Origin: Candidatus Bathyarchaeota archaeon
GTDB taxonomy: Archaea; Thermoproteota; Bathyarchaeia; Bathyarchaeales; SOJC01
Direction of reading: 5' to 3'
Length of the DNA: 64,000 nt
Assembly: GCA_026014805.1 (NCBI GenBank)
Contig: JAOZHR010000002.1
Coordinates: forward strand, 1-64,000
In this document: in pieces, positions 1-64,000 of the stretch
Position numbering within the stretch: position 1 is the first letter of the stretch
Layout: each line of letters starts with the position of its first letter
Made by a program: the position numbers and the translations under genes
The notes under the pieces: model-generated
What the model was told of the DNA's origin: nothing
What the model saw: the letters and a program-made list of their open reading frames with translations, nothing else
The model's database searches: none

Positions 1-474
1 GGTCTCATGCTGGGGAATTATAGGGAAATTTTCAAGACGTTAAGAGTCAGATTAGACTTGGGCTATTTGAGTGAAATTAAAAGCTTCATGAAGCGTACTC
101 GAGGAGAGCTTTCGTTTCTGATACGGGCTTTCTTTTTTGTTTTTCTCGGACTCATCTATGGAGTCGGTAGAGGCGAATTTCCCATTTGGCTTGGTATTCT
201 TATAGCCGTCTTGATTGTTGCAGTGAATTTAGTGTTTCGTCACGTCGCTACTACTGTTGCAACGTGGAGAAGCGATATGTTTCAGTATCGCCGTTTCATG
301 ACTTTTATGTGCGGGATAGGATTGGCGAACGCCACCCTAAGTATTCTGCTTTACAGAGAGTTGAGCCCAACTTTGTCTTATGCCTATCTTTACCCTGTCA
401 TAGCCACAAACGTCATCATAGTGACAAATATAATTACTTCAATCGCACCATTTTTAATCAAACTCCGCAAATAA
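1..474 (+). CDS. Cation:proton antiporter, C-terminal fragment (cut by window edge)
   Basis: The reading frame is open to the first base (Gly-Leu before the first Met), so the gene starts outside the window. The visible part begins with a GLMLGN-like stretch followed by four hydrophobic segments (about residues 38-55, 60-78, 95-115, 125-150). The order GLxLGN, then an FFFVFLGL helix, then a loop and a Gly-rich 'MCGIGLANATL' helix resembles the last third of CPA-family Na+/H+ or K+/H+ antiporters, where the last motif is usually PRGLAAAVL. Such proteins exchange monovalent cations for protons at the membrane. The family is assigned from this motif order; which ion it moves cannot be told. Confidence 0.6.
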   Translation, partial: GLMLGNYREIFKTLRVRLDLGYLSEIKSFMKRTRGELSFLIRAFFFVFLGLIYGVGRGEFPIWLGILIAVLIVAVNLVFRHVATTVATWRSDMFQYRRFMTFMCGIGLANATLSILLYRELSPTLSYAYLYPVIATNVIIVTNIITSIAPFLIKLRK

Positions 475-490
475 ACAAGCTGTGGCGATT

Positions 491-1354
491 ATGAGTAAGG
501 CAAATGCTTTCGTTAGGTTGATTCGACCTGTCAACTGTGTAATGATGGGTTTTGCAGTGATTGTTGGCGTTGCTCTAGCCGAAAAAGAAGTTCTCTCCCA
601 ACAGCCCCATAGCTTGTTGCTTGGCTTTGTAACTGGCTTTTTATTGACTGGTGCAGCCATGGCGATAAATGATTATTATGACAGGAAAATCGATGCAGTT
701 AATGAACCTGAACGACCGATTCCAAGTGGTGCAGTCAGCCCGAACGGGGCTTTAGTGTTTGCTTCATTTTTAACGTTTATTGGTCTTACAGCAGCTTTGT
801 TAACAGGGCTATCTCCGAATTGGCAATGCTTTGCCATAGCTTTTGTTTCTTGGGTTATTGTTATTATATACGTGACAAAAGGGAAAAGCACTGGTTTCCC
901 TGGAAACTTGCTGGTCAGCGCTTGCGTTGCAGTACCCTTTGTGTATGGAGGCTTTGTGGTTGGAAAGGGCTTCTTGATGACGACTGGTCTTTTTGTTGCT
1001 ATGGTTTTTCTTTCAAACACGGGGCGTGAAATTACGAAGGGAATCGTAGATGTTCAGGGCGACAAAGAGGCGAACATAAGAACGATTGCGGTGTTGTATG
1101 GAGATCGAAAGGCAGCGGCTATCGCTGCTATGTTCTATCTCTCCGCCGTCTCCATAACTCCTTTGCCATGGATTTTAGGAATTGTTTCTTTCTGGTTTCT
1201 CCCGTTTATATTCTGGACAGACATGGGACTAATTTTAACATCTATTCTACTTCTCTCGAATCCCTCAAGAGAAAACGCCAGGAGAATTAAGAATCGAAAC
1301 CTATTTTGGTTCTTAAGCGGATTGCTGGCGTTTATCGCTGGAAGTCCAGGTTGA
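491..1354 (+). CDS. UbiA-family prenyltransferase, probably digeranylgeranylglyceryl phosphate synthase
   Basis: A membrane prenyltransferase of about 287 aa with 7-9 hydrophobic helices. The first Asp-rich motif is clear (NDYYDRKIDAVNEPERPIPSG, given here as NDYYDRKIDA then NEPERPIPSG, near residues 60-80). The second motif region is DVQGDKEANIRTIA near residue 190. In archaea this family attaches the second geranylgeranyl chain to GGGP during ether-lipid synthesis. I chose the ATG at 491 because 'MSKANAFVRLIRPVNC' is the usual N-terminus; a GTG at 482 would add three residues. It lies 16 bp after the antiporter gene. Other UbiA functions (menaquinone, haem) are possible but less likely in an archaeon. 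Confidence 0.85.
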   Translation: MSKANAFVRLIRPVNCVMMGFAVIVGVALAEKEVLSQQPHSLLLGFVTGFLLTGAAMAINDYYDRKIDAVNEPERPIPSGAVSPNGALVFASFLTFIGLTAALLTGLSPNWQCFAIAFVSWVIVIIYVTKGKSTGFPGNLLVSACVAVPFVYGGFVVGKGFLMTTGLFVAMVFLSNTGREITKGIVDVQGDKEANIRTIAVLYGDRKAAAIAAMFYLSAVSITPLPWILGIVSFWFLPFIFWTDMGLILTSILLLSNPSRENARRIKNRNLFWFLSGLLAFIAGSPG

Positions 1355-1411
1355 AGAATGCCAAGACTGTAAATATTTAGGTTAGAACTATGAAAGAGGA
1401 GAGGGATAACC

Positions 1412-2695
1412 ATGTCCTTCACACCAATCCAAAACGTCCTTGCGGGCAAGCACGAGAGCGAACAAGTTAGCATTCGAGGGTGGGTCTACAGAAAACGAGA
1501 AAGCAAAAAAACCATCTTTCTACTAATACGCGACGCAACTGGAATAATACAGTCCACTGTCAAGGAGGGAACGCAAGCTTGGAATGAGGCAGAAAAAATA
1601 ACTATCGAATCCTCCACCACGCTCAGCGGAACAGTAAAAAAAGACAAGCGGGCACCCGGCGGATACGAGATCTCTACAAATGAAATAACAATTATTGGTT
1701 TGGCTGAAACATTCCCAATTGCTAAGGATCAGAGCGAAGAGTTTCTCCGAGACGTTAGGCATCTGTGGCTACGCAGCAGAAAAATGAATCTTATCATGAG
1801 AGTAAGAAGCGAAGTCTTGTGGCTTACGCACAAGTTCTTCAGAGAGAAAGGCTTCATAGAAATCTCCCCGCCCATGTTCATAACCAGCGCATGCGAAGGC
1901 GGCGCCACTCTATTTGAAACAAAATACTTCGACCGAAACCTATTCTTGACACAGAGTGCCCAGCTGTATTCGGAGATTCTTATCCACTCCTTAGAGAAGG
2001 TTTACACATGTGCACCCTCTTTTAGAGCAGAGAAAAGCAGAACAATTCGTCATCTTTGCGAATACTGGCATGTAGAACCAGAGTGGGCATTTGCTGACAT
2101 GGATGATGTCATGCGGATTGAAGAAGAACTCGTAAGCTACATCTGCCGAAAAGTGGCAAAACATTGCAAGCGAGAGCTGCAAGAGCTGGGGGTTGACCCG
2201 AAAAAACTATTGAAGATCAAGCCGCCTTTCCCAAGAATAACCTATAAAGAGGCAATTGAAAAACTGCGAAAAAAAGGTTTAGACATAAAGTGGGGTGAAG
2301 ACCTGGGCTATGATGAAGAGAAGGCGTTGGCTGAAGATTTTAAGGGCCCCTTCTTCGTCCATGACTATCCAAAGAAGATAAAGGCGTTTTACTGCAAAAC
2401 TTACAGAGACAAGCCGGAAATAGCTATGTCTGTGGACATGCTGGTGCCTAGAATAGGGGAGTTGACAACGGGTGGTGCCAGAGAAGATGACAAGGACGAG
2501 TTGATTAGAAGGGTTAAGGAGCTAGGCTTGCAAGTGGAAGATTACGACTGGTACATTGATATGCGAAGATATGGCACAGTTCCCCATGCAGGATTTGGAT
2601 TAGGTGTAGAACGACTGCTTATGTGGATGCTTGACTTGGACAACATCATAGATACCATTCCATTTCCACGAACCTTGCGGAGAAGCTATCCCTAG
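1412..2695 (+). CDS. asnS: Asparaginyl-tRNA synthetase
   Basis: A class IIb aminoacyl-tRNA synthetase of 427 aa, the usual length. The N-terminal OB-fold anticodon-binding domain (residues 1-105, with GWVYRKRESK) is followed by the catalytic domain. Motif 2 is FRAEKSRTIRHLCEYWHVE and motif 3 is GFGLGVERLLMWMLDL. The loop TQSAQLYSEI and the EYWHVEPE form of motif 2 favour Asn over Asp specificity. Presence of the OB domain separates it from the archaeal asparagine synthetase paralogue (AS-AR), which lacks it. It charges tRNA-Asn directly, so the organism should not depend wholly on transamidation for Asn-tRNA. The ATG at 1412 is preceded by a good AGAGGAGAGG ribosome site. Confidence 0.88.
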   Translation: MSFTPIQNVLAGKHESEQVSIRGWVYRKRESKKTIFLLIRDATGIIQSTVKEGTQAWNEAEKITIESSTTLSGTVKKDKRAPGGYEISTNEITIIGLAETFPIAKDQSEEFLRDVRHLWLRSRKMNLIMRVRSEVLWLTHKFFREKGFIEISPPMFITSACEGGATLFETKYFDRNLFLTQSAQLYSEILIHSLEKVYTCAPSFRAEKSRTIRHLCEYWHVEPEWAFADMDDVMRIEEELVSYICRKVAKHCKRELQELGVDPKKLLKIKPPFPRITYKEAIEKLRKKGLDIKWGEDLGYDEEKALAEDFKGPFFVHDYPKKIKAFYCKTYRDKPEIAMSVDMLVPRIGELTTGGAREDDKDELIRRVKELGLQVEDYDWYIDMRRYGTVPHAGFGLGVERLLMWMLDLDNIIDTIPFPRTLRRSYP

Positions 2696-2775
2696 CTGGC
2701 ATGCGCATGCTAGAATTAGCAAATCTGTTTCAACTTTGTTTTTAAGCAGCCTATCTTCACTCTTAGTTTGAGTGC

Positions 2776-4134
2776 TTGAATGTGAAACGTCGATTCGGCA
2801 AAGCAAAGAAGCATGTCGTGGGTAAAGCTAATCCTTGGATATTAGATGTTCTTGATGACCAAAGCCTCAATGAGCTTAATAACAATAGAGATGTGTGGAC
2901 CACAAGGCAGACCGATGCTAGTTTGTGCGTAGCATGCAAGGGCTCACGAATGTTGTGTGGCAAAACTCGTTGCCCAGTCATGGTTCGCGTAAATTCTTTC
3001 ATTCGAGCGATGCCGCTTATCAAAAGTTTGGACATCGATGGATCTTCGCCACCCAGCGTTTTTGTAGGGCGCGTTGGATATCCCTACGTTTATGCAGGTC
3101 CCATGGTGCCACCAATTCACGAAGACACAAGCCTCTATGATTCGCCAGAGTTATGGTTTGGCAAAACAATTGACGAAATAGTTAGCTTCCGCTCCATGCT
3201 CATCCGGGGAAAATACCGAGTTCACGTTCGTCGCATTAAAGAAGCAGGCAAAATTATGGATCTGACTCGCGAGTTAGCTTTAGCCTCTGCAGCAACTGAT
3301 GTAGAACTGGCTTTGAAAAAGCGACCACGCGGCTTTCTAGTATTAAACGACGACGTTCAGCCTTTTGGGCCATCCGCGCCAATCAGAGATTTGCGAGTGG
3401 ATTCAGCACGTTGGGATCACCATGTTGAAAAGGCATATTATGACACGGATTTAAAAGCCAAACCAGCTGTTTTAGAGCTCTACGACAAGAATGTGATGGT
3501 GACAAGGATTCAAAGAGCTTTCAGCGTCGGAGCTTTCGGAGTTGAAAAGCAGAGACGTTTGGTGCCGACACGTTGGAGCATAACAGCAGTTGACAGCATG
3601 ATCTCCAAAGAGTTAATGAATAAGGTGAAGACATTTCCATTAATTGACGAGTATCATCTCTTCGAGTCTTCTTATTTGGATAACCAGTTTGAAGTTTTGA
3701 TGATGCCTGATGTTTGGAGCTACGAAGCCATTGAGGCTTGGTATCCGGGCACCGTTTGGAATCCTAGTGGCAAATATGTTGTGATGTATGGGGATTGGGA
3801 GGGCTTTGATGGACGAACCACCTATGCGGACATTGGAGGATGTTACTACGCGGCTAGGTTGGCTGTGTGCGAATATTTAATGAAAGAACGTCGTCAGGCA
3901 ACCGTTATTGTGTTGCGAGAAGCGAGACCTGGCTATATTATGCCTGTGGGCGTGTGGCAGGTGCGGGAGAATGTGCGGAATGCTATGCGACAGCGACCAC
4001 TGAAGTTTGCCACTTTAGAGCAGGCGCTGCAGAGGATTTCAAGCAGATTCAACATTCCAATACAACGGTGGATCGACAGGAGTAAGCTAATTATGAATGC
4101 TAAGATTCAGAGGAAGATAACGCAATACGCTTAG
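2776..4134 (+). CDS. nreA: NreA-type DNA repair protein
   Basis: A 452-aa protein with the N-terminal four-Cys motif typical of Nre proteins, CVACKGSRMLCGKTRCP (about residues 55-71), followed by the conserved VGRVGYPYVYAGPMVPP block near residue 105. Nre proteins are archaea-specific, act in recovery from DNA damage and bind the PCNA clamp in haloarchaea. The C-terminal eight residues read QRKITQYA, which fits a PCNA-interacting box (Q-x-x-hydrophobic-x-x-aromatic). The start used is TTG at 2776. There is no operon partner: the upstream asnS ends 80 bp before, and the downstream gene is convergent. Confidence 0.88.
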   Translation: MNVKRRFGKAKKHVVGKANPWILDVLDDQSLNELNNNRDVWTTRQTDASLCVACKGSRMLCGKTRCPVMVRVNSFIRAMPLIKSLDIDGSSPPSVFVGRVGYPYVYAGPMVPPIHEDTSLYDSPELWFGKTIDEIVSFRSMLIRGKYRVHVRRIKEAGKIMDLTRELALASAATDVELALKKRPRGFLVLNDDVQPFGPSAPIRDLRVDSARWDHHVEKAYYDTDLKAKPAVLELYDKNVMVTRIQRAFSVGAFGVEKQRRLVPTRWSITAVDSMISKELMNKVKTFPLIDEYHLFESSYLDNQFEVLMMPDVWSYEAIEAWYPGTVWNPSGKYVVMYGDWEGFDGRTTYADIGGCYYAARLAVCEYLMKERRQATVIVLREARPGYIMPVGVWQVRENVRNAMRQRPLKFATLEQALQRISSRFNIPIQRWIDRSKLIMNAKIQRKITQYA

Positions 4135-4147
4135 ACACTTTCATGTT

Positions 4148-4477
4148 CTACTCGAGCTTTTTGCCGCACTTGTAACAGAACATGGCATCAGCACGATTCT
4201 CTTCTCCGCAATCGGAGCAGACAACTGGTTCTCTGGTGGTTGCTTCCTTAATCTTTTCTTTTGCTGTTTTGAAGGCTTTCTCCATTTCTTTGCCAGCTGT
4301 CGAAAATGCTTTCTCTATCTCTTCTCCCATTCTAGAAAAGGCTTCTCTCAACTCTTCCCATGGAGTGGAAATGCCTGCTTCTACGCCCTTTCTAGTTCTC
4401 ACGCCGCATTTGGGGCAGAAATATGCGTTTTCAGGTAGCTCTTTGCCACAATTTGAGCAAAACACTTTGAATATCAC
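4148..4477 (-). CDS. Double zinc-ribbon protein with amphipathic helical linker
   Basis: A 109-aa protein with a zinc ribbon at each end: CSNCGKELPENAYFCPKCG (residues 7-25) and CSDCGEENRADAMFCYKCG (about 87-105). The middle is a charged heptad-like helix (EELREAFSRMGEEIEKAFSTAGKEMEKAF). Such proteins are common in archaea and have no assigned biochemical function; adaptor or scaffold roles are typical guesses. It converges on nreA with a 13-bp gap between stop codons, and the next upstream gene on its strand is also a zinc-ribbon protein. Confidence 0.75.
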   Translation of the reverse strand: MIFKVFCSNCGKELPENAYFCPKCGVRTRKGVEAGISTPWEELREAFSRMGEEIEKAFSTAGKEMEKAFKTAKEKIKEATTREPVVCSDCGEENRADAMFCYKCGKKLE

Positions 4478-4542
4478 CTAAGTCAAGAATGGAATAGAAG
4501 AATTTAAACGTATATCCTATAAGAGTTGCTTTCTAAGTTTCG

Positions 4543-4914
4543 TTAGTGCTTTTTGGTTTGTATCTTCTTTCCACATTTCGAACAGTATTTCAAGCTTTTT
4601 TCCACTTTTGTGCCGCACCGAGGACATACGTTTATTGGAGGAGGCTTCTCTTTTTTCTTCGTCTCCGTTTTTAGAGCCCTTGCATATTGCCACTTCAGAG
4701 TAGCGAGGAAAGAGGTTACGCTCGTGCAAATTATGAAAATCGTGAACCCTGGTACGAAGAGTGGTTCAAACATTAATAATCCTAGGACAATTAGGACTAT
4801 GCCTATGATCAAACCTAATAACGCTATCCTCTTGAAGCGATCTGCCTCGGAGATTTTTTCTTGTAGTTCTTTTTTCTTCTTGCTCAACGTTAACCTGTTC
4901 CTCTGTTTTGACAC
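4543..4914 (-). CDS. Membrane-anchored zinc-ribbon protein
   Basis: A 123-aa protein with a basic N-terminal coiled stretch (SKKKKELQEKISEADRFKR), two adjacent membrane helices (about residues 30-48 and 52-72) and a C-terminal four-Cys ribbon, CPRCGTKVEKSLKYCSKCG. The ribbon should lie in the cytoplasm together with the basic N-terminus. No catalytic motif is visible and I assign no function. Its neighbour downstream on the same strand is the double zinc-ribbon protein. Confidence 0.65.
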   Translation of the reverse strand: MSKQRNRLTLSKKKKELQEKISEADRFKRIALLGLIIGIVLIVLGLLMFEPLFVPGFTIFIICTSVTSFLATLKWQYARALKTETKKKEKPPPINVCPRCGTKVEKSLKYCSKCGKKIQTKKH

Positions 4915-4940
4915 AGTGCGAAATGATTCTCAAATGCGAG

Positions 4941-6143
4941 TTAGGTTGGAATTGTCAAGGATTCTAAATCTCTTGGGTAATAGGTAATCATTTCTGTGCT
5001 GTCTTCAGTGATTAGAACTGTGTCGGAATGTCTAAAGCCGCCATAACCGGGTTCGTAAATGCCTGGCTCGCAACTTACAATCATCCCTGGCTTTAGTACT
5101 ACTTCGTTTCCAATGTCTAACCATGGCAGTTCATGTCCCTCTAACCCCAAGCCGTGACCAGTATGATGTCTCATCAGTCTACCCAAGCCAGCTTTCTTAA
5201 AAACTTTCGATGTCGCTTTGTCTACGCTGCTGCATTTTACGCATGGTCTTAAGGCTTTAAAGGCTGCTTCTTGCGCCTTCAACATGATTTCGAAGTATTT
5301 CTGTTGTTTCAAGGTTGGTTCGCCCAGTATCATAGTACGCTCAAGTTCACAGCTGTAGCCGCCTATTTCTGCTCCGGCTCCCGTTACAAGTACGTCGCCG
5401 TCTTTCATAGGTCGCTTTGTTGCTATCGAGTGGGGAATAGCAGACATTTCGCCAACCTGCCCTCGAAAGCCTGCGCCCGCTGGGAACCTCCCCCAACGTT
5501 GAGGCACATAGTTTGGTCCGAGAGCTTTTTTCATGATCACTGACGCTTCATGGCTGGCAGCTATAGCCACGTCAAAGTCCCATAACCCTGGCATAGTGTA
5601 TTCTTGCAGCAGTGAATGTGCTAGGTTTGCCCATTTTGCGCTTTCTCGGATGAGTTCGATTTCTTCTTTGGATTTTATCAAGCGCATGCTTTCAATAATG
5701 TCTTTAGCAAGGATAAACTTGGCTTTTGGCAGCTTCTCAGTAATTGGAGGCCCACTATATCCCCAAATTCCCGCAGCACCTGCCATGTTGTCAGTGCCTA
5801 TTCGTTTTCTTGCTAAGCCTATGTCTTTCATGAATTGGACGAAATGGTCAATGGGATGCTTCTTTCCTGGGTAGTCTGGGTAGGTTTTGATGCTTTTTAC
5901 GAGACGTGTTTTTAATGGAATGTGGTCAGTTTCCAGTAGCGGTCCCATAAAGGTGATTTCGCCGTTCAGTGGAATGACCAGTGCTGCTGGGCGTTCAGTG
6001 GCGATGTAGGAATAACCCGTTAAGTAGAAAAAGCTGACACCACTTGTAAGGTAGAGGGCATCAAGTTTTCTTTTGGAAAGCGTTTCTTTAACGCGTTCTA
6101 TTCGTCTTTTGTGCCCGTTTTCACTTATGGTTAACCTTACCAT
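4941..6143 (-). CDS. M24-family (creatinase/aminopeptidase P fold) hydrolase with altered metal site
   Basis: A protein of about 400 aa with an N-terminal creatinase-like domain (residues 1-140) and a C-terminal pita-bread domain. The fold signatures are PHSIATKRPMKDGDVLV, GGYSCELERTMILGEP, HHTGHGLGLEGHE and CEPGIYEPGYGGFRHSD. Compared with metallopeptidases of the family, three of five metal ligands differ: the first Asp is Gly, the second Asp is Glu and the last Glu is Ser; the His and one Glu remain. A metal-independent, creatinase- or ectoine-hydrolase-like C-N hydrolase is therefore more likely than an Xaa-Pro dipeptidase. I chose the ATG at 6143, preceded by GGAGAG; a GTG at 6176 would add 11 residues. 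Confidence 0.75.
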   Translation of the reverse strand: MVRLTISENGHKRRIERVKETLSKRKLDALYLTSGVSFFYLTGYSYIATERPAALVIPLNGEITFMGPLLETDHIPLKTRLVKSIKTYPDYPGKKHPIDHFVQFMKDIGLARKRIGTDNMAGAAGIWGYSGPPITEKLPKAKFILAKDIIESMRLIKSKEEIELIRESAKWANLAHSLLQEYTMPGLWDFDVAIAASHEASVIMKKALGPNYVPQRWGRFPAGAGFRGQVGEMSAIPHSIATKRPMKDGDVLVTGAGAEIGGYSCELERTMILGEPTLKQQKYFEIMLKAQEAAFKALRPCVKCSSVDKATSKVFKKAGLGRLMRHHTGHGLGLEGHELPWLDIGNEVVLKPGMIVSCEPGIYEPGYGGFRHSDTVLITEDSTEMITYYPRDLESLTIPT

Positions 6144-6191
6144 TTGACTCTCCTTAAACACCTTTTGAGTGAGCACATAAAGAGTTTACGA

Positions 6192-6998
6192 CTATTCAGC
6201 ACCCTCGAAGAAGTCAGCAAGCTTGCGTGTTTGTGATTTATGAAGGATTTCAGCGCATTTTCTTGGGTCTAAGGGCTTAAAGGTTAGCCCGAGTGTTACT
6301 AGTATCGTCTGTGTTCCCTTTGCAATGTTTGGAGCTGCAAGTATTCCTCTCACTTCCCGGTTGACTATGCCTTGCACAGCCTTCACGTATCTGGACAGTT
6401 GCAGCGCAGCATTCCGTCCAGCAGTTTTCCGTTTAATCTCCACAACAACTAATTTGCCTTCGCCATCTATTCCGTAAACATCCACAAAGCCAGGCTCAAC
6501 TTTCTTCTCAAAGCTAATTGGCTTAAATCCTTCTTCTATGATTGAGGGCTTCAGTAGAACTGCCTTCTGCATGTCTTCCTCGCTTGCATGAAGCGAAAAC
6601 TCGCCTGTGTCTTTTAGCTTCAGTGTTGAAAGTAAGTAGATGCGGTCAAAGTATATGCGTAGAGATTCTGCAGGCTTGCGACGTACAGCCGTAATCTGCA
6701 AGACACCATCTTTAACATGCGATTGAAAAATGCATCCAGGTGGTTGCCAGTTTACAGCCTCATAACCGCATGGGCGGTGAACTAAAACAGAGCCATCTTC
6801 CTTTATTATGACAATACGTTCTCCAGGTTCAAGCTTGCTACTGGCTCGCCCTTTATAGTTAACCCAGCAGTTTCCAACCAAAAGCAAGAGTTTACGTTGA
6901 GCAAGTGCTTCCTTTATCGACCTCTGTGTTTCTTCATCAATTCTTGGATTCTCAAGAACGAGAGCGTGCTTTCGACTAACCACTGTATTCGCCAACAA
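6192..6998 (-). CDS. nucS: Mismatch endonuclease NucS/EndoMS
   Basis: A 268-aa archaeal NucS. The N-terminal half is the dimerisation/DNA-binding domain; the C-terminal half is a RecB-like nuclease with the active-site series VDVYGIDGEGKLVVVEIKRK (Asp, then Glu-x-Lys) and QLSRYV. EndoMS makes double-strand breaks at mismatches and replaces MutS/MutL in many archaea. The C-terminus reads TRKLADFFEGAE, which matches the PCNA-binding box of NucS proteins except that Thr stands where Gln is usual. The start is TTG at 6998; the divergent methyltransferase begins 41 bp away, so the two share a promoter region. Confidence 0.9.
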   Translation of the reverse strand: MLANTVVSRKHALVLENPRIDEETQRSIKEALAQRKLLLLVGNCWVNYKGRASSKLEPGERIVIIKEDGSVLVHRPCGYEAVNWQPPGCIFQSHVKDGVLQITAVRRKPAESLRIYFDRIYLLSTLKLKDTGEFSLHASEEDMQKAVLLKPSIIEEGFKPISFEKKVEPGFVDVYGIDGEGKLVVVEIKRKTAGRNAALQLSRYVKAVQGIVNREVRGILAAPNIAKGTQTILVTLGLTFKPLDPRKCAEILHKSQTRKLADFFEGAE

Positions 6999-7039
6999 GT
7001 TTTAGTAAAACTCTTTTTACATAAGACTTCTGATATTAA

Positions 7040-7600
7040 ATGACTGAGTGGAAGCAAAAACTCCAACACATACACTATTACAATCGCACTGCAAGCCTCT
7101 ATAACCTCCGCTATACAGAGGAGCAGAATCTTAAGATTAAGGCTGCTGTAGAAAACCTGGACCTTGAGAAACAAGGTTCGATTCTCGACATGGGCTGCGG
7201 AACCGGGCTACTTCTTCCGAGAATACGAAAAATGGCGGAAAACGTTGTTGGTTTAGACATATCTAAGGGTATGCTAGGAGAGGCAAAATTCTCCATAAAG
7301 CGTTCAGCGAATGTTCATTTCGTTTTGGCCGACGCAGACAACACTCCTTTCCGTAACAACTACTTTGATATGGCTTTTGCCATAACCTTGCTGCAAAACA
7401 TGCCTAACCCACGTCATACCCTTCAAGAAGTAAAACGCATCACAAAGCCCAACGCTACCATAATCGTTACAGCGTTGAAAAAGCGTTTCACTGAACATTC
7501 CTTTCTAAAGCTTTTAGAAGAAGCAGATTTAAAGCCTAAATTATTGAAGACGGGTCCCAATCTGAAATGTCACATTGCACCATGCAATAAGCGTAACTAA
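7040..7600 (+). CDS. SAM-dependent class I methyltransferase
   Basis: A 186-aa protein with the SAM-binding motif I LDMGCGTGLLLPRI (about residues 47-60), motif II VVGLDIS and a post-II VLADADNTPF acidic loop. It belongs to the UbiE/Methyltransf_11 group. The substrate cannot be read from the sequence. It is shorter than the usual 200-250 aa and ends just after the fold, with a small basic, Cys-containing tail (KCHIAPCNKRN). It is transcribed divergently from nucS. Confidence 0.75.
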   Translation: MTEWKQKLQHIHYYNRTASLYNLRYTEEQNLKIKAAVENLDLEKQGSILDMGCGTGLLLPRIRKMAENVVGLDISKGMLGEAKFSIKRSANVHFVLADADNTPFRNNYFDMAFAITLLQNMPNPRHTLQEVKRITKPNATIIVTALKKRFTEHSFLKLLEEADLKPKLLKTGPNLKCHIAPCNKRN

Positions 7601-7621
7601 GATTTGCCCAAGGGCGTAAAC

Positions 7622-8578
7622 CTAGGACCTTAGGTTTTGTCGAATTCTAACAAAGAAATCAGTTAAATCAATGTTTCCTCCACTGATTATTATCCCCACT
7701 CTTTTGGACTCCAACTCTATTTGCCTCGATAACACTCCTGCCAGTGAAACTGCTCCAGAAGGTTCAACCACCAGTTTCATTCTTTCCCAAATGAACTGCA
7801 TTGCGCCAACAATCTCTTGTTCTGAAACCGTAATTATCTGATCAACATTCTCTCTTATTATTCTGAAAGTGTTGCTTCCAAGAGAGCTTCTTAAACCATC
7901 CGCTATCGTGTCTGGATTCTCAACTGGTATGATTTTCCCAGCTTTGAATGACTGATATGCGTCATCCGCGTTTTCGGGTTCAACGCCAATAACTTTAGCT
8001 GACGGAAGCAGGCCTTTGGTTGCAACTGCCGTTCCGCTCAGCAATCCACCACCGCCAACAGGACAGAAAACATAATCGAGTCTACCTATTTCCCTGACTA
8101 ATTCATAAGCAGCGGTCCCAGCGCCAGCAATAATATCAAGATCATCAGATGGATGTATGAGAGTGTAGCCATGTTTTTCGATTAGTGGTTCAACGGCCCT
8201 TTCTCTGTCAGTTGGATGAGGACCGCAAGTAATTATTTCCGCCCCATAGCCTTTTGTTGCAGTCACTTTCACTTGAGAAGCATTTCTAGGCATAACAACA
8301 ACTGCTCTAATTCGCAGAAGTTTAGCAGCTAAGGCGAGTGCCTGTGCATGATTCCCAGAAGAGTGCGTTATTACTCCTTTCTTCTTCTGTTCTAGAGATA
8401 GTTGTGACAGGGCATTGTAGGCACCTCTGAATTTGAAAGCCCCAGTTTTCTGGAAATTCTCACACTTCAAGAAACAGTAACTACCGGTTATTGTATCAAG
8501 GGTCGAGGAAGTCATTACTGGAGTAAGATTGACAACTCCTTTTAGTCGCTTGTAGGCTTCCTCTACTTCTTTGAACAT
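7622..8578 (-). CDS. Threonine/serine dehydratase (PLP fold type II)
   Basis: A 318-aa enzyme of the catabolic threonine ammonia-lyase/serine racemase group. The Schiff-base lysine lies in FKFRGAYNALSQL (near residue 50), the Asn-binding loop is THSSGNHAQALA, and the phosphate-binding glycine loop is CPVGGGGLLSG. There is no C-terminal ACT regulatory domain, as expected for the short form. It deaminates Thr to 2-oxobutyrate (or Ser to pyruvate); racemase activity is an alternative. It converges with the methyltransferase gene (21-bp gap) and stands alone. Confidence 0.82.
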   Translation of the reverse strand: MFKEVEEAYKRLKGVVNLTPVMTSSTLDTITGSYCFLKCENFQKTGAFKFRGAYNALSQLSLEQKKKGVITHSSGNHAQALALAAKLLRIRAVVVMPRNASQVKVTATKGYGAEIITCGPHPTDRERAVEPLIEKHGYTLIHPSDDLDIIAGAGTAAYELVREIGRLDYVFCPVGGGGLLSGTAVATKGLLPSAKVIGVEPENADDAYQSFKAGKIIPVENPDTIADGLRSSLGSNTFRIIRENVDQIITVSEQEIVGAMQFIWERMKLVVEPSGAVSLAGVLSRQIELESKRVGIIISGGNIDLTDFFVRIRQNLRS

Positions 8579-8726
8579 TTAGACCGAGGAAGAATCATCA
8601 CAACAGCTAAAAAAGTTAATGTGTGTGTCCCATGTGTGTTTTCTCATATTTCCATCTATTAAAAGCCCATTCTAAGCGTTAAGCAGAGAGTCCAATCTGG
8701 AAGGGACACATATCATAGGCTTTGTT

Positions 8727-9686
8727 CTAACGCAACAAACCCAGCGATTGTTTAAGTACCTTCACATTGACTTCTCCAACTTGGAAAACATTGCCCGTTG
8801 TAACATTGTTCACGATGAACTTTGCAGGGGCGAAAAGGTTTGGATCGATTTGGTAGAAGTCGTAGTTGGCTTCTTTGAAGATTTCTTTAAATGGTTTGCC
8901 ATATTGTTTGGAGGCTGATGAAGGAGCCTTCTCTAATAGAGCCTTTAGTTTCTCATCATTTTTGTGTTTTAACGCGTAGTAGCTAACGCCGCCATATAGA
9001 ATTGCGTCGTTCGTTTTTCCCATGGCTTCTGTAAATTTCGGACCAACTGGAGCGATAGGTGCATATCCCCATGCATGCTGAATAGATAATGGATCAACTC
9101 CCAACTTGAACAGCTTGTGTACACCTGTCTCTACAATTCTCCCAGAAATTTGTGTTGACCCTGCTGCACTTGTTGTGGGAACTAGGATAATGTATAGCTG
9201 GTTGGGTGCAACTTTACATTCAGAAGATAATTCTTTAATGAGTGATTCCGAGGGCTCTTTGCTGGTTTCTAGAACTATCACTGCAACGTCTGCTTTATCC
9301 TCATATTTTATCTTGTCAAAAATGTCGTGAGGCTTCAAAGCTAATGCGCGGGCTGGACCAGAACCTATTGCGAAGAAATCGCCAGATTTTATTTGCCATC
9401 CTGCGAATTGGGAACCTAAAGTGGCTACTGCGGGGTTGTCGGTTTGGACGAATATTGCGGGAAGTTCAAAGTTGTCGTAGCGTTTCGAAAATATGCGTGC
9501 TTCGCCAAGACCGCCCATGCAGATTTCTGTGATCGTTTTGCCTGCGTTGAAGCCGCCCTTTGAATGTATTCCTGCGTCAATTAATGTTGTTCCTGGCTTT
9601 GTTTTTTTGACTGATACGCAGTATTCGGCAGATTCCTCGCACAACGTCTGAACTAGTTCATAGGCTTTTTGGTTTACGCTCAACAT
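8727..9686 (-). CDS. mch: Methenyltetrahydromethanopterin cyclohydrolase
   Basis: A 319-aa protein that matches Mch end to end, with the family blocks GTTLIDAGI, EICMGGLGEA, GSGPARALA and QHAWGYAPIAPVGPKF. Mch converts methenyl-H4MPT to formyl-H4MPT (reversible) in the archaeal methyl branch of C1 metabolism. It lies 49 bp downstream of fwdC on the same strand, so fwdA-fwdC-mch look like one operon. Its presence with Fwd subunits points to the tetrahydromethanopterin Wood-Ljungdahl branch; no mcr gene is visible here, so methanogenesis is not implied. Confidence 0.93.
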   Translation of the reverse strand: MLSVNQKAYELVQTLCEESAEYCVSVKKTKPGTTLIDAGIHSKGGFNAGKTITEICMGGLGEARIFSKRYDNFELPAIFVQTDNPAVATLGSQFAGWQIKSGDFFAIGSGPARALALKPHDIFDKIKYEDKADVAVIVLETSKEPSESLIKELSSECKVAPNQLYIILVPTTSAAGSTQISGRIVETGVHKLFKLGVDPLSIQHAWGYAPIAPVGPKFTEAMGKTNDAILYGGVSYYALKHKNDEKLKALLEKAPSSASKQYGKPFKEIFKEANYDFYQIDPNLFAPAKFIVNNVTTGNVFQVGEVNVKVLKQSLGLLR

Positions 9687-9735
9687 GGGTGACTAGTTCC
9701 TTCAGATGTGAATATAAATCGAACGCATTGGTTTG

Positions 9736-10557
9736 TCAGAGTATTTCTTCGCAGTTTTTTAGATGTTCGTTTTTGTTTTTTGATACATAGAGCTTTCCGT
9801 TTCCATGTTCAGTGAGGTCGCCGATAAACAGGTAAAAGGGGCCTTTGATTTTTTCTTCTTCTGCTTTTGCTTTGCTCTTTATGCTGTCGATTGTAAATGT
9901 AGGTAGAACAGATGCAACGGAGCTGCATAAGATTATTTTTCCGCCTATCATGAATGCTCCAGCTCTTTCTTTGGCGTTGCCGTGAACAATTATGTTTCCC
10001 TTTCTCATGCGAATGCCTACAAATTGATCGACATCACCGTAGACTTTGATTAAGCCTTTCCTCATGTAGCACCCGACTTCTGTTCCGGCATTTCCGCGTA
10101 TAATGATTGTTCCACCTTGCATGCCTTTGGTGCTTCCTCGATAGGCTCCGCCGATGTAGTCTCCTGCGTCTTTTTTCACTTCAATTGTTCCACCTTTCAT
10201 TGCAGAACCAACCCAAGAATCAGCGTTGCCTTCTACTGTGATTTTTCCGCCTTTCATCTCTTCGCCAAGATGCATTCCAACGTCTCCTTGAACTTTTACT
10301 TCGCCGTCAGTCATACCTACACCTATTCTGTGAACCTTAGACAGATTCCCAATGAGACGGATGGTTACGTCACTAGGCGTTTTCCCGCAGTTTCCTTCTA
10401 TCTCAAAAACATCGTTTATTCTTCGTTTGCGGTTTCCTTCCCAAAGCTGAAGCTTCGCTATTTCCTCTAATGACTTTCCAGCAAAGATGTTTGGGGAGAG
10501 ACATTTTCCGCTAATTGGTACTTTTAGCTCCTTTTTTAGTCGCAGCGTTATAGCCAT
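9736..10557 (-). CDS. fwdC: Formylmethanofuran dehydrogenase subunit C
   Basis: A 273-aa protein built of repeated right-handed beta-helix turns with Gly-rich spacing (KGGKITVEGNADSWVG, KGGTIEVKKDAGDYIG, QGGTIIIRGNAGTEVG, RKGNIIVHGNAKERAG), the hallmark of FwdC/FmdC and the glutamate synthase C-domain family. In the Fwd/Fmd complex it is a structural subunit clamping the A and B subunits. It starts 3 bp after fwdA, so translation is probably coupled. Confidence 0.92.
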   Translation of the reverse strand: MAITLRLKKELKVPISGKCLSPNIFAGKSLEEIAKLQLWEGNRKRRINDVFEIEGNCGKTPSDVTIRLIGNLSKVHRIGVGMTDGEVKVQGDVGMHLGEEMKGGKITVEGNADSWVGSAMKGGTIEVKKDAGDYIGGAYRGSTKGMQGGTIIIRGNAGTEVGCYMRKGLIKVYGDVDQFVGIRMRKGNIIVHGNAKERAGAFMIGGKIILCSSVASVLPTFTIDSIKSKAKAEEEKIKGPFYLFIGDLTEHGNGKLYVSKNKNEHLKNCEEIL

Positions 10558-10560
10558 TTT

Positions 10561-12252
10561 TTACACCTTTGCTTGTATCGGAATTGGGGCTGCAGCTGCT
10601 AAGTGATGCTCTGGCACGAGATAGTTTTCATATTTAACCGTATAATATTCCTCGAAGACTTTCTGAAGCTCCGGCTCAAGCTCTAAAAGGCTTGGAGAAG
10701 CCTTTACATTAACCCAATACGTTTTCCCGCTAACGGATTTGACGATTTCTCCGTTTTTCACTACAACTTCTCCACCTTTTATAGTGTAAGCAGCGCTTTT
10801 GAAGGCACGTCTAATTCGTTTAGGATGCTTCGGCAGATTCGTTTTTTCTGGATCCATATCATAGATAGTTATGTCTGCGTCAGCCCCAACCCCTAGATGC
10901 CCCTTGTTCTTCAAGCCCAGAGCCTTAGCCTGACCAGCCCTGGTAACTACTGCAATTTCGTAGAGCGTGTATTCTCTGTCTATTGCAGGGAGCAGAGCTC
11001 TACGTCTTGCCCTCTTGCTTATTTTTTCCATAATTGCAATTCTTGCTTTTTGGCTCATGAGCCATGATATAACCTTCGGATATGCCGTGAATGGTCCAGC
11101 GTTGGGGTGATCTGTCGTTAGGAATACTTTCCATGGGTCTTTTATTTGAAGGGCAAGTTCTAGCCCTATTGTCCATTGAGTGGCGTGAACGTAACTTTTT
11201 CGTTTGTAATGGAATGGCACTATTCCAGAGGTAGTTTCAGCCTCTACATCGTTGTTTACCCATTTGTTGCCAGTCATTTGGTAGAGAATGAACTGGAATG
11301 GGCCGTCAGCTGTCATTGTTGTCGTGTTTGTGAAAATGATTTGTCCCATGTCTATAGTGACGTGTCGGTGAGAATTTACGTATTTAGAGATTTCTTCTGA
11401 AGCAGATTTGAAAGTGCGCCAGTTTTCGCCTGCAAAGGAGCTGAACTGACAATGAGTTAAGTGAATTACAGGCTTTTCGTCGGTTGCCAAGTTCTCAACG
11501 CATTTCATGGTTTCTAAGGTTGTGAGGTAGTTGCCTGGTTTTCCGAGATTGTTTGTGTGCACATGTATGGTGTGTGGCATGTTGAGAAGTTTATTCACTT
11601 TGCACAAGCCTTGGATGATTTCGCGTGGAGTTATGTCAAAGTTTGGCACAGTATCATCAATGTCGCGGACATTCCTGCCAAAGCCCCACGCTTCGAGTCC
11701 TCCAGGGTTAACGATTTTGATGGCGTATCCTTTGGTGGCGTTCATCATCCAAGCTACGTAGGCAGCGCATTCCTCATACTCCTTTGCTCTCAGATGTTCT
11801 AACACGAACCAGTTGCTGCCTAAGAGAGGATATGAGCCTTTGTCTATCATGGGTGTGTCATTCAATTCTTCATGTGTGTGTTTAGCTTTTAGTGGAGGCA
11901 TTGCCGGGTCCATTACAGTAGTCCACCCCATTCTTGCGTAACGATAGCCCGTTGTAAAAGTTGAGGGAATTGAATAGCCAACTCCTGACCGCGTTTGAGT
12001 TGTTTTAGGCTCCACATCTTTGTAGTGGTCTTCTGGCCGTAGTAATCTGCCTAGGTTTACTTTAGCGCCCGCAATGTGAGAGTGCATGTCTACGCCGCCA
12101 GGCATCACAACCATTCCAGAAGCATCAATCACCTTAGCGTTTTCCGATTTCTCCACAATCTTGCCATTATAAACAGCAATATCCATTTTTTCTCCATCGA
12201 TATTGTTCAACGGATCGTAGACAAAACCGTTCTTGATTAAGAGTCCTTTCAT
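10561..12252 (-). CDS. fwdA: Formylmethanofuran dehydrogenase subunit A (amidohydrolase)
   Basis: A 563-aa amidohydrolase-fold subunit, normal length. Visible metal-site elements are HSH at residues 57-59 (GGVDMHSHIAGAKVNLGR), a candidate carbamylated Lys in YAIKIVNPGG, the His of HTIHVHTNN, HLTHCQF and the Asp of TTDHPNAG. FwdA transfers formate made by FwdBD onto methanofuran through a dinuclear metal site. It is the first gene of the fwdA-fwdC-mch cluster; fwdB and fwdD, usually adjacent, are 2.7 kb upstream on the same strand. Confidence 0.94.
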   Translation of the reverse strand: MKGLLIKNGFVYDPLNNIDGEKMDIAVYNGKIVEKSENAKVIDASGMVVMPGGVDMHSHIAGAKVNLGRLLRPEDHYKDVEPKTTQTRSGVGYSIPSTFTTGYRYARMGWTTVMDPAMPPLKAKHTHEELNDTPMIDKGSYPLLGSNWFVLEHLRAKEYEECAAYVAWMMNATKGYAIKIVNPGGLEAWGFGRNVRDIDDTVPNFDITPREIIQGLCKVNKLLNMPHTIHVHTNNLGKPGNYLTTLETMKCVENLATDEKPVIHLTHCQFSSFAGENWRTFKSASEEISKYVNSHRHVTIDMGQIIFTNTTTMTADGPFQFILYQMTGNKWVNNDVEAETTSGIVPFHYKRKSYVHATQWTIGLELALQIKDPWKVFLTTDHPNAGPFTAYPKVISWLMSQKARIAIMEKISKRARRRALLPAIDREYTLYEIAVVTRAGQAKALGLKNKGHLGVGADADITIYDMDPEKTNLPKHPKRIRRAFKSAAYTIKGGEVVVKNGEIVKSVSGKTYWVNVKASPSLLELEPELQKVFEEYYTVKYENYLVPEHHLAAAAPIPIQAKV

Positions 12253-12510
12253 TCTATGCTTTTCTCCTCAGTCGCTTTACGCATCTAGCTTGCCGCAAAA
12301 TTCTCTGTGGAGCTGGATGGACATGGTCTATGCATATATGAAAAACGGGCTGGTTCACTTCTTCCATCCTGCAAGCTAGTTTCTCTCCAGCATTTTATGC
12401 CACATTGATTTCTATTTAGCTTCAAGACTGTTTCAGTTCATCTATTGGCGTCGCACACCAGACAGTTTATTCTTTTCAAGGTCTATTTATTTGTTCTCTA
12501 CTGCTTGAGT

Positions 12511-12624
12511 ATGGCAAACGCTATAGACATTGATTTGACCACTGCAGTCTTGAATAAAATCGAGCAAAACAAAATGAAATACCCAGCAGCGGATTTCAAA
12601 GGTAAAGCCTACCTAGACGAGTGA
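12511..12624 (+). CDS. Very short ORF or 5' remnant of a gene (37 aa)
   Basis: An ATG-started frame of 37 codons (MANAIDIDLTTAVLNK... ending KGKAYLDE) with a TATA-like TCTATTTATTTG about 25-35 bp upstream. It ends just before a GC-rich stretch and a tRNA 3'-end remnant, so it could be the stump of a gene cut by an insertion. I do not recognise the protein. Confidence 0.25.
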   Translation: MANAIDIDLTTAVLNKIEQNKMKYPAADFKGKAYLDE

Positions 12625-12664
12625 TCAGGGCGCGTTGTTAACGGGCGCGGGGTTCACTAGAAAG

Positions 12665-12696
12665 TGCGGGGGGTGGGATTCGAACCCAACCAACCA
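12665..12696 (-). other. tRNA 3'-end remnant (T arm plus acceptor strand), possible attachment-site scar
   Basis: Read on the minus strand, this contains a T arm GGGTTCGAATCCC followed by ACCCCCCGCA. That is how archaeal tRNA-Leu (and some tRNA-Ser) genes end, with discriminator A at 12665. No matching 5' half (GCGGGGG, D arm, anticodon arm) is found in the next 150 bp on that strand, so it is not a complete tRNA gene. Duplicated tRNA 3' ends are classic marks of integrase-mediated insertion. It sits in the DNA separating fwdA from fwdB. Confidence 0.5.
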
Positions 12697-12796
12697 ACCG
12701 CTTATGCGACTGCGCGTGCGTTGTAATGAGTGTATGTGAATTTTGAATTCACAATTCTTTTATGTTCTCGCGTTTACACGAACATTGGTTATAAAG

Positions 12797-13447
12797 ATGA
12801 GAAATGGAACATGGAAGCTTTTTGCCATAGCATTAATTGTCGGACTATTTGCAGGTCTTATAGGAGGAATACTGAGCGCTCAATTCTTTATAAAACCAGG
12901 TCCAACTGGTCCTCAAGGTGAAAAAGGTGACAGAGGGGATACAGGAGCGATTGGTTCTCAAGGAATTCAAGGAGAGGATGGTTCTCAAGGAATTCAGGGA
13001 GAGGATGGTTCTCAAGGAATTCCAGGGATAAATGGAACTGATGCAATTCTCCAAGTAATCCAAAAGAGAAACACTACTGAGATAATTACTGCTGGTCTTA
13101 ACTTAACGCAATGGTATAATATTTCTGACTTGGACTCATCAATGGAGATTGTAGTCAGCAGTCAACAGGAGTCCAGAATCTTCGTGCAATTCTCAACTTC
13201 TCACACACTAGAACCACCAGCATCAATTTGGGTAAGAATCGTTGTCGATGGCGTTCTTAATAGCAGTAAATATATATGTTCAATCGGACCACCAGCCAGC
13301 GGAACCTACAATATACCAGGTCACATAGAATTCTTAACAGACTCACTGGATGCAGGAGTACATACAATAAACGTGCAGTTTCTAGTGGAAACAGGATCTC
13401 CTACACTGCGTGAAAGAACACTCACCGTCACTGAAATCCTAGCTTAG
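12797..13447 (+). CDS. Membrane-anchored collagen-like (Gly-X-Y) surface protein
   Basis: A protein of about 216 aa. The N-terminus has one strong membrane helix (LFAIALIVGLFAGLIGGILS). Next comes a Gly-X-Y run of about 16 triplets (GPTGPQGEKGDRGDTGAIG and on) and a beta-rich C-terminal domain of about 145 aa that may act as a trimerisation head, as in bacterial collagen-like proteins. The DNA under the collagen part has three tandem 27-bp units. I chose the ATG at 12797; an upstream ATG at 12743 gives an 18-residue non-signal extension. The location within an apparent insertion suggests an accessory, possibly acquired, cell-surface gene. Confidence 0.7.
   Translation: MRNGTWKLFAIALIVGLFAGLIGGILSAQFFIKPGPTGPQGEKGDRGDTGAIGSQGIQGEDGSQGIQGEDGSQGIPGINGTDAILQVIQKRNTTEIITAGLNLTQWYNISDLDSSMEIVVSSQQESRIFVQFSTSHTLEPPASIWVRIVVDGVLNSSKYICSIGPPASGTYNIPGHIEFLTDSLDAGVHTINVQFLVETGSPTLRERTLTVTEILA
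12953..13033 (+). repeat. Three tandem 27-bp repeats coding for collagen-like Gly-X-Y triplets
   Basis: Units at 12953-12979, 12980-13006 and 13007-13033 all begin GGTTCTCAAGGAATTC. Units 1 and 2 differ by one base; the third diverges in its last third. Each encodes nine residues, GSQGIQGED or a variant. The near identity indicates recent slippage or expansion, so copy number may vary among strains. Confidence 0.9.
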
Positions 13448-13781
13448 AATTTCAGTTGAGCTACCAAAAGCTTCTCGCATTCCCTTTTTTGCAATTGATG
13501 AAGAAGCGGTAATTGATATTATTCAATACCTTTATTCATACACTACATTTCAGCAGTATGCGTTGAGTCAGCGTTTTTTGGGTTGATTGGTTGGGATTTG
13601 AACCCTCCCCACAAGAGAGATATCACCCAACCTCCTTTTTCTTTGCCATAGCGCGCGCGACAAGACGAAAGTAAGTGCTAAACGCTCCTGAAGGAATCTC
13701 TTGCTCATAGTTGCTAAAGCGTTTTATACAACCTTGAAGTGAATTTCATGCCATCAATTCTGGTATAAAGGGAGAGTTACC
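13448..13781. other. Gene-free stretch with a second tRNA T-arm-like sequence
   Basis: No convincing gene. On the minus strand, 13580-13610 contains GGGTTCAAATCCCAACC, a T-arm-like sequence without a matching acceptor strand. Further on are GATATCACCCAACCTCC with a T-tract (13619-13642, a member of an intergenic repeat family) and the alternating tract GCGCGCGCG at 13651-13659. Confidence 0.4.
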
Positions 13782-14165
13782 GTGAAGATCAATTTACTGA
13801 ATCCTATGATTCTGGCGGAGAATTATGAAGAGCTTGCCGAGTGGTATGAAAAGACATTTGATCTTGCGATTAAGACTAGAGTTGAGGAAGGAGAAGAATA
13901 TATGGAATTAGGCGCCCCGAGCAAGATTCTCTTTGGATTTGCCAGAGCCAAGGAAATGGGTGTAAAACCATCCACTCCAAGAAACAACACCGTCATAATT
14001 CAGCTTTCAGTGAACGATATCAATGAGTTGTTTGATAAAGTGAAGAAAGCAGGAGGAAAAATCCTGTTCGGTCCATCCATAGACGAAGAAGAAGGATACT
14101 TGTACGGGGGATTAGCAGACATCGAAGGAAACCAAATCTGGGTCATCGAAAAGAGAGGTGATTGA
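13782..14165 (+). CDS. VOC-superfamily (glyoxalase/bleomycin-resistance fold) protein
   Basis: A 127-aa protein with the paired beta-alpha-beta-beta-beta layout of the vicinal oxygen chelate fold: AENYEELAEWYEKTFDL early and VNDINELFDKVKKAGGKILFGP then GYLYGGLADIEGNQIWVIE late. The last Glu (WVIE) matches a usual metal-ligand position. Substrate unknown; members include glyoxalases, dioxygenases and resistance proteins. GTG start with GGGAGAG upstream. Directly after its stop codon, in the same frame, lies a decayed gene. Confidence 0.7.
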   Translation: MKINLLNPMILAENYEELAEWYEKTFDLAIKTRVEEGEEYMELGAPSKILFGFARAKEMGVKPSTPRNNTVIIQLSVNDINELFDKVKKAGGKILFGPSIDEEEGYLYGGLADIEGNQIWVIEKRGD

Positions 14166-14476
14166 GAACTGTACATCGAAACTCATGTCTACAAAGTACC
14201 TAACGATAAAATTGATCAACACCTCGACATCCAGCGAAGAACCAAAGAGATCTATCTTAGATATGGATGCATAGATTATGAAATCTTTAAACTGATGATG
14301 ACTGGTGCTTAGAAATTAGCAGATTCAAGGACAGAAAGCACTATGAAAATATCATGCGCGCGCGCATATCACAAGTCTGTAGACGTAGATCCTAGAATCA
14401 AAACTCTAAGGAAGGAATTCTGCTCAATTGTGCAAAAAGACAGATTAGGCACCAAGAAAAATGAAAAAATACTTTG
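14166..14476 (+). pseudogene. Decayed gene, dimeric alpha-beta-barrel (DUF1428-like) family
   Basis: Immediately after the VOC stop, the same frame codes for YIETHVYKVPNDKIDQHL then a helix up to a TAG at 14310. A +2 frame then gives ISRFKDRKHYENIM, and the first frame resumes at 14370 with VDVDPRIKTLRKEF up to TGA at 14474. Joined across these breaks it reads as one small protein of about 100 aa, like DUF1428-type ferredoxin-fold proteins. There is no start codon, one in-frame stop and two compensating shifts; the second shift coincides with a 14-bp palindrome around GCGCGCGCGC (14354-14367). Confidence 0.5.
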
Positions 14477-14983
14477 ATACCGCAGATGTGCTACGCTCAA
14501 AGCCAAGCTTTAAGTTGAGTTGCGTGCGCCCTCTTTAAAGAAGCTAGTTTCTTGTACACCTCGTCTGAGAGACTTATTGTCTTATGCTCCATACAACATC
14601 AACCTTATGCATAGATCATACACAGCTCAAAGCTTTCTCAAGGCTAAAAACGTCTTAAGCATTTATAATCCCTCCAGAGATATGTCTTGAGGAGTCGAGA
14701 AGCTTTCCTTAGCTACTTATCTACATCTCTGCTTATTTCACCGCGCGCATTCCAATTTGACAGGATTCCATTGTTAAACATACTTAATTTCTGCAAAAAG
14801 CTATCAGAAAAAATGCGCGCAGGGGAGTTAAATAATTAGTTTTTTTGGTTCTGTGTGGACTATCTGTAATCATTGACTTCATCCGTGTACATATCAAGAT
14901 GAAAGATTCGACTCGACTTTTTCGGTGAAGTGGAAGAGAAGCACAATCTAATGATTTCTTACGCGAGATCTGTATGAAAGCAT
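14477..14983. other. Gene-free 0.5-kb stretch before fwdB 3' end
   Basis: No frame longer than about 35 codons with a plausible start. The only visible structure is two GCGCGC tracts (14743-14748 and 14815-14820). The stretch completes the 2.7-kb separation between fwdB and fwdA. Confidence 0.4.
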
Positions 14984-16426
14984 TTAGTGATGTTTGAACC
15001 TCTTCACGTCCTTAAGAATCCTTTGTAGAATTTCCTTGTCAGGTAGAACTCCTTCTGGCGGTTCAACAACTTTCTTGAGCGGTAGGGGCACTCCATCCAT
15101 TCTGTAAGCGGTTGAGTTTCCAACCTCGATCCCTACGAAGGCGGAAGGAAGTACTACGTCGGCCATCATTGTTGTTGGGGAGATCACGGGGTCGATGGCG
15201 ATTAAAGGGTTTTTCACTAAGTTTTGAACTGCTTCTTTTGGAAAATTGGAAACAGGGTCGGACGCCACAATTAGGCCTGCATCAGCGTCGTCACGACAAA
15301 GTATGTCCACTACAGATGTTTCGCCAGGGTTGTAACGTGGATAGCCTTGCGAGAAATCTACGGCGAAGGGATAACCTGTTTGCCAAGTAGAAACGATATT
15401 TGAACCTGCAACATTGAAGTGGCCTCGCATTGGCATGATAACGAATTTTGTGCGGTAGTTCAGGTCTCGCGTCAAAGCAATTGCGGCGTCAATATTTTGT
15501 AGTTTCCCGTAGCTCATGGTTAAACCAACTCCGAAGAACACGACGCCGAAGTTGCATTTTATCATCGTATCTGCGAGCTCTTCAAGCAGATCAACAGGCA
15601 CGCCGGCGACTTCGTCGACTTCGAGTTCCTCATCCCTTACTAATAAACGGAGAGCTTGAAGGAGTTCAAAGTCTTTATTCGGTTCGACTTGAATGAAGAA
15701 ATCGGCAAATTCTGCGGAACGAGTTTTTCGGACATCTACAACGACTAGCTTTCGCTTTTCCGTTTCAAACTCAGGTGGCAGTTTTTGTCCCGTGACAGCT
15801 GGCAATGAAATTTCCTTCGTTGACACCAGCTCTGAAGCTCTGCGTAGTCTTTTCTTGCCCAATATGCCCCGTAGACGCCCGACATAATGTTCCCATTCAC
15901 TTTCTTGGAAGCGACCATCTGAAAAAGCCGTGTAACGTTCCATGTGGCGAGGGTGGGCACTGTAAGGGTCGCATCCCCAATAAATAATTAGGTCAGCGCG
16001 ATGGCGGATTTGACCTAGGGTGCAGGTTGATATGCCGATATCTTGGATGCTTAGTATTGAGGGCCCGTGGCAGACGGTGGAAGTGTTGTCTATGACTCCT
16101 CCAACTTCTTCAGTCAGTTCTAGCCCTATCCGAATGGCTTCGCAACTCGTGCAGCTCCAGCCGTAGAGTATTGGGTATGATGCGTCGGCGAGGATCTTAG
16201 CGCTTTTTTCTACCGCTTCGTCTAAAGAAACCTCTCTCAGTTCTCCTCCTTTTCTTACAAGAGGTTTTAGGTTTCGATGTTCTGGGTTGGAGAAGTTCAT
16301 GAATTTTGCTTCGCCAATTGCACATGCATTTTTAACATCGATTATAACGTTTTTCTCTACTGTAATTTCGAGATCGTCGCACAATGTTCCGCAAACTGGA
16401 CATGTAACATTTTTGATTACTGACAT
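14984..16426 (-). CDS. fwdB: Formylmethanofuran dehydrogenase subunit B (Mo/W catalytic subunit)
   Basis: A 480-aa molybdopterin-family subunit. N-terminal [4Fe-4S] ligands are Cys9, Cys12, Cys16 and Cys34 (CPVCGTLC ... NACAIG). The metal-ligand Cys lies in STVCHGPS near residue 120, so this is a Cys, not a selenocysteine, form. Pterin-binding blocks are IIYWGCDPYSAHPRH and the TWQTGYPFAVDFS region. With FwdD it reduces CO2 to formate (or the reverse), which FwdA then condenses with methanofuran. Its start is 2 bp after the fwdD stop. At 480 aa it is slightly longer than typical FwdB (about 430). Confidence 0.93.
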   Translation of the reverse strand: MSVIKNVTCPVCGTLCDDLEITVEKNVIIDVKNACAIGEAKFMNFSNPEHRNLKPLVRKGGELREVSLDEAVEKSAKILADASYPILYGWSCTSCEAIRIGLELTEEVGGVIDNTSTVCHGPSILSIQDIGISTCTLGQIRHRADLIIYWGCDPYSAHPRHMERYTAFSDGRFQESEWEHYVGRLRGILGKKRLRRASELVSTKEISLPAVTGQKLPPEFETEKRKLVVVDVRKTRSAEFADFFIQVEPNKDFELLQALRLLVRDEELEVDEVAGVPVDLLEELADTMIKCNFGVVFFGVGLTMSYGKLQNIDAAIALTRDLNYRTKFVIMPMRGHFNVAGSNIVSTWQTGYPFAVDFSQGYPRYNPGETSVVDILCRDDADAGLIVASDPVSNFPKEAVQNLVKNPLIAIDPVISPTTMMADVVLPSAFVGIEVGNSTAYRMDGVPLPLKKVVEPPEGVLPDKEILQRILKDVKRFKHH

Positions 16427-16428
16427 TG

Positions 16429-16827
16429 CTATTCTTTCCCGTAAACTTGTCTCAGAAGTTCTGGAACACTTGGAACGTTTTCTGTTGGGGCAGGTTGTAT
16501 TTCTGCAGGAATCCCCTTGAAAGAGGGCATACCTGTTCCGTGTGTCCGAGGGTTAACTATGATGTTTGCCCAAATTCCATAGGGCATGTAAACAATCTTC
16601 GGATGAGGCCCCCTTTTTGACTTTTTGGCTTTCACGACCACCGATCCTTGTTTCGTTGTCACACTCACGTTGGAGTTTTCCTTCACGCCCAGTTCCTTCA
16701 AATCGTCAGGATCTATTTCGCAGATGGCCACGCTTTCACGGTACTCGTTCGAGAGTTTGCTTCGTTCCTTTGCAGTGCCTTGATCTATTGTTCTTCCACT
16801 TAGAAGGGTGACTTGGAGCCTTGACAT
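16429..16827 (-). CDS. fwdD: Formylmethanofuran dehydrogenase subunit D (molybdopterin dinucleotide-binding)
   Basis: A 132-aa beta-barrel protein of the molybdopterin-dinucleotide-binding fold (LLSGRTIDQGTAKE, ICEIDPDDLKELGV, YMPYGIWANIIVNPRTHGTGMPSFKG). It completes the active site of FwdB. First gene of the fwdD-fwdB pair. The electron-transfer subunits FwdF/FwdG are absent from this locus. ATG preceded by GGAGAG. Confidence 0.92.
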   Translation of the reverse strand: MSRLQVTLLSGRTIDQGTAKERSKLSNEYRESVAICEIDPDDLKELGVKENSNVSVTTKQGSVVVKAKKSKRGPHPKIVYMPYGIWANIIVNPRTHGTGMPSFKGIPAEIQPAPTENVPSVPELLRQVYGKE

Positions 16828-17040
16828 TGCCTCTCTCCTGTTGCTAGTATTATTTTGTAGTTAGAATGAAGTCCTTCTTAAGGAGTTTCCCGCCTTTTTG
16901 AATAATAACCTTGAGAACGTAATGCTTGTGGCTTTAACTAAACTTTGCAGTGATCAGCATTATGGAGTTTTTGTTGTAGAACGATGTTTGTAGTTGTTAC
17001 AGAAGGCAATTGAAAAACTTCGTAAGGAAGGAAAAATACC

Positions 17041-17235
17041 CTACAGATATCCATTGTCACCGCATTTTGGACAACTAGGCATAAAGTATTGTCTGGTTCT
17101 ACTGTGTCTCATACTTTTATTTTGGGCTTTTATCTTATGTTTTTTGTTTAAGTACTTCTGTCGAGGTTGTCTAGGGTTGGGTTTGAACCAGGCTCCGCAA
17201 CCGCAAGCACATAAAATCTGCCCAAGCTTACTCAC
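17041..17235 (-). CDS. Small zinc-finger protein (64 aa)
   Basis: The frame carries two Cys clusters: CACGCGAWFKPNPRQPRQKYL, given in parts as CACGCGAWF and KYLNKKHKIKAQNK, and a C-terminal CPKCGDNGYL. The pattern C-x-CG-x(2)-F ... YL-x(2)-H-K resembles small treble-clef or FCS-type fingers seen in archaeal and phage proteins. GTG start at 17235 with AGAAGG about 7 nt upstream. It is isolated, flanked by AT-rich gene-poor DNA. The Cys spacing makes it unlikely to be a random frame. Confidence 0.5.
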   Translation of the reverse strand: MSKLGQILCACGCGAWFKPNPRQPRQKYLNKKHKIKAQNKSMRHSRTRQYFMPSCPKCGDNGYL

Positions 17236-17534
17236 ATTATGCCTTCTACATTATAGCCAATTGTATATCCAAACGTGTAATGACCTCACTCAATCCGTTG
17301 CCTATAACCTAGCAGAAATATGAAATCTATTCTATGAATTCTTGGTCAATAATTGTGGTGCAGGTGGAGATGATCCTCCACTTCATTTCCTTCCATTCAT
17401 TAACTGTTGGTTCTCTCTTTCTACGTCATTCACTTTTTTGCTATGATAAACAATTTATTGTATTTCAATTCCTCTTTGCTTAATGACTTTCTTCTTGCAG
17501 TACAGAGAATTTTAAATTTGCAGGTTTGAATTTG

Positions 17535-19433
17535 TTAAAGGTTTTCTATGACTTCCCTATGTTCCTTCGGGAGGGCATATAGAAAACTTGAGGGATTATA
17601 GAACTTCAAGCCTCGAGCTGGTTTACCCTTAAGTGCCTTGCAATAACACAGGAAAAGCTCTTGTCTAGCTCTTGTCATTGCTACATAGCATAATCGTCTT
17701 TGTTCATTAAGATCCTGCGTTGGGTTTGGGAAGATTCCCTCTTCTAAGCCTAGAAGAAATGCGACTTCGTATGTAAGCCCTTTTGAAGAATGCATGCTCA
17801 TTATAGTCACAGCTTCTTTTTCGTCTTCTGGTTCTGCAACCCCTCCCGCAAGATCGAGCCCTCGATTTCTATTTACCTCTCCCATAAAATCTTCAAGGTC
17901 CATTTCCTCTGTCAATGAAGCAGCGAACTTGTTTAAGCGGTCTACGGCACTCCCAGAGGCGCCGATTTCTTTTGCTATCATCTTTATTGTTTCGCTGACT
18001 CTCTGGTCTGACGACACATCCTCCATCTTTTGAATTCTGTTCACAAAACCCTCTATCGAATCCCGCCATCTCTGAAGCTTAGAATATTGATGAACGTTGA
18101 GCATTATTTCCCATAAGGAACATGAATGTTTCTCAGCCAAACGTCTAATAATCATTACTCCTCTCTTCCCAACACCCCGACCTGTGGGAGTGTCAACGCA
18201 TCTTCGAAGTGCCAGGTTATCTTCCTTATCTACTATGAGTCGAACATGAGCAAGAATGTTCAAGGTTATCTCGTTCGTGAAGAGCCTGCTTGGTCTCCAA
18301 TAAACTGTGTCTATTCCAACAATCCTCAGTTGTTCTCCTAGGAAATCAGCAAGTTTAATGACCTTGCACAAGATGACAATTTCTGAGGGTTTAAATTGAC
18401 CTTTTGAAATGCTGTTGCCAATCCAATTAGCAATCCAAATTCCTTCAGCTGTCCAGCTTTTGGAAACCACTATGTGGATAGGAGAACCATCTCCTTTGAC
18501 TGAATAGATAGGCTTGTATTGATATTGTGGATCTTTAGAAACAATGGCTTGGGCTCCTTCTAAGATATGGCCTGTACAACGGTGTGATTCCTCAAGAATT
18601 TCACCATGAGCACCGCTGAAGTCTTTCTTGAAACTTCGAATAATATTTGGGTCAGCACCTCGCCAGCCATAGATGCTTTGGTCATCATCACCTACGACAA
18701 AAAGACTATCTACATTTTGTGCAAGGATTTTGATAAACTGAAACTCTGCTTGATTGATGTCTTGGTATTCATCAACCAGCAGATGTCTAGTTTCGCTCTT
18801 GAAGTTGTTTTCACCAGACGATAGAGCTCCAACTGCTTTCATGATAAGCCCGTCTAACCCAATTGCATGGTTGAAGCTAAGGAGCTCCTCATAGCGTTCA
18901 AAAAGCTTCTTTAGATTTTTAGTTTGCTCATCAATACACAGAATGTGATTAGGGCCTTTGCAATTGGCCTTTAAGAGTCCGATGTCCCGTTGCAGCCTCT
19001 TTAGTTCCCTTGCCTTAACTTTGAGACCCAAGTCTAAGGCAGCGTCCATCAATAAAAGGCGAGTTTCCTCCCCTCCCAAAAGATATCTTTTGCTGGCATC
19101 TATATCGTTCATCACACGGAAAGCTTCTGCATGGAGCGTAGATGTCCTAGGCTGATTCTCTTCAAATCCTTCAAACTTTTCTAATCGTTCAGTCATTTCT
19201 CGGGTGGCTTTTCTGCTGAAAGTTATTGCCAGTATCTCTGCAGGGTTTACACCGCAACAATTAGTCAAAAATGCAGTTCGATGCGTTAAGACTTCAGTCT
19301 TCCCTGTTCCAGGACCTGCAAGAACAAGCAAAGGACCACCCTTGTGAATGACAACTTCTTTCTGTTTTGGGTAAAGTTTCTCAAATGGAATTGGCAAAGG
19401 GGCAACCTCCGTCTTCCATACTACGCACTTCAA
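17535..19433 (-). CDS. UvrD/Rep-family (SF1) DNA helicase
   Basis: A 632-aa superfamily 1A helicase. Motifs in order: Q-motif region KLYPKQKEVV, motif I LAGPGTGKTEVLTHR (about residue 40), motif Ia ILAITFSRKA, motif II VDEYQDINQAEFQ, motif III VGDDDQSIYGWRGADP, motif V TIMSMHSSKGLTYE, motif VI LCYVAMTRARQELFL. It should unwind DNA 3'-5' with ATP. There is no C-terminal RecB nuclease domain. It lies just downstream, on the same strand, of the MCM-tail-like protein, which suggests joint work in replication or repair. The start is TTG at 19433 by frame; no nearby ATG gives a complete Q-motif. Confidence 0.88.
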   Translation of the reverse strand: MKCVVWKTEVAPLPIPFEKLYPKQKEVVIHKGGPLLVLAGPGTGKTEVLTHRTAFLTNCCGVNPAEILAITFSRKATREMTERLEKFEGFEENQPRTSTLHAEAFRVMNDIDASKRYLLGGEETRLLLMDAALDLGLKVKARELKRLQRDIGLLKANCKGPNHILCIDEQTKNLKKLFERYEELLSFNHAIGLDGLIMKAVGALSSGENNFKSETRHLLVDEYQDINQAEFQFIKILAQNVDSLFVVGDDDQSIYGWRGADPNIIRSFKKDFSGAHGEILEESHRCTGHILEGAQAIVSKDPQYQYKPIYSVKGDGSPIHIVVSKSWTAEGIWIANWIGNSISKGQFKPSEIVILCKVIKLADFLGEQLRIVGIDTVYWRPSRLFTNEITLNILAHVRLIVDKEDNLALRRCVDTPTGRGVGKRGVMIIRRLAEKHSCSLWEIMLNVHQYSKLQRWRDSIEGFVNRIQKMEDVSSDQRVSETIKMIAKEIGASGSAVDRLNKFAASLTEEMDLEDFMGEVNRNRGLDLAGGVAEPEDEKEAVTIMSMHSSKGLTYEVAFLLGLEEGIFPNPTQDLNEQRRLCYVAMTRARQELFLCYCKALKGKPARGLKFYNPSSFLYALPKEHREVIENL

Positions 19434-19583
19434 TGATATTTTTCGTATTAATACTTTTCAAATAGAAGCACTTTAGAGTTGTTGGTACTGCTTGGAGAGA
19501 GGGTGTTGGAAAGCTTCACCTTTTCAGTCTTTGACCAAAGCGCGCGCTTTTGCTCTTCTTCCTTGCACTGGTTTGGAAATCGC

Positions 19584-21038
19584 CTAAGCTAGATCACGTG
19601 TTAATCTGTAGAATCCTTTGACAGGTTCATAGATTATACCATCTCTTAGACAGTCTTTTATTAAAACGTCAGTTTCCAAGGGAGATATCTCCGCCTCTCT
19701 AAGTATGTCTTCTTTACTTACACCTGGAAGTCGAGTCGATTGATATCTCCTTATGATTCTGATGATATCTCGGTATTTCACTCGCAAGGATGCCAGTGGT
19801 TTTTTCCCAACTAAGGGGTGCGCTAATAGATCTTCCCAGATCTCATATACGTAATTAAAGTTCCACTTGAAGTAATCTTCAAAAACTTCCGAAACCAAGT
19901 TGTGGTCTACAACGCTAATATTTTGAGCACGAGCATAAGCTAGACTTTTACGTATGACGGATGTAGGTCTAGCATTGTAATTGGCGTTCAGAAATCCGTA
20001 CTTTGTGAGGTGGTCAGGGTCTAGACCCCAACTTTCTGTAAGTTTCTCCAGACTATTCACAACATGGGTTAAGGACTTCTTGAAGTCTTTTACTACCGGA
20101 GTTTTCATATGGCTTACAATAATGTACTTGATAGCGTCGAATTGGTCCATGCTTGGTCTTTCACGGAGGATGGCTATTTCCTCAGGCACTACAGTGGGAA
20201 TATCGCTGAAACTACAGGGAGGATCCTCTATTGTAATTGGTCTATCTTTTTTGCTAAACAGTGAAAGGGAAGCTTCGCTGTAATCTTTTATGTATTTAGA
20301 GGTTCTATGAGTAAGGAATGCATCTGTAGTTCTGGATAAAGGTTTGTCGGCGTCTTCTGCAATATGAGTATATTTGTATCTCATTCCAAATTTTCCGAAT
20401 GGGGTTTCTATTGTGCAGAGTTTTCCTATATCTGTGGGGATGGCCCTTTTCAGTTCTCGAATCACGAGTCTAGGAATGCCAGATTTCGTTGAGTCATACA
20501 ATGTTAGGTTTACTCCACCAATGTTCTCGAAAAACATTGGTGTGCTAATAACGGTGAAAGCAAGAAAATCTTCTATTTGGGGCTCTAATCCTTCAATTCG
20601 AAAGGTCAAGTTTCTTTTGAAATCTCCAAAATTGAGAACGGTTTTTGGGATTCTGAAATCCGTTTTGGCATTTTTCCAACCGTCAACTTCTACTATTATA
20701 TGACCCTTGTACAAGGTTCCGTCAGTCTGCAGCCTATTCAGTCCAGCCCATCTCGTCGTTCCTGATACCGTAATATAAGAATTCTCCGTCGGCCTTCTCT
20801 CTGTGTTATTTACACACAAAAGGTGGATTTGATTCGAGAAAAGAGTAGGAACCAACGCAAACGATTTGTTGCTTATCCATTTCACGTAACCGCTGATCGT
20901 GATTCTCTCGTTTGCTTTCACTATGGAGAACTCGATGATCTTCTCGTGTTCAAACGGATCCCAGAGAGCCCCAAATTCACGTTTCCATAATCTAAGATTT
21001 GAGTGGTAAGGGGGCTTTTTCTTTGCTTCAACAAACAT
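19584..21038 (-). CDS. Unknown protein with OB-like N-terminus and MCM-type winged-helix C-terminus, no ATPase motifs
   Basis: A 484-aa protein. Residues 1-130 are beta-rich and may contain an OB fold (IVKANERITISGYVKWI, YITVSGTTRWAGL). The C-terminal 65 residues (VKYRDIIRIIRRYQSTRLPG through GIIYEPVKGFYRL) closely resemble the winged helix that ends archaeal MCM helicases. The preceding helical block (VIRKSLAYARAQNISVVDHN) resembles the post-AAA helices of MCM. No Walker A or B is seen in the middle. It could be a degenerate MCM, a replication accessory factor or a plasmid-type initiator. The neighbouring UvrD helicase supports a DNA role. No name is justified. Confidence 0.5.
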   Translation of the reverse strand: MFVEAKKKPPYHSNLRLWKREFGALWDPFEHEKIIEFSIVKANERITISGYVKWISNKSFALVPTLFSNQIHLLCVNNTERRPTENSYITVSGTTRWAGLNRLQTDGTLYKGHIIVEVDGWKNAKTDFRIPKTVLNFGDFKRNLTFRIEGLEPQIEDFLAFTVISTPMFFENIGGVNLTLYDSTKSGIPRLVIRELKRAIPTDIGKLCTIETPFGKFGMRYKYTHIAEDADKPLSRTTDAFLTHRTSKYIKDYSEASLSLFSKKDRPITIEDPPCSFSDIPTVVPEEIAILRERPSMDQFDAIKYIIVSHMKTPVVKDFKKSLTHVVNSLEKLTESWGLDPDHLTKYGFLNANYNARPTSVIRKSLAYARAQNISVVDHNLVSEVFEDYFKWNFNYVYEIWEDLLAHPLVGKKPLASLRVKYRDIIRIIRRYQSTRLPGVSKEDILREAEISPLETDVLIKDCLRDGIIYEPVKGFYRLTRDLA

Positions 21039-21426
21039 TTATTTACCTCTTAATGGCTGTTCACGTCAAACCTATTATTGCAGAGCAGATATAAGAACTG
21101 CAGTTTAAAAACTTAGATTGAAGAGTTTAAGAAAATTCGAGTTTACAGACAAAACAAAAATAAATTAATGAACCCTAAGGGACTCTTGGAGCAAGGTGAG
21201 GTCAAATGTCAAGGTTACCTAATACTGACAAAGATACGATACCCCTTATGAAGCGCTATAGAAAAAAAGGGTTTTGCAGGAGATATCTCTCCCTAGGGTC
21301 TTAAACCAAGCTAGATGACTACCTTGCGAAATGCCTAAGAAAAATGGGGACTAGTTTAAACCCTTCCAGAAGGACTCCAAATATGAATGGTTAAGAGAAG
21401 CTTAAAAGAGAAAGGGGGGTTGATGT
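21039..21426. other. Gene-poor intergenic region
   Basis: It separates the MCM-tail-like gene start from the 3' end of the thiolase/DUF35 operon. The only frame with a ribosome site is 21206-21304 on the plus strand (32 codons, MSRLPNTDKDTIPLMK and a basic Cys-containing tail), too short to support. It also contains GGAGATATCTC near 21278, resembling the start of the intergenic repeat family. Confidence 0.35.
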
Positions 21427-21900
21427 TTATTTCTGTGGCTTGAAGTATTTGATGTCGTTTATGTTTCCGGTTCTTTCAGCTTGCGGCTTAAACGCAGCTT
21501 CTACGTGCATGCCTATTTTGACTTCGCAGGGTTCTATCTCGCCGAGTTTATGGACAAGGCCGCCTTCTGCGTTGCCAAATTTTATCAAGGCGTATATTAC
21601 TGGTTCTTTCAGTTTGGCGCCATTAATGTCAACGTGGGCCACTGTGAACGTGTGCACTACGCCCTTTGTGCCTACATTTATCCACTCTGTGATTTTGTTG
21701 AAGCATTTTTCGCAGTAAATCCTTGGAGGCACAAAAATGTTGTCGCAACGTTTGCATTTGGCACCTAGGATTCTTCCGTTTTCTTTGATTTCCATGAAGA
21801 ATTTTTCGTTAGCTATGCCCAAAGTGTAAATGTGGTCTGTTTCCATGTGTCCGGGCCAATGGGTCATTCGTCTTACGTCAATAATTTTTTCTGTTGCCAT
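21427..21900 (-). CDS. DUF35-type zinc-ribbon/OB-fold protein (thiolase partner) B
   Basis: 157 aa from the ATG at 21900, which has a strong GGAGGG site; an upstream in-frame ATG would overlap the preceding gene by 112 bp. Zinc ribbon CKRCDNIFVPPRIYCEKCF (near residues 50-68) followed by an OB fold (VVHTFTVAHVDINGAKLKEP). DUF35 proteins bind acyl-CoA and pair with thiolase-fold partners, as in archaeal HMG-CoA synthesis and in the ChsH2-Ltp2 retro-aldolase. Last gene of a four-gene operon. About 40 percent alike by eye to the upstream DUF35 gene. Confidence 0.8.
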   Translation of the reverse strand: MATEKIIDVRRMTHWPGHMETDHIYTLGIANEKFFMEIKENGRILGAKCKRCDNIFVPPRIYCEKCFNKITEWINVGTKGVVHTFTVAHVDINGAKLKEPVIYALIKFGNAEGGLVHKLGEIEPCEVKIGMHVEAAFKPQAERTGNINDIKYFKPQK

Positions 21901-21902
21901 GT

Positions 21903-22421
21903 TTAGCCCTCCCTGAGGGGTCGGAAATACTTGATATCTGTGATTGCGCCAGTTCGTTCTTCTGGAGGCTTCCAGACAGCTTTGACTTTCATGCCGAACT
22001 TTATTTGTTTCCAATCGTCGATTTCACCTAGCAGGTGTAGTATTCCCATTCCTTTTGATGCCCCATGTAAATCAATGACTGCGACTAGTATTGGCTCCTT
22101 TATTCGGCTTGCGTCTCCTGCAACGTAGGAGGCTGACCAAGTGTTGATTGTGCCTGTATCCTTTACATATGTATATCCGTCGGTTGGCTTGAAGCATTGT
22201 TCACAGAAAGCTCTAGGAGGGACCATGGTCCGACCGCATTTCTTGCAGGTGGAGCCTACGATTTTGCCTTTTTTCATTCCTTCTAAGAATCGGCTCATTG
22301 CAACGCCTGCGCTCCACAAATACTTGATGTTAGGTTGATGCTTTACAGCTGGGATTTTGCCCTCTCTTATGTCGCTGCTTTTCAATGATTCGCCTGGAAA
22401 ATGCTTAATCTTTTCACTCAT
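21903..22421 (-). CDS. DUF35-type zinc-ribbon/OB-fold protein (thiolase partner) A
   Basis: 172 aa with an N-terminal helical extension, a zinc ribbon CKKCGRTMVPPRAFCEQCF (about residues 60-78) and an OB fold (INTWSASYVAGDASRIKEPI ... VKAVWKPPEERTGAITDIKYF). The final block is shared nearly unchanged with the next gene (KPQAERTGNINDIKYF), so the two are paralogues. Spacing is 6 bp from the thiolase upstream and 2 bp to the next DUF35 gene. Confidence 0.8.
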   Translation of the reverse strand: MSEKIKHFPGESLKSSDIREGKIPAVKHQPNIKYLWSAGVAMSRFLEGMKKGKIVGSTCKKCGRTMVPPRAFCEQCFKPTDGYTYVKDTGTINTWSASYVAGDASRIKEPILVAVIDLHGASKGMGILHLLGEIDDWKQIKFGMKVKAVWKPPEERTGAITDIKYFRPLREG

Positions 22422-22427
22422 GTTCTC

Positions 22428-23600
22428 TCAACTCCGCATTATTACGACGGAACCGTACTGCATTAGGTCACCCCAAGCCTGCGCTAATCCTGTTCTCGGA
22501 TCACCTTTCACTTGTCTTTTGCCGGCTTCGCCTCGCAGTTGCCAGAAGATTTCACAACATTTCATTGTACCAGCTGCAGCAATAGGATTGCCAACACCTA
22601 GTAAGCCGCCTGACGGGTTTATTGGCAAGTCTCCGTCTCTTTGAGTCACGCCGTCTACTGTCAGTTTCGCGGCTTGTCCTTTGCGGCAGAGCATCAAGCC
22701 TTCCATGTGATGCAGTTCTTTGTAGTCGAATGGGTCGTAGACCTCTGCGACATCAATTTCTTTCGGTGGGTTTTTGATTCCTGCCATCTTGTAAGCCATC
22801 TGAGCCGCACATTGCACGTACTTAGGATAGTAAAGGTCGCGGTTTGTCCAGAAGGTTGAGTCAATGCACCAGCCCACACCGTCAATCCAAACTGGGTTAT
22901 CCGTAAGTTTTTTGGCAACGTCTTCAGAAGCCAAAACTAACGCAGCTGCACCGTCGCTTGTCGGGCTGATATCAAGTCTCTGAACCGGCCAGCACAGAAC
23001 CTCTGAGTTAAGCACGTCTTCAACCGTGATGTTAGCGCCCAACTGCGCACATGGATGATCTAAAGCGTTACGTTTGTTCTTCACTGAAACCAGCGCAATT
23101 TCCTCCTTTGTTATGCCATGAACATGCATGTACCTATTCATTTCAAGAGCAAATATCCAAATCAACGTTACACCTAGCGGTCTGCTGTAGATCGGGTCAA
23201 AGATCGTTGTGAAGGCGTATGCTGGATGTGGATAACAAGAAGACATTTTCTCCTCTCCCACAACCAAGCAAGTGTCAAACTGACCTGAAGCAACATGCCA
23301 CCAACCAGCGTCAACCGCAAAGACTCCAGTTCCACCGCCAACAAACACTCTTGAGTAAGGTTTCCGCCACGCCCCTGCACCATCGGCCAAATATTCTCCC
23401 TTCATATGGACGCCGTCAAAAGCGTCTGGAGCTGTCCCCATGACGACACTTTGCATGTCCTTCAGCTCAAGCCCAGCCTGGTCCAAAGCCATCTTAGAGG
23501 CTTCCCAAGACAACTCTTTACCTGTTTCTTTCAAGTTTCGCCTAAACAACGTCATGCCTGCGCCTATAACTGCAACTCTTTTCTTTCCAAACATTTTCAT
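22428..23600 (-). CDS. Thiolase-fold protein lacking catalytic Cys and His (SCP-x/Ltp2-like), copy 2
   Basis: A 390-aa thiolase-superfamily protein: EIDVAEVYDPFDYKELHHME, NPSGGLLGVGNPIAAAGTMK and LVVGEEKM are family blocks. The nucleophile Cys of active thiolases falls on a Gly near residue 89 (FVGGGTGVFAVDAG), and the GHP His is Asn (GNPIA). It therefore cannot work by the Cys-acyl mechanism. Members with such changes paired with DUF35 proteins include Ltp2-ChsH2 aldolases that cleave acyl-CoA side chains. Role here: probably one half of a heteromeric acyl-CoA complex with the other thiolase-fold protein; substrate unknown. Confidence 0.78.
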   Translation of the reverse strand: MKMFGKKRVAVIGAGMTLFRRNLKETGKELSWEASKMALDQAGLELKDMQSVVMGTAPDAFDGVHMKGEYLADGAGAWRKPYSRVFVGGGTGVFAVDAGWWHVASGQFDTCLVVGEEKMSSCYPHPAYAFTTIFDPIYSRPLGVTLIWIFALEMNRYMHVHGITKEEIALVSVKNKRNALDHPCAQLGANITVEDVLNSEVLCWPVQRLDISPTSDGAAALVLASEDVAKKLTDNPVWIDGVGWCIDSTFWTNRDLYYPKYVQCAAQMAYKMAGIKNPPKEIDVAEVYDPFDYKELHHMEGLMLCRKGQAAKLTVDGVTQRDGDLPINPSGGLLGVGNPIAAAGTMKCCEIFWQLRGEAGKRQVKGDPRTGLAQAWGDLMQYGSVVIMRS

Positions 23601-23609
23601 TTTTCACCT

Positions 23610-24764
23610 CTAACAATTACTTAAAACCGCAACGGCACCAGTGGCTGTTGGAACTCCGCGCCACGATTGTGCTACCCCGACTTCCACATCTGCCAATTGC
23701 CTACTTCCTGCTTCTCCTCGGAGTTGCAGAACAACCTCCAGCAAACGTTGCAAGCCAGATGCCTCTAATGCCCAACCCATTCCCAGTGTTCCCCCTGAGG
23801 GGTTTATAGGAAGATAGCCATCAATCTGAGTTATGCCTTCTTCAGTTAGTTTACCTGCTTTACCAGTTCTACAGAGCTTAAGCGCTTCCATGTGCTGAAG
23901 TTCCTTGTAAGAAAATAGGTCGTCTACTTCGGCAAAGTCAACCTCTTTGCTCGGAGTATTTATTCCAGCCTTCTTGTACGCCATTTCCGCAGCGATTCGC
24001 GCATAAACTGCTTCACTCCAGCATCTGGTTTCTAGCGAAGGCGTCTCACATGCCCAGCCCACACCTCTCACCCAGACCGGGTTGTCGTTGAGTTTCGTGG
24101 CAACTTCATCTGACGCCAGCACCATTACGATGCCGCCATCTGCAGGTTGGCTAATATCAAGTCGATTCAAAGGATAAAAGTATGAATCAGAACGTAGTGC
24201 ATCTTCAATATCGACGTCTGCACCATAAGCGGCAAACGGGTTGCCCAGCGCGTTTCTTTTGTTCTTTGACACGACCATTGCACATTGTTCTTTAGTGCTG
24301 CCTGTCGTGTAGAGGAAGCGGTTCATTTCCATACCTGCAACGTAAAACGGGTGTCCTCCAAGCGGTCTATTAAGTATAGGGTCCATTGCAAATGAAACAA
24401 TATCATATAGAGTGAGTATGTCTGAAGGCTTGCCGTGTGATTCCAGCGCGACTACATCGAAGTATCCTGTTTTAATGAGCATGTAGGCCGTTGCCAACCC
24501 TATGATGCTGTCGCCTGAAACCGTAAACAAATGCCGCAGTACAGCGCCCATCTGATCTGGAACGAATTCGTCGAATATACTGAAGCCTTCCCAGTAGTCT
24601 TCAGCAACTGAAATGAAGGCGTCGATGTCTTTACGAGGACTAATGTTTCCAGCATCTTGATAAGCTCTTGTTGCAGCTTCGAACATCATTTCTTTGTAAG
24701 AAATGTCTGGCATAACCGACTTGAAACCTGTGCACCCGATACCAACAATAGCAACTTCTCCCAA
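23610..24764 (-). CDS. Thiolase-fold protein lacking catalytic Cys and His (SCP-x/Ltp2-like), copy 1
   Basis: A 384-aa paralogue of the next gene and first of the operon. Family blocks are RLDISQPADGGIVMVLAS, VDFAEVDDLFSYKELQHMEA and NPSGGTLGMGWALEASG. The nucleophile Cys position carries Ser (VSGDSIIGLATA) and the GHP motif is GWA. The Tyr of the FSYKEL block, shared with the second copy, is the kind of residue proposed to act in Ltp2 aldolases. There is a 9-bp gap to the second copy. Confidence 0.78.
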   Translation of the reverse strand: MGEVAIVGIGCTGFKSVMPDISYKEMMFEAATRAYQDAGNISPRKDIDAFISVAEDYWEGFSIFDEFVPDQMGAVLRHLFTVSGDSIIGLATAYMLIKTGYFDVVALESHGKPSDILTLYDIVSFAMDPILNRPLGGHPFYVAGMEMNRFLYTTGSTKEQCAMVVSKNKRNALGNPFAAYGADVDIEDALRSDSYFYPLNRLDISQPADGGIVMVLASDEVATKLNDNPVWVRGVGWACETPSLETRCWSEAVYARIAAEMAYKKAGINTPSKEVDFAEVDDLFSYKELQHMEALKLCRTGKAGKLTEEGITQIDGYLPINPSGGTLGMGWALEASGLQRLLEVVLQLRGEAGSRQLADVEVGVAQSWRGVPTATGAVAVLSNC

Positions 24765-24833
24765 ATTTTCACCTCATTTTTAATGAAAGGAATAGTTTAA
24801 TGGTAAGTCAATAAGTATAAGTTTTTTGCAGAC

Positions 24834-25181
24834 ATGTATGAGGCAGAAAAACTAGGAGAAAGATCCATGCACTTAGAAGAAATGAAGAAGAAAATAGAGG
24901 AACTAGTTTTGGAAAAAGGCTTCTACAACAAGCCTGAAGATATTCCAAAGAAGCTGCTTTTTGCTTTCGTAGAATTAGGTGAAGCAAGCGATGCTTGGAA
25001 AAAGGGTAAAAGCGAAGAGGAAATCGCTGAAGAACTAGCTGACGTAATATTCTACGTCCTAGACGCGAGTAGACTAGCTTGCCCCACGATTAATATGGAC
25101 GAAATGTTCCTCAAAAAGCTAGAGAAAAACAAAAGAAGAACATATCAATACGGCGAAGGACATCGACTGAAATGCAAGTAG
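24834..25181 (+). CDS. MazG-like nucleotide pyrophosphohydrolase
   Basis: A 115-aa all-alpha protein with the MazG acidic signature: ELGEASDAWKKG (ExxE-type) and EEIAEELADVIFYVLDAS (ExxxD). Such enzymes hydrolyse noncanonical or excess NTPs to NMP and pyrophosphate with Mg2+. Two starts are possible: ATG 24834, or ATG 24867 with GGAG upstream (MHLEEMKKK). It is divergent from the thiolase operon (69-bp gap). Confidence 0.8.
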   Translation: MYEAEKLGERSMHLEEMKKKIEELVLEKGFYNKPEDIPKKLLFAFVELGEASDAWKKGKSEEEIAEELADVIFYVLDASRLACPTINMDEMFLKKLEKNKRRTYQYGEGHRLKCK

Positions 25182-25297
25182 CGGATGCAGACAGAATGTT
25201 CAACTGTTCCCTAAACTAAGTGAAAGTATAGTTCAATCACGGAAAAACGCGCGCAAATGATTTAACTGGATAAGTTATTGAATCTAACGGTGGCAAC

Positions 25298-25912
25298 GTG
25301 TATATTTGGTTTTTCATCTGCGTATTAGGTGCGATTGCAATAGTACCACTTCATTTTTTGTCAGTTGAGCACTTAAAACTTGAAAAGAGATACGGAAAGG
25401 AGAAAGGAACCGGAATCGGAGAGATTCTTGGTCTAATTTCAGGATGGGGCTTTTTCCTTTTCTGGATAGGAATCTGGGTTTCGCCTCAACCTAGATTTGT
25501 TGTACCGATTCTTCAGAATCTGTTAATCACGGTACCACTATTCAATTCCCTTATTCCTTCTATTCACCTGATAGTTTGCATGATTTTCCTCTTGCCAGGC
25601 GCTTGGCTAGCAATCAATGGTGTAAAGGAGATAACCCTGAAAGCAGCAGAAATTCATCGAACAGAGAAACTTGTCACTGAAGGCGTCTATTCCGTTGTTA
25701 GACATCCACAATATCTTGGCGGGCTGCTAGCACATGTAGGAATTTCATTTCTATTATCTTCATTATATTCTCAGCTCTCTACTCCCTTGATGATTGTGCT
25801 TATTTATGTCATCTCATGGAAAGAGGAGAAAGAGCTGATCAGAGAATTTGGCGAAGAATATGAAGCGTATAAGAAAAAGGTGCCAATGATAATACCAAGA
25901 TTAAGAGGATGA
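25298..25912 (+). CDS. Isoprenylcysteine carboxyl methyltransferase (ICMT)-family membrane protein
   Basis: A 204-aa protein with four or five membrane helices and the ICMT/PEMT C-terminal signature TEGVYSVVRHPQYLGGLLAH ... EEKELIREFGEEYEAYKKKVP. The RHPxY and EE motifs bind SAM in this family. Likely a membrane methyltransferase acting on a lipid or prenylated substrate; a true isoprenylcysteine substrate is not expected in archaea. GTG start at 25298. Confidence 0.75.
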   Translation: MYIWFFICVLGAIAIVPLHFLSVEHLKLEKRYGKEKGTGIGEILGLISGWGFFLFWIGIWVSPQPRFVVPILQNLLITVPLFNSLIPSIHLIVCMIFLLPGAWLAINGVKEITLKAAEIHRTEKLVTEGVYSVVRHPQYLGGLLAHVGISFLLSSLYSQLSTPLMIVLIYVISWKEEKELIREFGEEYEAYKKKVPMIIPRLRG

Positions 25913-26067
25913 ACTTTCCCACCAGTATTTACGCGCGTGAGGATTGCACAGGCACGTAACGATTAAATGCATCAACTTAAGGTCAAAAGGCCGTCCAAAA
26001 CATTATGGGAGAAAAGGCGATATGTCATCAACTTAATAAAGATTTGAGGTCCTGAAGAAATCACTCC

Positions 26068-26087
26068 ATATTTATATATGTAAATAT
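26068..26087. promoter_or_regulatory. Candidate ArsR operator overlapping the TATA region
   Basis: A 20-bp imperfect palindrome, ATATTTATAT followed by ATGTAAATAT, with 9 of 10 positions matching between arms. It ends 13 bp before the arsR start and covers the AT-rich core promoter, where ArsR binding would block transcription until arsenite is present. The role is inferred from symmetry and position. Confidence 0.5.
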
Positions 26088-26100
26088 AACAATATTAATC

Positions 26101-26382
26101 ATGAAACAGGAAATTAAGTTGCTAAAGTCTCTAGCAGATGAAACAAGAATAAAAATAATTCAGTGCTTGTTGGATGAAGAAAAATGTGCATGTTCAATTG
26201 TGCCGAGCGTTAATAGAGCCCAACCTACTGTTTCTCACCATCTCAGAATTTTGGAAGAAGCGGGAGTACTAGAATCGAGAAGGGTTGGTATCAATATCTG
26301 GTATAAAATAAAGAGTAAAGAAACAAAAGAGATCATGAAAATTCTGAATATCAGAAAAATCAAAACTAAGGCGAAATGTTAG
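26101..26382 (+). CDS. arsR: ArsR-family arsenic-responsive repressor
   Basis: A 93-aa winged-helix protein. The metalloid-binding pair lies in EEKCACSIVP (Cys-x-Cys in helix 3, equivalent to ELCVCDL of ArsR), and the recognition helix is QPTVSHHLRILEEAGVLESRR. A further Cys ends the protein. It should repress its own operon and release on As(III)/Sb(III) binding. It is followed after 1 bp by acr3, which supports the assignment. Confidence 0.88.
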   Translation: MKQEIKLLKSLADETRIKIIQCLLDEEKCACSIVPSVNRAQPTVSHHLRILEEAGVLESRRVGINIWYKIKSKETKEIMKILNIRKIKTKAKC

Positions 26383-26383
26383 T

Positions 26384-27397
26384 ATGGAAAAAACTCTTGG
26401 AACCTTTGAAAAATATCTTTACATTTGGATAGCTGTATGTATGATTGTAGGTTTAGTTTTGTCACAAGTGTTCCCAGCACTCAGTATTGCAATCAATAAT
26501 TGGCAAATATATGGAATCTCAATCCCTATCGGTATATGTTTGTTTTTAATGATGTATCCCGCTCTTCTGAATTTGCAAATGTCAGAATTGAAGAAATTAT
26601 CTAAGAATCCTAAACCAGTTATTTTAACTATTTTTTCGAATTGGATTGTTGCCCCGATTGTCACAGTAGTTTTGGCTTACATATTTCTACAAGGACATGA
26701 TCAACTTATTGTTTCCCTTATTTTGTTGGGATCTAGTCCTTGTACAGCAATGGTTTTAGTCTGGGGTTCTTTAGCTAGGGGAAATCAAGAGCAGAATATG
26801 ATCAATACAACGCTAAATACGTTAACAATCATGTTCCTATATGCCCCTGTTGTCTCTTTATTGACTGGAATTCAAGACATTCCAATCGATAGAATTGCAC
26901 TCTTGATTACAGTATTTGTTTTCATAGGAACCCCGTTAATACTTGGATATATCTCAAAAGAATACATTACTAAGAAAAGGGGGAAGAAATGGTTCCTTAA
27001 TGTTTATAGACCAAGAGTTGGAAAAATAGCAATACTTGCATTATTGACGACCCTAGTCGTTCTATTTTCTCTGAATGGGGATGTACTGGTAAAACATCCA
27101 GAGGAAATGATTTTAGTTTCAATTCCTTTGTTGGTAGGTTTCTCCATCGTGGTTGGATATAACTTGATTGTTACGAAAATGGCGGGTCTCAAATATAGAG
27201 AGGGAATAATAACCGTAATTATAGGTTCATCTAGCCATTTTGAAATTGCAATTGCATCGGCAATCGGTCTATATGGGTTGGGTTCTCTAGCTGCCTTAGG
27301 AACTACTATGGGATTGTTTTGGGAAGTCCCCATCATGCTTGGTCTTGTTTACCTAGGCAAAAAATTAAACGAGAGGGGATTTTGGGTAAAAGAATAA
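26384..27397 (+). CDS. acr3: Arsenite efflux permease Acr3
   Basis: A 337-aa transporter of the bile/arsenite/riboflavin (BART) superfamily with about ten membrane helices. The Acr3 signature with the essential Cys is seen in LLGSSPCTAMVLVWGSLARG (near residue 130), and GSSSHFEIAIASAI is the second conserved block. It extrudes As(III) using the proton gradient. One base pair separates it from arsR, so the two form an operon. No arsenate reductase gene is nearby. Confidence 0.88.
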   Translation: MEKTLGTFEKYLYIWIAVCMIVGLVLSQVFPALSIAINNWQIYGISIPIGICLFLMMYPALLNLQMSELKKLSKNPKPVILTIFSNWIVAPIVTVVLAYIFLQGHDQLIVSLILLGSSPCTAMVLVWGSLARGNQEQNMINTTLNTLTIMFLYAPVVSLLTGIQDIPIDRIALLITVFVFIGTPLILGYISKEYITKKRGKKWFLNVYRPRVGKIAILALLTTLVVLFSLNGDVLVKHPEEMILVSIPLLVGFSIVVGYNLIVTKMAGLKYREGIITVIIGSSSHFEIAIASAIGLYGLGSLAALGTTMGLFWEVPIMLGLVYLGKKLNERGFWVKE

Positions 27398-27584
27398 TCG
27401 ACTTGACTTTTTGCGCGTGCCCTGAACTGCACTTTGACTATTCGCACTCACATAATTGATGCTTGGGAATAGAAGTCTATTCTATCAGATTTTCTGTGCC
27501 TCTTCAGAGAAGTATTGTAAGAGGAGATGGAAGATTTAGGAAAGAAATCTATCAAGAAAAAGGACGGTGTAGGTTGGCGAGACT

Positions 27585-27935
27585 TTACTTGAATTGCCGG
27601 GTCATTGGTGGTGGGTGGTAGTGGAGAGTTCTAGAGGAGAGCACCTTACTTGACCGAATTGGCTGTGTTGGTTCCTGAAGTGTTTGCGGTACATACTTTC
27701 TAACGGTTTCTCTAAGCTTGAGTAAGAGGTTAGTGTTTCTAACAGGTTCTTGGGTTCGTGTCTCAGCTTCTATGGACTTAATGAAGCCTTTTGCAAGCTT
27801 AACCATGGCTCTAGCTTGTTTTTTCGTTAACTCTTCAGCTTGTCCTTCCTCAAGCTCTTTCACATATTCGTTGAGAACTTGAATTGCGTCTTCTCCTTTC
27901 AAAACGAGAATTTCAGGTTTGTAGTAAGGCTGCAT
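27585..27935 (-). CDS. Hypothetical helical protein
   Basis: About 116 aa, charged and helical (EDAIQVLNEYVKELEEGQAEELTKKQARAMVKLAKGFIKSIE), with a basic, Pro-rich, likely disordered tail. I see no known motif. I prefer the ATG at 27935, with GGTGGTGG upstream, over a GTG at 27947. Isolated. Confidence 0.45.
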   Translation of the reverse strand: MQPYYKPEILVLKGEDAIQVLNEYVKELEEGQAEELTKKQARAMVKLAKGFIKSIEAETRTQEPVRNTNLLLKLRETVRKYVPQTLQEPTQPIRSSKVLSSRTLHYHPPPMTRQFK

Positions 27936-28070
27936 TTCCACCACCACAAGAATATAGAACTATTTTCTAGAAATAAAAGTAGACTTCTGAAGTTTGAAGT
28001 ATATCAGTTTTCGATATGTGTGCACACTAAAACAAAAATGCAAAAGGGGAGGGGGGGGGGTCGGTAGCCT

Positions 28071-28370
28071 CTAATACTTGCCTTCAGAGAGTTTATCTCC
28101 AATGTAGTGAGCAAAACCAATTGCTACTAGAACGATTCCAAAAATGAATGCTAAAACACCCATTGCGGAGAACGGAAAGATTTCTACCTGCACTCTAACT
28201 TCCTCTGGTGTGAAAAATGCAAGATAACCTATAACTAAAGGAACAATGCCAGGTATAACTGCCATCCTATTACGTGTTTTCTTCTCTTTCCACCTCAGAA
28301 TCTGTATCTTAGCGAATATGTCTTTTATGAATCTAAAATACATGAGCAACATGCGTGAGCAATTTCGCAT
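28071..28370 (-). CDS. Hypothetical small membrane protein
   Basis: 99 aa: a basic amphipathic N-terminus (IQILRWKEKKTRNR) and two hydrophobic helices (VIPGIVPLVIGYLAFF and AMGVLAFIFGIVLVAIGFA) separated by a short polar loop. No catalytic motif. A run of ten G residues lies just beyond its 3' end (28051-28060). Confidence 0.5.
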   Translation of the reverse strand: MRNCSRMLLMYFRFIKDIFAKIQILRWKEKKTRNRMAVIPGIVPLVIGYLAFFTPEEVRVQVEIFPFSAMGVLAFIFGIVLVAIGFAHYIGDKLSEGKY

Positions 28371-28838
28371 AATTGATACTCAGGAAAAAAGAAGTGGTTG
28401 TTAGTGGCGAAAAGTCTCTAGTTTTTCTTTGACCGTTTAAGGCATCGCCAAGCGATGATTTTTCCCGTACAACCCCCATTTCCTGTACGTTTATCGTTCT
28501 ATCAGTCTAAAGTAGAATAATTATTGAAATCGGTCTTGGTGTATGACGTTACTCAATTTTGAGTAAAAGAGGGGGATATGTAAAACCTTCCACTTATGTT
28601 TGTTTGATCTTCCAATTGCAGGGCTTTCACTCGACTCCCTGTTTATATGAACGGTGGTTTGTAGTAATCAAAGAGAAGATCGGCTTGGACTTTTAATCAA
28701 CGACTCGGCAGTGAATTTTGTCTATATTTGTAGAAAGCATCATCCGAAAACTAGTAGATAAATTGGTGTTCTATGACTCGTGGATCTCATATATCAATAG
28801 AAAGATTTAAAAAAAACAGGAATAATATAAAATGGGTA
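28371..28838. other. Gene-free intergenic region with one copy of the CCCC-ATTT repeat
   Basis: No plausible gene. A copy of the short intergenic repeat family lies at 28457-28485 (GATTTTTCCCGTACAACCCC then CATTTCCTG). AT-rich promoter-like DNA occupies 28805-28835 before the 1313-aa gene. Confidence 0.4.
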
Positions 28839-28857
28839 TTGTATACCTTATATACAA
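28839..28857. promoter_or_regulatory. Perfect inverted repeat upstream of the 1313-aa secreted protein
   Basis: TTGTATA, five bases, then TATACAA: two perfect 7-bp arms, 19 bp before the start codon. A binding site for a dimeric regulator or a promoter element; the regulator is unknown. Confidence 0.45.
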
Positions 28858-28875
28858 GGGAGAAAAGAATGAAAT

Positions 28876-31800
28876 TTGAGGAAAATTACAGCTAGTCTTA
28901 TGGCTATACTAATGATAATGAGTTCAAGCATCACAATGGTTTATGCACTAGGTTTCTCTGGATCCGTTAAGATTGCAATATTAGATGCTTTAAATGAGAA
29001 CGTGCCAAACGCGAGCGATGTAGACATCTTGGTAATTGATGGTATATGGCTCGAAGGAAAGACAACATCTGGCGTGGAAGATCTTGAGAGCGGAATAAAG
29101 GAGATCACATCAGATGGAGTACCAACCATAATCATTGGTGGAAGCATCAATTTTGGCGAAATAGTGGATGATATCCTTGTACATACGGTAAACCAACCTT
29201 CAATAGTCAGCGCAATCAAAGTCTATCCGGAAAATCGGAAAAAACAAATTGACTTAATGCCAATGAGCCATAATCTTCGATTGCTGCAAAGTTCGGACAA
29301 AGGGTTTCTGCCAAGTGACCAACTTTTCATTAGTAGTAACCTATCCCTTCAAAGGGCATTAACAAAAGCTATGACTTGGGCTTACGATAGAGTCTGGAAC
29401 ACCCGTCTCCCAACACCTATCGCTACAGAAAATACTGCTCTGCCCTCAGTCTCTCCATCACCCTCTTCAATAGACGTTTTCCCCACATCAGGTGGCTCCG
29501 ATCCCGAATGGCTTTTCTTTGGCACAGTTACGTACTCTGAGGAGTGGGTGGATTACGGAAAGCTCGACATTACACAGAAATGGTATGTACTTGATGATGA
29601 TGACAGCAATACATATGACTGGTGGAATGTTGTTTTAGAAACGACATCTACCCCAGGCATTGTTGCATACACTGGCAGTGACTGGCGTACAGCAGATATA
29701 TGGAATTGGATGGATGCTGGTTACTTTGGTGATCTGAACCTCCTTGTTGATTATGGCCCACTAACAACAAGTGGGGTAAGCACTGTGAACTATGATATCG
29801 GCGTTCAAGCAGGACAAGATGGTGCCCGGGTCACCTGCGAAATGCCCGTAAGCTACTCGGCACAAAGTGTTCACATCTACAATCAAAGTGAACCTTCAAG
29901 ACAATTAGCCAAATGGTGGCACGATGTCCCAGAGCAAGAAGATAACGGAATGACCATTTATACAATAAAACCAGGCGCTACGGTAAGAGTGTTACCAATT
30001 GGACCTACGACTGTCTGCTCTTCATACAAAGTCCGATACATGAAACCTCGCCTTGGCTTTGGTTGGGTGTGGCCAGAAGAATTCACCTCAGACGAAATCC
30101 GATTTGGAACAATCCTGCCTTACAGTAGAAGCATCAATATATTTGTAGTAGAAGCTAGCGACTCGCCATTGTGGTGGGTCGGAGATGCCTTAAACGTTGA
30201 AGCCGGTGTAATAGATGCAATCATTGATGCCATGACTAACACGCGTGTGAAATTACCTAACGAGACTTTTAATGCTTGGGCAGTTTTGTCAAATGAGGTC
30301 TTATTGTCCTTAGTGGAAAATCCTCCACTTCGAGCTGTGTTTGTTAATGCTCATGGAGAGATTGTACCGATCCCGAGTCAGTATTTTGGTCCTTACGTGG
30401 AGATTACTTCACCTTCCGATGGAGCAACAATTTACTCAAATCCAACTGTAAACGCGATAGTTGTTCCACCTTCTGGACTGGGATTAGGAGGACAATGGCC
30501 ATCATATCCAAGGTGTCGATGGTACCGTCCTAGCACTGGTGACTACGGTGCTTGGCTGCAAATGTACTCTAGCGGAGGCGACAATTATTATCGAACGCTT
30601 AGCCTACCAGCTCACGATACCTACATTATCTATGTGGGTGCAATGTCCGCAGAAAACATGCTTACTATAGCTCACATAACTGTAAACCATCAATACAGTG
30701 GAGGAGGTTGCCCCTACATAAGTACTTGGGATGGCACACATTACATAGTTGATAACAATCTATTGCCAAGTGGATATTCCGATACGGATGTTATGGATTA
30801 TTATAAACTGCAACAGCCTTTGGTTCCCAATGGTGATATAGCCTCTCTCCAACTCAGTGAGTTAGAATGGGAACATGACTTTATCGACCAAGTCAAACTC
30901 CTAACAGTTGATCATAAAAGAAACGTTAAAGTCGCAGTGAGCCCGGAAGGGCAAATGTTAACATACCGCCGTCCCATTCTGCCTCTTACAGCCATTGATG
31001 ACGAAGGCAATAATGTTCGCTACCTTATCAAGCGTATTGACAAGAAATACTATCAGGGACATAATGGAAGCCATATCTTGCTGGATTTTGGGAACTTGAA
31101 CATCAGCAGTGGAGCAAAGCTTGTGTTGCGGACTGATAGACCACCACTTAAGGTGTCAATACATATTCAAGTCACCGATGAAGAAGGAAACTGGAACAAT
31201 GTTGCAACGATAATGACGAGAGAATATTGGGCGACAGACATTATTGATATGTCAGAACATCTACCAGATGCAAATGGCAGATTAAGAGTTCGCTTATACT
31301 TCACGGCTGAACATAAGCTAGACTTTGTAGGGTTAGATAAAAGCCCACAAGCAGCAATTGAAGTGAATAATGCAGAATTTATCTCTGCAACACATAGTGC
31401 CGGAATAAGAACAGCATACCAAAACATGCTCTGCAGCGATAATATATACGCTGAATTGACTCCTGGCTACTCTATTCAGATGAACTTTGTTCTTCCAATA
31501 AAAGAAAATATCACCGATGTCAGAGACTACATATTTTTAGTTGAAGGACGTTACAAGAAAGCAAGTTCCCCAATTGCATGCCTAGCCAATTGGCAAGATT
31601 GGTTTGCCGAACTAGAGAATAACGCCCGACAGTATGGATGGATATGGGCCAGCGTTGCCGGCTACTCAAGTTATTATTTCGGAAACTCGTGGTATTGGTC
31701 AATGTTCTCAGGCTACAACCCAACAGCTGATGGTAGACAGCCGCATGAAGAAGGACTAAAACAGTTCTTGCAGAAAGACGTGACTTGCAATTACCTTGAC

Positions 31801-32817
31801 GGGAACGAAGCGGAAAGGAAATACGACTTTAATAACGAAGGATTCCTTTTAACGTACACTGGTCTTGATGCCAATCAGTATGTAGGAGCAAGTCGACCAC
31901 TCCCCTGGAATGCTCCCCTTCCATATGACGCCTTAGGCTACGTTGACACAAGCACTGGCGACCATGTAACCGAGGCTATAACTATGAATACGTCAATACA
32001 AGGTGAATTTACGCTAACAGGACACTTTATACATAGTGGTTTGTCAATCGATGCTGATCAAGATGGAACTGGAAACACCACACAAGATGATTGGCTTAAA
32101 GGTTACATTGCTACTGCCCTAGCTATAGAAGAATCCAGAGCTCTTGTTACTCTTCCACGCGTCTTCAGACGTCATCCAACTGACCACACCATGGCCCCCC
32201 TAGTAACAATGCGACCTGGAAGCTGGAAATTTGATTATGATGAGTACGGCCACTATACACGAGTCTGGCTTATGTTTACTATAGGGGCATATTACACATG
32301 GTACCAACCTTATGGCTCGGATATAACGTATTTCCTGTCTCATACCGATTTCGATTTAAGTAGTGCCAATACAGACATACGCTTCACTATCAACACGGAA
32401 TCAACTGGACTTGATTTTGGTACAGGAAATGAACTAATGGATGACCTCAACTGGTGGGCCGCTGGAGTGTTGGTCGGATTGACTCCCGGCGTCGGTGTGT
32501 TTTTGGGAGGGGCTGTAGGTCTCATACCAATTATCAAAGAATATTGGAATCCAACTGAAGGCGACCAAACTGATTTAAACCATCATGTATGGGTAAATGG
32601 GACATGGGCAGATCCTGATTGGAACAATCGGGGGACGATGAGCTTCTTGGTAGAAGCAAGATTCTATGGATTAGAAGGACAAGGGGCAAGGTTGTACGAA
32701 TTCGACACAAAAATGACTTCTTGGGTAGGTTGGGAAGAAGCTGGCTTCTTTAACCATAATTGGAGATATCGTGCGATCCCTCACTTCACACAAGTAACAT
32801 ATAATGTAACTTGGTAG
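28876..32817 (+). CDS. Very large secreted protein (1313 aa)
   Basis: A TTG start gives MRKITASLMAILMIMSSSIT, a clear signal peptide; later ATGs would remove its basic end. The mature chain is acidic, rich in Trp, Tyr and Ser/Thr. Around residue 510 is an Ig-like segment beginning ITSPSDGATIYSNPTV. Around residue 610 a block (GGGCPYISTWDGTHYIVDNN, then DYYKLQQPLVPNGDIASLQL) marks a beta-domain type I associate with large archaeal exported proteins. There is no clear C-terminal anchor. The next gene starts 3 bp on and codes for a membrane-anchored partner. Function unknown; an extracellular binding or structural role is likely. Confidence 0.65.
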   Translation: MRKITASLMAILMIMSSSITMVYALGFSGSVKIAILDALNENVPNASDVDILVIDGIWLEGKTTSGVEDLESGIKEITSDGVPTIIIGGSINFGEIVDDILVHTVNQPSIVSAIKVYPENRKKQIDLMPMSHNLRLLQSSDKGFLPSDQLFISSNLSLQRALTKAMTWAYDRVWNTRLPTPIATENTALPSVSPSPSSIDVFPTSGGSDPEWLFFGTVTYSEEWVDYGKLDITQKWYVLDDDDSNTYDWWNVVLETTSTPGIVAYTGSDWRTADIWNWMDAGYFGDLNLLVDYGPLTTSGVSTVNYDIGVQAGQDGARVTCEMPVSYSAQSVHIYNQSEPSRQLAKWWHDVPEQEDNGMTIYTIKPGATVRVLPIGPTTVCSSYKVRYMKPRLGFGWVWPEEFTSDEIRFGTILPYSRSINIFVVEASDSPLWWVGDALNVEAGVIDAIIDAMTNTRVKLPNETFNAWAVLSNEVLLSLVENPPLRAVFVNAHGEIVPIPSQYFGPYVEITSPSDGATIYSNPTVNAIVVPPSGLGLGGQWPSYPRCRWYRPSTGDYGAWLQMYSSGGDNYYRTLSLPAHDTYIIYVGAMSAENMLTIAHITVNHQYSGGGCPYISTWDGTHYIVDNNLLPSGYSDTDVMDYYKLQQPLVPNGDIASLQLSELEWEHDFIDQVKLLTVDHKRNVKVAVSPEGQMLTYRRPILPLTAIDDEGNNVRYLIKRIDKKYYQGHNGSHILLDFGNLNISSGAKLVLRTDRPPLKVSIHIQVTDEEGNWNNVATIMTREYWATDIIDMSEHLPDANGRLRVRLYFTAEHKLDFVGLDKSPQAAIEVNNAEFISATHSAGIRTAYQNMLCSDNIYAELTPGYSIQMNFVLPIKENITDVRDYIFLVEGRYKKASSPIACLANWQDWFAELENNARQYGWIWASVAGYSSYYFGNSWYWSMFSGYNPTADGRQPHEEGLKQFLQKDVTCNYLDGNEAERKYDFNNEGFLLTYTGLDANQYVGASRPLPWNAPLPYDALGYVDTSTGDHVTEAITMNTSIQGEFTLTGHFIHSGLSIDADQDGTGNTTQDDWLKGYIATALAIEESRALVTLPRVFRRHPTDHTMAPLVTMRPGSWKFDYDEYGHYTRVWLMFTIGAYYTWYQPYGSDITYFLSHTDFDLSSANTDIRFTINTESTGLDFGTGNELMDDLNWWAAGVLVGLTPGVGVFLGGAVGLIPIIKEYWNPTEGDQTDLNHHVWVNGTWADPDWNNRGTMSFLVEARFYGLEGQGARLYEFDTKMTSWVGWEEAGFFNHNWRYRAIPHFTQVTYNVTW

Positions 32818-32820
32818 ACA

Positions 32821-34239
32821 ATGACAAGCTCAAAGATTGCCGCATTAGTGTCTTTCCTCATTTTCCTCCTTTTTTTGAGCCTCGGTATGTATTTTAACTT
32901 TGAAGTGTTAAATGAAACCAGAAAATCCCTTTTAGTAAAAAGAATGAGCCTTCTACAGGTAAGTGACATTGGCGCATTTCGACATTTCGACTATATTCCC
33001 GCTGGCGGTTATCTCACCGAACTGGCATACGTTAACGCACCAATTACTGCAAAGGCATTAGCATCTCTTAAAGCTCTAAATGGGCTAGAATACGTGAACG
33101 TCAATGATTCCCTAGATTACATTTCTCTTAAACAACACCCGCAAGAGGGAGGATTCGGAATATATTATGGTTATGATGGCACTCACCTAGGACTGGATCT
33201 TGGTTCTACATACTTTGTTGTTCACAACTTAAATCTCATTAACAAATTGGACACGCTAAACCAGACTTCGTTAATAAATTTTGTTCTGGTTAGATATAAC
33301 ACTTCACTAGGCGCTTTCCACGAACTCGTGACAGAAGCTTACAATAAATCATATGCTCTTTCTGCTTTCGGCATGTCCTTTACTCATTATGAACATGAAA
33401 TGGCTTATTCAATCCCGAATATCATAAGCACGTTCCTCGGAGTATCTATTCTAGCAGATCTAGACGCACTTCACAGGATAAATACAACAAGAACCCTTGA
33501 ATGGGTCAATCAATGCAAGACATCAGATGGACTATTTGAACCATTCCCTAATGCCAGTTATTCCACTCTCCCACCATGGTCACCGCTGAAAACTAATCCT
33601 TTCGACATAGATGTAAAAGGAACCGGGACACCATACATTTATGCCGCAATTGGAACTTTGAACGCTTTTAACCGCCTAGATTCTCTAAGCCAACAAGATA
33701 AACAGAACATTAAAGAGTATTTAATATCATGCCAATCGAACAATGGCATGTTTTACATGCACTCAAATGAAAGATTTGACAAACACTCAAGATGGACTGA
33801 ATATGCAATCATGTCTCTTTACCAAATCGACATGCTTAGCGAAGCAGAGGAAAACGTGCAAAAAACAGTAAATTACATCATCCAAAAGCAAATTCTAGAG
33901 CTTGATAATAAGCTCCTGTTTCCCGGACCACAAGACACGGCCTATGGTTTTTTCTCGTTAGGAGGAAGCGACTTATTGGGAGACACAAACATAGCCGTTC
34001 TCATTCTTAACACTACAAAAAGTCTCTCCACGCTCGACAAACCTACCCCAATATCCTTTCTAACTATACGCAACATTCTCCTACTCTCACTTATAGCGCC
34101 AAGTATCCTTGCGATTAGTCTAATATGGCGACGGTTTTACCAAAAAATCGGTAAGAACAATGAGGGTTGGAACGAACAACACGCAATTTTGCAGTGGTGC
34201 GCGTACTCTTTGAAAACGTATGCGGAAAGAGGGGTTTGA
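32821..34239 (+). CDS. Membrane-anchored alpha/alpha-toroid protein (prenyltransferase/squalene-cyclase repeat fold)
   Basis: A 472-aa protein with an N-terminal membrane helix (IAALVSFLIFLLFLSLGMYF), an exterior domain and a C-terminal helix (ILLLSLIAPSILAISLIW) before a basic tail. The outer domain contains repeats such as ALASLKALNGLEYV, EWVNQCKTSDGLFEPFPN, YLISCQSNNGMF and AAIGTLNAFNRLDSL, the QW-like alpha-hairpin pattern of terpenoid cyclases and protein prenyltransferases. No cyclase DxDD motif is seen, so a binding rather than catalytic role is likely. It is coupled to the 1313-aa gene (3-bp gap). Confidence 0.6.
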   Translation: MTSSKIAALVSFLIFLLFLSLGMYFNFEVLNETRKSLLVKRMSLLQVSDIGAFRHFDYIPAGGYLTELAYVNAPITAKALASLKALNGLEYVNVNDSLDYISLKQHPQEGGFGIYYGYDGTHLGLDLGSTYFVVHNLNLINKLDTLNQTSLINFVLVRYNTSLGAFHELVTEAYNKSYALSAFGMSFTHYEHEMAYSIPNIISTFLGVSILADLDALHRINTTRTLEWVNQCKTSDGLFEPFPNASYSTLPPWSPLKTNPFDIDVKGTGTPYIYAAIGTLNAFNRLDSLSQQDKQNIKEYLISCQSNNGMFYMHSNERFDKHSRWTEYAIMSLYQIDMLSEAEENVQKTVNYIIQKQILELDNKLLFPGPQDTAYGFFSLGGSDLLGDTNIAVLILNTTKSLSTLDKPTPISFLTIRNILLLSLIAPSILAISLIWRRFYQKIGKNNEGWNEQHAILQWCAYSLKTYAERGV

Positions 34240-34431
34240 TGTTCTTTAGAAAACATGAAATGTGCAGAAGAGAAGGCGTGAAGGCGGTAAAAACGACATT
34301 GTTGCTTTTCTAGTTCGGCAGTGGAGATATCTCCCGCACACCCCATTTTTTCTGTTTTGCATTCATCGAAATAGAACTTTCTTTCAAAAACAATAATAAC
34401 TTCTCTTTCACATCTTACTTAGGGAGAAAGA
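34240..34431. other. Short intergenic region holding a CCCC-ATTTTTT repeat copy
   Basis: The repeat GATATCTCCCGCACACCCC followed by ATTTTTTCTG lies at 34326-34354, about 87 bp after the preceding stop codon, where its T-tract could end transcription. Confidence 0.45.
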
Positions 34432-34647
34432 GTGAAAAAAGGCGGTCTCAACTATTGTGTTCACTTCTCATTAGTGTGGGCACTTAGCATTCAACCAGTC
34501 AACACATTGACAAGAGCATTCGACGTTGGTACAGAGAACCCAAGTGCATTTGCCCCTTTTCTTCTAGGAATGCAGAATAATGTTCCAGAATCATTATTAA
34601 CACACCAGAGACCCATTGTTATGTTGAGAAAGGAGAAAAAGGAATGA
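34432..34647 (+). CDS. Possible 71-aa upstream ORF coupled to the surface-protein gene
   Basis: The GTG start at 34432 follows AGGGAGAAAG. The stop TGA overlaps the next ATG (ATGA), the arrangement of coupled archaeal genes. The peptide is unremarkable (a weak hydrophobic stretch, then basic KEKKE) and I know no homologue. It could instead be untranslated leader of the long surface-protein gene. Confidence 0.3.
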   Translation: MKKGGLNYCVHFSLVWALSIQPVNTLTRAFDVGTENPSAFAPFLLGMQNNVPESLLTHQRPIVMLRKEKKE

Positions 34648-37600
34648 AACCGAAGATGGAGAAAGCTTTTAGCATATTGCTTACTTCGACTCTTTTGCTC
34701 AGTTTATTGATGGTAGCTACACCTAAAGTGTCTGCACAAACGACGGTTGTCAGATTCTATCCTCAACCATCACCACAAGCCGAAATTACGAGTAACGGTC
34801 AAGAGTTCACCGTTGCTTGTGTAATCGAGGACGTTTCAGACCTTGCAGGTTTGGACATTCAAATAGCGTGGAACACGACTTACCTTCAATACGTAAGTCA
34901 CATCAAGACTATGTCTGTTGAAGACTATCCAACTGTTCAACCGCCATGCCCCTACGCAGGAATTATCCACGATCCGACATCGACGCTTAAAGACGTGGTT
35001 GAAAACGTACCAGGAACTTATTGGGCTGCCTTAGCCACCCTTGGAGGTCCATCCTTCGACGGTAGCGGAACAGCCTTCGTAATGACTTTCAGGGCAATCA
35101 ACCTGCCCTTCGGCGATCCCACCGCGTTCTTCTACACGTACCTGAACCTCACAGCAGTCGACCTTGCCGCAGGCGCTGGTGGTTCCATCGACCACATAAG
35201 AGAGGATGGTGTGATTAAACACTGGTATCGGCAACCATGTATTCCTTCGTGGCCTCTGCTGAAGATAGACCCAGCATCCTACGAAGGCACTTCAGTTGGT
35301 GAAGTATTCACATATAGTGTATGGCTGCTAGGAGAAGGCGGCACCCACTTGGATCCCTTCTGGGACGTCGGCGGAATCGACGTGTACATGAACTTCGACC
35401 CAACCTTGATAGAGGCGATAGACGCAAGTGTTGACCCTGACGGAACGTTCGAGGCCTTCTGGCCTAACGGCATCTTTGAACTTGCGAAGGACATTGACAA
35501 CGGTGTAGGAATAGTACATGTTAGCTTCTTAGGATATGGTGAACCCCACATTGCTCCATATGGGCAGATAAGAATGTTCAGCGTTGACTTCAACGTAACC
35601 TACGAGTCAACAGAGTTCCCGCCGTCAACTGCCCCCATCGCATTGAAGAACCCAACAATGTACACAGGCGCACATACATTCGACTCAATCGGTGGACCAA
35701 TCATTATTGCAAACCCAGTGGGCACAACCTATTATGAACTGGCTCCAGACTACTTAGCTGGACCGTTCGAGATGCTCAGTTGGGAGGACAACGGCGACGG
35801 CGTGCTTAGCCCAAGCGACCAACTCATACTACTCGACACAACCACCGGCTTCTACTTCGACTACGACCTAGAAGAAATAACCGGCACCCTCAACCTTACA
35901 CAGCAACCCTACCAAACAGTTGAAGACTACATTTGGCCTACAAGCTTCGGTCCAGACAACCTAGCCAACAACGGGTTGCCAGGAAGGTACGTGGGAACCG
36001 ACGACCCGTACAACGGCTTCGGCGTCCCCTACTGGACAGGTAACTTCTCAATGCCAGGGCTTTCCTCTGTGAACAGCATTACTGTACATGCTCTGCCCTT
36101 CACAGCTGACGAGTACACTTACACTCTAACTGCAGGTGTAGACTACATTGCCTATCCTGATGAAGACCTAATTGAGCTGCTTACACCAGTTGACGTGCCA
36201 ATAATCAACGAGCATTGGAAGGACGGTGTCAACAACACCCTACGCGGTTGGCCTTGGATCCTTTACTTAGCCAGCGGCATCGAGAATGTAACAGTCCACT
36301 TCCCGAACTGCACCACTAGACCAGCTCGTAACTGTGGCTACGCTCAGCCGCCACCATCTGAGTGGTGGTATGACCCTGACTGGGCGTGGGAGCTTGAAGG
36401 CTGGTGGTGTTTGGGATACTACCCAACTCTTTGGAGTTGGCCCACAGGCTCAGAATGGTGGATCAACTACACCGCCGCGTCGTACTTGTCAGTAGACTTC
36501 AACGCTGAACCAGACCCTAGCCAACGATACATACAGTTCCGCGGCAGCTACGAAAACTTTCTAGTGTGGCTCACACGCCCCATTGGTGGCGAATTTGACG
36601 AGGAGTATCCACATTCTTGGAGAGACTACGCTGTTGTAGGCTGGACCGACAGCGACACCAACACACTGGTTAATCCCTCCGACTACTTAGAATTCTTCGA
36701 ACATGACATCGGTGAAAACCGAACATACCATGTGGAAGGCATCGGTATAGACTTGTACACCAGCAGAAACCCATGGATATGCGAAGACGATCCAACAGAT
36801 CCGTTCTTCGGCGTGGTGCCCATAGTGCAAGTTGCCGGGTTCCCGCATCCAGAACGTGACTACTGCCCATGGCACAACAAAGAATATTCAGTACATCTAC
36901 CGCACGTGGTAGAAGATGCTACATACACAGCACCCTACAAGGCTCTAGGCGGCTTCATCGACGTCTACACGCAATATCCAGCGCCATTCGGCGGACAAGG
37001 CAAAGACAAATCAAGCGACATGTTCTGGCCGCAGAAGAACGTAATGCTCTGCGCCAACGTAACGTACGCTGGCTGGCCCGAACAGAACAAGGACGTTGCC
37101 TTCGAGGTTAAATATCCAAACGGCGAAGTCTTCACAATCCTATACAATAGAACAAATGAATACGGTGTAGCCTGTGTCAAACTAAGACTACCATGGCCAT
37201 GTGACGATCCAGAGACAATCTTTGGAAGATGGAATGTCTGGGCCACAGTTGACGTTGCCTGCATAATAGTAAACGACACTCTCGAGTTCAAGTACGACTA
37301 CAAAGTCAACATATGGAACGTTGAGACAGACAAGGAAGAGTACATGCACTGTGAAAACATCGAAATCACAATACATTACGCAAGCTACATGATTCAAAAG
37401 GAACTATCCGGCAAACCCAACAACATAACGTTCACTGTTACAGTTGTTGACGCGTCAGGTGTACCATTCGGCTTCGATTACATTGTTGTCGCACTAGGAA
37501 CAGATAACATGAATGACTGGTGTATGTACTTAAGCGGAACAGTCGTGCTCACTGTACATGTGGTGAAGTGGGCTCGTCCACCAATGGGAACAATATACGT

Positions 37601-37688
37601 TGGTGCTCTGAACGGCTTCCCGCAAGACGGTGGTTCAGCAGAAACACCAGTATACAGTCTAAACCTTGCCATACTAGCTTATGGCTGA
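34644..37688 (+). CDS. Candidate surface-layer glycoprotein (1014 aa, cohesin-like domains)
   Basis: Signal peptide KAFSILLTSTLLLSLLMVAT ends at VSAQ. Two cohesin-like beta-sandwich domains follow (residues about 35-190 and 205-350: FTVACVIEDVSDLAGLDIQI; VFTYSVWLLGEGG ... GIDVYMNFDPTLIEAIDA), then Trp/Tyr-rich beta-domains with many N-x-S/T sites. Codons strongly favour C at third positions, unlike the AT-leaning neighbours, as expected for a very abundant protein. No C-terminal membrane helix is clear. An S-layer or other abundant exported structural protein is inferred from size, signal peptide, domain type and codon use. Confidence 0.6.
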   Translation: MKPKMEKAFSILLTSTLLLSLLMVATPKVSAQTTVVRFYPQPSPQAEITSNGQEFTVACVIEDVSDLAGLDIQIAWNTTYLQYVSHIKTMSVEDYPTVQPPCPYAGIIHDPTSTLKDVVENVPGTYWAALATLGGPSFDGSGTAFVMTFRAINLPFGDPTAFFYTYLNLTAVDLAAGAGGSIDHIREDGVIKHWYRQPCIPSWPLLKIDPASYEGTSVGEVFTYSVWLLGEGGTHLDPFWDVGGIDVYMNFDPTLIEAIDASVDPDGTFEAFWPNGIFELAKDIDNGVGIVHVSFLGYGEPHIAPYGQIRMFSVDFNVTYESTEFPPSTAPIALKNPTMYTGAHTFDSIGGPIIIANPVGTTYYELAPDYLAGPFEMLSWEDNGDGVLSPSDQLILLDTTTGFYFDYDLEEITGTLNLTQQPYQTVEDYIWPTSFGPDNLANNGLPGRYVGTDDPYNGFGVPYWTGNFSMPGLSSVNSITVHALPFTADEYTYTLTAGVDYIAYPDEDLIELLTPVDVPIINEHWKDGVNNTLRGWPWILYLASGIENVTVHFPNCTTRPARNCGYAQPPPSEWWYDPDWAWELEGWWCLGYYPTLWSWPTGSEWWINYTAASYLSVDFNAEPDPSQRYIQFRGSYENFLVWLTRPIGGEFDEEYPHSWRDYAVVGWTDSDTNTLVNPSDYLEFFEHDIGENRTYHVEGIGIDLYTSRNPWICEDDPTDPFFGVVPIVQVAGFPHPERDYCPWHNKEYSVHLPHVVEDATYTAPYKALGGFIDVYTQYPAPFGGQGKDKSSDMFWPQKNVMLCANVTYAGWPEQNKDVAFEVKYPNGEVFTILYNRTNEYGVACVKLRLPWPCDDPETIFGRWNVWATVDVACIIVNDTLEFKYDYKVNIWNVETDKEEYMHCENIEITIHYASYMIQKELSGKPNNITFTVTVVDASGVPFGFDYIVVALGTDNMNDWCMYLSGTVVLTVHVVKWARPPMGTIYVGALNGFPQDGGSAETPVYSLNLAILAYG

Positions 37689-38038
37689 GCCATAAGCTCG
37701 GAAACCGCTTAGGCTAACTCCATACCTCTTATTTTTTGTTTAACCCCCCTTCTTCTAGGAAGAAGGCTTCATGATTGCCAAGGAGAGAGACTGGGAGAGA
37801 AAGAGAAATTTCTGGGAGATCAAAACTTTATGGACAGCCCGACATCTTGAGGAATACAGAGATGAAGTTTTGAGAAAATTAGCTGATCTGACGCCTTAAC
37901 GAAAGATTGAATTCAAAAAAACAGATTTTAAACGGAGAAATTCCGCCATGATGGACTCAAATTCATGTGACTCTTTACTTCTCTACTTACAGAGCGCTAA
38001 TCCTTCCTCTGTAAAAGACTCTTGGAGGAGCCTTTGGC
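37689..38038. other. Intergenic region with one small possible ORF
   Basis: It follows the surface-protein gene. It contains a 42-codon frame at 37771-37899 (listed separately) and otherwise no structure I can support. Confidence 0.35.
37771..37899 (+). CDS. Possible 42-aa helical peptide
   Basis: ATG with GGAAGAAGG about 6 nt upstream; the peptide is strongly charged and helical (IAKERDWERKRNFWEIKTLW, then RHLEEYRDEVLRKLADL). It could be a real microprotein because composition and ribosome site are both good. No family is recognised. Confidence 0.35.
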   Translation: MIAKERDWERKRNFWEIKTLWTARHLEEYRDEVLRKLADLTP

Positions 38039-38236
38039 ATGAGCGACTTGAATGAAAAGATTAAAACGTTAGCTTCTCTAATCGCTGAAAAACCTCTAGA
38101 ACAACGAAAGACTCTAATCGAGAAACTCTGCCAAGAGCTATGTTTTCACACAGATAAAGACGGTTCAGTAAAATCGTATTGGTCGATACAAAACAAGATA
38201 GTCCTGTGCGCACAACGTAGTAATTTCAGCTGGTAA
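38039..38236 (+). CDS. Hypothetical 65-aa protein
   Basis: ATG preceded by GGAGG at about 11 nt. Residues 1-40 are a regular amphipathic helix (LNEKIKTLASLIAEKPLEQR), and the C-terminal part has two Cys. No known motif. It is followed about 80 bp on by a copy of the CCCC-ATTTTTT repeat. Confidence 0.4.
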   Translation: MSDLNEKIKTLASLIAEKPLEQRKTLIEKLCQELCFHTDKDGSVKSYWSIQNKIVLCAQRSNFSW

Positions 38237-38317
38237 CTACGGAGAAACCGGTAGCCGCAACTCCATTTCTGCAGTTTCATTCGTAAACAAGCGATATTCG
38301 TTTTCGGATTTTTTTCG

Positions 38318-38349
38318 GGTTATCTCTCGCATTTTCCCCATTTTTTCAG
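38318..38349 (+). repeat. Copy of the CCCC-ATTTTTT intergenic repeat
   Basis: TATCTCTCGCATTTTCCCC followed by ATTTTTTCAG. It lies between the end of the 65-aa ORF and the convergent Lrp-family gene, a position that fits a terminator. Confidence 0.4.
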
Positions 38350-38363
38350 TATATTCTGTGCAA

Positions 38364-38855
38364 CTATAGGAGGCTTTCGCCTAGGCTTTTGAATGAGAAT
38401 TCTTTGATTTCACCCTCATCTGTTACCATGACAAAGCATTTAATATCCTCTAAATACTGCGCCCAATCTTGTCGGAACTTGGCTATTTTCTGAGCGTAAT
38501 CTCTGTAGTCTTTGTGCAGAGACATTATAACCCCAGTCATGCCTAATCCCTGGCCCCGCGCGGCGAAAAATACGTTTGGAAACTTTGTCGCATATTTTTT
38601 TAGTTTTTTGAATAGTTCTTCAGACACGACTTCTGGATGCATCTTAACAAAAGTTAAAACCATTATTTCAAAGCCTAGTTTTCTCCAATCGGGCATAATG
38701 GTGTAGCTTCTGATGAGTCCTGCTCGTTCAATTTTGTTGCGAGTCCGAGTTATGGTTGGTTGTGAAACTCCCAGCTTTTTTGCTAGGCTTCTATCGCTTT
38801 CCTTAGAGTTCTTTAACAGTTCTATCAATAATTTAGTGGCTAGTTGTTTCCGCAT
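38364..38855 (-). CDS. Lrp/AsnC-family transcriptional regulator
   Basis: A 163-aa protein: N-terminal helix-turn-helix (LLKNSKESDRSLAKKLGVSQ, then PTITRTRNKIERAGLIRSYT, residues 12-52) and a C-terminal ferredoxin-like effector domain (LGFEIMVLTFVKMHPE; GMTGVIMSLHKDYRDY). Archaeal Lrp-type proteins respond to amino acids or other small ligands. Four ACGCG-containing sites lie directly upstream and are candidate autoregulatory operators. It differs from classical Lrp by a longer linker. Confidence 0.75.
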   Translation of the reverse strand: MRKQLATKLLIELLKNSKESDRSLAKKLGVSQPTITRTRNKIERAGLIRSYTIMPDWRKLGFEIMVLTFVKMHPEVVSEELFKKLKKYATKFPNVFFAARGQGLGMTGVIMSLHKDYRDYAQKIAKFRQDWAQYLEDIKCFVMVTDEGEIKEFSFKSLGESLL

Positions 38856-38900
38856 AATTGAGAATGTGCTATAGTTAAATTTACGTTTTTTGGTTGAAAA

Positions 38901-39002
38901 TACGCGTGGATTAAGAAAATACGCGTATGTTGCCTATCCAAGTGTTGGTAATGATATCTCCTATACGCGCCCCCATTTCTCATTAAGTTGAATGATACGC
39001 GT
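38901..39002. promoter_or_regulatory. Cluster of four TACGCG sites upstream of the Lrp-type regulator
   Basis: TACGCGTG at 38901, TACGCGTA at 38920, TACGCGCC at 38964 and TACGCGTG at 38996. The first two are each preceded by AAGAAAA or TTGAAAA, with 19-bp spacing. ACGCGT is palindromic. Spaced repeats of one site upstream of an Lrp-family gene are typical of Lrp autoregulation; this is inference. Confidence 0.45.
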
Positions 39003-39023
39003 GCAAAAAACCTGATTTTCAAC

Positions 39024-39782
39024 CTATCCTAGTTCTTCTTGTATCGCCTTTTTCACTTCTTCTTCAGATGCTGGACCAAATATTTTGATTTTACCGTTTA
39101 TTAATGGGTCTTGGGTTCCATATTTTCGCAGTGTTTCAGGCGTTGTATCGATTTCAACTATTTTGACTTTGTCACCGAAACTTCGAGCAACCTTTTTTAT
39201 CAAATAGTACATGTATGCGCCTACTGGGCAGAAGAAGTGGTTCTTGAATAAGGTTACTTCAACCTTGTCCTTTGAAGGAGTGTAGTTCAACTTCACAACT
39301 TTGACTGAGATGCTTTCTTGCGTTAAGGGAAAATACATAACTTTGTAGGGTGAATGCTCTTTGATTACTTTGAATCCATGTCTAAGAAAGAGTTCATAAT
39401 GCATCCATTCTTTGAATTCTGTCGCTGGAATTAGTATGCCTTTAAACCCTTCTTTTCTGAGATCGTTCTTCATATAGTCAAACATCATTTTCCCGTATCC
39501 CCTGTGCATATAATCGCGTAGTATTTCTGTGCAATAAATGCAGGCTACCTCTGGCTCGATTTCAAATGGGATAAGCGCCTTCTCTGACGTTGCGAAATAA
39601 ACATGACCAACAACTTTGACTCCGTCCAGCAAGTGATAGCCTTCTACATGTTTGCCCAAGTTAGCCCTAAACCACTGTCTCGACTCCGGCAAATATTCTG
39701 GCCAAGATACACTTGGAGGAACCTCGTTCATACAACAATAGGTCGTTTCCAAATCGTCAAGAGTCACCTTTTTGACTTGCAT
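39024..39782 (-). CDS. GNAT acetyltransferase fused to a thioredoxin-fold domain
   Basis: 252 aa from the ATG at 39782, which has GGAGG upstream (GTG 39797 would add five residues). Residues 1-155 are a GNAT domain: IYCTEILRDYMHRGYGKMMF is the acetyl-CoA-binding motif A (R-x-x-G-Y-G-K). Residues about 170-250 form an alpha/beta unit (VEVTLFKNHFFCPVGAYMYY ... KVKIVEIDTTPE ... INGKIKIFGPASEEEVKKAI) like a thioredoxin-type fold with a single Cys. The substrate is unknown. Alone on its strand; the upstream region has a CCCC repeat copy at 39857. Confidence 0.7.
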   Translation of the reverse strand: MQVKKVTLDDLETTYCCMNEVPPSVSWPEYLPESRQWFRANLGKHVEGYHLLDGVKVVGHVYFATSEKALIPFEIEPEVACIYCTEILRDYMHRGYGKMMFDYMKNDLRKEGFKGILIPATEFKEWMHYELFLRHGFKVIKEHSPYKVMYFPLTQESISVKVVKLNYTPSKDKVEVTLFKNHFFCPVGAYMYYLIKKVARSFGDKVKIVEIDTTPETLRKYGTQDPLINGKIKIFGPASEEEVKKAIQEELG

Positions 39783-39797
39783 CTCTTCTACCTCCAC

Positions 39798-40131
39798 CTT
39801 TGCTTCTTAATGCAATCTAACCTTATCTATTTTTGGAAATGAAGCATGCACAGTGAAGATGTCTCCCGCAACTTCCCCTTACTTGGTTATAAAGATAAGA
39901 TCAAAAGAGAATTTGATATTGAGGTAATGACTCCTGAAGACTTCTTAATCTGATTTCTTGTTTCTACCTCAAAACTGCTTACCCTACATAAGACAAAGTG
40001 AAATCCGCGTTTGCGCGCACTAGTAGACGCGCACGTATGACAGGTTTTTCCATCAACTTATGATGGTCTCAGTGCTCAGAAAGGTTTAAAACTATCAGAA
40101 CGTTTCCGATGTGATTTGAACGGGTGATACT
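39798..40131. other. Intergenic region with repeat copy and alternating GC tracts
   Basis: It holds a GATGTCTCCCGCAACTTCCCC repeat copy (39857-39877), the palindrome TGCGCGCA (40012-40019) and a nearby GACGCGCACGT. No gene is visible. Confidence 0.4.
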
Positions 40132-40533
40132 TTGAAGAGAGCAATTGCCTTAGTGGCGCACGATAATAAGAAAGCTGACCTGGTAGAGTGGGTTGATTTT
40201 AACAAGGGAACCTTGGCTCTTCACAAGTTATATGCAACCGGAGGAACTGGGAGGAAAATCATCGACCAAACCGGACTAAACATTACTCTGCTTAAAGACG
40301 GTTCTCATGGTGGAGACATGGAAATCGGAGCTTTGATCGCTAACGAGAAATTAGACTACTTGATTTTCTTCTGGGATCCTCTAGAATCTCTCCCCCACGA
40401 TGTCGACGTTAAAGCCCTTCTCAGAATAGCAGTCTTGTATAACGTGCCCACTGCATGTAATAGAGCAACAGCAGATCTAATAATTTCCAGTCCACTGTTT
40501 CAGAGTACAGAATACAAACGTAAAAAGAAATGA
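40132..40533 (+). CDS. mgsA: Methylglyoxal synthase
   Basis: A 133-aa protein with the whole MgsA active-site set: ALVAHDNKKADLVEW (phosphate-binding start), YATGGTGRKI, GGDMEIGALIA (catalytic Asp), FFWDPLESLPHDVDVKALLR (active-site His) and TACNRATADLIISSP. It converts dihydroxyacetone phosphate to methylglyoxal and phosphate, a glycolytic bypass that is uncommon in archaea. TTG start at 40132. No methylglyoxal-detoxifying gene adjoins it, though a VOC protein lies elsewhere in the window. Confidence 0.9.
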   Translation: MKRAIALVAHDNKKADLVEWVDFNKGTLALHKLYATGGTGRKIIDQTGLNITLLKDGSHGGDMEIGALIANEKLDYLIFFWDPLESLPHDVDVKALLRIAVLYNVPTACNRATADLIISSPLFQSTEYKRKKK

Positions 40534-40835
40534 CAGCGCGCACTATCAAGGCTTCTGGGTAGTGTTGGTAATATATGAAGCCTGAGAATCAGAGTGACGG
40601 ATTTGGCAATTAGGAGAGGGATGATGATGGCGGCGATGGATAAGAAGAGGATTCCTCTCCACTCCTTTTAGTAATAGACTAGGATTTTAGAAGAACCAAA
40701 ATTCTCCAGGTATATGTCTTAACAATGGGAAGGGAAGTTTATTGGAGCCTTCCCCTCTCTCTAAGAGTTAGACCAAAACGCTTGATTATTACTTCACAAT
40801 ATTTTAATTGGAACTGAAACAATATTCTACTGAAA
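40534..40835. other. Intergenic region, no supported gene
   Basis: It begins with GCGCGC at 40536-40541, three bases after the mgsA stop. A purine-rich stretch around 40615-40660 encodes only short frames. Nothing else is recognised. Confidence 0.35.
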
Positions 40836-41180
40836 GTGGACTTTGTGAAGTTAAAAAGGCCGACAGGGTTTATGGGATCTATACCTAGAGATTGGATAGA
40901 CAAGAAATTACCTAAGTGCCCATTCTGTGGGCAAGTTCCAGTTTGGGAGTATGGCTTACAGATGAAAATGTTTGGTGCCAATAGATACCATTTTAGGTGT
41001 ACCAAATGTAGAGGAATTATCTCTATACCTGTAGCAGTTGTTGGCGGAGGAGGAATGGGAGCAATGGGATTAGCCGGATTAGTAACCCATGCAGCGTCTG
41101 ATAAAGAGTTTAAGATTGAAAGTGTTGGATCAAACTCTAATTTATCACATTTAGTAGGAGAAAAATTAAGAATATCGTAA
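40836..41180 (+). CDS. Zinc-ribbon protein with Gly-rich segment
   Basis: 114 aa, GTG start. It has one four-Cys ribbon, CPFCGQVPVWEYGL then CTKCRG (residues about 28-60), followed by a hydrophobic Gly-rich stretch (VAVVGGGGMGAMGLAGLV) that might insert in a membrane. A longer minus-strand frame over the same bases lacks any motif and is taken as a shadow. Function unknown. Confidence 0.55.
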   Translation: MDFVKLKRPTGFMGSIPRDWIDKKLPKCPFCGQVPVWEYGLQMKMFGANRYHFRCTKCRGIISIPVAVVGGGGMGAMGLAGLVTHAASDKEFKIESVGSNSNLSHLVGEKLRIS

Positions 41181-41267
41181 GCCTTCTCACTTAATTTTTC
41201 AATGAGAGAACCAATTCGTAGACCTACCATACAAAACTATATTTCGATGATTTAAAGAGTAATAATT

Positions 41268-42212
41268 ATGTCTGTAGAGACCAAGTTTCCACTAGGATTT
41301 CATGAGTTTTTTCGATACACTGTTCCTGGTTATATCTACTTACTAGTATTTTTTCCCCCAATCTTTCTAACAAGTTCTGAAACTGTCACCATTGAGTTAC
41401 TTCTTTCACTCAACTCTTTTGTTTCTTCAGCCCTACTTCTTGTTGCAGGACCTATACTGGGGTATCTGATCTTCCACATATACTATCCTATATACCGATA
41501 TTTCTTCTACAACTACGAGGAAACACGTCCGTTTCAAGTTATAAGAAATTATGCATCAACAAAGTTAAATGATGAGCATCTATCTGAAACATTGGTGAGA
41601 GCTTTAGAAGACCTTGCGTTCTATTCTGAGTCTGACCCTAATCTGAGACCATTTGACCCAGATTTTAAACCTTTAAAGGACCGAATGGAGTTTCTGTTCT
41701 CCAGCGTTCATTCGCTTGGAGCGACTATTACAGCTATTTGGTTGGGTATACTCAGTTGGGCAATCTGGGGACTGTTAGATAGCACCGTCTCAGACTATCA
41801 TATAACCTTTAATATTTCTTGGGTAAACACATTTTTTACATTTGCTTTTTTTGCTGTTCTATGGTTTGCTACATCCATTATTCTCCTTTCATCATGGAGC
41901 TACAGAAAGAATTTGGCAATAATGGAGGAGTATCTAATTGTTTCAACTGGCAAGGCGCGGATAGACAAAGCAATTAAAGCATATGCAGAGGAAGAAGCAG
42001 AATTACCAAGACAAGCTTGGAAGGGTGTACGAAAAGTTGCAGACCGCATAATTCTAGGATTAACAGTTCTCTCTATAGGGATACTGATCAAGATAGGATT
42101 TTGGAACCTCTTATTACCAGTTCTATTTGCTTGGATTGGCGTACTAATTATAGTTGATGCTACAGTTCAGCTCTATATAATACTAAGACAGACCAAAAAG
42201 GCAGAAAAATAG
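41268..42212 (+). CDS. Hypothetical multi-pass membrane protein
   Basis: A 314-aa protein with about six hydrophobic helices in two groups (residues 15-75 and 150-215, then 255-300) separated by a charged cytoplasmic loop. No transporter or enzyme signature is seen. The stop lies in an A-tract (GCAGAAAAATAG); the -1 frame stays open for 29 more codons, encodes a Cys-Cys knuckle, and ends TAATG on the start of the next gene (see findings). Confidence 0.6.
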   Translation: MSVETKFPLGFHEFFRYTVPGYIYLLVFFPPIFLTSSETVTIELLLSLNSFVSSALLLVAGPILGYLIFHIYYPIYRYFFYNYEETRPFQVIRNYASTKLNDEHLSETLVRALEDLAFYSESDPNLRPFDPDFKPLKDRMEFLFSSVHSLGATITAIWLGILSWAIWGLLDSTVSDYHITFNISWVNTFFTFAFFAVLWFATSIILLSSWSYRKNLAIMEEYLIVSTGKARIDKAIKAYAEEEAELPRQAWKGVRKVADRIILGLTVLSIGILIKIGFWNLLLPVLFAWIGVLIIVDATVQLYIILRQTKKAEK

Positions 42213-42303
42213 TTAACTCTAAATGTAAGAAGTGTGGTGAGGTTATAGCAAAGCCTAAAGAACTGATCAGAATAGCAAAGTCTGCATACTTAGAGAGAGA
42301 ATA

Positions 42304-42528
42304 ATGAAGAAGGATAAAATTAAGGAGATAATTCTCAATAGGATAGAAGGGAAATTACGAGAGGAGTTAGATCGTACATTATTACAGGAAGGGCTAATGA
42401 AGAGATTCCATAAAATTCAAGATGATGAATCACAGAAATTAAAAGAGAAATATCCCAATTACCACAAGTTCATAGATTCTGTAGGATTCAAGATTACACT
42501 TGAAGCTAAAGGAGTACATAATGGATAG
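42304..42528 (+). CDS. Hypothetical 74-aa protein
   Basis: A highly charged helical protein (KIKEIILNRIEGKLREELDR; LKEKYPNYHKFIDSVGFKI). It begins at the ATG of a TAATG overlap with the -1-frame extension of the membrane protein upstream, so the two are probably co-translated. No recognised domain. Confidence 0.5.
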   Translation: MKKDKIKEIILNRIEGKLREELDRTLLQEGLMKRFHKIQDDESQKLKEKYPNYHKFIDSVGFKITLEAKGVHNG

Positions 42529-43001
42529 GAGAAAATAGCAAAGTCTACCAATAGGGAAATAGAATCTAAAAGGATTAAGAAGCTTATACTAGTCTAATAT
42601 CTCTAATTCTATTTAGACTATCACCCAATCTCCTCCTTTTTTTGCAAGCTGAATCATACATATGTATGTGTGCATACTGAATACGTCCATCTAGGAAACA
42701 TGCTGCTATGGAGAATATATCAATCTCCAAAACACACGCCTCTTTCTGCTTGGTTAAAGGTAAGACTTGAACCAGTCAACAGCTGCTCCGGCTGCCTCTA
42801 CGATCCAAGGCTCAGTGTAATATCGAAATGCCTACAAGGCAAAATCTTGATGGACTTGCGGCGGAATGGAACGTGCTCCTTTTACTCCCCCCCTCTTCCC
42901 CTTCCCCCTCCTCCCTTCAGGGCTTGCTTCTAGCTGGTTTTCAAGGATAAGGCTTAAATTTTGCGTATCCCACGAACCATTATGTACGGAAACGATTGGA
43001 A
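42529..43001. other. Gene-poor region with pyrimidine-rich tract
   Basis: 42619-42645 carries TATCACCCAATCTCC and a T-tract, matching the copy at 13619. 42886-42918 is almost pure C/T. An 87-codon frame here is low in complexity and not supported. Confidence 0.35.
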
Positions 43002-43298
43002 ATGGTTAGAAGAGGTTTGGTGTGGAGTGCTATGTCTGTAGAATCTTTCCACGCGCGTGTTCAGCGGCATATGCGTGTTCAGATTCCCAGGTTAATAAGG
43101 TGGCGTTATAAGCTCATCGCGGGTCAAGTTTTCCAAGCTAGTCTTAAAAGAGGTGGTAGTTATGGAGGCGAACAATTCTGGGTTCAGATGCAAAAGGGTG
43201 GTCGCTTCGCAATTCCAAAGCTCGTAGCTGAAGTACTTGAACTGAAGCCACATGACTTGGTTAAGGTCACATTGTGGCTGCCGAAAGCCGAAGTCTAA
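43002..43298 (+). CDS. SpoVT/AbrB-like swapped-hairpin protein
   Basis: About 98 aa. The C-terminal half, FWVQMQKGGRFAIPKLVAEV then LELKPHDLVKVTLWL, is the AbrB/SpoVT swapped-hairpin pattern (R-x-x-IP-x-x-V). The basic N-terminal half contains a weaker MRVQIPRLIRWRY stretch, perhaps a second copy. Such proteins bind DNA as transcription factors or antitoxins. No toxin partner is visible. Confidence 0.55.
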   Translation: MVRRGLVWSAMSVESFHARVQRHMRVQIPRLIRWRYKLIAGQVFQASLKRGGSYGGEQFWVQMQKGGRFAIPKLVAEVLELKPHDLVKVTLWLPKAEV

Positions 43299-43691
43299 CC
43301 CTCATACTCATTAACGAGCCTACCTCCCTGTGGGCCACAACCCATTGGCTAAAGAACCTTAAAGACCAAAGAGGATGCACGCGTAATGTCAAGTTGACAT
43401 GTTTCGCAAGGTTCCGTGGCATTCTCTGAACATCCGTCTTTCCTCATTTGCCAAAAAACTTGGAAGATGCGAAGTTCGTAGGGTTCTCCTTAGTGCGGGG
43501 GGTTAGGTTCACATATAGGTTTATAATCCACTTTTTTTGGGGGAGAGCTAATCGTGAATGGAGTTGGCTGGGAGATGGAGTCCCCAAACCTCAAAAGATT
43601 AGAGCCGTAATCCTCTGTGGCATGCTACTGATGTGTCCTGCTTTAGAAGGGTGGACACAAAGTTAATTATCTGCCCTCATAAGGAATCATA
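43299..43691. other. Region without a supported gene
   Basis: A 72-codon frame at 43448-43666 has no ribosome site, domain or normal composition. I see nothing else here. Confidence 0.35.
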
Positions 43692-43862
43692 GTGACTTTT
43701 GCAACCTATTCACTCATTTCCGCTATAGTTTCGCTCATTCTTGTAATTATCTCAGGGATATTCATCAAAAGTAAATACAGGGGGTTACTTGAAAGATTAG
43801 GTGTCTATCCCTATCAACTCTACTATTTTATACTTAGTCTGATGGTTTTTCTGAATAATTAA
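43692..43862 (+). CDS. Small membrane protein (56 aa)
   Basis: GTG start with AAGGA 7-8 nt upstream. One strong membrane helix (LISAIVSLILVIISGIFI), a basic loop (KSKYRGLLERLG) and a second, weaker hydrophobic stretch (YYFILSLMVFL) give a hairpin topology with the basic loop inside. Function unknown. Confidence 0.5.
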   Translation: MTFATYSLISAIVSLILVIISGIFIKSKYRGLLERLGVYPYQLYYFILSLMVFLNN

Positions 43863-44111
43863 TGATGCACGCGCTGAGTGTATGTAAGAGAGTAACAGAG
43901 TAAATAGTTGAGAGAGCGAATACGTTTGGGTTTGGGCTTGGGGTTAAATTTTAACGCACACACACACATTTTGCGAACTGAGGGCTGATTTGCTCGAATA
44001 AAAGTGCAGTGTCAAGGCACCGCGCAGTTTATATGCAACTCTAAGGTAAGCATTCTAGAATTAGTGTTCTGACGAAACTAGTTCTTTCAGCGAATCGGAG
44101 GTGTAGTCTAG

Positions 44112-44270
44112 ATGTCGTATGGAAGTAGAGAACCAAGAGAAATGCATAAGGCAGTTTGCGCTGAATGTAAACAAGAATGTGAAGTTCCGTTCAAACCTGA
44201 CGGAAGCAGACCCGTATACTGCCGAGAATGCTATGCAAAGAGAAAACCCCCAAGAAGAAATAGATATTAA
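44112..44270 (+). CDS. Small CxxC-CxxC zinc protein (52 aa)
   Basis: The protein reads MSYGSREPREMHKAVCAECK, then QECEVPFKPD and YCRECYAKRKPP. The motif C-x-x-C-x(2)-C-x-VPF-x-P ... Y-C-x-x-C matches a widespread small prokaryotic zinc-ribbon family. The ATG at 44112 has GGAGG about 14 nt upstream. It probably acts as a nucleic-acid or ribosome-associated adaptor, but no function is proven. Confidence 0.75.
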   Translation: MSYGSREPREMHKAVCAECKQECEVPFKPDGSRPVYCRECYAKRKPPRRNRY

Positions 44271-44340
44271 GCTCACAAGCTGACTTCCTATTCTTCGTTC
44301 ACAATCCCTTTTCTTTTTTTTTATCTTTTCTTTTTATTTG

Positions 44341-44709
44341 GTGTTTCTTGTAGAAGCGAAAAATTCTCATAGCAACTCGATCTTGTTGCTTGATGAACTT
44401 GGATTACATGTTCATGGAACTGCTCAGCAAAAAATTGTTAAGTTTCTAGAAAAGCTGTCTAACCAAAATCAGCTATTATATTCAACCCATTCCCCCTTTA
44501 TGATTGATGGCGATCATTTAGAAAGAGTCCGTATTGTTCATAACGATAAGGAAGATGGAACAGCAAAAGTCTCAGAAGATGTATGGCCTAAAGACAAGGA
44601 TTCTCTATTTCCACTGCAAGCTGGAGCTATCTCCCCACAATTGGACGTTGATTCTTTTTCCCATCACATTCCCTTTTTAGGGCAGCGCCTATGTGAGCAT
44701 CATCACTAA
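44341..44709 (+). pseudogene. Truncated AAA/OLD-type ATPase fragment
   Basis: About 122 residues with the Walker B and following blocks of AAA_15/OLD-like ATPases: ILLLDELGLHVHGTAQQKIV, then LLYSTHSPFMIDGDHLERV. The N-terminal Walker A half is missing, and the chain ends in a short non-conserved tail where a TOPRIM nuclease or the rest of the ATPase would normally follow. Best read as the internal remnant of a defence-type ATPase gene. Confidence 0.65.
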
Positions 44710-44757
44710 CTCACAATTATAAATAGTCAGAAGTTAATTTCTTGGTTTGAAACTTCC

Positions 44758-46059
44758 ATGCTCGAGAAAACCGCGGAAAATGAAGGCATTTCGCAATTTC
44801 ACAAAGTTAGTAGAAAGAGGTTTTTGAGCATTTCTTCTTTCCAAGTTCTCGCTATGTTTAGAAGAGGACTATTTTACAGCTATTTGTCGATATATCTACG
44901 GTTTTTCCTTGGTCTAAGTGTTACCGAAACAACACTCTTTGCTACATTCCCAATGATTCTAAATGTATTGTGTCAGACATTCATCTGGGGCGCCGTATCA
45001 GACAAATTCCAACTGCGAAGAACGTTGATAATTCTAGGGGAAATATCTGCCGCAATAAGCACATTCTTTGTATGGTTTATACATACTTTGCCTGAAAGCA
45101 GTAGCATTGCTGGTTATGCTATAATAATCGGTTTGTCGATTGTGGAGGTGTTTTGGTCAATGTCAAATGTGGGTTGGAGCGCACTTATCTCTGATCTATA
45201 TCCTGAACGTCAACGAGCGGGTTTACAAGGCAAACTTCTGAGCATTGGTGCCATTGGAAGAATTGTTGGTGTGTGGGCAGGTGGAATCGCATACGATGGA
45301 TTATCACATTTTTATGAAGGATGGGGGTTTGACAAAGGATTACTATTCTTTATTGCGTCTGCTGTAATGATTGTTTCCACTATCCCAATGTTTTTTGTGC
45401 CTGAAGGAGGGATTGGGAAAAAAAGAACATCACATAAGAGTAGAAAGATGCCAATCCCCAAAAAGTTTCTCGTGTTTTTACTTGCAATGCTATTTATCAA
45501 TTTTGGAAGGAACAGTGTTGCAATTATGAAACCGCAATACCTTTCACTAAATGAGGGTTTTGATGTGTCCAGTGGTGCTCTAAGCTATATTGTGAACACA
45601 GGTTCCTTGGCCATTTTTATCGTAGGTTTTTTTGTAAGGCGACTTTCTAATTGTTTTAGAGACGAAAATTTGCTATTTGTTGGCACTATGATAGCAATTC
45701 TATATTTGGCAGGATTTGCTCTTGCAGAAAACCTTCCAGTGATTTTCGCCACCAATTTTCTTTCTGGCGTCTCTGATGTAGTTATTTTGGCTTCATCATA
45801 TTCTTTTGCTTCAAGACTAATACCACCAGAGAAAAGAGGAAAACAGTTCGCGCTGTTTAATGCGACGTTTTTCTTAAGCTGGGGTATTCCAGGAACTCTC
45901 ATCGTTGGTCCAATTGTTGATCAGCTGATTAGATCTGGAGCAACTCAGATATTTGCATACAAAATTTCATTTGTCATAGGAGCTATTTTGGTATTTGTAG
46001 GGGCATTAATATTGTCGTTTGTTATTAGGATGAACCGGAGTGTCCATAAAAAGAAATGA
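44758..46059 (+). CDS. Major facilitator superfamily transporter
   Basis: A 433-aa protein with 12 membrane helices in two halves joined by a basic loop (GGIGKKRTSHKSRKMPIPKK, near residue 225). The first-half loop WGAVSDKFQLRRTLI is the MFS A-motif (G-x-x-x-D-x-x-x-R-R). The substrate is not evident; an efflux role is plausible. ATG start. GCGCGC-type DNA follows 11 bp after the stop. Confidence 0.8.
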   Translation: MLEKTAENEGISQFHKVSRKRFLSISSFQVLAMFRRGLFYSYLSIYLRFFLGLSVTETTLFATFPMILNVLCQTFIWGAVSDKFQLRRTLIILGEISAAISTFFVWFIHTLPESSSIAGYAIIIGLSIVEVFWSMSNVGWSALISDLYPERQRAGLQGKLLSIGAIGRIVGVWAGGIAYDGLSHFYEGWGFDKGLLFFIASAVMIVSTIPMFFVPEGGIGKKRTSHKSRKMPIPKKFLVFLLAMLFINFGRNSVAIMKPQYLSLNEGFDVSSGALSYIVNTGSLAIFIVGFFVRRLSNCFRDENLLFVGTMIAILYLAGFALAENLPVIFATNFLSGVSDVVILASSYSFASRLIPPEKRGKQFALFNATFFLSWGIPGTLIVGPIVDQLIRSGATQIFAYKISFVIGAILVFVGALILSFVIRMNRSVHKKK

Positions 46060-46456
46060 CTTTACTCTATTTTGCACGCGCATGAGTGTTGAACGTTGAT
46101 TGATATGTCCCATGCGTTATTCTATAATGCTTTCGTCTTGAAGATATGAATCAGTGATATTCATAATTCAGACTCAGAATCTAACTCCTGGCGCTTAAGT
46201 TGATTTAAGCCTTATCCAGAATGCGAACACGAACAGTAGTATCAGGTTAAATCCTTTGGTATCCTATTTCCACTCTTATACAATATATCCTCTTTAGGAC
46301 GTACCTACTCCGCGTAGGCAGTTCATTTGAGATAAAGAACCATAACATTTCACTGTTGGATTCCAAATCTGAATCTAGAATATTGATAATCAGTATTTTG
46401 ATTTCATAATTGTTAAAGTGTGCCAATGTTGAACAGATACTTGTTGTGTGAGAAGA
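46060..46456. other. Gene-free 0.4-kb intergenic region
   Basis: AT-rich, no frame with a usable start above 30 codons. Begins with ACGCGC at 46070. I see no other structure. Confidence 0.35.
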
Positions 46457-47251
46457 ATGGAATCCTCAACGCTGGCGTATCAGCAGGTTTCACAGCATCT
46501 TGGGCTGTCGGAATATGAGGCAAGGGTTTACGTGTCGCTGGTCACGGGAGGCATTTCTGAGGCTAGAAAACTGAGCATGAGGTGCGGAGTGCCTAGAACG
46601 AAGGTTTACGCCACATTGAAGAAGTTGATGGAAAGCGGTTTGGTTTCTGAACTGCCAGGGAAGCCTCGGAAGTTTGCTCCTACATCTCCTGCAGAAGCTT
46701 TTGAGCAGATTTTGTTGCATTTCAAAGAGAGGACTTCTAATAGTGTAATTTCGCTGATGGAATCCGACAAGGTTGTTTCATTGCTTGAAAAGACCTTTAG
46801 GAAAACGCACTTGACTAACGGACCTCAAAAGGAAGAAGTGTGGATTATTCAGGATCGGTCCGAGATTCTTGGAAAAATTAGAGAAACGTTGTCTGGAGCC
46901 AAGAAAAGCGTTGCTGTCGTAACAACGGAAAACGGCTTCGTATGGTTTTATAAGACTTTTAACAAATTGCTTGACAAGCTGGTTGAGAACGGTGTGAAGG
47001 TTCAGATAGGAACTCCAATTAACTCGCATAATGGTAATCTAGCACGGGAACTCAACTACATATACAAGGTCAAGCACGTCGATGTTGATTCGCCTTTGCT
47101 GTACTTGGGTGTTGATGACCAAACCTTCTTTTTGGCAAGGTTGAACCTAAACAATGTCAACTTGGAGTCTGAAAAGAATCTAGGAGTTTACTGTAACAGT
47201 TCGAATCTACGTGATTTGTTTTCTCTCCTACTTCCCAGATCAGCGAAGTAA
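46457..47251 (+). CDS. TrmB-family transcriptional regulator
   Basis: About 264 aa. The N-terminal winged helix (LGLSEYEARVYVSLVTGGIS ... CGVPRTKVYATLKKLMESGL) is the TrmB sugar-type HTH; the C-terminal part (EVWIIQDRSEILGKIRETLS ... VAVVTTENG ... LLDKLVENGVKVQIGTPIN) is the PLD-like effector domain. A GTG at 46448 is an alternative start. It flanks the chemotaxis region and may control part of it, but no target site is evident. Confidence 0.8.
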   Translation: MESSTLAYQQVSQHLGLSEYEARVYVSLVTGGISEARKLSMRCGVPRTKVYATLKKLMESGLVSELPGKPRKFAPTSPAEAFEQILLHFKERTSNSVISLMESDKVVSLLEKTFRKTHLTNGPQKEEVWIIQDRSEILGKIRETLSGAKKSVAVVTTENGFVWFYKTFNKLLDKLVENGVKVQIGTPINSHNGNLARELNYIYKVKHVDVDSPLLYLGVDDQTFFLARLNLNNVNLESEKNLGVYCNSSNLRDLFSLLLPRSAK

Positions 47252-47332
47252 TTTTTGTTTGATGGCGTCGTTGAAAACGTGTAGGCTTTATCGACGGAGT
47301 TATTGAGTTGATGGTGCACGTGTTTTCGCAAG

Positions 47333-47701
47333 CTATTTCTGGCGTTCGTCTTCTAGTTTGCGTACTCTTGTTTTGATCCATTCGGTCACTTTTCCCTCTG
47401 TCATCTTCTCGGCTTTTTTCTGTTCTTCGAGTTTTTCTTTTATGAGTGCTAACAGCTTTGGGTGTTTGACGGGTTTTATGATGTATGCGTCTGCTCCCAG
47501 ATTTAGGGCTTTGACGGCGTTTTCCAGTGAGGGGTATCCTGTGATCATGATTTTGACCACTTTGAGCAGGGTATTGTGTATTGTTGTGAGTAGTTCGGTG
47601 CCTTCCATATCTGGGAGTTTGATTTCTATCAGCGCCAGGTTGAAGAACTTGGCTTTTGACTTTTGTATTGCTTCTCGTCCGTTTCTCGCGGTGTCACCCA
47701 A
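47333..47701 (-). pseudogene. N-terminally truncated receiver-domain protein with Glu at the phospho-acceptor site
   Basis: 122 aa starting at TTG inside the receiver fold: the first beta strand with the acidic pair is absent. The remainder is good: NLALIEIKLPDMEGTELL (Asp replaced by Glu), MITGYPS (conserved Thr), YIIKPVKHP (conserved Lys), then a charged helical tail. Its 5' end runs into the divergent composite promoter at 47693-47739, whose GTCAC box lies within the first codons. It is either a truncated relic or a phosphorylation-independent receiver translated from a weak start. Confidence 0.55.
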
Positions 47702-47739
47702 CTTCGTTGTTCATGGTTACAGTAGCCTTAGATAATGCC
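47693..47739 (+). promoter_or_regulatory. Composite che-regulon promoter, copy a
   Basis: GTCAC at 47693-47697, 17 bp, then GGTTACAG-TAG-CCTTAGATAATGCC ending at 47739. It drives the AbrB-like/KaiC/V4R operon starting at 47771. It differs from the other copies by one base in the first box (ACAG for ACAC). Confidence 0.75.
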
Positions 47740-47770
47740 GAAGCTTAGTCTATGACAAGGAAACACGCTG

Positions 47771-47962
47771 TTGTTGGATGTGCTGAACGTGGCTGGGATA
47801 AAGCTGAAGCCTATTCGTCTTCGGAAGAGTTTGTATCTGCTGATTCCTATGGAGATTGCTAAGCTGATCGGCGTGACGGATAAAACAAAATTCGTTTTAA
47901 CTCTTAAACATGGCGACGAATACGTCTTAATGTACCATAAAGCCGAGGCCTCGCCTAGCTAA
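47771..47962 (+). CDS. Small AbrB/SpoVT-like protein, first gene of KaiC/V4R operon
   Basis: About 60-63 aa. KPIRLRKSLYLLIPMEIAKL is a swapped-hairpin pattern, followed by IGVTDKTKFVLTL and a basic/acidic tail. TTG start at 47771 (TTG 47774 and GTG 47780 are alternatives). It begins 32 bp after the shared promoter motif. A DNA-binding or oligomerising regulator of the operon is the simplest reading. The next gene starts 22 bp downstream. Confidence 0.55.
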   Translation: MLDVLNVAGIKLKPIRLRKSLYLLIPMEIAKLIGVTDKTKFVLTLKHGDEYVLMYHKAEASPS

Positions 47963-47984
47963 TGTTGGCGGAGGCGGATCTAAG

Positions 47985-48551
47985 GTGGCGATTGAGGAAA
48001 AACTTGCAAAAGTCTCTTCTGGGTCGATTGTGATTTTGGAGTTTCCAGCTGGAGAAAATCAGGTTAAGTTGGCAGCGGATTTTTTGAAGAGTAAGCAGAA
48101 AACTGGCAGTTGTGGCGTGTACGTGTCTTCCAACAGACCTGCAAACAATCTGATTGAGAAAATTAAGGATTATGGATATGATCTGAAGAAACCACTTGAG
48201 GAAGGTCGTGTGTGGGTGGTGGATCTGGTCTCAAAGAATGTTGGCGACGCGGAAGTGAATGGCGTTATCTATGTTTCCTCGGCTTCGGAGCTCTCGGCGA
48301 CGCAGATGGCGATTGAAAAGGCTATAAACCGGATTAAAGGTAGAGATGGCCCAGGTTGGCTTCTCCTCGATTCTATAGCGACCTTGCTGGTTTTTAACAG
48401 TCCTGACTCGCTTCTTGAGTTCATGCACTTTCTTCTTGGCAGACTTAGGGTTTTGGGGTTTGACGGTGTCATCTTTACTGTGCGTGAGGGAATAGATGCG
48501 AAGGTGATCGCGACCATCAGGCAGTTCTGTGATGGAATTATAACATTGTAA
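47985..48551 (+). CDS. Degenerate RecA/KaiC-like protein without Walker A
   Basis: A 188-aa RecA-fold protein. The P-loop position reads SIVILEFPAGENQVKLAADF, with no G-K-T/S, so ATP binding is unlikely. The Walker B strand survives as GWLLLDSIATLLVF, and the final strand is GVIFTVREG. It resembles non-catalytic KaiC/ArlH-type proteins. Paired with the active KaiC-like gene next downstream (16-bp gap), it may form a regulatory hetero-oligomer. Confidence 0.6.
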   Translation: MAIEEKLAKVSSGSIVILEFPAGENQVKLAADFLKSKQKTGSCGVYVSSNRPANNLIEKIKDYGYDLKKPLEEGRVWVVDLVSKNVGDAEVNGVIYVSSASELSATQMAIEKAINRIKGRDGPGWLLLDSIATLLVFNSPDSLLEFMHFLLGRLRVLGFDGVIFTVREGIDAKVIATIRQFCDGIITL

Positions 48552-48567
48552 ATTTGGGCGTGGAAAG

Positions 48568-49278
48568 ATGGTTAATAATAGAGAAAAGGTTTCGACCGGA
48601 ATTTTAAGTTTGGACAAGATACTTAGAGGTGGTTTCAATAGGGGTGACACGATTCTTGTGGCAGGTCAACCTGGTGCTGGAAAAACAACGCTTGGGTTGC
48701 AGTTTTTGTACAGTGGTGCTACGAAATATGGGGAAAACGGCGTCTATGTTACGTTTGTTGAAAGCGTTAAGAAGTTGAAGAGGGATGCGTTGAAGTTCGG
48801 ATGGGACTTTGATAAATTAATGAAGAAAGTTAATTTTCTGGATCTTATGCAGGCCACGGGAGAAAAAGGCTTGGAAGCGAACTTTGCGATTATGATGACT
48901 GAAATTGAGTTGGCGGGTGCAAAGCGTATTGTCATTGACAGTTTGTCGGCGATGACAATTTACATCGAGAATAAGGCAGAGGCTCGAACCTTCGTTGGAA
49001 TGGTTAATAGGCTTCTTGAGAATGCTGGTTGCACGTCTCTTTTGCTTGTTGAGGTGCCTTGGGGGAAAAGTGATATTGGCTCTGGCTTTGAAGAGTTCTT
49101 GGGAGACGGTTTGATAGTGTTAGAATCTACAATCGATGGTTTTAGAGTTAGGAGAATGCTTTTTGTTCCTAAGATGCGTGGCGTTAACCATGATTTGAGT
49201 TGCTATGACTTCTTCATATCTACTGATGGCATCGCTGTGTCGCCGATACCAACATCTAGAAAGAGAAAATGGCTTTGA
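48568..49278 (+). CDS. KaiC-domain ATPase
   Basis: A 236-aa single KaiC domain. Walker A AGQPGAGKTTLGLQFLY (about residues 35-50), Walker B KRIVIDSLSAM (near 130) and the catalytic Glu in YVTFVESVKKL are intact. Single-domain archaeal KaiC homologues act as ATP-driven signalling switches; ArlH of the archaellum motor is one. Here it sits between a degenerate partner and a V4R sensor under the chemotaxis-type promoter, so a sensory output role is inferred. Confidence 0.82.
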   Translation: MVNNREKVSTGILSLDKILRGGFNRGDTILVAGQPGAGKTTLGLQFLYSGATKYGENGVYVTFVESVKKLKRDALKFGWDFDKLMKKVNFLDLMQATGEKGLEANFAIMMTEIELAGAKRIVIDSLSAMTIYIENKAEARTFVGMVNRLLENAGCTSLLLVEVPWGKSDIGSGFEEFLGDGLIVLESTIDGFRVRRMLFVPKMRGVNHDLSCYDFFISTDGIAVSPIPTSRKRKWL

Positions 49279-49290
49279 GGAGAAGTTGGA

Positions 49291-49827
49291 ATGTCTGGAA
49301 AAAATAGTGTGATGTTGGATGCTGAGAAGGGTGAGGCAAGGGCACGTTTGGGAGAGGACTATCGGCGTATGGTGCTCATAGCGTCTGAGGCTTTCGTTAA
49401 GATGATGGAATCGTTGAATGCTTTCGGTTCTGCTGGGTTCACCATGTTTTATATGATGGGACAAGAAAAGGGACGCTATGATGTTTTGAAGGAAATAGAG
49501 ACATTGCGGCAGCATGAAATTTCTTTTACCAAGCGTCAGTTGTTGGATAACATTATTCGTCAGTTTAGGGTTACTGGTTGGGGAGTGCCTAGGGTTCAGA
49601 AGTATGATGAGAAACGGGGGGCCTTGATGATTCTGGTGGAGAATAATCCATTAGTCATTGTGTTAGAAACGCAGGAAAAATCGGAGAAGCCTGTCTGTTA
49701 TTATTTTAGGGGTTATTGGGTTGGTGTTGTTTCGGAGGTTTGGGAGAGAAAGGTAAGTTGTTCTGAGACTAAGTGTATGGGCATGGGAGACCCGTACTGC
49801 GAGTTCAAAATCACTCCTATTCAGTAA
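49291..49827 (+). CDS. V4R-domain sensor protein
   Basis: 178 aa. The C-terminal V4R (4-vinyl reductase-like) domain shows YYFRGYWVGVVSEVWERKVS, then C-x(5)-C-MGMGDPYCEFKI with three Cys, as in small-molecule- or metal-binding V4R domains. The N-terminal helices (EDYRRMVLIASEAFVKMMES) may mediate dimers. Last gene of the operon, 12 bp after KaiC. A second V4R protein is encoded near 59.7 kb. Confidence 0.75.
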   Translation: MSGKNSVMLDAEKGEARARLGEDYRRMVLIASEAFVKMMESLNAFGSAGFTMFYMMGQEKGRYDVLKEIETLRQHEISFTKRQLLDNIIRQFRVTGWGVPRVQKYDEKRGALMILVENNPLVIVLETQEKSEKPVCYYFRGYWVGVVSEVWERKVSCSETKCMGMGDPYCEFKITPIQ

Positions 49828-49887
49828 CATTCAGTTGTAGAGAGATGTCCAGCGGGCGTTCCTTGTTCTTGGATGGCTCCCGTCCAC

Positions 49888-50454
49888 TCAGTTTCTCAAT
49901 TTATCTTTGAATGTTTTTTCGAACATCTCGATTATCTCAAGTAGCTCTCTGTGATGACTCTTCTCATCTCCAACCAATGCGCGAAGAAGTGCTATAGCTC
50001 TTGGATCTTTGATTTGTCCAGCCATCTCCTCATAGGTTTCCTTTAGTCCTTGCTCGAGTTCAAGATGGCTTTTCATTGCGTGATACGTTTCTTCTACATC
50101 CGTGAGGTATATGCGCGGCTTGGTGTTTTCCGGGATGATTACATGTGAAGATATGTGCACCGATTGGTCTATCTCTCCTGTCTCAGTTAAGATTTCTTTT
50201 GTGATTCCCAATATCTTTGTGTGGCGTTCCCCTGCTGAAGATAATCGTTCAAACATTACCTTTGCATGACGATTGCTTGTTTGGTTAGCTAATAGGCCGT
50301 ATCTTTCTATTGTGTAACCTTCGATCTTGGTCCAATATTCAAGAATGTGGGAAATCTTTTCGTATTTGTCGGTGCTCGTGCTAGCGTTTCCAGAGATAAT
50401 GTTCGTAATCTCTTTCGAAGCATCTTTCTCTGTTTCAATAAGTTCTCTAGCCAT
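49888..50454 (-). CDS. Ferritin-like helical-bundle protein with CheC-derived N-terminus
   Basis: 188 aa. Residues 1-26 (ELIETEKDASKEITNIISGN) match the N-terminus of the CheC encoded at 51810 in 16 of 26 positions. The rest is a four-helix bundle of ferritin/rubrerythrin type: EGYTIERYGLLANQ, ERHTKILGITKEIL, LEQGLKETYEEMAG and GDEKSHHRELLEIIE (ExxH). Metal ligands are partly present (ExxH in the last helix). The leader DNA and promoter are also copied from cheC. A stress or redox sensor linked to chemotaxis is possible; iron storage is not supported. Confidence 0.65.
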   Translation of the reverse strand: MARELIETEKDASKEITNIISGNASTSTDKYEKISHILEYWTKIEGYTIERYGLLANQTSNRHAKVMFERLSSAGERHTKILGITKEILTETGEIDQSVHISSHVIIPENTKPRIYLTDVEETYHAMKSHLELEQGLKETYEEMAGQIKDPRAIALLRALVGDEKSHHRELLEIIEMFEKTFKDKLRN

Positions 50455-50500
50455 CTATGTTCCTTCCATTCTAGGATGTCATGATTAAGACTAAGTCGTG

Positions 50501-50548
50501 ACTTTATCTAAAGCTGGTGTAACCCTCTCAGTAACTAGGACAGTGACA
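50501..50548 (-). promoter_or_regulatory. Composite che-regulon promoter, copy b
   Basis: On the minus strand: GTCAC (50548-50544), 18 bp, then GGTTACACCAG-CTTTAGATAAAGTC (50525-50501). It drives the ferritin-like fusion, whose ATG is 46 bp downstream. This is the most diverged copy (CTTT for CCTT, and 18 bp instead of 17). Confidence 0.8.
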
Positions 50549-50825
50549 TGTTGTGAAAAATCTTTGCGTGCGATATTTTCAAAGGCCTCGATACGAAAAT
50601 CATGGCTTTCCCCCTAAGTCTAGAGAGGCGCAGGCTCTTGGGCGAAGGATAAGTGTTTTCAAGCTCCAAGAGTCACGCCTCGAATAGGAGGGAATGCCTC
50701 ATATAAAATGGAACTTCGAAGAGACGTATAAGAATTATGTCCAGCAGCATATCAGATATACATGTTATTTATATGTTATTGTTGCGCACACAGGTTTTGC
50801 TGGAGAAGAAACACGAATTCGGTTG
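50549..50825. other. Intergenic region upstream of the fusion gene
   Basis: A 53-codon plus-strand frame starts at 50694 right after AGGAGGGA and runs into the antisense of cheY (stop 50853). The peptide (HIKWNFEETYKNYVQQHIRY and on) matches nothing I know. The ribosome site makes it worth noting but not calling. Confidence 0.3.
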
Positions 50826-51191
50826 TTACGACATGTTGAATGTCTTTTTTATTAGCTCTGTTATTTTTGCGTCGTCGAATGGTTTAACGATGTAGCCGCT
50901 GATGCCTAATTTCTTGCATCGTTCGACTAGTGGTCCTTGTCCAACTGCTGAGACCACAATTATTTTGCTTTCTAAACCGTCTTTTCTCAAATTGTAAAGG
51001 ACAGTTTCACCGTCAATATCTGGTAGGACTATGTCTAGGAGAATTAGGTCTGGCTTTTCTTTTTTAGCTATCTCCATTGCCTGTTTTCCGTTTGACGATT
51101 CAATAACCGATGTTTGTCCAAGAACTGATAGTTTGTCTTTCAGAATCCTTCGCATGAAAGAAGAGTCGTCCACAATCAATACTTTTTTCAT
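50826..51191 (-). CDS. cheY: Chemotaxis response regulator CheY
   Basis: A 121-aa single receiver domain. Acidic pair VDDSSF (Asp8, Asp9), phospho-acceptor Asp53 in LILLDIVLPDIDG, the switch Ser in VVSAVGQG and Lys in YIVKPFDDAK. It receives phosphate from CheA and signals to the archaellum motor, in archaea through adaptor CheF. It lies 13 bp after cheC on the same strand, so kinase output and its phosphatase are co-transcribed. Confidence 0.92.
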   Translation of the reverse strand: MKKVLIVDDSSFMRRILKDKLSVLGQTSVIESSNGKQAMEIAKKEKPDLILLDIVLPDIDGETVLYNLRKDGLESKIIVVSAVGQGPLVERCKKLGISGYIVKPFDDAKITELIKKTFNMS

Positions 51192-51204
51192 TGTTACTCC
51201 CTTC

Positions 51205-51810
51205 TCATTCCCGATTTGCCTTTTTTATGAGCGATAGTGCACCCTTTATTCGTAGGAAGAAAAGGAACCAAACGTTCGCTTTGGCAATATCTTTTACGGC
51301 AAGTTCATTTCTGACTGCTAATACGGGACCTTCAATAGGTCGAGCCAACAGCACATCCAAGACTGCATCTCCGATTGTAGAAAACAGTTTGACATCTCCC
51401 AACTGCATCTTAATGTCCATGAAGTGTGCTATCGCTTCCAAATAGCACTCAAAAACAGTATTGCCCATTTGTAGGAGTGCTTTTTGGCCTTCTTCTGATA
51501 ACCATTTTGTTGTTCCCGTTTTCTTATTCTGCAACAAATCTGCCATTTTCAATGCACTTTCTGAGCCGAAGACTAACATAACACTTCCAACAGTCTCACC
51601 TTTTAACTTAGCAAATGTGCAAACAGCAATTCCTTCTGGAGCTTCAGCATATTCTTTTATCTTGGCGTGAGAGATTATTGTGTAGTCGGGCACAGTTAAC
51701 ATGATTTCTTGTCCAGTCTTTTCTGAGAGAAGAGTGCTGGCGTTTCCAACAGCAATGTTCGTCATCTCCTTCAGAAAGTCTTTCTCTATTTCAGTAAGTT
51801 TTTCTACCAT
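51205..51810 (-). CDS. cheC: CheY-P phosphatase CheC
   Basis: 201 aa from the ATG at 51810 (GGAAGGA site, conserved in the duplicated leader near 50454); an ATG at 51825 adds five residues. The first phosphatase signature is intact: E-x-x-N-x(22)-P in KEMTNIAVGNAST ... TVPD. The second (LLQMGNTVFECYLEAIAHFM, then V at the Pro position) is altered, Gln for Glu and Val for Pro. It dephosphorylates CheY-P and usually binds CheD. Confidence 0.88.
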   Translation of the reverse strand: MVEKLTEIEKDFLKEMTNIAVGNASTLLSEKTGQEIMLTVPDYTIISHAKIKEYAEAPEGIAVCTFAKLKGETVGSVMLVFGSESALKMADLLQNKKTGTTKWLSEEGQKALLQMGNTVFECYLEAIAHFMDIKMQLGDVKLFSTIGDAVLDVLLARPIEGPVLAVRNELAVKDIAKANVWFLFFLRIKGALSLIKKANRE

Positions 51811-51855
51811 CCATGTTCCTTCCATTTTAGGATGTCTTGATTAGAACTATGCTAT

Positions 51856-51902
51856 GGCTATATCTAAGGCTAGTGTAACCATCAACAACGGAAATGGGTG
51901 AC
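51856..51902 (-). promoter_or_regulatory. Composite che-regulon promoter, copy c
   Basis: On the minus strand: GTCAC (51902-51898), 17 bp, then GGTTACACTAG-CCTTAGATATAGCC (51880-51856). The cheC ATG lies 45 bp downstream. It drives cheC-cheY. Confidence 0.85.
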
Positions 51903-51924
51903 ACCTCTAACAAACCTTGCCACC

Positions 51925-52398
51925 TCAAATCTTTACTCTAACTGTTACGATTCCACTTGCTGTGTCAAACTCCACAGACCTGCCAACACTACCCCCCACG
52001 ACCTCTCCAGCCAGAGAGATTCCTTCTTTCCTCAGCTTCTCCTTTACAGCCAGAACGTTCTCTTCACCAGTCTTCAAGCTTTTATGTCCAAGAGTCGGAA
52101 ACATGTTTGCTCCACCGACAATCTTTCCGGTCATATTTCGTCTTTGAGAACCCAACGATTCCATTTTCCTAATCATATGATCTATAGCCAAGTCGGCAAA
52201 CTTGAATGGATTACTAGTCAGCCCATGTTCTGTGCTGTCGGGCAGCATGGCATGGGCCATTGCTCCAACTTTGAGCATGGGGTCGTAGAGCGTTACGACT
52301 ATGCAAGAGCCTACTCCAAGCGCCACTAGCCTGTTGGGCGTCTGGGTGGCTTTTACTTGAGCCGTGTCCACTACAATGTCTTCTAGGATGTTATGCAA
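51925..52398 (-). CDS. cheD: Chemoreceptor deamidase CheD
   Basis: 157 aa with the CheD catalytic set: ALGVGSCIVVTLYDP (Cys), GAMAHAMLP (His) and the Thr/Ser-bearing HGLTSNPFKF region; IVGGANMFP is the family block. CheD deamidates receptor glutamines and regulates CheC. Its start overlaps the end of the upstream receiver-CheC gene by 8 bp, consistent with coupled translation and a direct CheC-CheD partnership. Confidence 0.9.
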   Translation of the reverse strand: MHNILEDIVVDTAQVKATQTPNRLVALGVGSCIVVTLYDPMLKVGAMAHAMLPDSTEHGLTSNPFKFADLAIDHMIRKMESLGSQRRNMTGKIVGGANMFPTLGHKSLKTGEENVLAVKEKLRKEGISLAGEVVGGSVGRSVEFDTASGIVTVRVKI

Positions 52399-53389
52399 CT
52401 ACCTTTGCCCCGAGTGCTCTCAGCATTGCGTGAGCTTCCTTCAATGAGAACAGGAGGAAGAAGTATCCCATGACCTTGATTTTTGCTCTAGTGCTTAACT
52501 CCACTTGTATTATCAATGCTCGCTCAGCTTTTTGCCCAAAGGCTACGGCTACGTTGTCGAGCAAGGCCCCGACCATACCATGTGCGAACTCGGGAACATG
52601 TTCAACAAGATGCATTCCCAATGTGTGCGACAAAGCAGTTAAACAGTTTCCAGCTAGAATATTCCCAGCTTCACTCAAAGCAGATTTGTCCATCTCATCA
52701 AGCTCCTTTGTAGTTCCCGGCTCCTTTTTCAACAGCACGTTCACTAGTATGAAAGCACTTTTCTCTGGAAAAATCATCAACAATGAACCCGAAAGGTCTC
52801 CAGTTACCGGAAGATATATCCCACTGACCAACGTTTCCCTATCTCCAACCAACTTCGGAAGGTCATCTAAAGAAGTCATCGTTGCCGTTAGTAGCTTCAC
52901 CTTGACCGTTTGCCCAATCATCTTTGAAAGAGCCGTGCCTGCATGCTGCGCACCGATGTGCCCAACCTCTCTCAACGCATCTTCCTCCAATTTAGTCAAT
53001 TTCGCCGTTCGTTTTCTCTTTCCTTTTGCACGAAGGGTCTCCTCCACAGTGTCCACTAACTGTCTTTCATCAAAAGGCTTAACAATGTACCCAGCGGAAC
53101 CAAGTATGTTGCATGTCTTCATAGTCTTTGCTTGCCCTACAGCTGTAAGCATTATCACCTTTGCATTCTCATCTATGTTCATGATCCTTTTGAGCACTTC
53201 AGTTCCGTCTAAGCCAGGCACTATTATGTCCAAAAGTACCACGTCCGGCTTTTCTGTTTCATATTTCCTCAATGCTTCCTCGCCGTTCTCTGCTTCAATC
53301 ACCTCTCGGAAACCCCGACCATTCAAAGCATTCCGTACAATCCGCCTCGTAAACGCCGAATCATCAACGACCAATATTTTCGTACCCAT
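52391..53389 (-). CDS. CheY-like receiver fused to a CheC-type phosphatase domain
   Basis: 332 aa from the ATG at 53389, preceded by AAGGAGGTGA; an upstream ATG at 53425 is less likely. Residues 1-120 are a receiver with VVDDSAF, Asp in VVLLDIIVPGLDG and YIVKPFDE. Residues 130-332 are a CheC/FliY-like module. Its first signature is lost (REVGHIGAQHAG, His for Asn); the second is intact (LSEAGNILAGNCLTALSH ... HVPE, E-x-x-N-x(22)-P). It may dephosphorylate itself or CheY-P and act as a phosphate sink. Followed by cheD with an 8-bp overlap. Confidence 0.85.
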   Translation of the reverse strand: MGTKILVVDDSAFTRRIVRNALNGRGFREVIEAENGEEALRKYETEKPDVVLLDIIVPGLDGTEVLKRIMNIDENAKVIMLTAVGQAKTMKTCNILGSAGYIVKPFDERQLVDTVEETLRAKGKRKRTAKLTKLEEDALREVGHIGAQHAGTALSKMIGQTVKVKLLTATMTSLDDLPKLVGDRETLVSGIYLPVTGDLSGSLLMIFPEKSAFILVNVLLKKEPGTTKELDEMDKSALSEAGNILAGNCLTALSHTLGMHLVEHVPEFAHGMVGALLDNVAVAFGQKAERALIIQVELSTRAKIKVMGYFFLLFSLKEAHAMLRALGAKVVA

Positions 53390-53442
53390 TTTTTCACCTC
53401 CTTGTTTTCCATCGCCTGTTTTCATGTCAAGAATTAAGCTGC

Positions 53443-53489
53443 GGCTTTATCTAAGGCTGGTGTAACCGCTTCTCTGCTCGAAGAGTGAC
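53443..53489 (-). promoter_or_regulatory. Composite che-regulon promoter, copy d
   Basis: On the minus strand: GTCAC (53489-53485), 17 bp, then GGTTACACCAG-CCTTAGATAAAGCC (53467-53443). The start codon of the receiver-CheC fusion (53389) is 53 bp downstream. It lies between cheA and this gene, giving the receiver-CheC/cheD pair its own promoter. Confidence 0.85.
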
Positions 53490-53503
53490 ATGCGCATACC
53501 TTC

Positions 53504-55138
53504 TCAGCTAACATTAGCTGCATACCTCTGTTCCTCAACCAACGAATCAAACAAACTATTCACATCCAAAATCAAAGCAGGCTTCCCATCCCCCAAAATC
53601 GTAAACCCGGCAAAAACCCTACTCTGCCTCACAAACCTGTCCAAAGGCTTAACAATAATATCTTGCTTATCCAAGAGAGCATCAACACCTAAACTGAGAA
53701 ACTCGTTCTCACGATTCACAAGCACTATCAACACACTCTTCTCTCCCTCATGAGGAAAACCAAAAAAATCCGACAACCTCAACAACGGAACATTCCCCTC
53801 AGACAAAACAGCTACCTCACGACCAAGCATCCTCTTAACATCTTTAGCCTTCACCCTGACCGACCTCACAACACTGGTCAGAGGAACAGCATAGATTTCC
53901 TCTCCCACCTTCGTCAACAAAGCTGAGATAATGGCCAACGTAAGCGGAAACCTCAACGTAACCTTCATGCCCTTTCCAGCTTGAGTGCCCACTTGAACCG
54001 TTCCGCCAAGAGACTCAACCGTTCTCTTAACCACGTCAAGCCCAACACCCCTACCAGAAACCTCAGTAACCTTCTCAGCTGCACTAAACCTGTTATCAAA
54101 CAACAATGCCACAGTTTCTTCATAACCTAAGCGTGCTGCTTCCTTTCCGCTTAGTATCCCCCTATCCACTGCAACCCTCTTCACCTTCTCCACACTGACC
54201 CCTCTACCGTCATCCTCCACTTCAATGAGGGCATAATCCTTCTCTCTTCTAGCGATCAACCTGACTGTTCCAACCGCTGGTTTTCCCAATCTCTCTCTTT
54301 CGTGTGGCACCTCTATGCCATGATTCACCGCGTTCCTCAGCAAATGAACAAGCGGCTCTCCCAACTTATCCACAATCTTTCTGTCAAGCTCAATCTCACC
54401 GCCCTCAAGCACTAAAATAACCTGTTTCTGCTCTCTTCTCGCCAAATCCCGAACCATTCTCGGAAACCTACGAAATATCTGCCCAACAGGAACCAAACGA
54501 GCCTGCATAACATTGAACTGCAAGTCAGAAACCATCCTGCCCAAAGCATCTAAAGCGCCGGGCATATCTCCAAACTTTTCTGAGGCATACAGCTGATCCA
54601 ACAACATCTTGTTAACCAACAACTCCTCTACGAGACCCGCCAGCGTATCCAATGTCTCAACGTCAACCTTTATCTCACGAATCTTCTCAATAGACGAAGG
54701 CTTCTCAGCTAATCTTACACCCTCAGGAGCTCCTGAACCCAGTTTTTCACCTGGAGCAGACAAAAGACGATTCAGCTTCGACAAGGATCCAGCTACATCC
54801 GCTTCATCATTACCACCTGAAATCCTTCTGAGAGACAGCTCCAAATTATCAAAACACTCAAAGAAAACTTCAACCATCTCAGACGTCAGCTTTGCGTCCT
54901 TCTTTCTCACCTTATCCAGAACGTCTTCAATCGCATGACACAGCCCTGCAAGCTTATTATAGTTCATAGTGGCTGCCATGCCCTTCAAACTGTGAGCCGC
55001 CCTAAACATCTCATCAATAGACTTCAAGTCAGCCGGGTTCTTCTCCAACTTCAATAAGGACTCATTCAACAACTGCAGGTTCTCTTTCGCTTCGCTCAAG
55101 AACATATCTTTATACTTCGACACGTCCATAGTTGGCAC
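53504..55138 (-). CDS. cheA: Chemotaxis histidine kinase CheA
   Basis: A 544-aa kinase. The P1 Hpt domain has the phospho-His in FRAAHSLKGMAATM (His49). P3 dimerisation (IKVDVETLDTLAGLVEELLV) starts near 158; the P4 kinase has LRNAVNHGIEVPHERER, VEDDGRGV and GRGVGLDVVKRTVESLGG; the P5 CheW-like domain fills the last 140 residues. The P2 response-regulator docking domain seems absent: only about 40 residues of Gly/Ser-rich linker separate P1 from P3. It starts 9 bp after cheB. Confidence 0.92.
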   Translation of the reverse strand: MPTMDVSKYKDMFLSEAKENLQLLNESLLKLEKNPADLKSIDEMFRAAHSLKGMAATMNYNKLAGLCHAIEDVLDKVRKKDAKLTSEMVEVFFECFDNLELSLRRISGGNDEADVAGSLSKLNRLLSAPGEKLGSGAPEGVRLAEKPSSIEKIREIKVDVETLDTLAGLVEELLVNKMLLDQLYASEKFGDMPGALDALGRMVSDLQFNVMQARLVPVGQIFRRFPRMVRDLARREQKQVILVLEGGEIELDRKIVDKLGEPLVHLLRNAVNHGIEVPHERERLGKPAVGTVRLIARREKDYALIEVEDDGRGVSVEKVKRVAVDRGILSGKEAARLGYEETVALLFDNRFSAAEKVTEVSGRGVGLDVVKRTVESLGGTVQVGTQAGKGMKVTLRFPLTLAIISALLTKVGEEIYAVPLTSVVRSVRVKAKDVKRMLGREVAVLSEGNVPLLRLSDFFGFPHEGEKSVLIVLVNRENEFLSLGVDALLDKQDIIVKPLDRFVRQSRVFAGFTILGDGKPALILDVNSLFDSLVEEQRYAANVS

Positions 55139-55147
55139 TCACACCTT

Positions 55148-56191
55148 CTACAGAAGTTGAATTATCCCCTCGCTAATCTTAAACACGGGAAGAACATGAT
55201 CTGCGTCTCCCTTCTCGATGACTTCCCTAGGCATACCGAAGATCAGAGATGTAGCCTCATCTTGCGCAATCGTCCTGCCGTTTCTTCGTTTAATAGCCCT
55301 CATACCCTCTGCTCCGTCCCTGCCCATGCCAGTCAAAATGATTCCAACAGCGTTTTCACCATAGACTTCTGCAACCGACTTCATGGTCACATCAACAGAA
55401 GGCCGCAGACTGTGAACAAGAGGACCCCTGTTTAAGCGGATAACGCCCTTCGTTACGCCATCTGTCATTGTTTTCTTCACGGTCATGTGAAAATCTCCAG
55501 GGGCAACGAACGCTTTTCCAAGCTCTATCAGGTCTCCTTCTTCGGCTTCTTTCACCTCGATTTCAGACATTCGATTCAACCGTTCTGCTAGGGATTTAGT
55601 GAATTTCGCAGGCATGTGTTGAACGATAAGGATTGCAGCTGGAAAGTTTGAAGGAAGCTCTGACAGAATCAGCTCCAAAACAGATGGTCCACCAGTGGAT
55701 GATCCAATGACAAACACTTTCTCCCTAACGACGAGACCAGGCGCCAAAAACTGCTTGACTCGTTCTCTGGCAAGTATAGATTTAATCTTCCGAATGTTAA
55801 CCGTTGAAGCTCTTTTTATCTTCTCTGTAAGCTTGTCTTTAACCTTTCCAATGTCAACGGAGACAGCGCCAGACGGTTTAAGAACAAAATCCACGGCACC
55901 AGCCTCCAGACACTCTATGGTTGCAGCTGTCCCCTCCTGGGTATAGGCGCTTAACATTATCACGAGAGTAGGAAATTCCTTCATGATACGCTTAAGGGTG
56001 CGCAACCCGCCCAAGCCAGGCATAAGATAATCCAAAGTGATCACATCCGGTCTTAAAGTCGACAATTTTTCCACGGCATCGTTGCCATCTTTTGCAACTC
56101 CAACAACCTCGATTTCAGGGTCAGAATTCAACATATCAGCAACTAACGTTCTCATGAAGAATGAATCATCAACTACCAGCACCTTTACCAT
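55148..56191 (-). CDS. cheB: Receptor methylesterase CheB
   Basis: 347 aa: receiver (VVDDSFFMRTL; Asp in VITLDYLMPGLGG; K in FVLKPSGAV), a linker, and the methylesterase domain with the catalytic triad in GSSTGGPSVLEL (Ser), VQHMPAKFTKSLAERLN (His) and GMGRDGAEGM (Asp). It demethylates receptor glutamyl esters when phosphorylated by CheA. No CheR is found in the window, so the methyltransferase must lie elsewhere. Confidence 0.92.
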   Translation of the reverse strand: MVKVLVVDDSFFMRTLVADMLNSDPEIEVVGVAKDGNDAVEKLSTLRPDVITLDYLMPGLGGLRTLKRIMKEFPTLVIMLSAYTQEGTAATIECLEAGAVDFVLKPSGAVSVDIGKVKDKLTEKIKRASTVNIRKIKSILARERVKQFLAPGLVVREKVFVIGSSTGGPSVLELILSELPSNFPAAILIVQHMPAKFTKSLAERLNRMSEIEVKEAEEGDLIELGKAFVAPGDFHMTVKKTMTDGVTKGVIRLNRGPLVHSLRPSVDVTMKSVAEVYGENAVGIILTGMGRDGAEGMRAIKRRNGRTIAQDEATSLIFGMPREVIEKGDADHVLPVFKISEGIIQLL

Positions 56192-56344
56192 TTCTGTTAT
56201 CCCCCGAAAGCCTGTTGCTCATCTCGTAACCCCAACAAAAAAAGGGAAAATGTTGTCGATTGAAACCGCCCATTGAGAAAATATTTCTCACTTACCCTTT
56301 GGCTTTTCAACAGGTTTTTCCTTTGCAGCTCTGCGGGTTGCACG

Positions 56345-57115
56345 CTATAGAGGTTTACGTTCTGTTGTTTCTGCTACTTTCTTCTCTGGTTTCAACTGCT
56401 CTTCTTTTGGCAACGTTTCCTTAAGCGCTTGCCACTCTGTTGTTTCCTTTTCTTTTGGCAGCTTTTCCTCTGGCATTTCTTGTTTTGGTGTTAGTATTTC
56501 TATTTCCATCGATTTCTCTGTTTCTTCAGCCAGCTTTTCTTCAGGAGCCTTTTCTTTCTTCCTTGGCTTGACTCTGCGATATTCTCTTGCTGATGTCCTC
56601 GCTAACTCGATGAGTTCTTTTTCAGAGAGAACCTTTTCCAGGTCAAGCAGTATTATTAACTTCTCTCCTAAGGTTCCTATGCCCTTTACGTAGTCAATGC
56701 CTATTTTTTTGGTTATCATCTCTGGAGGCAGCTTGATGTCTCCTTTGGGCAACCTCAGTACGTCGGTTACTTCGTCTACGAGCAACCCAAAGGTGCCATC
56801 GTCAATCATTGCTATCACAATGTGCTTACCCGTGTGTTCTTCGTCTTCTCTTTTCAGCAGGAACCTCTTTTCGAGGTCTATCACACCGACGATTTTGCTC
56901 CTAAGATTGATGACGCCCTTCAAAAAATCTGGAGAGTTAGGGATCATCGTTATCGTTCCTGTTTTGACGATTTCCCTAACATCTAGGATCCCGACGCCGT
57001 ATTCTTCGTTGCCGAGGGTGAAGACCACGAACTGAGTTGTGTCTCTTTCTTCGATTGCTGGTTCTTCCACGATTGCCGCTACTTCTTGCTTCGTCCTTGC
57101 TACCGTCCTCGACAT
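56345..57115 (-). CDS. cheW: Coupling protein CheW with charged C-terminal tail
   Basis: 256 aa. Residues 25-165 are the CheW SH3-like double barrel (FTLGNEEYGVGILDVREIVK, IPNSPDFLKGVINLRSKIVG, DEVTDVLRLP). The remaining 90 residues are a Glu/Lys/Pro-rich, probably disordered tail, unusual for CheW. The annotated stop is TAG; the same frame continues for 18 codons of identical Lys/Glu/Pro/Arg composition to a TGA at 56288. It begins 1 bp after the mcp gene, bridging receptor and CheA. Confidence 0.88.
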   Translation of the reverse strand: MSRTVARTKQEVAAIVEEPAIEERDTTQFVVFTLGNEEYGVGILDVREIVKTGTITMIPNSPDFLKGVINLRSKIVGVIDLEKRFLLKREDEEHTGKHIVIAMIDDGTFGLLVDEVTDVLRLPKGDIKLPPEMITKKIGIDYVKGIGTLGEKLIILLDLEKVLSEKELIELARTSAREYRRVKPRKKEKAPEEKLAEETEKSMEIEILTPKQEMPEEKLPKEKETTEWQALKETLPKEEQLKPEKKVAETTERKPL

Positions 57116-57116
57116 T

Positions 57117-59426
57117 CTAGTCAGCCTCTATCTTTCTCTTCTTCGCCATTTTCCTAGAGCTGACCCTTTCCGCCACCCTTGCCTCTCCAGCCTCTTGGAC
57201 TACCTTAAACAGTTGCAGTGATCCGCTGAGTTCCTTTGCCATAGCACCCAATTCTTGGGAAGACGAAGTCATCTGTTGCATAGCAGCGGTTTGCTGTTGC
57301 ATGGAGGCAGACATTTTTTGTGCACTTGCACTGTTCTGTTCGGATATAGACGCTACTTCGTCTATTGCCTTTGTTACCTGCTGGGACCCAGCTGATTGTT
57401 GTTGACTGGCGGCGCTTATCTCTTGAGCTTTAGCCGTTATCTCTTGTGCTCCAGCGGAGATCTGGTCTAGGATAGACAGAGCGGTATCAACGATTTTGAG
57501 GCTTTCACCAACTTGTTCTGTTCCCTGTGTCATGCCAGACACTGCGCTACCTGACGCCTTTCTTACACCACCGACTAGTCCCTCGATTTCGCCAGTCGCC
57601 GTCTTTGACCTTTCAGCCAACTTCCTAACTTCATCCGCAACAACTGCGAATCCTCTGCCCGCTTCTCCTGCCCGAGCCGCTTCTATTGCCGCGTTTAAAG
57701 CTAGCAGATTGGTTTGATCCGCGATATCGTTGATCGTTCCCACGATGGCTGCGACTTCTTGTGCGCTCTCATCCACTTTCTGAACTGTATCTGTGTTAGC
57801 TCTCACAATTTCGTCGATTGCCTTCAGTCTCGTAGCCGCTTCTTGTCCTGCTTCAGTGCCCTTTGCAGCAAGCTTAGCCGCTTCCGCTGTTGTGTTTGCC
57901 GCTGATCGAGCGTTGGTTGCACCTTGCTGGATGCTGGTGGATAGATCTGCGATGGCCTTTGTGGTTTCTTCTAGCCGTTTGGATTGTGTCTGGGCTCCCT
58001 CAGCTACTTGTCCAACGATGTCTGCTACTTGGCGCAGAGCAGCGTTGACCTGCGTTGAAGAAGAAGCCACTTGGTCGGCTCCCACTGTGACTCTCTCGCC
58101 CACAACCCTAGCCTTTCCGATGAGTGCACCTATATCGCCCACCGTTTGGTTAATGGTTTCTCCTATAGCTTTGAAATCGCCCGCTGCCTTCTCCAGAGCC
58201 ACCTTTTGAGTTAGGTCGCCCCTAGACATCGCAACGAGAACCCTTTGAACCTCTCTAATTGGAACAATTATCGAGTCGATCAAGCTGTTCAGTGTGTCTA
58301 CAAGGTCTTTCCATGAACCCGTAACACCTGGCACAGATGCCCTCTCCGACAAGTTTCCTTCTTCTCCTGCTACTCTCGCAACTCTGCTAACTTCGCCAGC
58401 CAGCCTGTTTAGGCCGTCTAGAGTCTTGTTGATGGTGTCAGCCATCACCTTGAAGTCACCAGCAACCTCCAGCTCAAACTTCTCCGTCAATTTTCCTTCA
58501 GATATGGCGGTGAGAATTCTGCTAACCTCAAGCGTCGGCTTAGCAACTGACTCAATCAAATAGTTCAGCGTGTCCACAAGGTCCTTCCAAGATCCAGAAA
58601 CACCTTCAACCGTTGCTCTCTCTGAAAGATTACCCTCAGTGCCAGCCACCTTTGCTACCCTGCTAACCTCAGATGCCAACCTGTTCAAGTCATCAACCAT
58701 ACCATTGATTGCATCGGCCAGAGCCTTTACTTCCCCGGCTGCGGGTACCTCCACCTTCTGTGTCAGATCACCCTTTGATATGGCCACAGTGACCTTAGCG
58801 ATTTCTCTCACTTGTACAGTAAGTGCGTCCACCAATCCGTTCAATGTGTCAACAACGTCCTTCCAAGAACCACCGACACCTGGAACCTCCGCGTGCACTC
58901 CGAGTTTTCCTTCAACACCCACTTCCTTGGCGACTCTTGACACTTCTGACGCCAATGTGTTGAGGGAATCCACCATACTGTTGACTACACCAGCTAAGAC
59001 CTCGAAGTCTCCGGCTACTTTTATTGTCACTTTCTGTGTCAAGTCACCTTTCGCAATGGCGGTGACTATTCTGCCAACTTCTTGCACTGGTCCAACGACA
59101 GACTCAAGCAAAGTGTTTAGCGTGTCCACGATGTCTTTCCAACTGCCTTTGACACCTTCCACCGTAGCTCTCTCACTGAGTTTGCCTTCAACTCCAGCAA
59201 CTTTGGCAACACGAGAAACTTCGTCAGCTAATCCACCGATCAATTCTACCATGCCATTGTACGAATCTGCTAGCTCACCGAAGATGTCCTCTTGCTCCTT
59301 TCGTATCTGCACTGTTAAGTCGCCTTTCCTGACGGCTTCTAAGCCTTCCAATAGCCTCTGCAACTGCCTCGTTGAATACTCATCCATCGAACTTGTTTCC
59401 ACCATACTTGTTTTCGACTTAGACAC
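57117..59426 (-). CDS. Soluble methyl-accepting chemotaxis protein with tandem poly-HAMP repeats
   Basis: 769 aa without any membrane helix, so a cytoplasmic receptor. From about residue 65 to 433 there are four tandem repeats of about 92 residues, each with a SRVAKVAG-x-EG block, a GSWKD-hV-DTLN block and a KGDLTQKV block, a HAMP-array pattern. The C-terminal signalling hairpin has the tip [19 protein letters not shown] and methylation helices on each side. No separate ligand-binding domain is visible, so input may come through the HAMP array or a partner such as a V4R protein. First gene of mcp-cheW-cheB-cheA. Confidence 0.9.
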
Positions 59427-59479
59427 TTTTCTAACATCTCCATTTTTTGAAATTTTACCGATGTCAAAGACTATGCTAT

Positions 59480-59526
59480 GGCTATATCTAAGGCTGGTGT
59501 AACCACTAGTATATCCTACCAGTGAC
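59480..59526 (-). promoter_or_regulatory. Composite che-regulon promoter, copy e
   Basis: On the minus strand: GTCAC (59526-59522), 17 bp, then GGTTACACCAG-CCTTAGATATAGCC (59504-59480). The mcp start is 54 bp downstream. It presumably drives mcp-cheW and probably cheB-cheA, since no second copy lies before cheB. Confidence 0.85.
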
Positions 59527-59678
59527 TATTCAGAATTCATATCCAAAAATCAATAGCCAAAATACACATCCTCAACGAAATCGCCACCTAAAAAATCAAG
59601 CTGAATCAGTTTCGACTCCGACAACGATTCAGAAGTCTGCAGAATCGTTAATTCTGCATGTTGAACACATGGTTAGCA

Positions 59679-60164
59679 ATGAGCGCACTTTCAATAGATA
59701 GCAAAGCCATCCGTACGAAAAAGGACAGTTTAGGCGAGGGTGTCCTCTTCAGTTTTGAAACCTTAAGCGAGATCGAATCAGCCTTAGAAGAAATCTTTTC
59801 ACCCTCAGCAGCCTCCGTGATCCTACGTACAGCGGCTAAGAGAAGCGGTGAAAAAACATGCAAGAAAATCATGAAAAACGCTGGAACCAAAGAGAAAGCG
59901 CTAAATCATCTTGTTAAACTAGAAAACGATGAAAACTGGGGAAAATCATCCTTCCAGAACATCGACTTTGCGAAAAGACCTGGGAAAGTCATAATCATCG
60001 ATTCATTTGAAACAGTAGCCCGCAAAACCACTCAGCCATGTTGCCACCTCTTCAGAGGTTTCCTGGAAGGCTTCCTCTCAGAGCTGTGCGGAAAACCAAT
60101 CGAAATTACTGAGGAAAAATGCGCTGGAAGAGGAGACGAACACTGCAAGTTCATATTTGAATAG
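59679..60164 (+). CDS. V4R-like domain protein
   Basis: About 161 aa (ATG 59658 is an alternative start). N-terminal VLFSFETLSEIESALEEI, a helical middle and a C-terminal V4R core: CCHLFRGFLEGFLSELCGKP, then EEKCAGRGDEHCKFIFE. The Cys pattern (C-A-G-x-G-D-x-x-C) matches the other V4R protein. It lies between the mcp and filament gene promoters. None of the composite promoters faces it, so its expression is separately driven or from a weak site I cannot see. Possible sensory partner for the soluble receptor. Confidence 0.65.
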   Translation: MSALSIDSKAIRTKKDSLGEGVLFSFETLSEIESALEEIFSPSAASVILRTAAKRSGEKTCKKIMKNAGTKEKALNHLVKLENDENWGKSSFQNIDFAKRPGKVIIIDSFETVARKTTQPCCHLFRGFLEGFLSELCGKPIEITEEKCAGRGDEHCKFIFE

Positions 60165-60254
60165 CACAAACTTGCATTTGTCTGTTATAGTTTAACATCA
60201 AGACGAGCTTAGTTGACTACAAACTTCCATTCTCAAGTCAAATACGCAGAAACT

Positions 60255-60301
60255 GTCACTGACCCTCGTAACCAATGGTTACACTAGCCTTAGATAATGC
60301 C
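60255..60301 (+). promoter_or_regulatory. Composite che-regulon promoter, copy f
   Basis: GTCAC at 60255-60259, 17 bp, then GGTTACACTAG-CCTTAGATAATGCC (60277-60301). The pilin/archaellin ATG follows 35 bp downstream. This copy links the filament genes with the chemotaxis units. Confidence 0.85.
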
Positions 60302-60335
60302 AAGGCATAATCAAAAGGTAGAGTGTGAACAAAAC

Positions 60336-60776
60336 ATGAAGATATGGAAGAAACTGTTGAGGGCAAAGAGAGCGTTTTCTCCTGTAATTGCATCTTTGAT
60401 TCTAATGTTGCTCGCAGTTGCCGCTGGCGTCGTCGTCTACTCGTACACCATGGGATGGCTCGGAGGAGCCACAACGACTGCTGGAGGCACACAAGGAAAA
60501 CTGCAATTTGACTCCATCTATGCAGATGCAACGGCAGATGAAATATACATATACATCAGAAACACTGGCGGCAAGGACATCTTGCTTTCAAAGACATATA
60601 TTGACGGAACCGACACAGCGAACGAAACCGCGATTGCTGCTGCAGGTGTTCCACTGACTGTGCAATCTGTGGCGTACCTAAATGTCACGAAGACCATGAC
60701 CACAGGTTATTTCTACGAAGTGAAAGTGACCTGTAAAGACGGTACTACAATCTCTCAATCCGTAGAAGCCAAATAA
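60336..60776 (+). CDS. Archaellin/type IV pilin-like protein 1
   Basis: 147 aa from the ATG at 60336. The N-terminus has a class III signal: basic KKLLRAKRAF followed by the hydrophobic SPVIASLILMLLAVAAGVVV helix, the core of archaellins and archaeal pilins. The rest is a small beta domain (LQFDSIYADATADEIYIYIR; YFYEVKVTCKDGT). After cleavage by a prepilin/preflagellin peptidase it would assemble into the filament core. It lies directly behind promoter copy f. Confidence 0.8.
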   Translation: MKIWKKLLRAKRAFSPVIASLILMLLAVAAGVVVYSYTMGWLGGATTTAGGTQGKLQFDSIYADATADEIYIYIRNTGGKDILLSKTYIDGTDTANETAIAAAGVPLTVQSVAYLNVTKTMTTGYFYEVKVTCKDGTTISQSVEAK

Positions 60777-60836
60777 GAATCCCTTTCTCTTTCCCCTCTA
60801 TTCGCAGCTTCTTGAACGAGAGGTAGGCTGAAGAAG

Positions 60837-61298
60837 ATGTTTCGCTCCCTTTTTCATGACAAGCGAGGAGTAAGCGAAGTTGTTGCAAGTTTAATGATGA
60901 TCCTAATAGTTACAATCGCCGGCACAGCACTGTACGCTTACAGTGTGAACTCACTTGGTTCATCAGGAAGCTCCTTTCAACTGGAGACAGCCAAGAAGGA
61001 AGAACTAGCTCGAGAACGATTATCAATAACCACAGTATGGTGGAACGTCTCAACTGACTACATGAACATAACAGTTCTAAACTACGGAAAAATCGAACTT
61101 GTCATCGACGCCGTGTACATAGACGGCACACAAGTTTCCGCCTCAGCCTACACAGACGGAAGAGGGGAAACCACAGCAAAGGGAAGCCTTGTTTCTGTCA
61201 AATTCACTTCACCAGTCCCGATCACAGTAGATCAAACCTACGAGATAACAGCTGTCAGCGAGCGGGGAAGCAGAGATGTGGTGTACTGGGAAGCTTAG
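60837..61298 (+). CDS. Archaellin/type IV pilin-like protein 2
   Basis: 153 aa with class III signal peptide FHDKRGVSEVVASLMMILIV (KRG before SEVV, the classical cleavage context). A beta domain follows (TTVWWNVSTDYMNITVLNYG, an archaellin-like strand pair). It is 60 bp after pilin 1. Its 3' end overlaps the next gene by 23 bp. A minor filament subunit or cap is possible. Confidence 0.78.
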   Translation: MFRSLFHDKRGVSEVVASLMMILIVTIAGTALYAYSVNSLGSSGSSFQLETAKKEELARERLSITTVWWNVSTDYMNITVLNYGKIELVIDAVYIDGTQVSASAYTDGRGETTAKGSLVSVKFTSPVPITVDQTYEITAVSERGSRDVVYWEA

Positions 61299-63126
61299 CC
61301 ACGACAAGCGAGGAGCAGGCTCCATAATCGGAGCAGTATTCATTCTACTCATCATCATGTCTGGCTTCACATTTTACACTCTCAACATCAACGTAACAGA
61401 AGATTACACAACAACTTTAAAAGACATGCAAGAGCTGGACTTCAGAAAAAACAAGGAAAGCATCGAGTTTAAAAGTGTCTCGAAAACCAGCGGAGATAAG
61501 CTAAACATAACTGTCAAGAATACCGGTTCTTATCAGATCCATCTCATCTGGCTAGGAATTTTCAACGAGACCGCCACTCCTGACACCCAAGACTACTATG
61601 AACTAGATGTTTACGCTGATCCAGATGACACAGTGACTAACATAGGTTCCAGCGTCACAATTTCCGCGGGTCACCTAAGAATCCAATTAGTCACGAAACT
61701 TGGAAACACATTCGGCACAAGCTATCCTGAAGAAGAAACCGGATACAATTTTGTAGATGAAGAAGGTGACCCTCCCACAATAGGAAGCCACAGTCTCTTT
61801 TCAGCGCAACAAGCAGGTCCAGACGGCATAGTGGATACTCTAACAGAGGAGAATATTGTGGGCTCTTACACGGAGCTTTGGTCAGATACGTTCAAACCAA
61901 CAGCTGCGGCTACTTGGGAAAATAAAAGCCTAGATTCTTATGGTGTTCCAGCGAATAGTGTTGCAATCGTTCATATTTACCAGGATGAATCAGCTAACGC
62001 AAAGAAAGATGGTGGTGTGAGAGCAGTAGGCAGCTCCTTGAATCGTTACATTCCTATGCATGAAGCTGAAGCTGGTGGACTCGTCATTGTATCTATGATG
62101 GTTCAAGTTAATGCAAATGAAAGCATCGAGATTTATGCTGAGACTATTGCTGATAATACAATCTCGTTTCGAGTCATTGGATACTTTACTGGAACCACTT
62201 ACACAGAGAAGTTTGAAAATTGGAATCCAGACTATGATAGTTCCTGGACGGACAAAGACCTCTACACGGATTATGGAGTACCGAAAGGTAGTGTGGCTGA
62301 AATCTTTGTCGCCAACGCTGATACTGGTGCTCAGAGAAATGTAGGTGTGAGGACAGATGGCTCATCCCTAGACAGATACGTATCAATTCATGAGTCAGAA
62401 GGAGGCGGACAGGACGGATTTACCATGGGCGTCAAGACCGACGCGAACACTGGAAAAATTGAGTGTTATAATACCGGCACCACTGGTAACTTCTACCTTC
62501 TAGGCTATTTCGACAGCAACATTGACTACGTTGAGAGGATGGACAGTTTGGATGCTGCGAGCGCCGATGTATGGGAAGATGAAACACTTCCAACTCCTGC
62601 AAACGCAGTTGTTGAAGTTTTGGTGGAAAACGATGCAGACGGAAGAGAAAGATATGGTGGTGCCAGAGCTAACTCTTCATCTCTTGATAGACGAGTACTG
62701 ATTCATGAGGGTGAATCAGGCGGATTGACGGGTGGAAGATGGAGCGTCCAGTCCGATGTCTCAAGCACCATAGAGATTTATGAGGACAGAACCCAAGACA
62801 TCAAGTTTTCTTTAGTGGGGTATTGGATATTGGAAAACTATCAGTTAAACTTGGAGGTTCAATGGACAACAGCCGAGTATGACGAAGCAAATGAATGGTT
62901 GAGTATTTATGGAGGAACGATGGGATCAGAAGACATTCTCGTAGACGTCTGGAACGGCACTGCATGGAATAATGTTTTCACAGATTTGTCAAGTGGATGG
63001 AATAGTGTTGATGTCTCTTCCTACTTGACTTCATCGACCTTCACGATTAGATTTAGATCAATAGGTGATGCTACTCAAGCCGACGAATGGGAAATAGATG
63101 CAACATTCTTGCATGCTTGGACTTGA
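61276..63126 (+). CDS. Large pilin-like protein with three beta-repeats (616 aa)
   Basis: Starts MWCTGKLSHDKRGAGSIIGA, again a class III signal (KRG then a hydrophobic helix). The helical stem is followed by an archaellin-type strand block (LNITVKNTGSYQIHLIWLGI). Residues about 215-515 hold three copies of a 100-residue unit marked by GVRAVGSSLNRYIPMHE, GVRTDGSSLDRYVSIHE and GARANSSSLDRRVLIHE. A jelly-roll-like C-terminus follows. The size suits a tip adhesin or minor subunit. It overlaps pilin 2 by 23 bp, which argues for co-translation. Confidence 0.7.
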   Translation: MWCTGKLSHDKRGAGSIIGAVFILLIIMSGFTFYTLNINVTEDYTTTLKDMQELDFRKNKESIEFKSVSKTSGDKLNITVKNTGSYQIHLIWLGIFNETATPDTQDYYELDVYADPDDTVTNIGSSVTISAGHLRIQLVTKLGNTFGTSYPEEETGYNFVDEEGDPPTIGSHSLFSAQQAGPDGIVDTLTEENIVGSYTELWSDTFKPTAAATWENKSLDSYGVPANSVAIVHIYQDESANAKKDGGVRAVGSSLNRYIPMHEAEAGGLVIVSMMVQVNANESIEIYAETIADNTISFRVIGYFTGTTYTEKFENWNPDYDSSWTDKDLYTDYGVPKGSVAEIFVANADTGAQRNVGVRTDGSSLDRYVSIHESEGGGQDGFTMGVKTDANTGKIECYNTGTTGNFYLLGYFDSNIDYVERMDSLDAASADVWEDETLPTPANAVVEVLVENDADGRERYGGARANSSSLDRRVLIHEGESGGLTGGRWSVQSDVSSTIEIYEDRTQDIKFSLVGYWILENYQLNLEVQWTTAEYDEANEWLSIYGGTMGSEDILVDVWNGTAWNNVFTDLSSGWNSVDVSSYLTSSTFTIRFRSIGDATQADEWEIDATFLHAWT

Positions 63127-63132
63127 GAAAAG

Positions 63133-64000
63133 ATGAGCAAGACCTCTATCAACCAACAACGCATTCTCTCTCGATTCCAGAAGTTGATCAGCAAAATCAA
63201 AGCGAAAGTGTCTTTCATCAACAAACGACTTCACAAGCTGAGTAGAAACGCAAAGAGATTATTAATCATCAACACTGCGAAAATCAAAATGGGTACACTC
63301 AAGCAACACATTGACACTATTGCAAAAAGCGTAGTGGCCAAACTAAGAAAACTAGGAATCCCCGTCGATTTTTGGAGGCTCAGTCTCGAAAACAAACCTC
63401 ACACATCTCAACCACAAAAAGCTCTGCTTAAAGAAACAGAATCATCGGCGCGGGCGCAACCGCTCGCCTTTAAGGAATTCTACGCGGTTAATGCTCCATT
63501 CGGATACGTGGGGATAGACGTCAACAAGGAAACTGGAAAACTTCAGTATCTAACCGTTGAACCAACAATGGACGAACACGAGAAACAAACTCTCAGAAGA
63601 CTCAAAACAATCATAAAGGAAGAGGCTAACGTTCCCTTATTCATTCTCAAGGACGAAACTCTCACAGAAGACTATCTAACAAATCAAATCAAACGAGCCA
63701 TGAAAACCTTCAAACTAAAGATCTCCGAAGACTCAGTTGAAAAATTCATCTACTACATGAAAAGAGACTTCCTCGGCTACGGCATCCTCGACATCCTCAT
63801 CCGAGACCCAAACATCGAAGACATCAGCTGCAACGGCACAGAAATTCCAATCTATGTTTGGCACAGATACCACGAGTCAATTCCCACCAACGTCATATAC
63901 CACTCAAAAGAAGAATTAGGCTCCTTCATCACACGACTAGCCTACAAAGCAGGACACCAAATATCAGTTTCAAGGCCAATCCTTGAAGGAGCCCTTCCCG
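63133..64000 (+). CDS. Type IV pilus/archaellum secretion ATPase, N-terminal part (runs off window)
   Basis: The ATG at 63133 opens a frame continuing to the last base. After a basic, helical N-terminal 75 residues (FQKLISKIKAKVSFINKRLH), a conserved part begins: FYAVNAPFGYVGID, FLGYGILDILIRDPNIEDIS, SFITRLAYKAGHQISVSRPI then LEGALP. These are the N-terminal blocks of ArlI/GspE-type assembly ATPases. The Walker motifs lie beyond the window. Adjacency (6 bp after the large pilin) shows the genes form an assembly operon. Confidence 0.85.
   Translation, partial: MSKTSINQQRILSRFQKLISKIKAKVSFINKRLHKLSRNAKRLLIINTAKIKMGTLKQHIDTIAKSVVAKLRKLGIPVDFWRLSLENKPHTSQPQKALLKETESSARAQPLAFKEFYAVNAPFGYVGIDVNKETGKLQYLTVEPTMDEHEKQTLRRLKTIIKEEANVPLFILKDETLTEDYLTNQIKRAMKTFKLKISEDSVEKFIYYMKRDFLGYGILDILIRDPNIEDISCNGTEIPIYVWHRYHESIPTNVIYHSKEELGSFITRLAYKAGHQISVSRPILEGALP

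Follow-up and report, generated by a model that had tools for sequence, protein, structure and literature searches.

Six copies of a putative composite promoter element were identified in the window (the whole 64,000-nucleotide stretch of DNA analyzed here), all of them within one gene cluster and all reading toward a start codon. The units led by these copies consist almost entirely of chemotaxis, KaiC/V4R, or pilin/archaellin-type genes, and we consider it probable that the shared promoter subjects the six units to a single transcription factor dedicated to them, more likely an activator than a repressor. The element marks this one gene cluster rather than a genome-wide regulon. How archaea regulate their motility genes is known for only a few groups in culture. 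In the present genome, what appears to be a compact regulon, in which a single composite promoter precedes the chemotaxis, KaiC/V4R, and filament units, could be recognized from sequence alone.

Architecture of the element and the genes behind it

The six copies were found at the positions and on the strands that an earlier note on this DNA had listed, and their alignment contained 28 invariant columns in about 75. Each copy has the order GTCAC (box 1), spacer, GGTTACA-NN-AGC-N-TTAGATA (box 2, GGTTACA..AGC, followed by a TATA-like sequence), and a weaker GCWTART, with GTCAC, GGTTACA, AGC, and TTAGATA invariant in 6/6 copies. Five copies have 17 bp between GTCAC and box 2, and the copy at 50548 has 18 bp, as previously described; the centers of GTCAC and GTTAC, which the earlier note took as possible half-sites of an activator, lie 23 bp (24 in one copy), or about 2.2 turns, apart. 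Within GCWTART, which the earlier note had given as weak downstream conservation (GC-A/T-TA-A/G-T), the C, T-A, and T are invariant and the remaining positions weaker. A common box sequence with a GCC end had been claimed for all copies; the invariant boxes bear this out, but the copy at 47693 reads GGTTACAG, in which the eighth base of GGTTACAC is G, and the copy at 50548 has CTTTAGATA in place of CCTTAGATA and a terminal GTC. The distance from the end of the element to the most likely start codon, previously put at 32 to 54 bp, is corrected to 34 to 53 nt, always in the sense orientation. For copy 1 this start codon is a GTG at about 47783, belonging to a 59-codon open reading frame (ORF) and not to the KaiC gene itself. 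Copies 3 and 4 lie 15 to 23 bp past the stop of the gene before them, which makes them promoters internal to a series of genes with the same direction.

Table 1. Copies of the element and genes of the cluster, with positions in the window
Feature	Position	Strand	Score and context
Copy 1 (GTCAC-17-GGTTACAGTAGCCTTAGATAATGCC)	47693..47739	+	68.6 bits; upstream of AbrB-like ORF/KaiC/KaiC/V4R unit
TATA-like TTAGATA of copy 1	47728..47734	+	Same register in all copies
AbrB/MazE-fold-like protein, 59 aa	47783..47962	+	First ORF behind copy 1
KaiC/ArlH-like ATPase	47985..48551	+	
KaiC ATPase	48568..49278	+	
V4R-domain protein	49291..49827	+	
Ferritin/rubrerythrin-like protein	49888..50454	-	
Copy 2 (18-bp spacer)	50501..50548	-	62.1 bits; upstream of ferritin/rubrerythrin-like gene
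CheY	50826..51191	-	
CheC/CheX-like phosphatase	51205..51810	-	
Copy 3	51856..51902	-	69.9 bits; between CheD stop and CheC/CheX-like gene (then CheY)
CheD	51925..52398	-	
Receiver domain fused to CheC	52391..53389	-	
Copy 4	53443..53489	-	66.3 bits; 15 bp past CheA stop, upstream of receiver-CheC and CheD
CheA	53504..55138	-	
CheB	55148..56191	-	
CheW	56345..57115	-	
MCP with several HAMP_2 domains	57117..59426	-	
Copy 5	59480..59526	-	65.9 bits; upstream of MCP-CheW-CheB-CheA
Copy 6	60255..60301	+	63.9 bits; upstream of pilin/archaellin-like genes, then ArlI-like and ArlJ-like genes
Archaellin/type IV pilin-like protein	60336..60776	+	
Two more pilin/ArlF-like genes	60837-61298, 61276-63126	+	

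The units themselves (chemotaxis, KaiC/V4R, ferritin-like, and filament genes) are as the earlier note had stated when it proposed a common promoter ahead of them, and the element is absent elsewhere in the genome. The only MCP found in the genome and its only strong CheA match both fall in the cluster. CheA, CheB, CheW, CheY, CheD, and two CheC types are all present there; no CheR was seen among the cluster ORFs (47700-66065; the contig ends at 66065). The MCP has four HAMP_2 stretches and no transmembrane segment obvious by eye, which raises the possibility of a soluble receptor. The V4R gene at 59658 is the only unit-starting gene of the cluster without a copy in front; its product (59658-60164, + strand, between copies 5 and 6) is related to the V4R part of MsvR and has no HTH. 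Weak similarity of the ferritin-like protein to the encapsulin cargo EncB was also observed.

Exclusivity and distribution

Allowing ≤3 mismatches, the 20-mer GGTTACACYAGCCTTAGATA matched at 6 places in the window, against none in 100 dinucleotide shuffles. The pattern GTCACN{15,20}GGTTACANNAGC matched exactly six times in the whole 1.79-Mb genome, each time in the cluster, and the reversed control of the two-box pattern had no match anywhere in the genome. GTCAC-(16-18)-GGTTAC was likewise absent from a 375-kb sample of the remaining genome. Using a profile built from the six copies, those six scored 62 to 70 bits, and the next best site in the genome reached 15.9 bits, with no copy outside the cluster above that value. 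Random scatter of copies, which the earlier note had set against its reading, was not seen, as the genome's six are all upstream of cluster genes. The weight-matrix scan that it had proposed for this and related genomes gave only these six sites, all in the sense orientation and confined to the cluster, but no carrier among the related genomes examined, which leaves the element without a phylogenetic footprint.

In other genomes of the order, nothing scored above 18.6 bits in the profile scan. No second carrier emerged when the order and a phylum sample were scanned by pattern and by profile, only scattered weak matches that were mostly chance-like, and 20 che regions of the order, searched de novo, contained no comparable repeated promoter element. 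Scanning about 85,000 species with the exact pattern returned one other match, a single intergenic copy of 25 bits in Ca. Bathyarchaeota CSMAG_2653 (L127:483-521). Its neighbors are aminoacyl-tRNA synthetase and ribosomal protein genes, with >110 bp to the next ORF and no chemotaxis genes nearby, and it was rejected as a true relative of the element since chance suffices to explain it (about ten random matches expected by a uniform-base estimate). One match on a viral contig falls within a coding frame and was also set aside.

The cluster is itself isolated among close relatives. CheA had no match at an E value of 1e-40 in other members of the same genus or family, and the nearest CheA proteins in the class, 46% identical, are from other families. 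Third-position GC is 0.46 in the cluster (47693-64000) versus 0.41 in the sampled genome. The higher third-position GC and the missing CheA in the genus and family fit either acquisition from outside or differential loss.

Promoter features and proposed regulation

A profile of the genome's own promoters was obtained by expectation-maximisation on 231 upstream regions outside the cluster. The ordinary promoter has an A-rich BRE (AAA..) followed by CTTAAAT, and TTAGATA (CTTAGATA) occupies the register of this TATA box, in agreement with the TATA-like box of the earlier note. TTAGATA scored at the 60th to 95th percentile for the TATA part of the profile, and its center lies 43 to 62 nt upstream of the start codon (background TT position, median of -46). 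The expected transcription start is predicted about 26 nt past the TTAGATA center, leaving leaders of roughly 17 to 36 nt. Box 2 is on or just before the BRE position, where its end, ACACYAGC, replaces the A-rich BRE. Compared with the best composite sites of other genes, the BRE part of the copies ranked at the 0 to 8th percentile; with background sites picked by TATA score alone, it ranked at the 37th to 59th percentile (strong-TATA sites) or the 42nd to 66th (all sites). Whether the BRE part looks weak, as would fit a promoter dependent on an activator, thus varies with how the background sites are picked, and under the unbiased choice it is unremarkable. A special extra TFB was rejected: the genome encodes two TFB proteins, as do most relatives, which makes a second set of basal factors unlikely. 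The TFB genes also mark the host as an archaeon, and its gene content points to Bathyarchaeia/Thermoproteota.

In the arrangement that we propose, TTAGATA would act as the TATA box. Box 2 would span about -43 to -30 relative to the expected start, which puts it on the BRE or directly above it; box 1 would lie near -62, about two turns above box 2, and GCWTART would form a start-proximal element. Both boxes would be contacted by one protein, probably as a dimer or a pair of dimers, and the bound factor would recruit TFB/TBP, leading to coexpression of the receptor, kinase, adaptation proteins, KaiC/V4R module, and filament genes. Both the transcription starts and the binding protein we infer from the sequence, as we do activation over repression. 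Activation is favored because of the position of the boxes and by precedent, the sites of EarA, TFB-RF1, and CsmR all being found just above BRE/TATA. Points that weigh against the proposal are the lack of a carrier among relatives, the recent duplication of two copy pairs, and the V4R gene at 59658, which belongs to the cluster but has no copy ahead of it.

The same regulon could instead be governed by a repressor, with box 2 covering the BRE and blocking TFB so that the cluster is off until release. Box 2 does overlap or touch the BRE position next to a good TATA box, and the first protein behind copy 1 is AbrB-like, a fold that includes several repressors, from which autoregulation would follow. 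Two indirect points make repression unlikely, namely, that -62 for GTCAC is a typical activator distance and that BRE bases differing from the genome consensus fit a promoter needing help.

Duplication and selection among the copies

Excluding the boxes, spacer identity between copies averaged about 23%, which is random level, except between copies 1 (47693) and 3 (51902), in which 13 of 17 spacer bases are common. Copies 2 (50548) and 3 share a homologous leader and first ∼27 codons, and the ferritin-like gene at 49888-50454 bears the start of the CheC-like gene at 51205-51810 (MARELIETEKDASKEITNIISGNAS versus MVEKLTEIEKDFLKEMTNIAVGNAS). After the TATA box, copies 3 and 5 have the same sequence for about 17 bp. 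The GTCAC of copy 1 coincides with the break of a response-regulator ORF (47333-47701, - strand). This ORF lacks the first 26 receiver-domain profile positions, has an intact homologue in a relative (L168: about 220-650), and is probably a pseudogene that promoter insertion or a rearrangement interrupted.

By these comparisons, the copy pairs 47693/51902 and 50548/51902 do show recent duplication, and the number of independent copies is therefore below six; part of the similarity between copies is local duplication. The duplications look like promoter capture inside the cluster, and the ferritin-like gene is, judging from its borrowed start, a gene birth through capture of promoter and start. 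The cluster would then represent a case where local duplication appears to have handed promoter copies to new genes.

The shared spacer, leader, and post-TATA bases and the exact start of copy 1 at the cut of the response-regulator gene would also be compatible with local promoter duplication in the absence of any dedicated factor, only the basal function of the copied core promoter having been kept. We regard this explanation as improbable, since GTCAC is invariant at a fixed distance despite an adjoining spacer that is random in the other pairs, and ten box 2 positions (GGTTACA and AGC) are invariant although ordinary promoters are A-rich just before TATA. Because the boxes are identical while the spacers match at random level, the boxes are under selection.

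Two further explanations are very unlikely. An RNA leader with riboswitch-like or translational control, in place of promoter DNA, could draw on a 4-bp hairpin (GGUU-ACACY-AGCC) that is possible in all copies, but Rfam gave no match to the element, folding energies of the copies were like those of shuffles (z, -1.6 to +1.5) with almost no covariation, and a TATA-like sequence lies within the element. A target of recombination or insertion with several copies in the cluster (a mobile-element end or integration site) would suit the gene break at copy 1 and the restriction to one cluster, but hardly the constant orientation to start codons, the random spacer within a conserved unit, and the finding of no inverted repeat ends and no transposase or integrase. 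Within the limits of sequence evidence, there is good support for a shared, regulated promoter.

Candidate regulators

By position, the AbrB-like ORF (47783-47962) is the best local candidate regulator, albeit a weak one. It had a weak PDB sequence match (C56; E value, 0.0028), and Foldseek matches to its low-confidence model (pLDDT, 61) were headed by AbrB/MazE/SpoVT folds, none below an E value of 0.09; the AbrB/MazE-like assignment of the 59-aa product is correspondingly tentative. TrmB at 46448-47251, adjoining the cluster, is another weak candidate, because its ortholog (57%) is present, in another context, in a relative without CheA. Rather tentatively, the cluster may have its own master regulator of motility and chemotaxis, in a lineage outside Euryarchaeota and with no relation to EarA, to CsmR, or to the Arn network of Sulfolobus. 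Such a protein, possibly the AbrB-like one, would act at the two-box promoter of all six units and move together with the cluster as one self-contained module. The element offers a precise DNA bait for finding such a new archaeal regulator.

Comparison with known archaeal regulons

The earlier note knew of no described archaeal regulon with this signature. The sequence is indeed unrelated to the CsmR site, but CsmR of Haloferax volcanii controls a comparable regulon (PMC13286277). The site of CsmR, a 13-kDa Lrp/AsnC-like protein with 65 peak-associated genes, is the semi-palindromic TATCA(N4)TGATA, which adjoins the TATA box in promoters of archaellum and chemotaxis units (PMC13286277). In both systems several separate promoters of interspersed units would answer to one factor, archaellum and chemotaxis units in Haloferax and the six che, KaiC/V4R, and pilin/archaellin-like promoters here, for which the factor is putative; the Haloferax circuit also includes the KaiC-like CirA, and KaiC genes are present in this cluster. 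The element here differs in its unrelated sequence, its two boxes, and its six sites in one cluster. TATCA(N4)TGATA occurs in none of the six copies, and among the proteins examined here we saw no Lrp/AsnC-like gene of the CsmR type.

EarA, known from Methanococcus and Thermococcales/Pyrococcus, is an activator with sites directly upstream of BRE/TATA in the arl promoter, consisting of 6- to 8-bp repeats before one arl promoter and placed nine nt above the BRE in Thermococcales (PMC5512572, PMC10665913). Its core TACA(T/C) resembles the TTACAC of box 2. Neither the EarA motif A(C/G)(C/G)TACA(T/C) nine nt above the BRE nor repeated TACATA was found in the copies, in which only TACAC matches and the preceding GGT differs. 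In contrast to EarA sites, one TACAC touching the BRE is combined here with GTCAC 23 bp above, at six promoters and in a lineage probably outside Euryarchaeota.

TFB-RF1 of Pyrococcus recognizes the palindromic TCTGAANTTCAGA at two transport operons (PMC5937170), unrelated in sequence and function to the element described here. Its promoters combine, at a fixed spacing, an activator site, a poor BRE, and a good TATA box; the likeness lies in this conserved triad, with the limit that the BRE percentile of the present copies depends on the choice of background. Set beside CsmR and EarA, precedents whose sites are unrelated, the two-box element probably represents a local, cluster-specific form of motility control.

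Follow-up and report, generated by a model that had tools for sequence, protein, structure and literature searches.

A composite two-box element, GTCAC-N17/18-GGTTACAC-YAGCCTTAGATA-WWGCC, occurs six times within 12.6 kb of the window (the whole 64,000-nucleotide stretch of DNA analysed) and is best read as a new promoter of a motility regulon in an archaeon. It is genuine, and in this genome it is found only at one cluster of genes for chemotaxis, KaiC-like, V4R, ferritin-like and filament proteins, and these gene groups are probably switched on together by one DNA-binding activator, to judge from their upstream regions. An earlier note on this DNA had proposed a shared promoter and a single regulon, and this proposal is well supported, as the copies stand only before units of one functional cluster. 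Activators with known sites are scarce for archaea, and how chemotaxis and archaellum genes are controlled is understood in no more than a handful of species; an element this well defined, with six copies and a fixed geometry, provides ready bait for a new activator.

Occurrence of the element and the genes it precedes

Direct reading of the sites recovered all six copies described in the earlier note, each in its place and on its strand, and the spacer it had reported is 17 bp in five of the six and 18 bp in copy 2. The copies and the genes they serve are the following.

47693..47757, + strand: copy 1, serving a small ORF, two KaiC-like genes and a V4R gene (predicted start 47757); its parts, on the same + strand, are GTCAC at 47693-47697, GGTTACAG at 47715-47722 and the TATA box CTTAGATA at 47727-47734
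50482..50547, - strand: copy 2 (18-bp spacer), serving the ferritin-like gene 49888-50454 (predicted start 50482)
51838..51902, - strand: copy 3, serving CheC-like 51205-51825 and CheY 50826-51191 (predicted start 51838)
53425..53489, - strand: copy 4, serving receiver-CheC 52391-53425 and CheD 51925-52398 (predicted start 53425)
59462..59526, - strand: copy 5, serving MCP, CheW, CheB and CheA, 59426 down to 53504 (predicted start 59462)
60255..60319, + strand: copy 6, serving the filament operon (predicted start 60319)

The gene content of the cluster and its edge is listed below, with the source of the annotation where it comes from a domain or family collection.

46448..47251, + strand: TrmB-family regulator at the cluster edge (Pfam PF01978)
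47333..47701, - strand: receiver-domain relic, truncated at its 5' end
47985-48551 and 48568-49278, + strand: two KaiC-like proteins (Pfam)
49291-49827, + strand: V4R protein (Pfam)
49888..50454, - strand: ferritin/rubrerythrin-like protein (Pfam), its first ~28 codons CheC-like by DNA alignment
50826..53425, - strand: CheY, CheC-like protein, CheD and receiver-CheC fusion (Pfam)
53504..59426, - strand: CheA, CheB, CheW and a soluble multi-HAMP MCP
60336..63126, + strand: two archaellin/pilin-like proteins and a 616-aa ArlF-like protein (NCBIfam)

With transcription units inferred from gene order and strand, copies lie upstream of six of an apparent seven units and all point at genes; the second V4R gene (59658-60164) is the only gene inside the cluster without a preceding copy. 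The operon behind copy 6 carries the archaellin/pilin-like and ArlF-like genes, followed past the window end by an ArlI-like ATPase gene and an ArlJ-like gene. That the copies point at genes was correctly seen in the earlier note, but its distance of 32-54 bp to the gene start is only approximate because of three cases. ATG 60336 is the most likely start of the filament gene (the longer frame opens at 60297, within the element); receiver-CheC may start at ATG 53425, on the predicted start site itself, or at an internal ATG at 53389 that sits behind a Shine-Dalgarno-like GGAGGTG; and copy 1 faces the small ORF (about 47771-47962) ahead of the KaiC genes. This ORF is unannotated, looks AbrB-like by eye and has no Pfam match.

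Five of the six copies fit GTCACN{15,20}GGTTACAC exactly, a pattern that gave no match in 100 shuffles of the window, and the sixth (47693) has GGTTACAG in place of GGTTACAC. Across the 1.79-Mb genome, GTCACN{16,19}GGTTACA has exactly six matches, which are the six copies, where chance would give about 0.76 matches to the two-box pattern genome-wide and 0.005 in the 12.6-kb stretch. These counts already refute chance similarity, and the same holds for the other form of this explanation, an insertion-sequence remnant, which is rejected since spacers and flanks differ between copies; no point was found in favour of either, and both can be set aside with near certainty. The 20-base core GGTTACACYAGCCTTAGATA has six matches at 0-1 mismatch genome-wide, all in the cluster; the next-best match, at 3 mismatches, lies on contig C25 before a deacetylase-like gene and has no GTCAC box, while the reversed core has no match in the genome and the pattern without its YAG letters yielded background matches only. 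The weight matrix of the block scored the true copies at 35-42 bits, the best other sites at 16 and, when reversed, up to 19. Weight-matrix scans of 863 kb of this genome turned up no site with just the upstream boxes and none with just the BRE/TATA block; the element is one unit, confined to this locus. Random scatter, which the earlier note had named as evidence against its reading, is thus not what the genome holds: the copies are found only upstream of cluster units, and none was found at the three other pilus-type ATPase loci.

The scan of related genomes proposed in the earlier note found no clustered copies, only isolated single matches, in 60 relatives and in a phylum-wide sample of 398 genomes. 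The element is known from one genome. The 19 che loci of relatives that were compared share no upstream word or spaced word pair clearly above shuffles. Two groups of candidates were rejected: matches at 2 mismatches in three genomes (G024, G033 and G039) are near-identical copies of one stretch, coding-like and away from che genes, and the f5 matches (L019, L020) are single and lie ahead of a dehydrogenase-like gene. Among viral contigs the strict core gave three single matches, the two-box scan being too loose, and a plasmid collection gave no match. CheB is present in 26 of the 163 genomes of the order but in no further listed genome of this genus or this family; within the class, identity to the closest CheB proteins is about 50%, and the receiver-CheC protein, used as a query against genome contigs, retrieved distant bacterial receivers only.

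The element also heads the unit that encodes the genome's only MCP and only CheB. No CheR methyltransferase was detected genome-wide in an assembly that is 96.6% complete, leaving CheB and CheD present without a detectable CheR. The sole MCP (57117-59426) contains a series of HAMP domains, lacks an obvious membrane segment and looks like a cytosolic receptor. No ArlH was seen in the filament operon (60336-65828, L068), and the KaiC-like genes under copy 1 (47985-49278), which belong to the ATPase superfamily of ArlH, might supply its role.

Promoter anatomy and mode of control

Information per column was computed over the six copies with the TATA centre set at -26. GTCAC forms five invariant columns at -64..-60 relative to the predicted start and is followed by the spacer, in which no column is conserved, and by a nearly unbroken block that reads GGTTACAC-Y-AGCCTTAGATA-WW-GCC-NNN-GC-W-TA-R-T and then CA and G. 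Within this block GGTTACAC occupies -42..-35, a non-canonical BRE about -35..-30 and the TATA box CTTAGATA -30..-23. The earlier note had described weak conservation toward the start; conservation does extend that way, but it is stronger than was thought, being nearly invariant over -42..-8. Archaeal transcription starts are usually pyrimidine-purine, and C/A is found at the predicted -1/+1 in five of the six copies. This agrees with the suggestion that CTTAGATA is TATA-like: counting 26 bp from the centre of the box leads to CA in these five. GTCAC and GTTAC both match GTYAC and form a direct repeat 23 bp apart, and it is plausible that they are two half-sites of one activator.

Because an EM motif search of upstream regions reached no TATA consensus, tRNA promoters were taken for comparison. 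The tRNA upstream regions of the same genome mostly carry A-rich BREs with TTTAAA or CTTAAATA boxes, whereas the element's BRE lacks an A-rich run and its CTTAGATA box has G where the tRNA promoters have A. CYAGC with CTTAGATA is thus a weak-looking core promoter, and by this organism's standard, judged against about 20 tRNA upstream regions only, the core promoter looks weak.

An activator working on this apparently weak core promoter is the best explanation of the element and is considered rather probable. GTCAC (-64..-60) and GGTTACAC (-42..-35) would together form an upstream activating site, and the protein bound there would sit directly against the BRE and recruit TFB/TBP to the core promoter. 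The outcome would be joint expression of the receptor, CheW/B/A, CheC/D/Y, the KaiC-V4R proteins, the ferritin-like protein and the filament operon. In favour of an activator are the confinement of the element to cluster promoters, the invariant boxes, the unconserved spacer, the TATA/start geometry, the weak look of the BRE/TATA beside tRNA promoters, the parallel with EarA and the receiver-TrmB matches described below; against it are the single genome, the relatedness of three of the six copies and the homologous che loci that have no comparable element.

A stretch as nearly invariant as -20..-8 is not usual where an activator acts from upstream only, and could be a sign of a repressor or a special TFB. 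An operator spanning about -42 to -8 across the core promoter, with repression relieved once motility is called for, would account for conservation that runs through and past the TATA box as far as -8, a frequent place of repressor binding. Such an operator is unlikely: GTCAC is invariant and sits two turns upstream, at -64, in the position of activator sites, and the BRE/TATA has the weak look of activator-dependent promoters. Nor is it probable that a dedicated TFB reads the invariant BRE/TATA/-20 block in the manner of an alternative sigma factor. The genome does have two TFB genes and the -35..-18 region is invariant, but no core-only copy was found in the 863 kb scanned, from which it follows that the core is never at work on its own, and GTCAC at -64 is not a sequence that a TFB would recognise.

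History of the copies

In a DNA alignment of the duplicated stretches 49888-50547 (ferritin-like) and 51205-51902 (CheC-like), copies 2 and 3 are alike for about 190 bp, beginning ahead of GTCAC and reaching about 28 codons into the genes. By this likeness, the ferritin-like gene carries the promoter and 5' end of a CheC-like gene. Copy 2 is the most diverged of the six. Copies 1 and 3 are identical at 12 of 16 spacer bases, and copy 1 overlies the 5' end of the truncated receiver gene. The six copies are therefore not six independent events, copies 2/3 and 1/3 being related by duplication, and the regulon grew partly by promoter copying, in which a CheC-type promoter and about 28 codons were placed on the ferritin-like gene. 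This shows how a gene, here one for a ferritin-like protein, can be drawn into a motility regulon by copying its neighbour's promoter and gene start.

The same stretches of about 190 bp and of spacer identity would be expected if all copies were recent duplicates of one promoter, alike by descent and served by no shared regulator. This is quite improbable, as the spacers and upstream flanks of copies 3, 4, 5 and 6 are alike at about chance level, yet their blocks are identical at 19-20 of 20 and at 5 of 5 positions. Copying thus accounts for part of the likeness, and both blocks appear to have been kept by selection, as seen in a comparison of copies within one genome and not between species.

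Known systems and a candidate activator

Several archaeal activators are known from sites in a similar position. EarA activates arl (fla) promoters of Methanococcus and Thermococcales from sites just upstream of a weak BRE, where it is thought to recruit TFB; its motif, A(C/G)(C/G)TACA(T/C), lies 9-11 bp upstream of the BRE, in as many as three adjoining copies, and only before the first arl gene (PMC5512572, PMC10665913). The predicted arrangement here resembles it in having activator-type sites upstream of a weak-looking BRE at archaellum genes, but has two boxes 23 bp apart that abut the BRE, and is found also before che, KaiC and ferritin-like genes. Of the 8 positions of the EarA motif, GGTTACAC agrees at 6, though it abuts the BRE; GTCAC does not match the motif. 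CsmR of Haloferax volcanii, a regulator compared to Lrp/AsnC that overlaps with its KaiC-like partner CirA, has one semi-palindromic motif, TATCA(N4)TGATA, at che and archaellum units beside the BRE/TATA; deletion of csmR raises transcript levels, and an activator recruiting TFB/TBP has been proposed (PMC13286277). One motif before che and arl units is likewise found here, but the motif is another, TATCA(N4)TGATA being absent from all six elements as read, and the host belongs to a different phylum. The ara-box/XylR system of Sulfolobus and TFB-RF1 of Pyrococcus also place an activator element beside a weak BRE, with other motifs and with sugar or transporter targets (PMC5512572, PMC7264815, PMC5937170). 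As motif and two-box geometry differ, the element is filed under neither EarA nor CsmR, and the earlier statement that no described archaeal regulon has this signature holds in the literature searched.

The most likely class for the activator is a TrmB-type protein. The TrmB family comprises mainly regulators of sugar genes with a palindromic motif of the TATCAC-N5-GTGATA type, which is not seen in the elements. A member of the family lies at the cluster edge. This gene (46448-47251) adjoins the element's target genes, and the receiver relic (47333-47701) sits between it and copy 1. Both match a 412-residue receiver-TrmB fusion protein in a relative (G058), the receiver fragment at 53% over residues 58-150 and the TrmB protein at 42% over residues 139-406, and another relative (G098) has a receiver-TrmB gene beside its che cluster. 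On account of these fusion matches, the adjoining broken receiver and the che linkage in G098, the adjacent gene is the leading candidate and the first choice for the activator, albeit a tentative one. Against it, neither of its two closest homologues has che genes as neighbours. A second TrmB subgroup shows linkage to che or arl in G047, in G120 and at two places in G098, its loci beside che or filament operons being L070, L071, L073 and L158, and has a member in this genome at the start of contig C26 (L153:308-1231). Since two subgroups exist, the window's TrmB protein is not taken to be the one that is linked to che throughout the relatives. In G098 the gene order is filament operon, convergent TrmB gene, che cluster, and the end of contig C2 may adjoin the start of C26, which would give a similar order here.

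In archaea, DNA-binding response regulators are reportedly rare (PMC5847659), so the receiver-TrmB lead deserves attention. The relic has lost its N-terminal part, and LIDI, which likely holds the phospho-acceptor of the receiver, reads LIEI. The TrmB gene and the broken receiver (46448-47701) thus correspond to the two parts of a receiver-TrmB fusion in relatives (L135; L073:7218-8507), an uncommon type of archaeal response regulator. It is conceivable, if doubtful, that a receiver-TrmB protein phosphorylated by CheA once ran the whole cluster, and that the receiver was then cut off and its phospho-site lost, leaving TrmB as a free activator. If so, relatives with an intact fusion would couple chemotactic signalling directly to motility gene expression.
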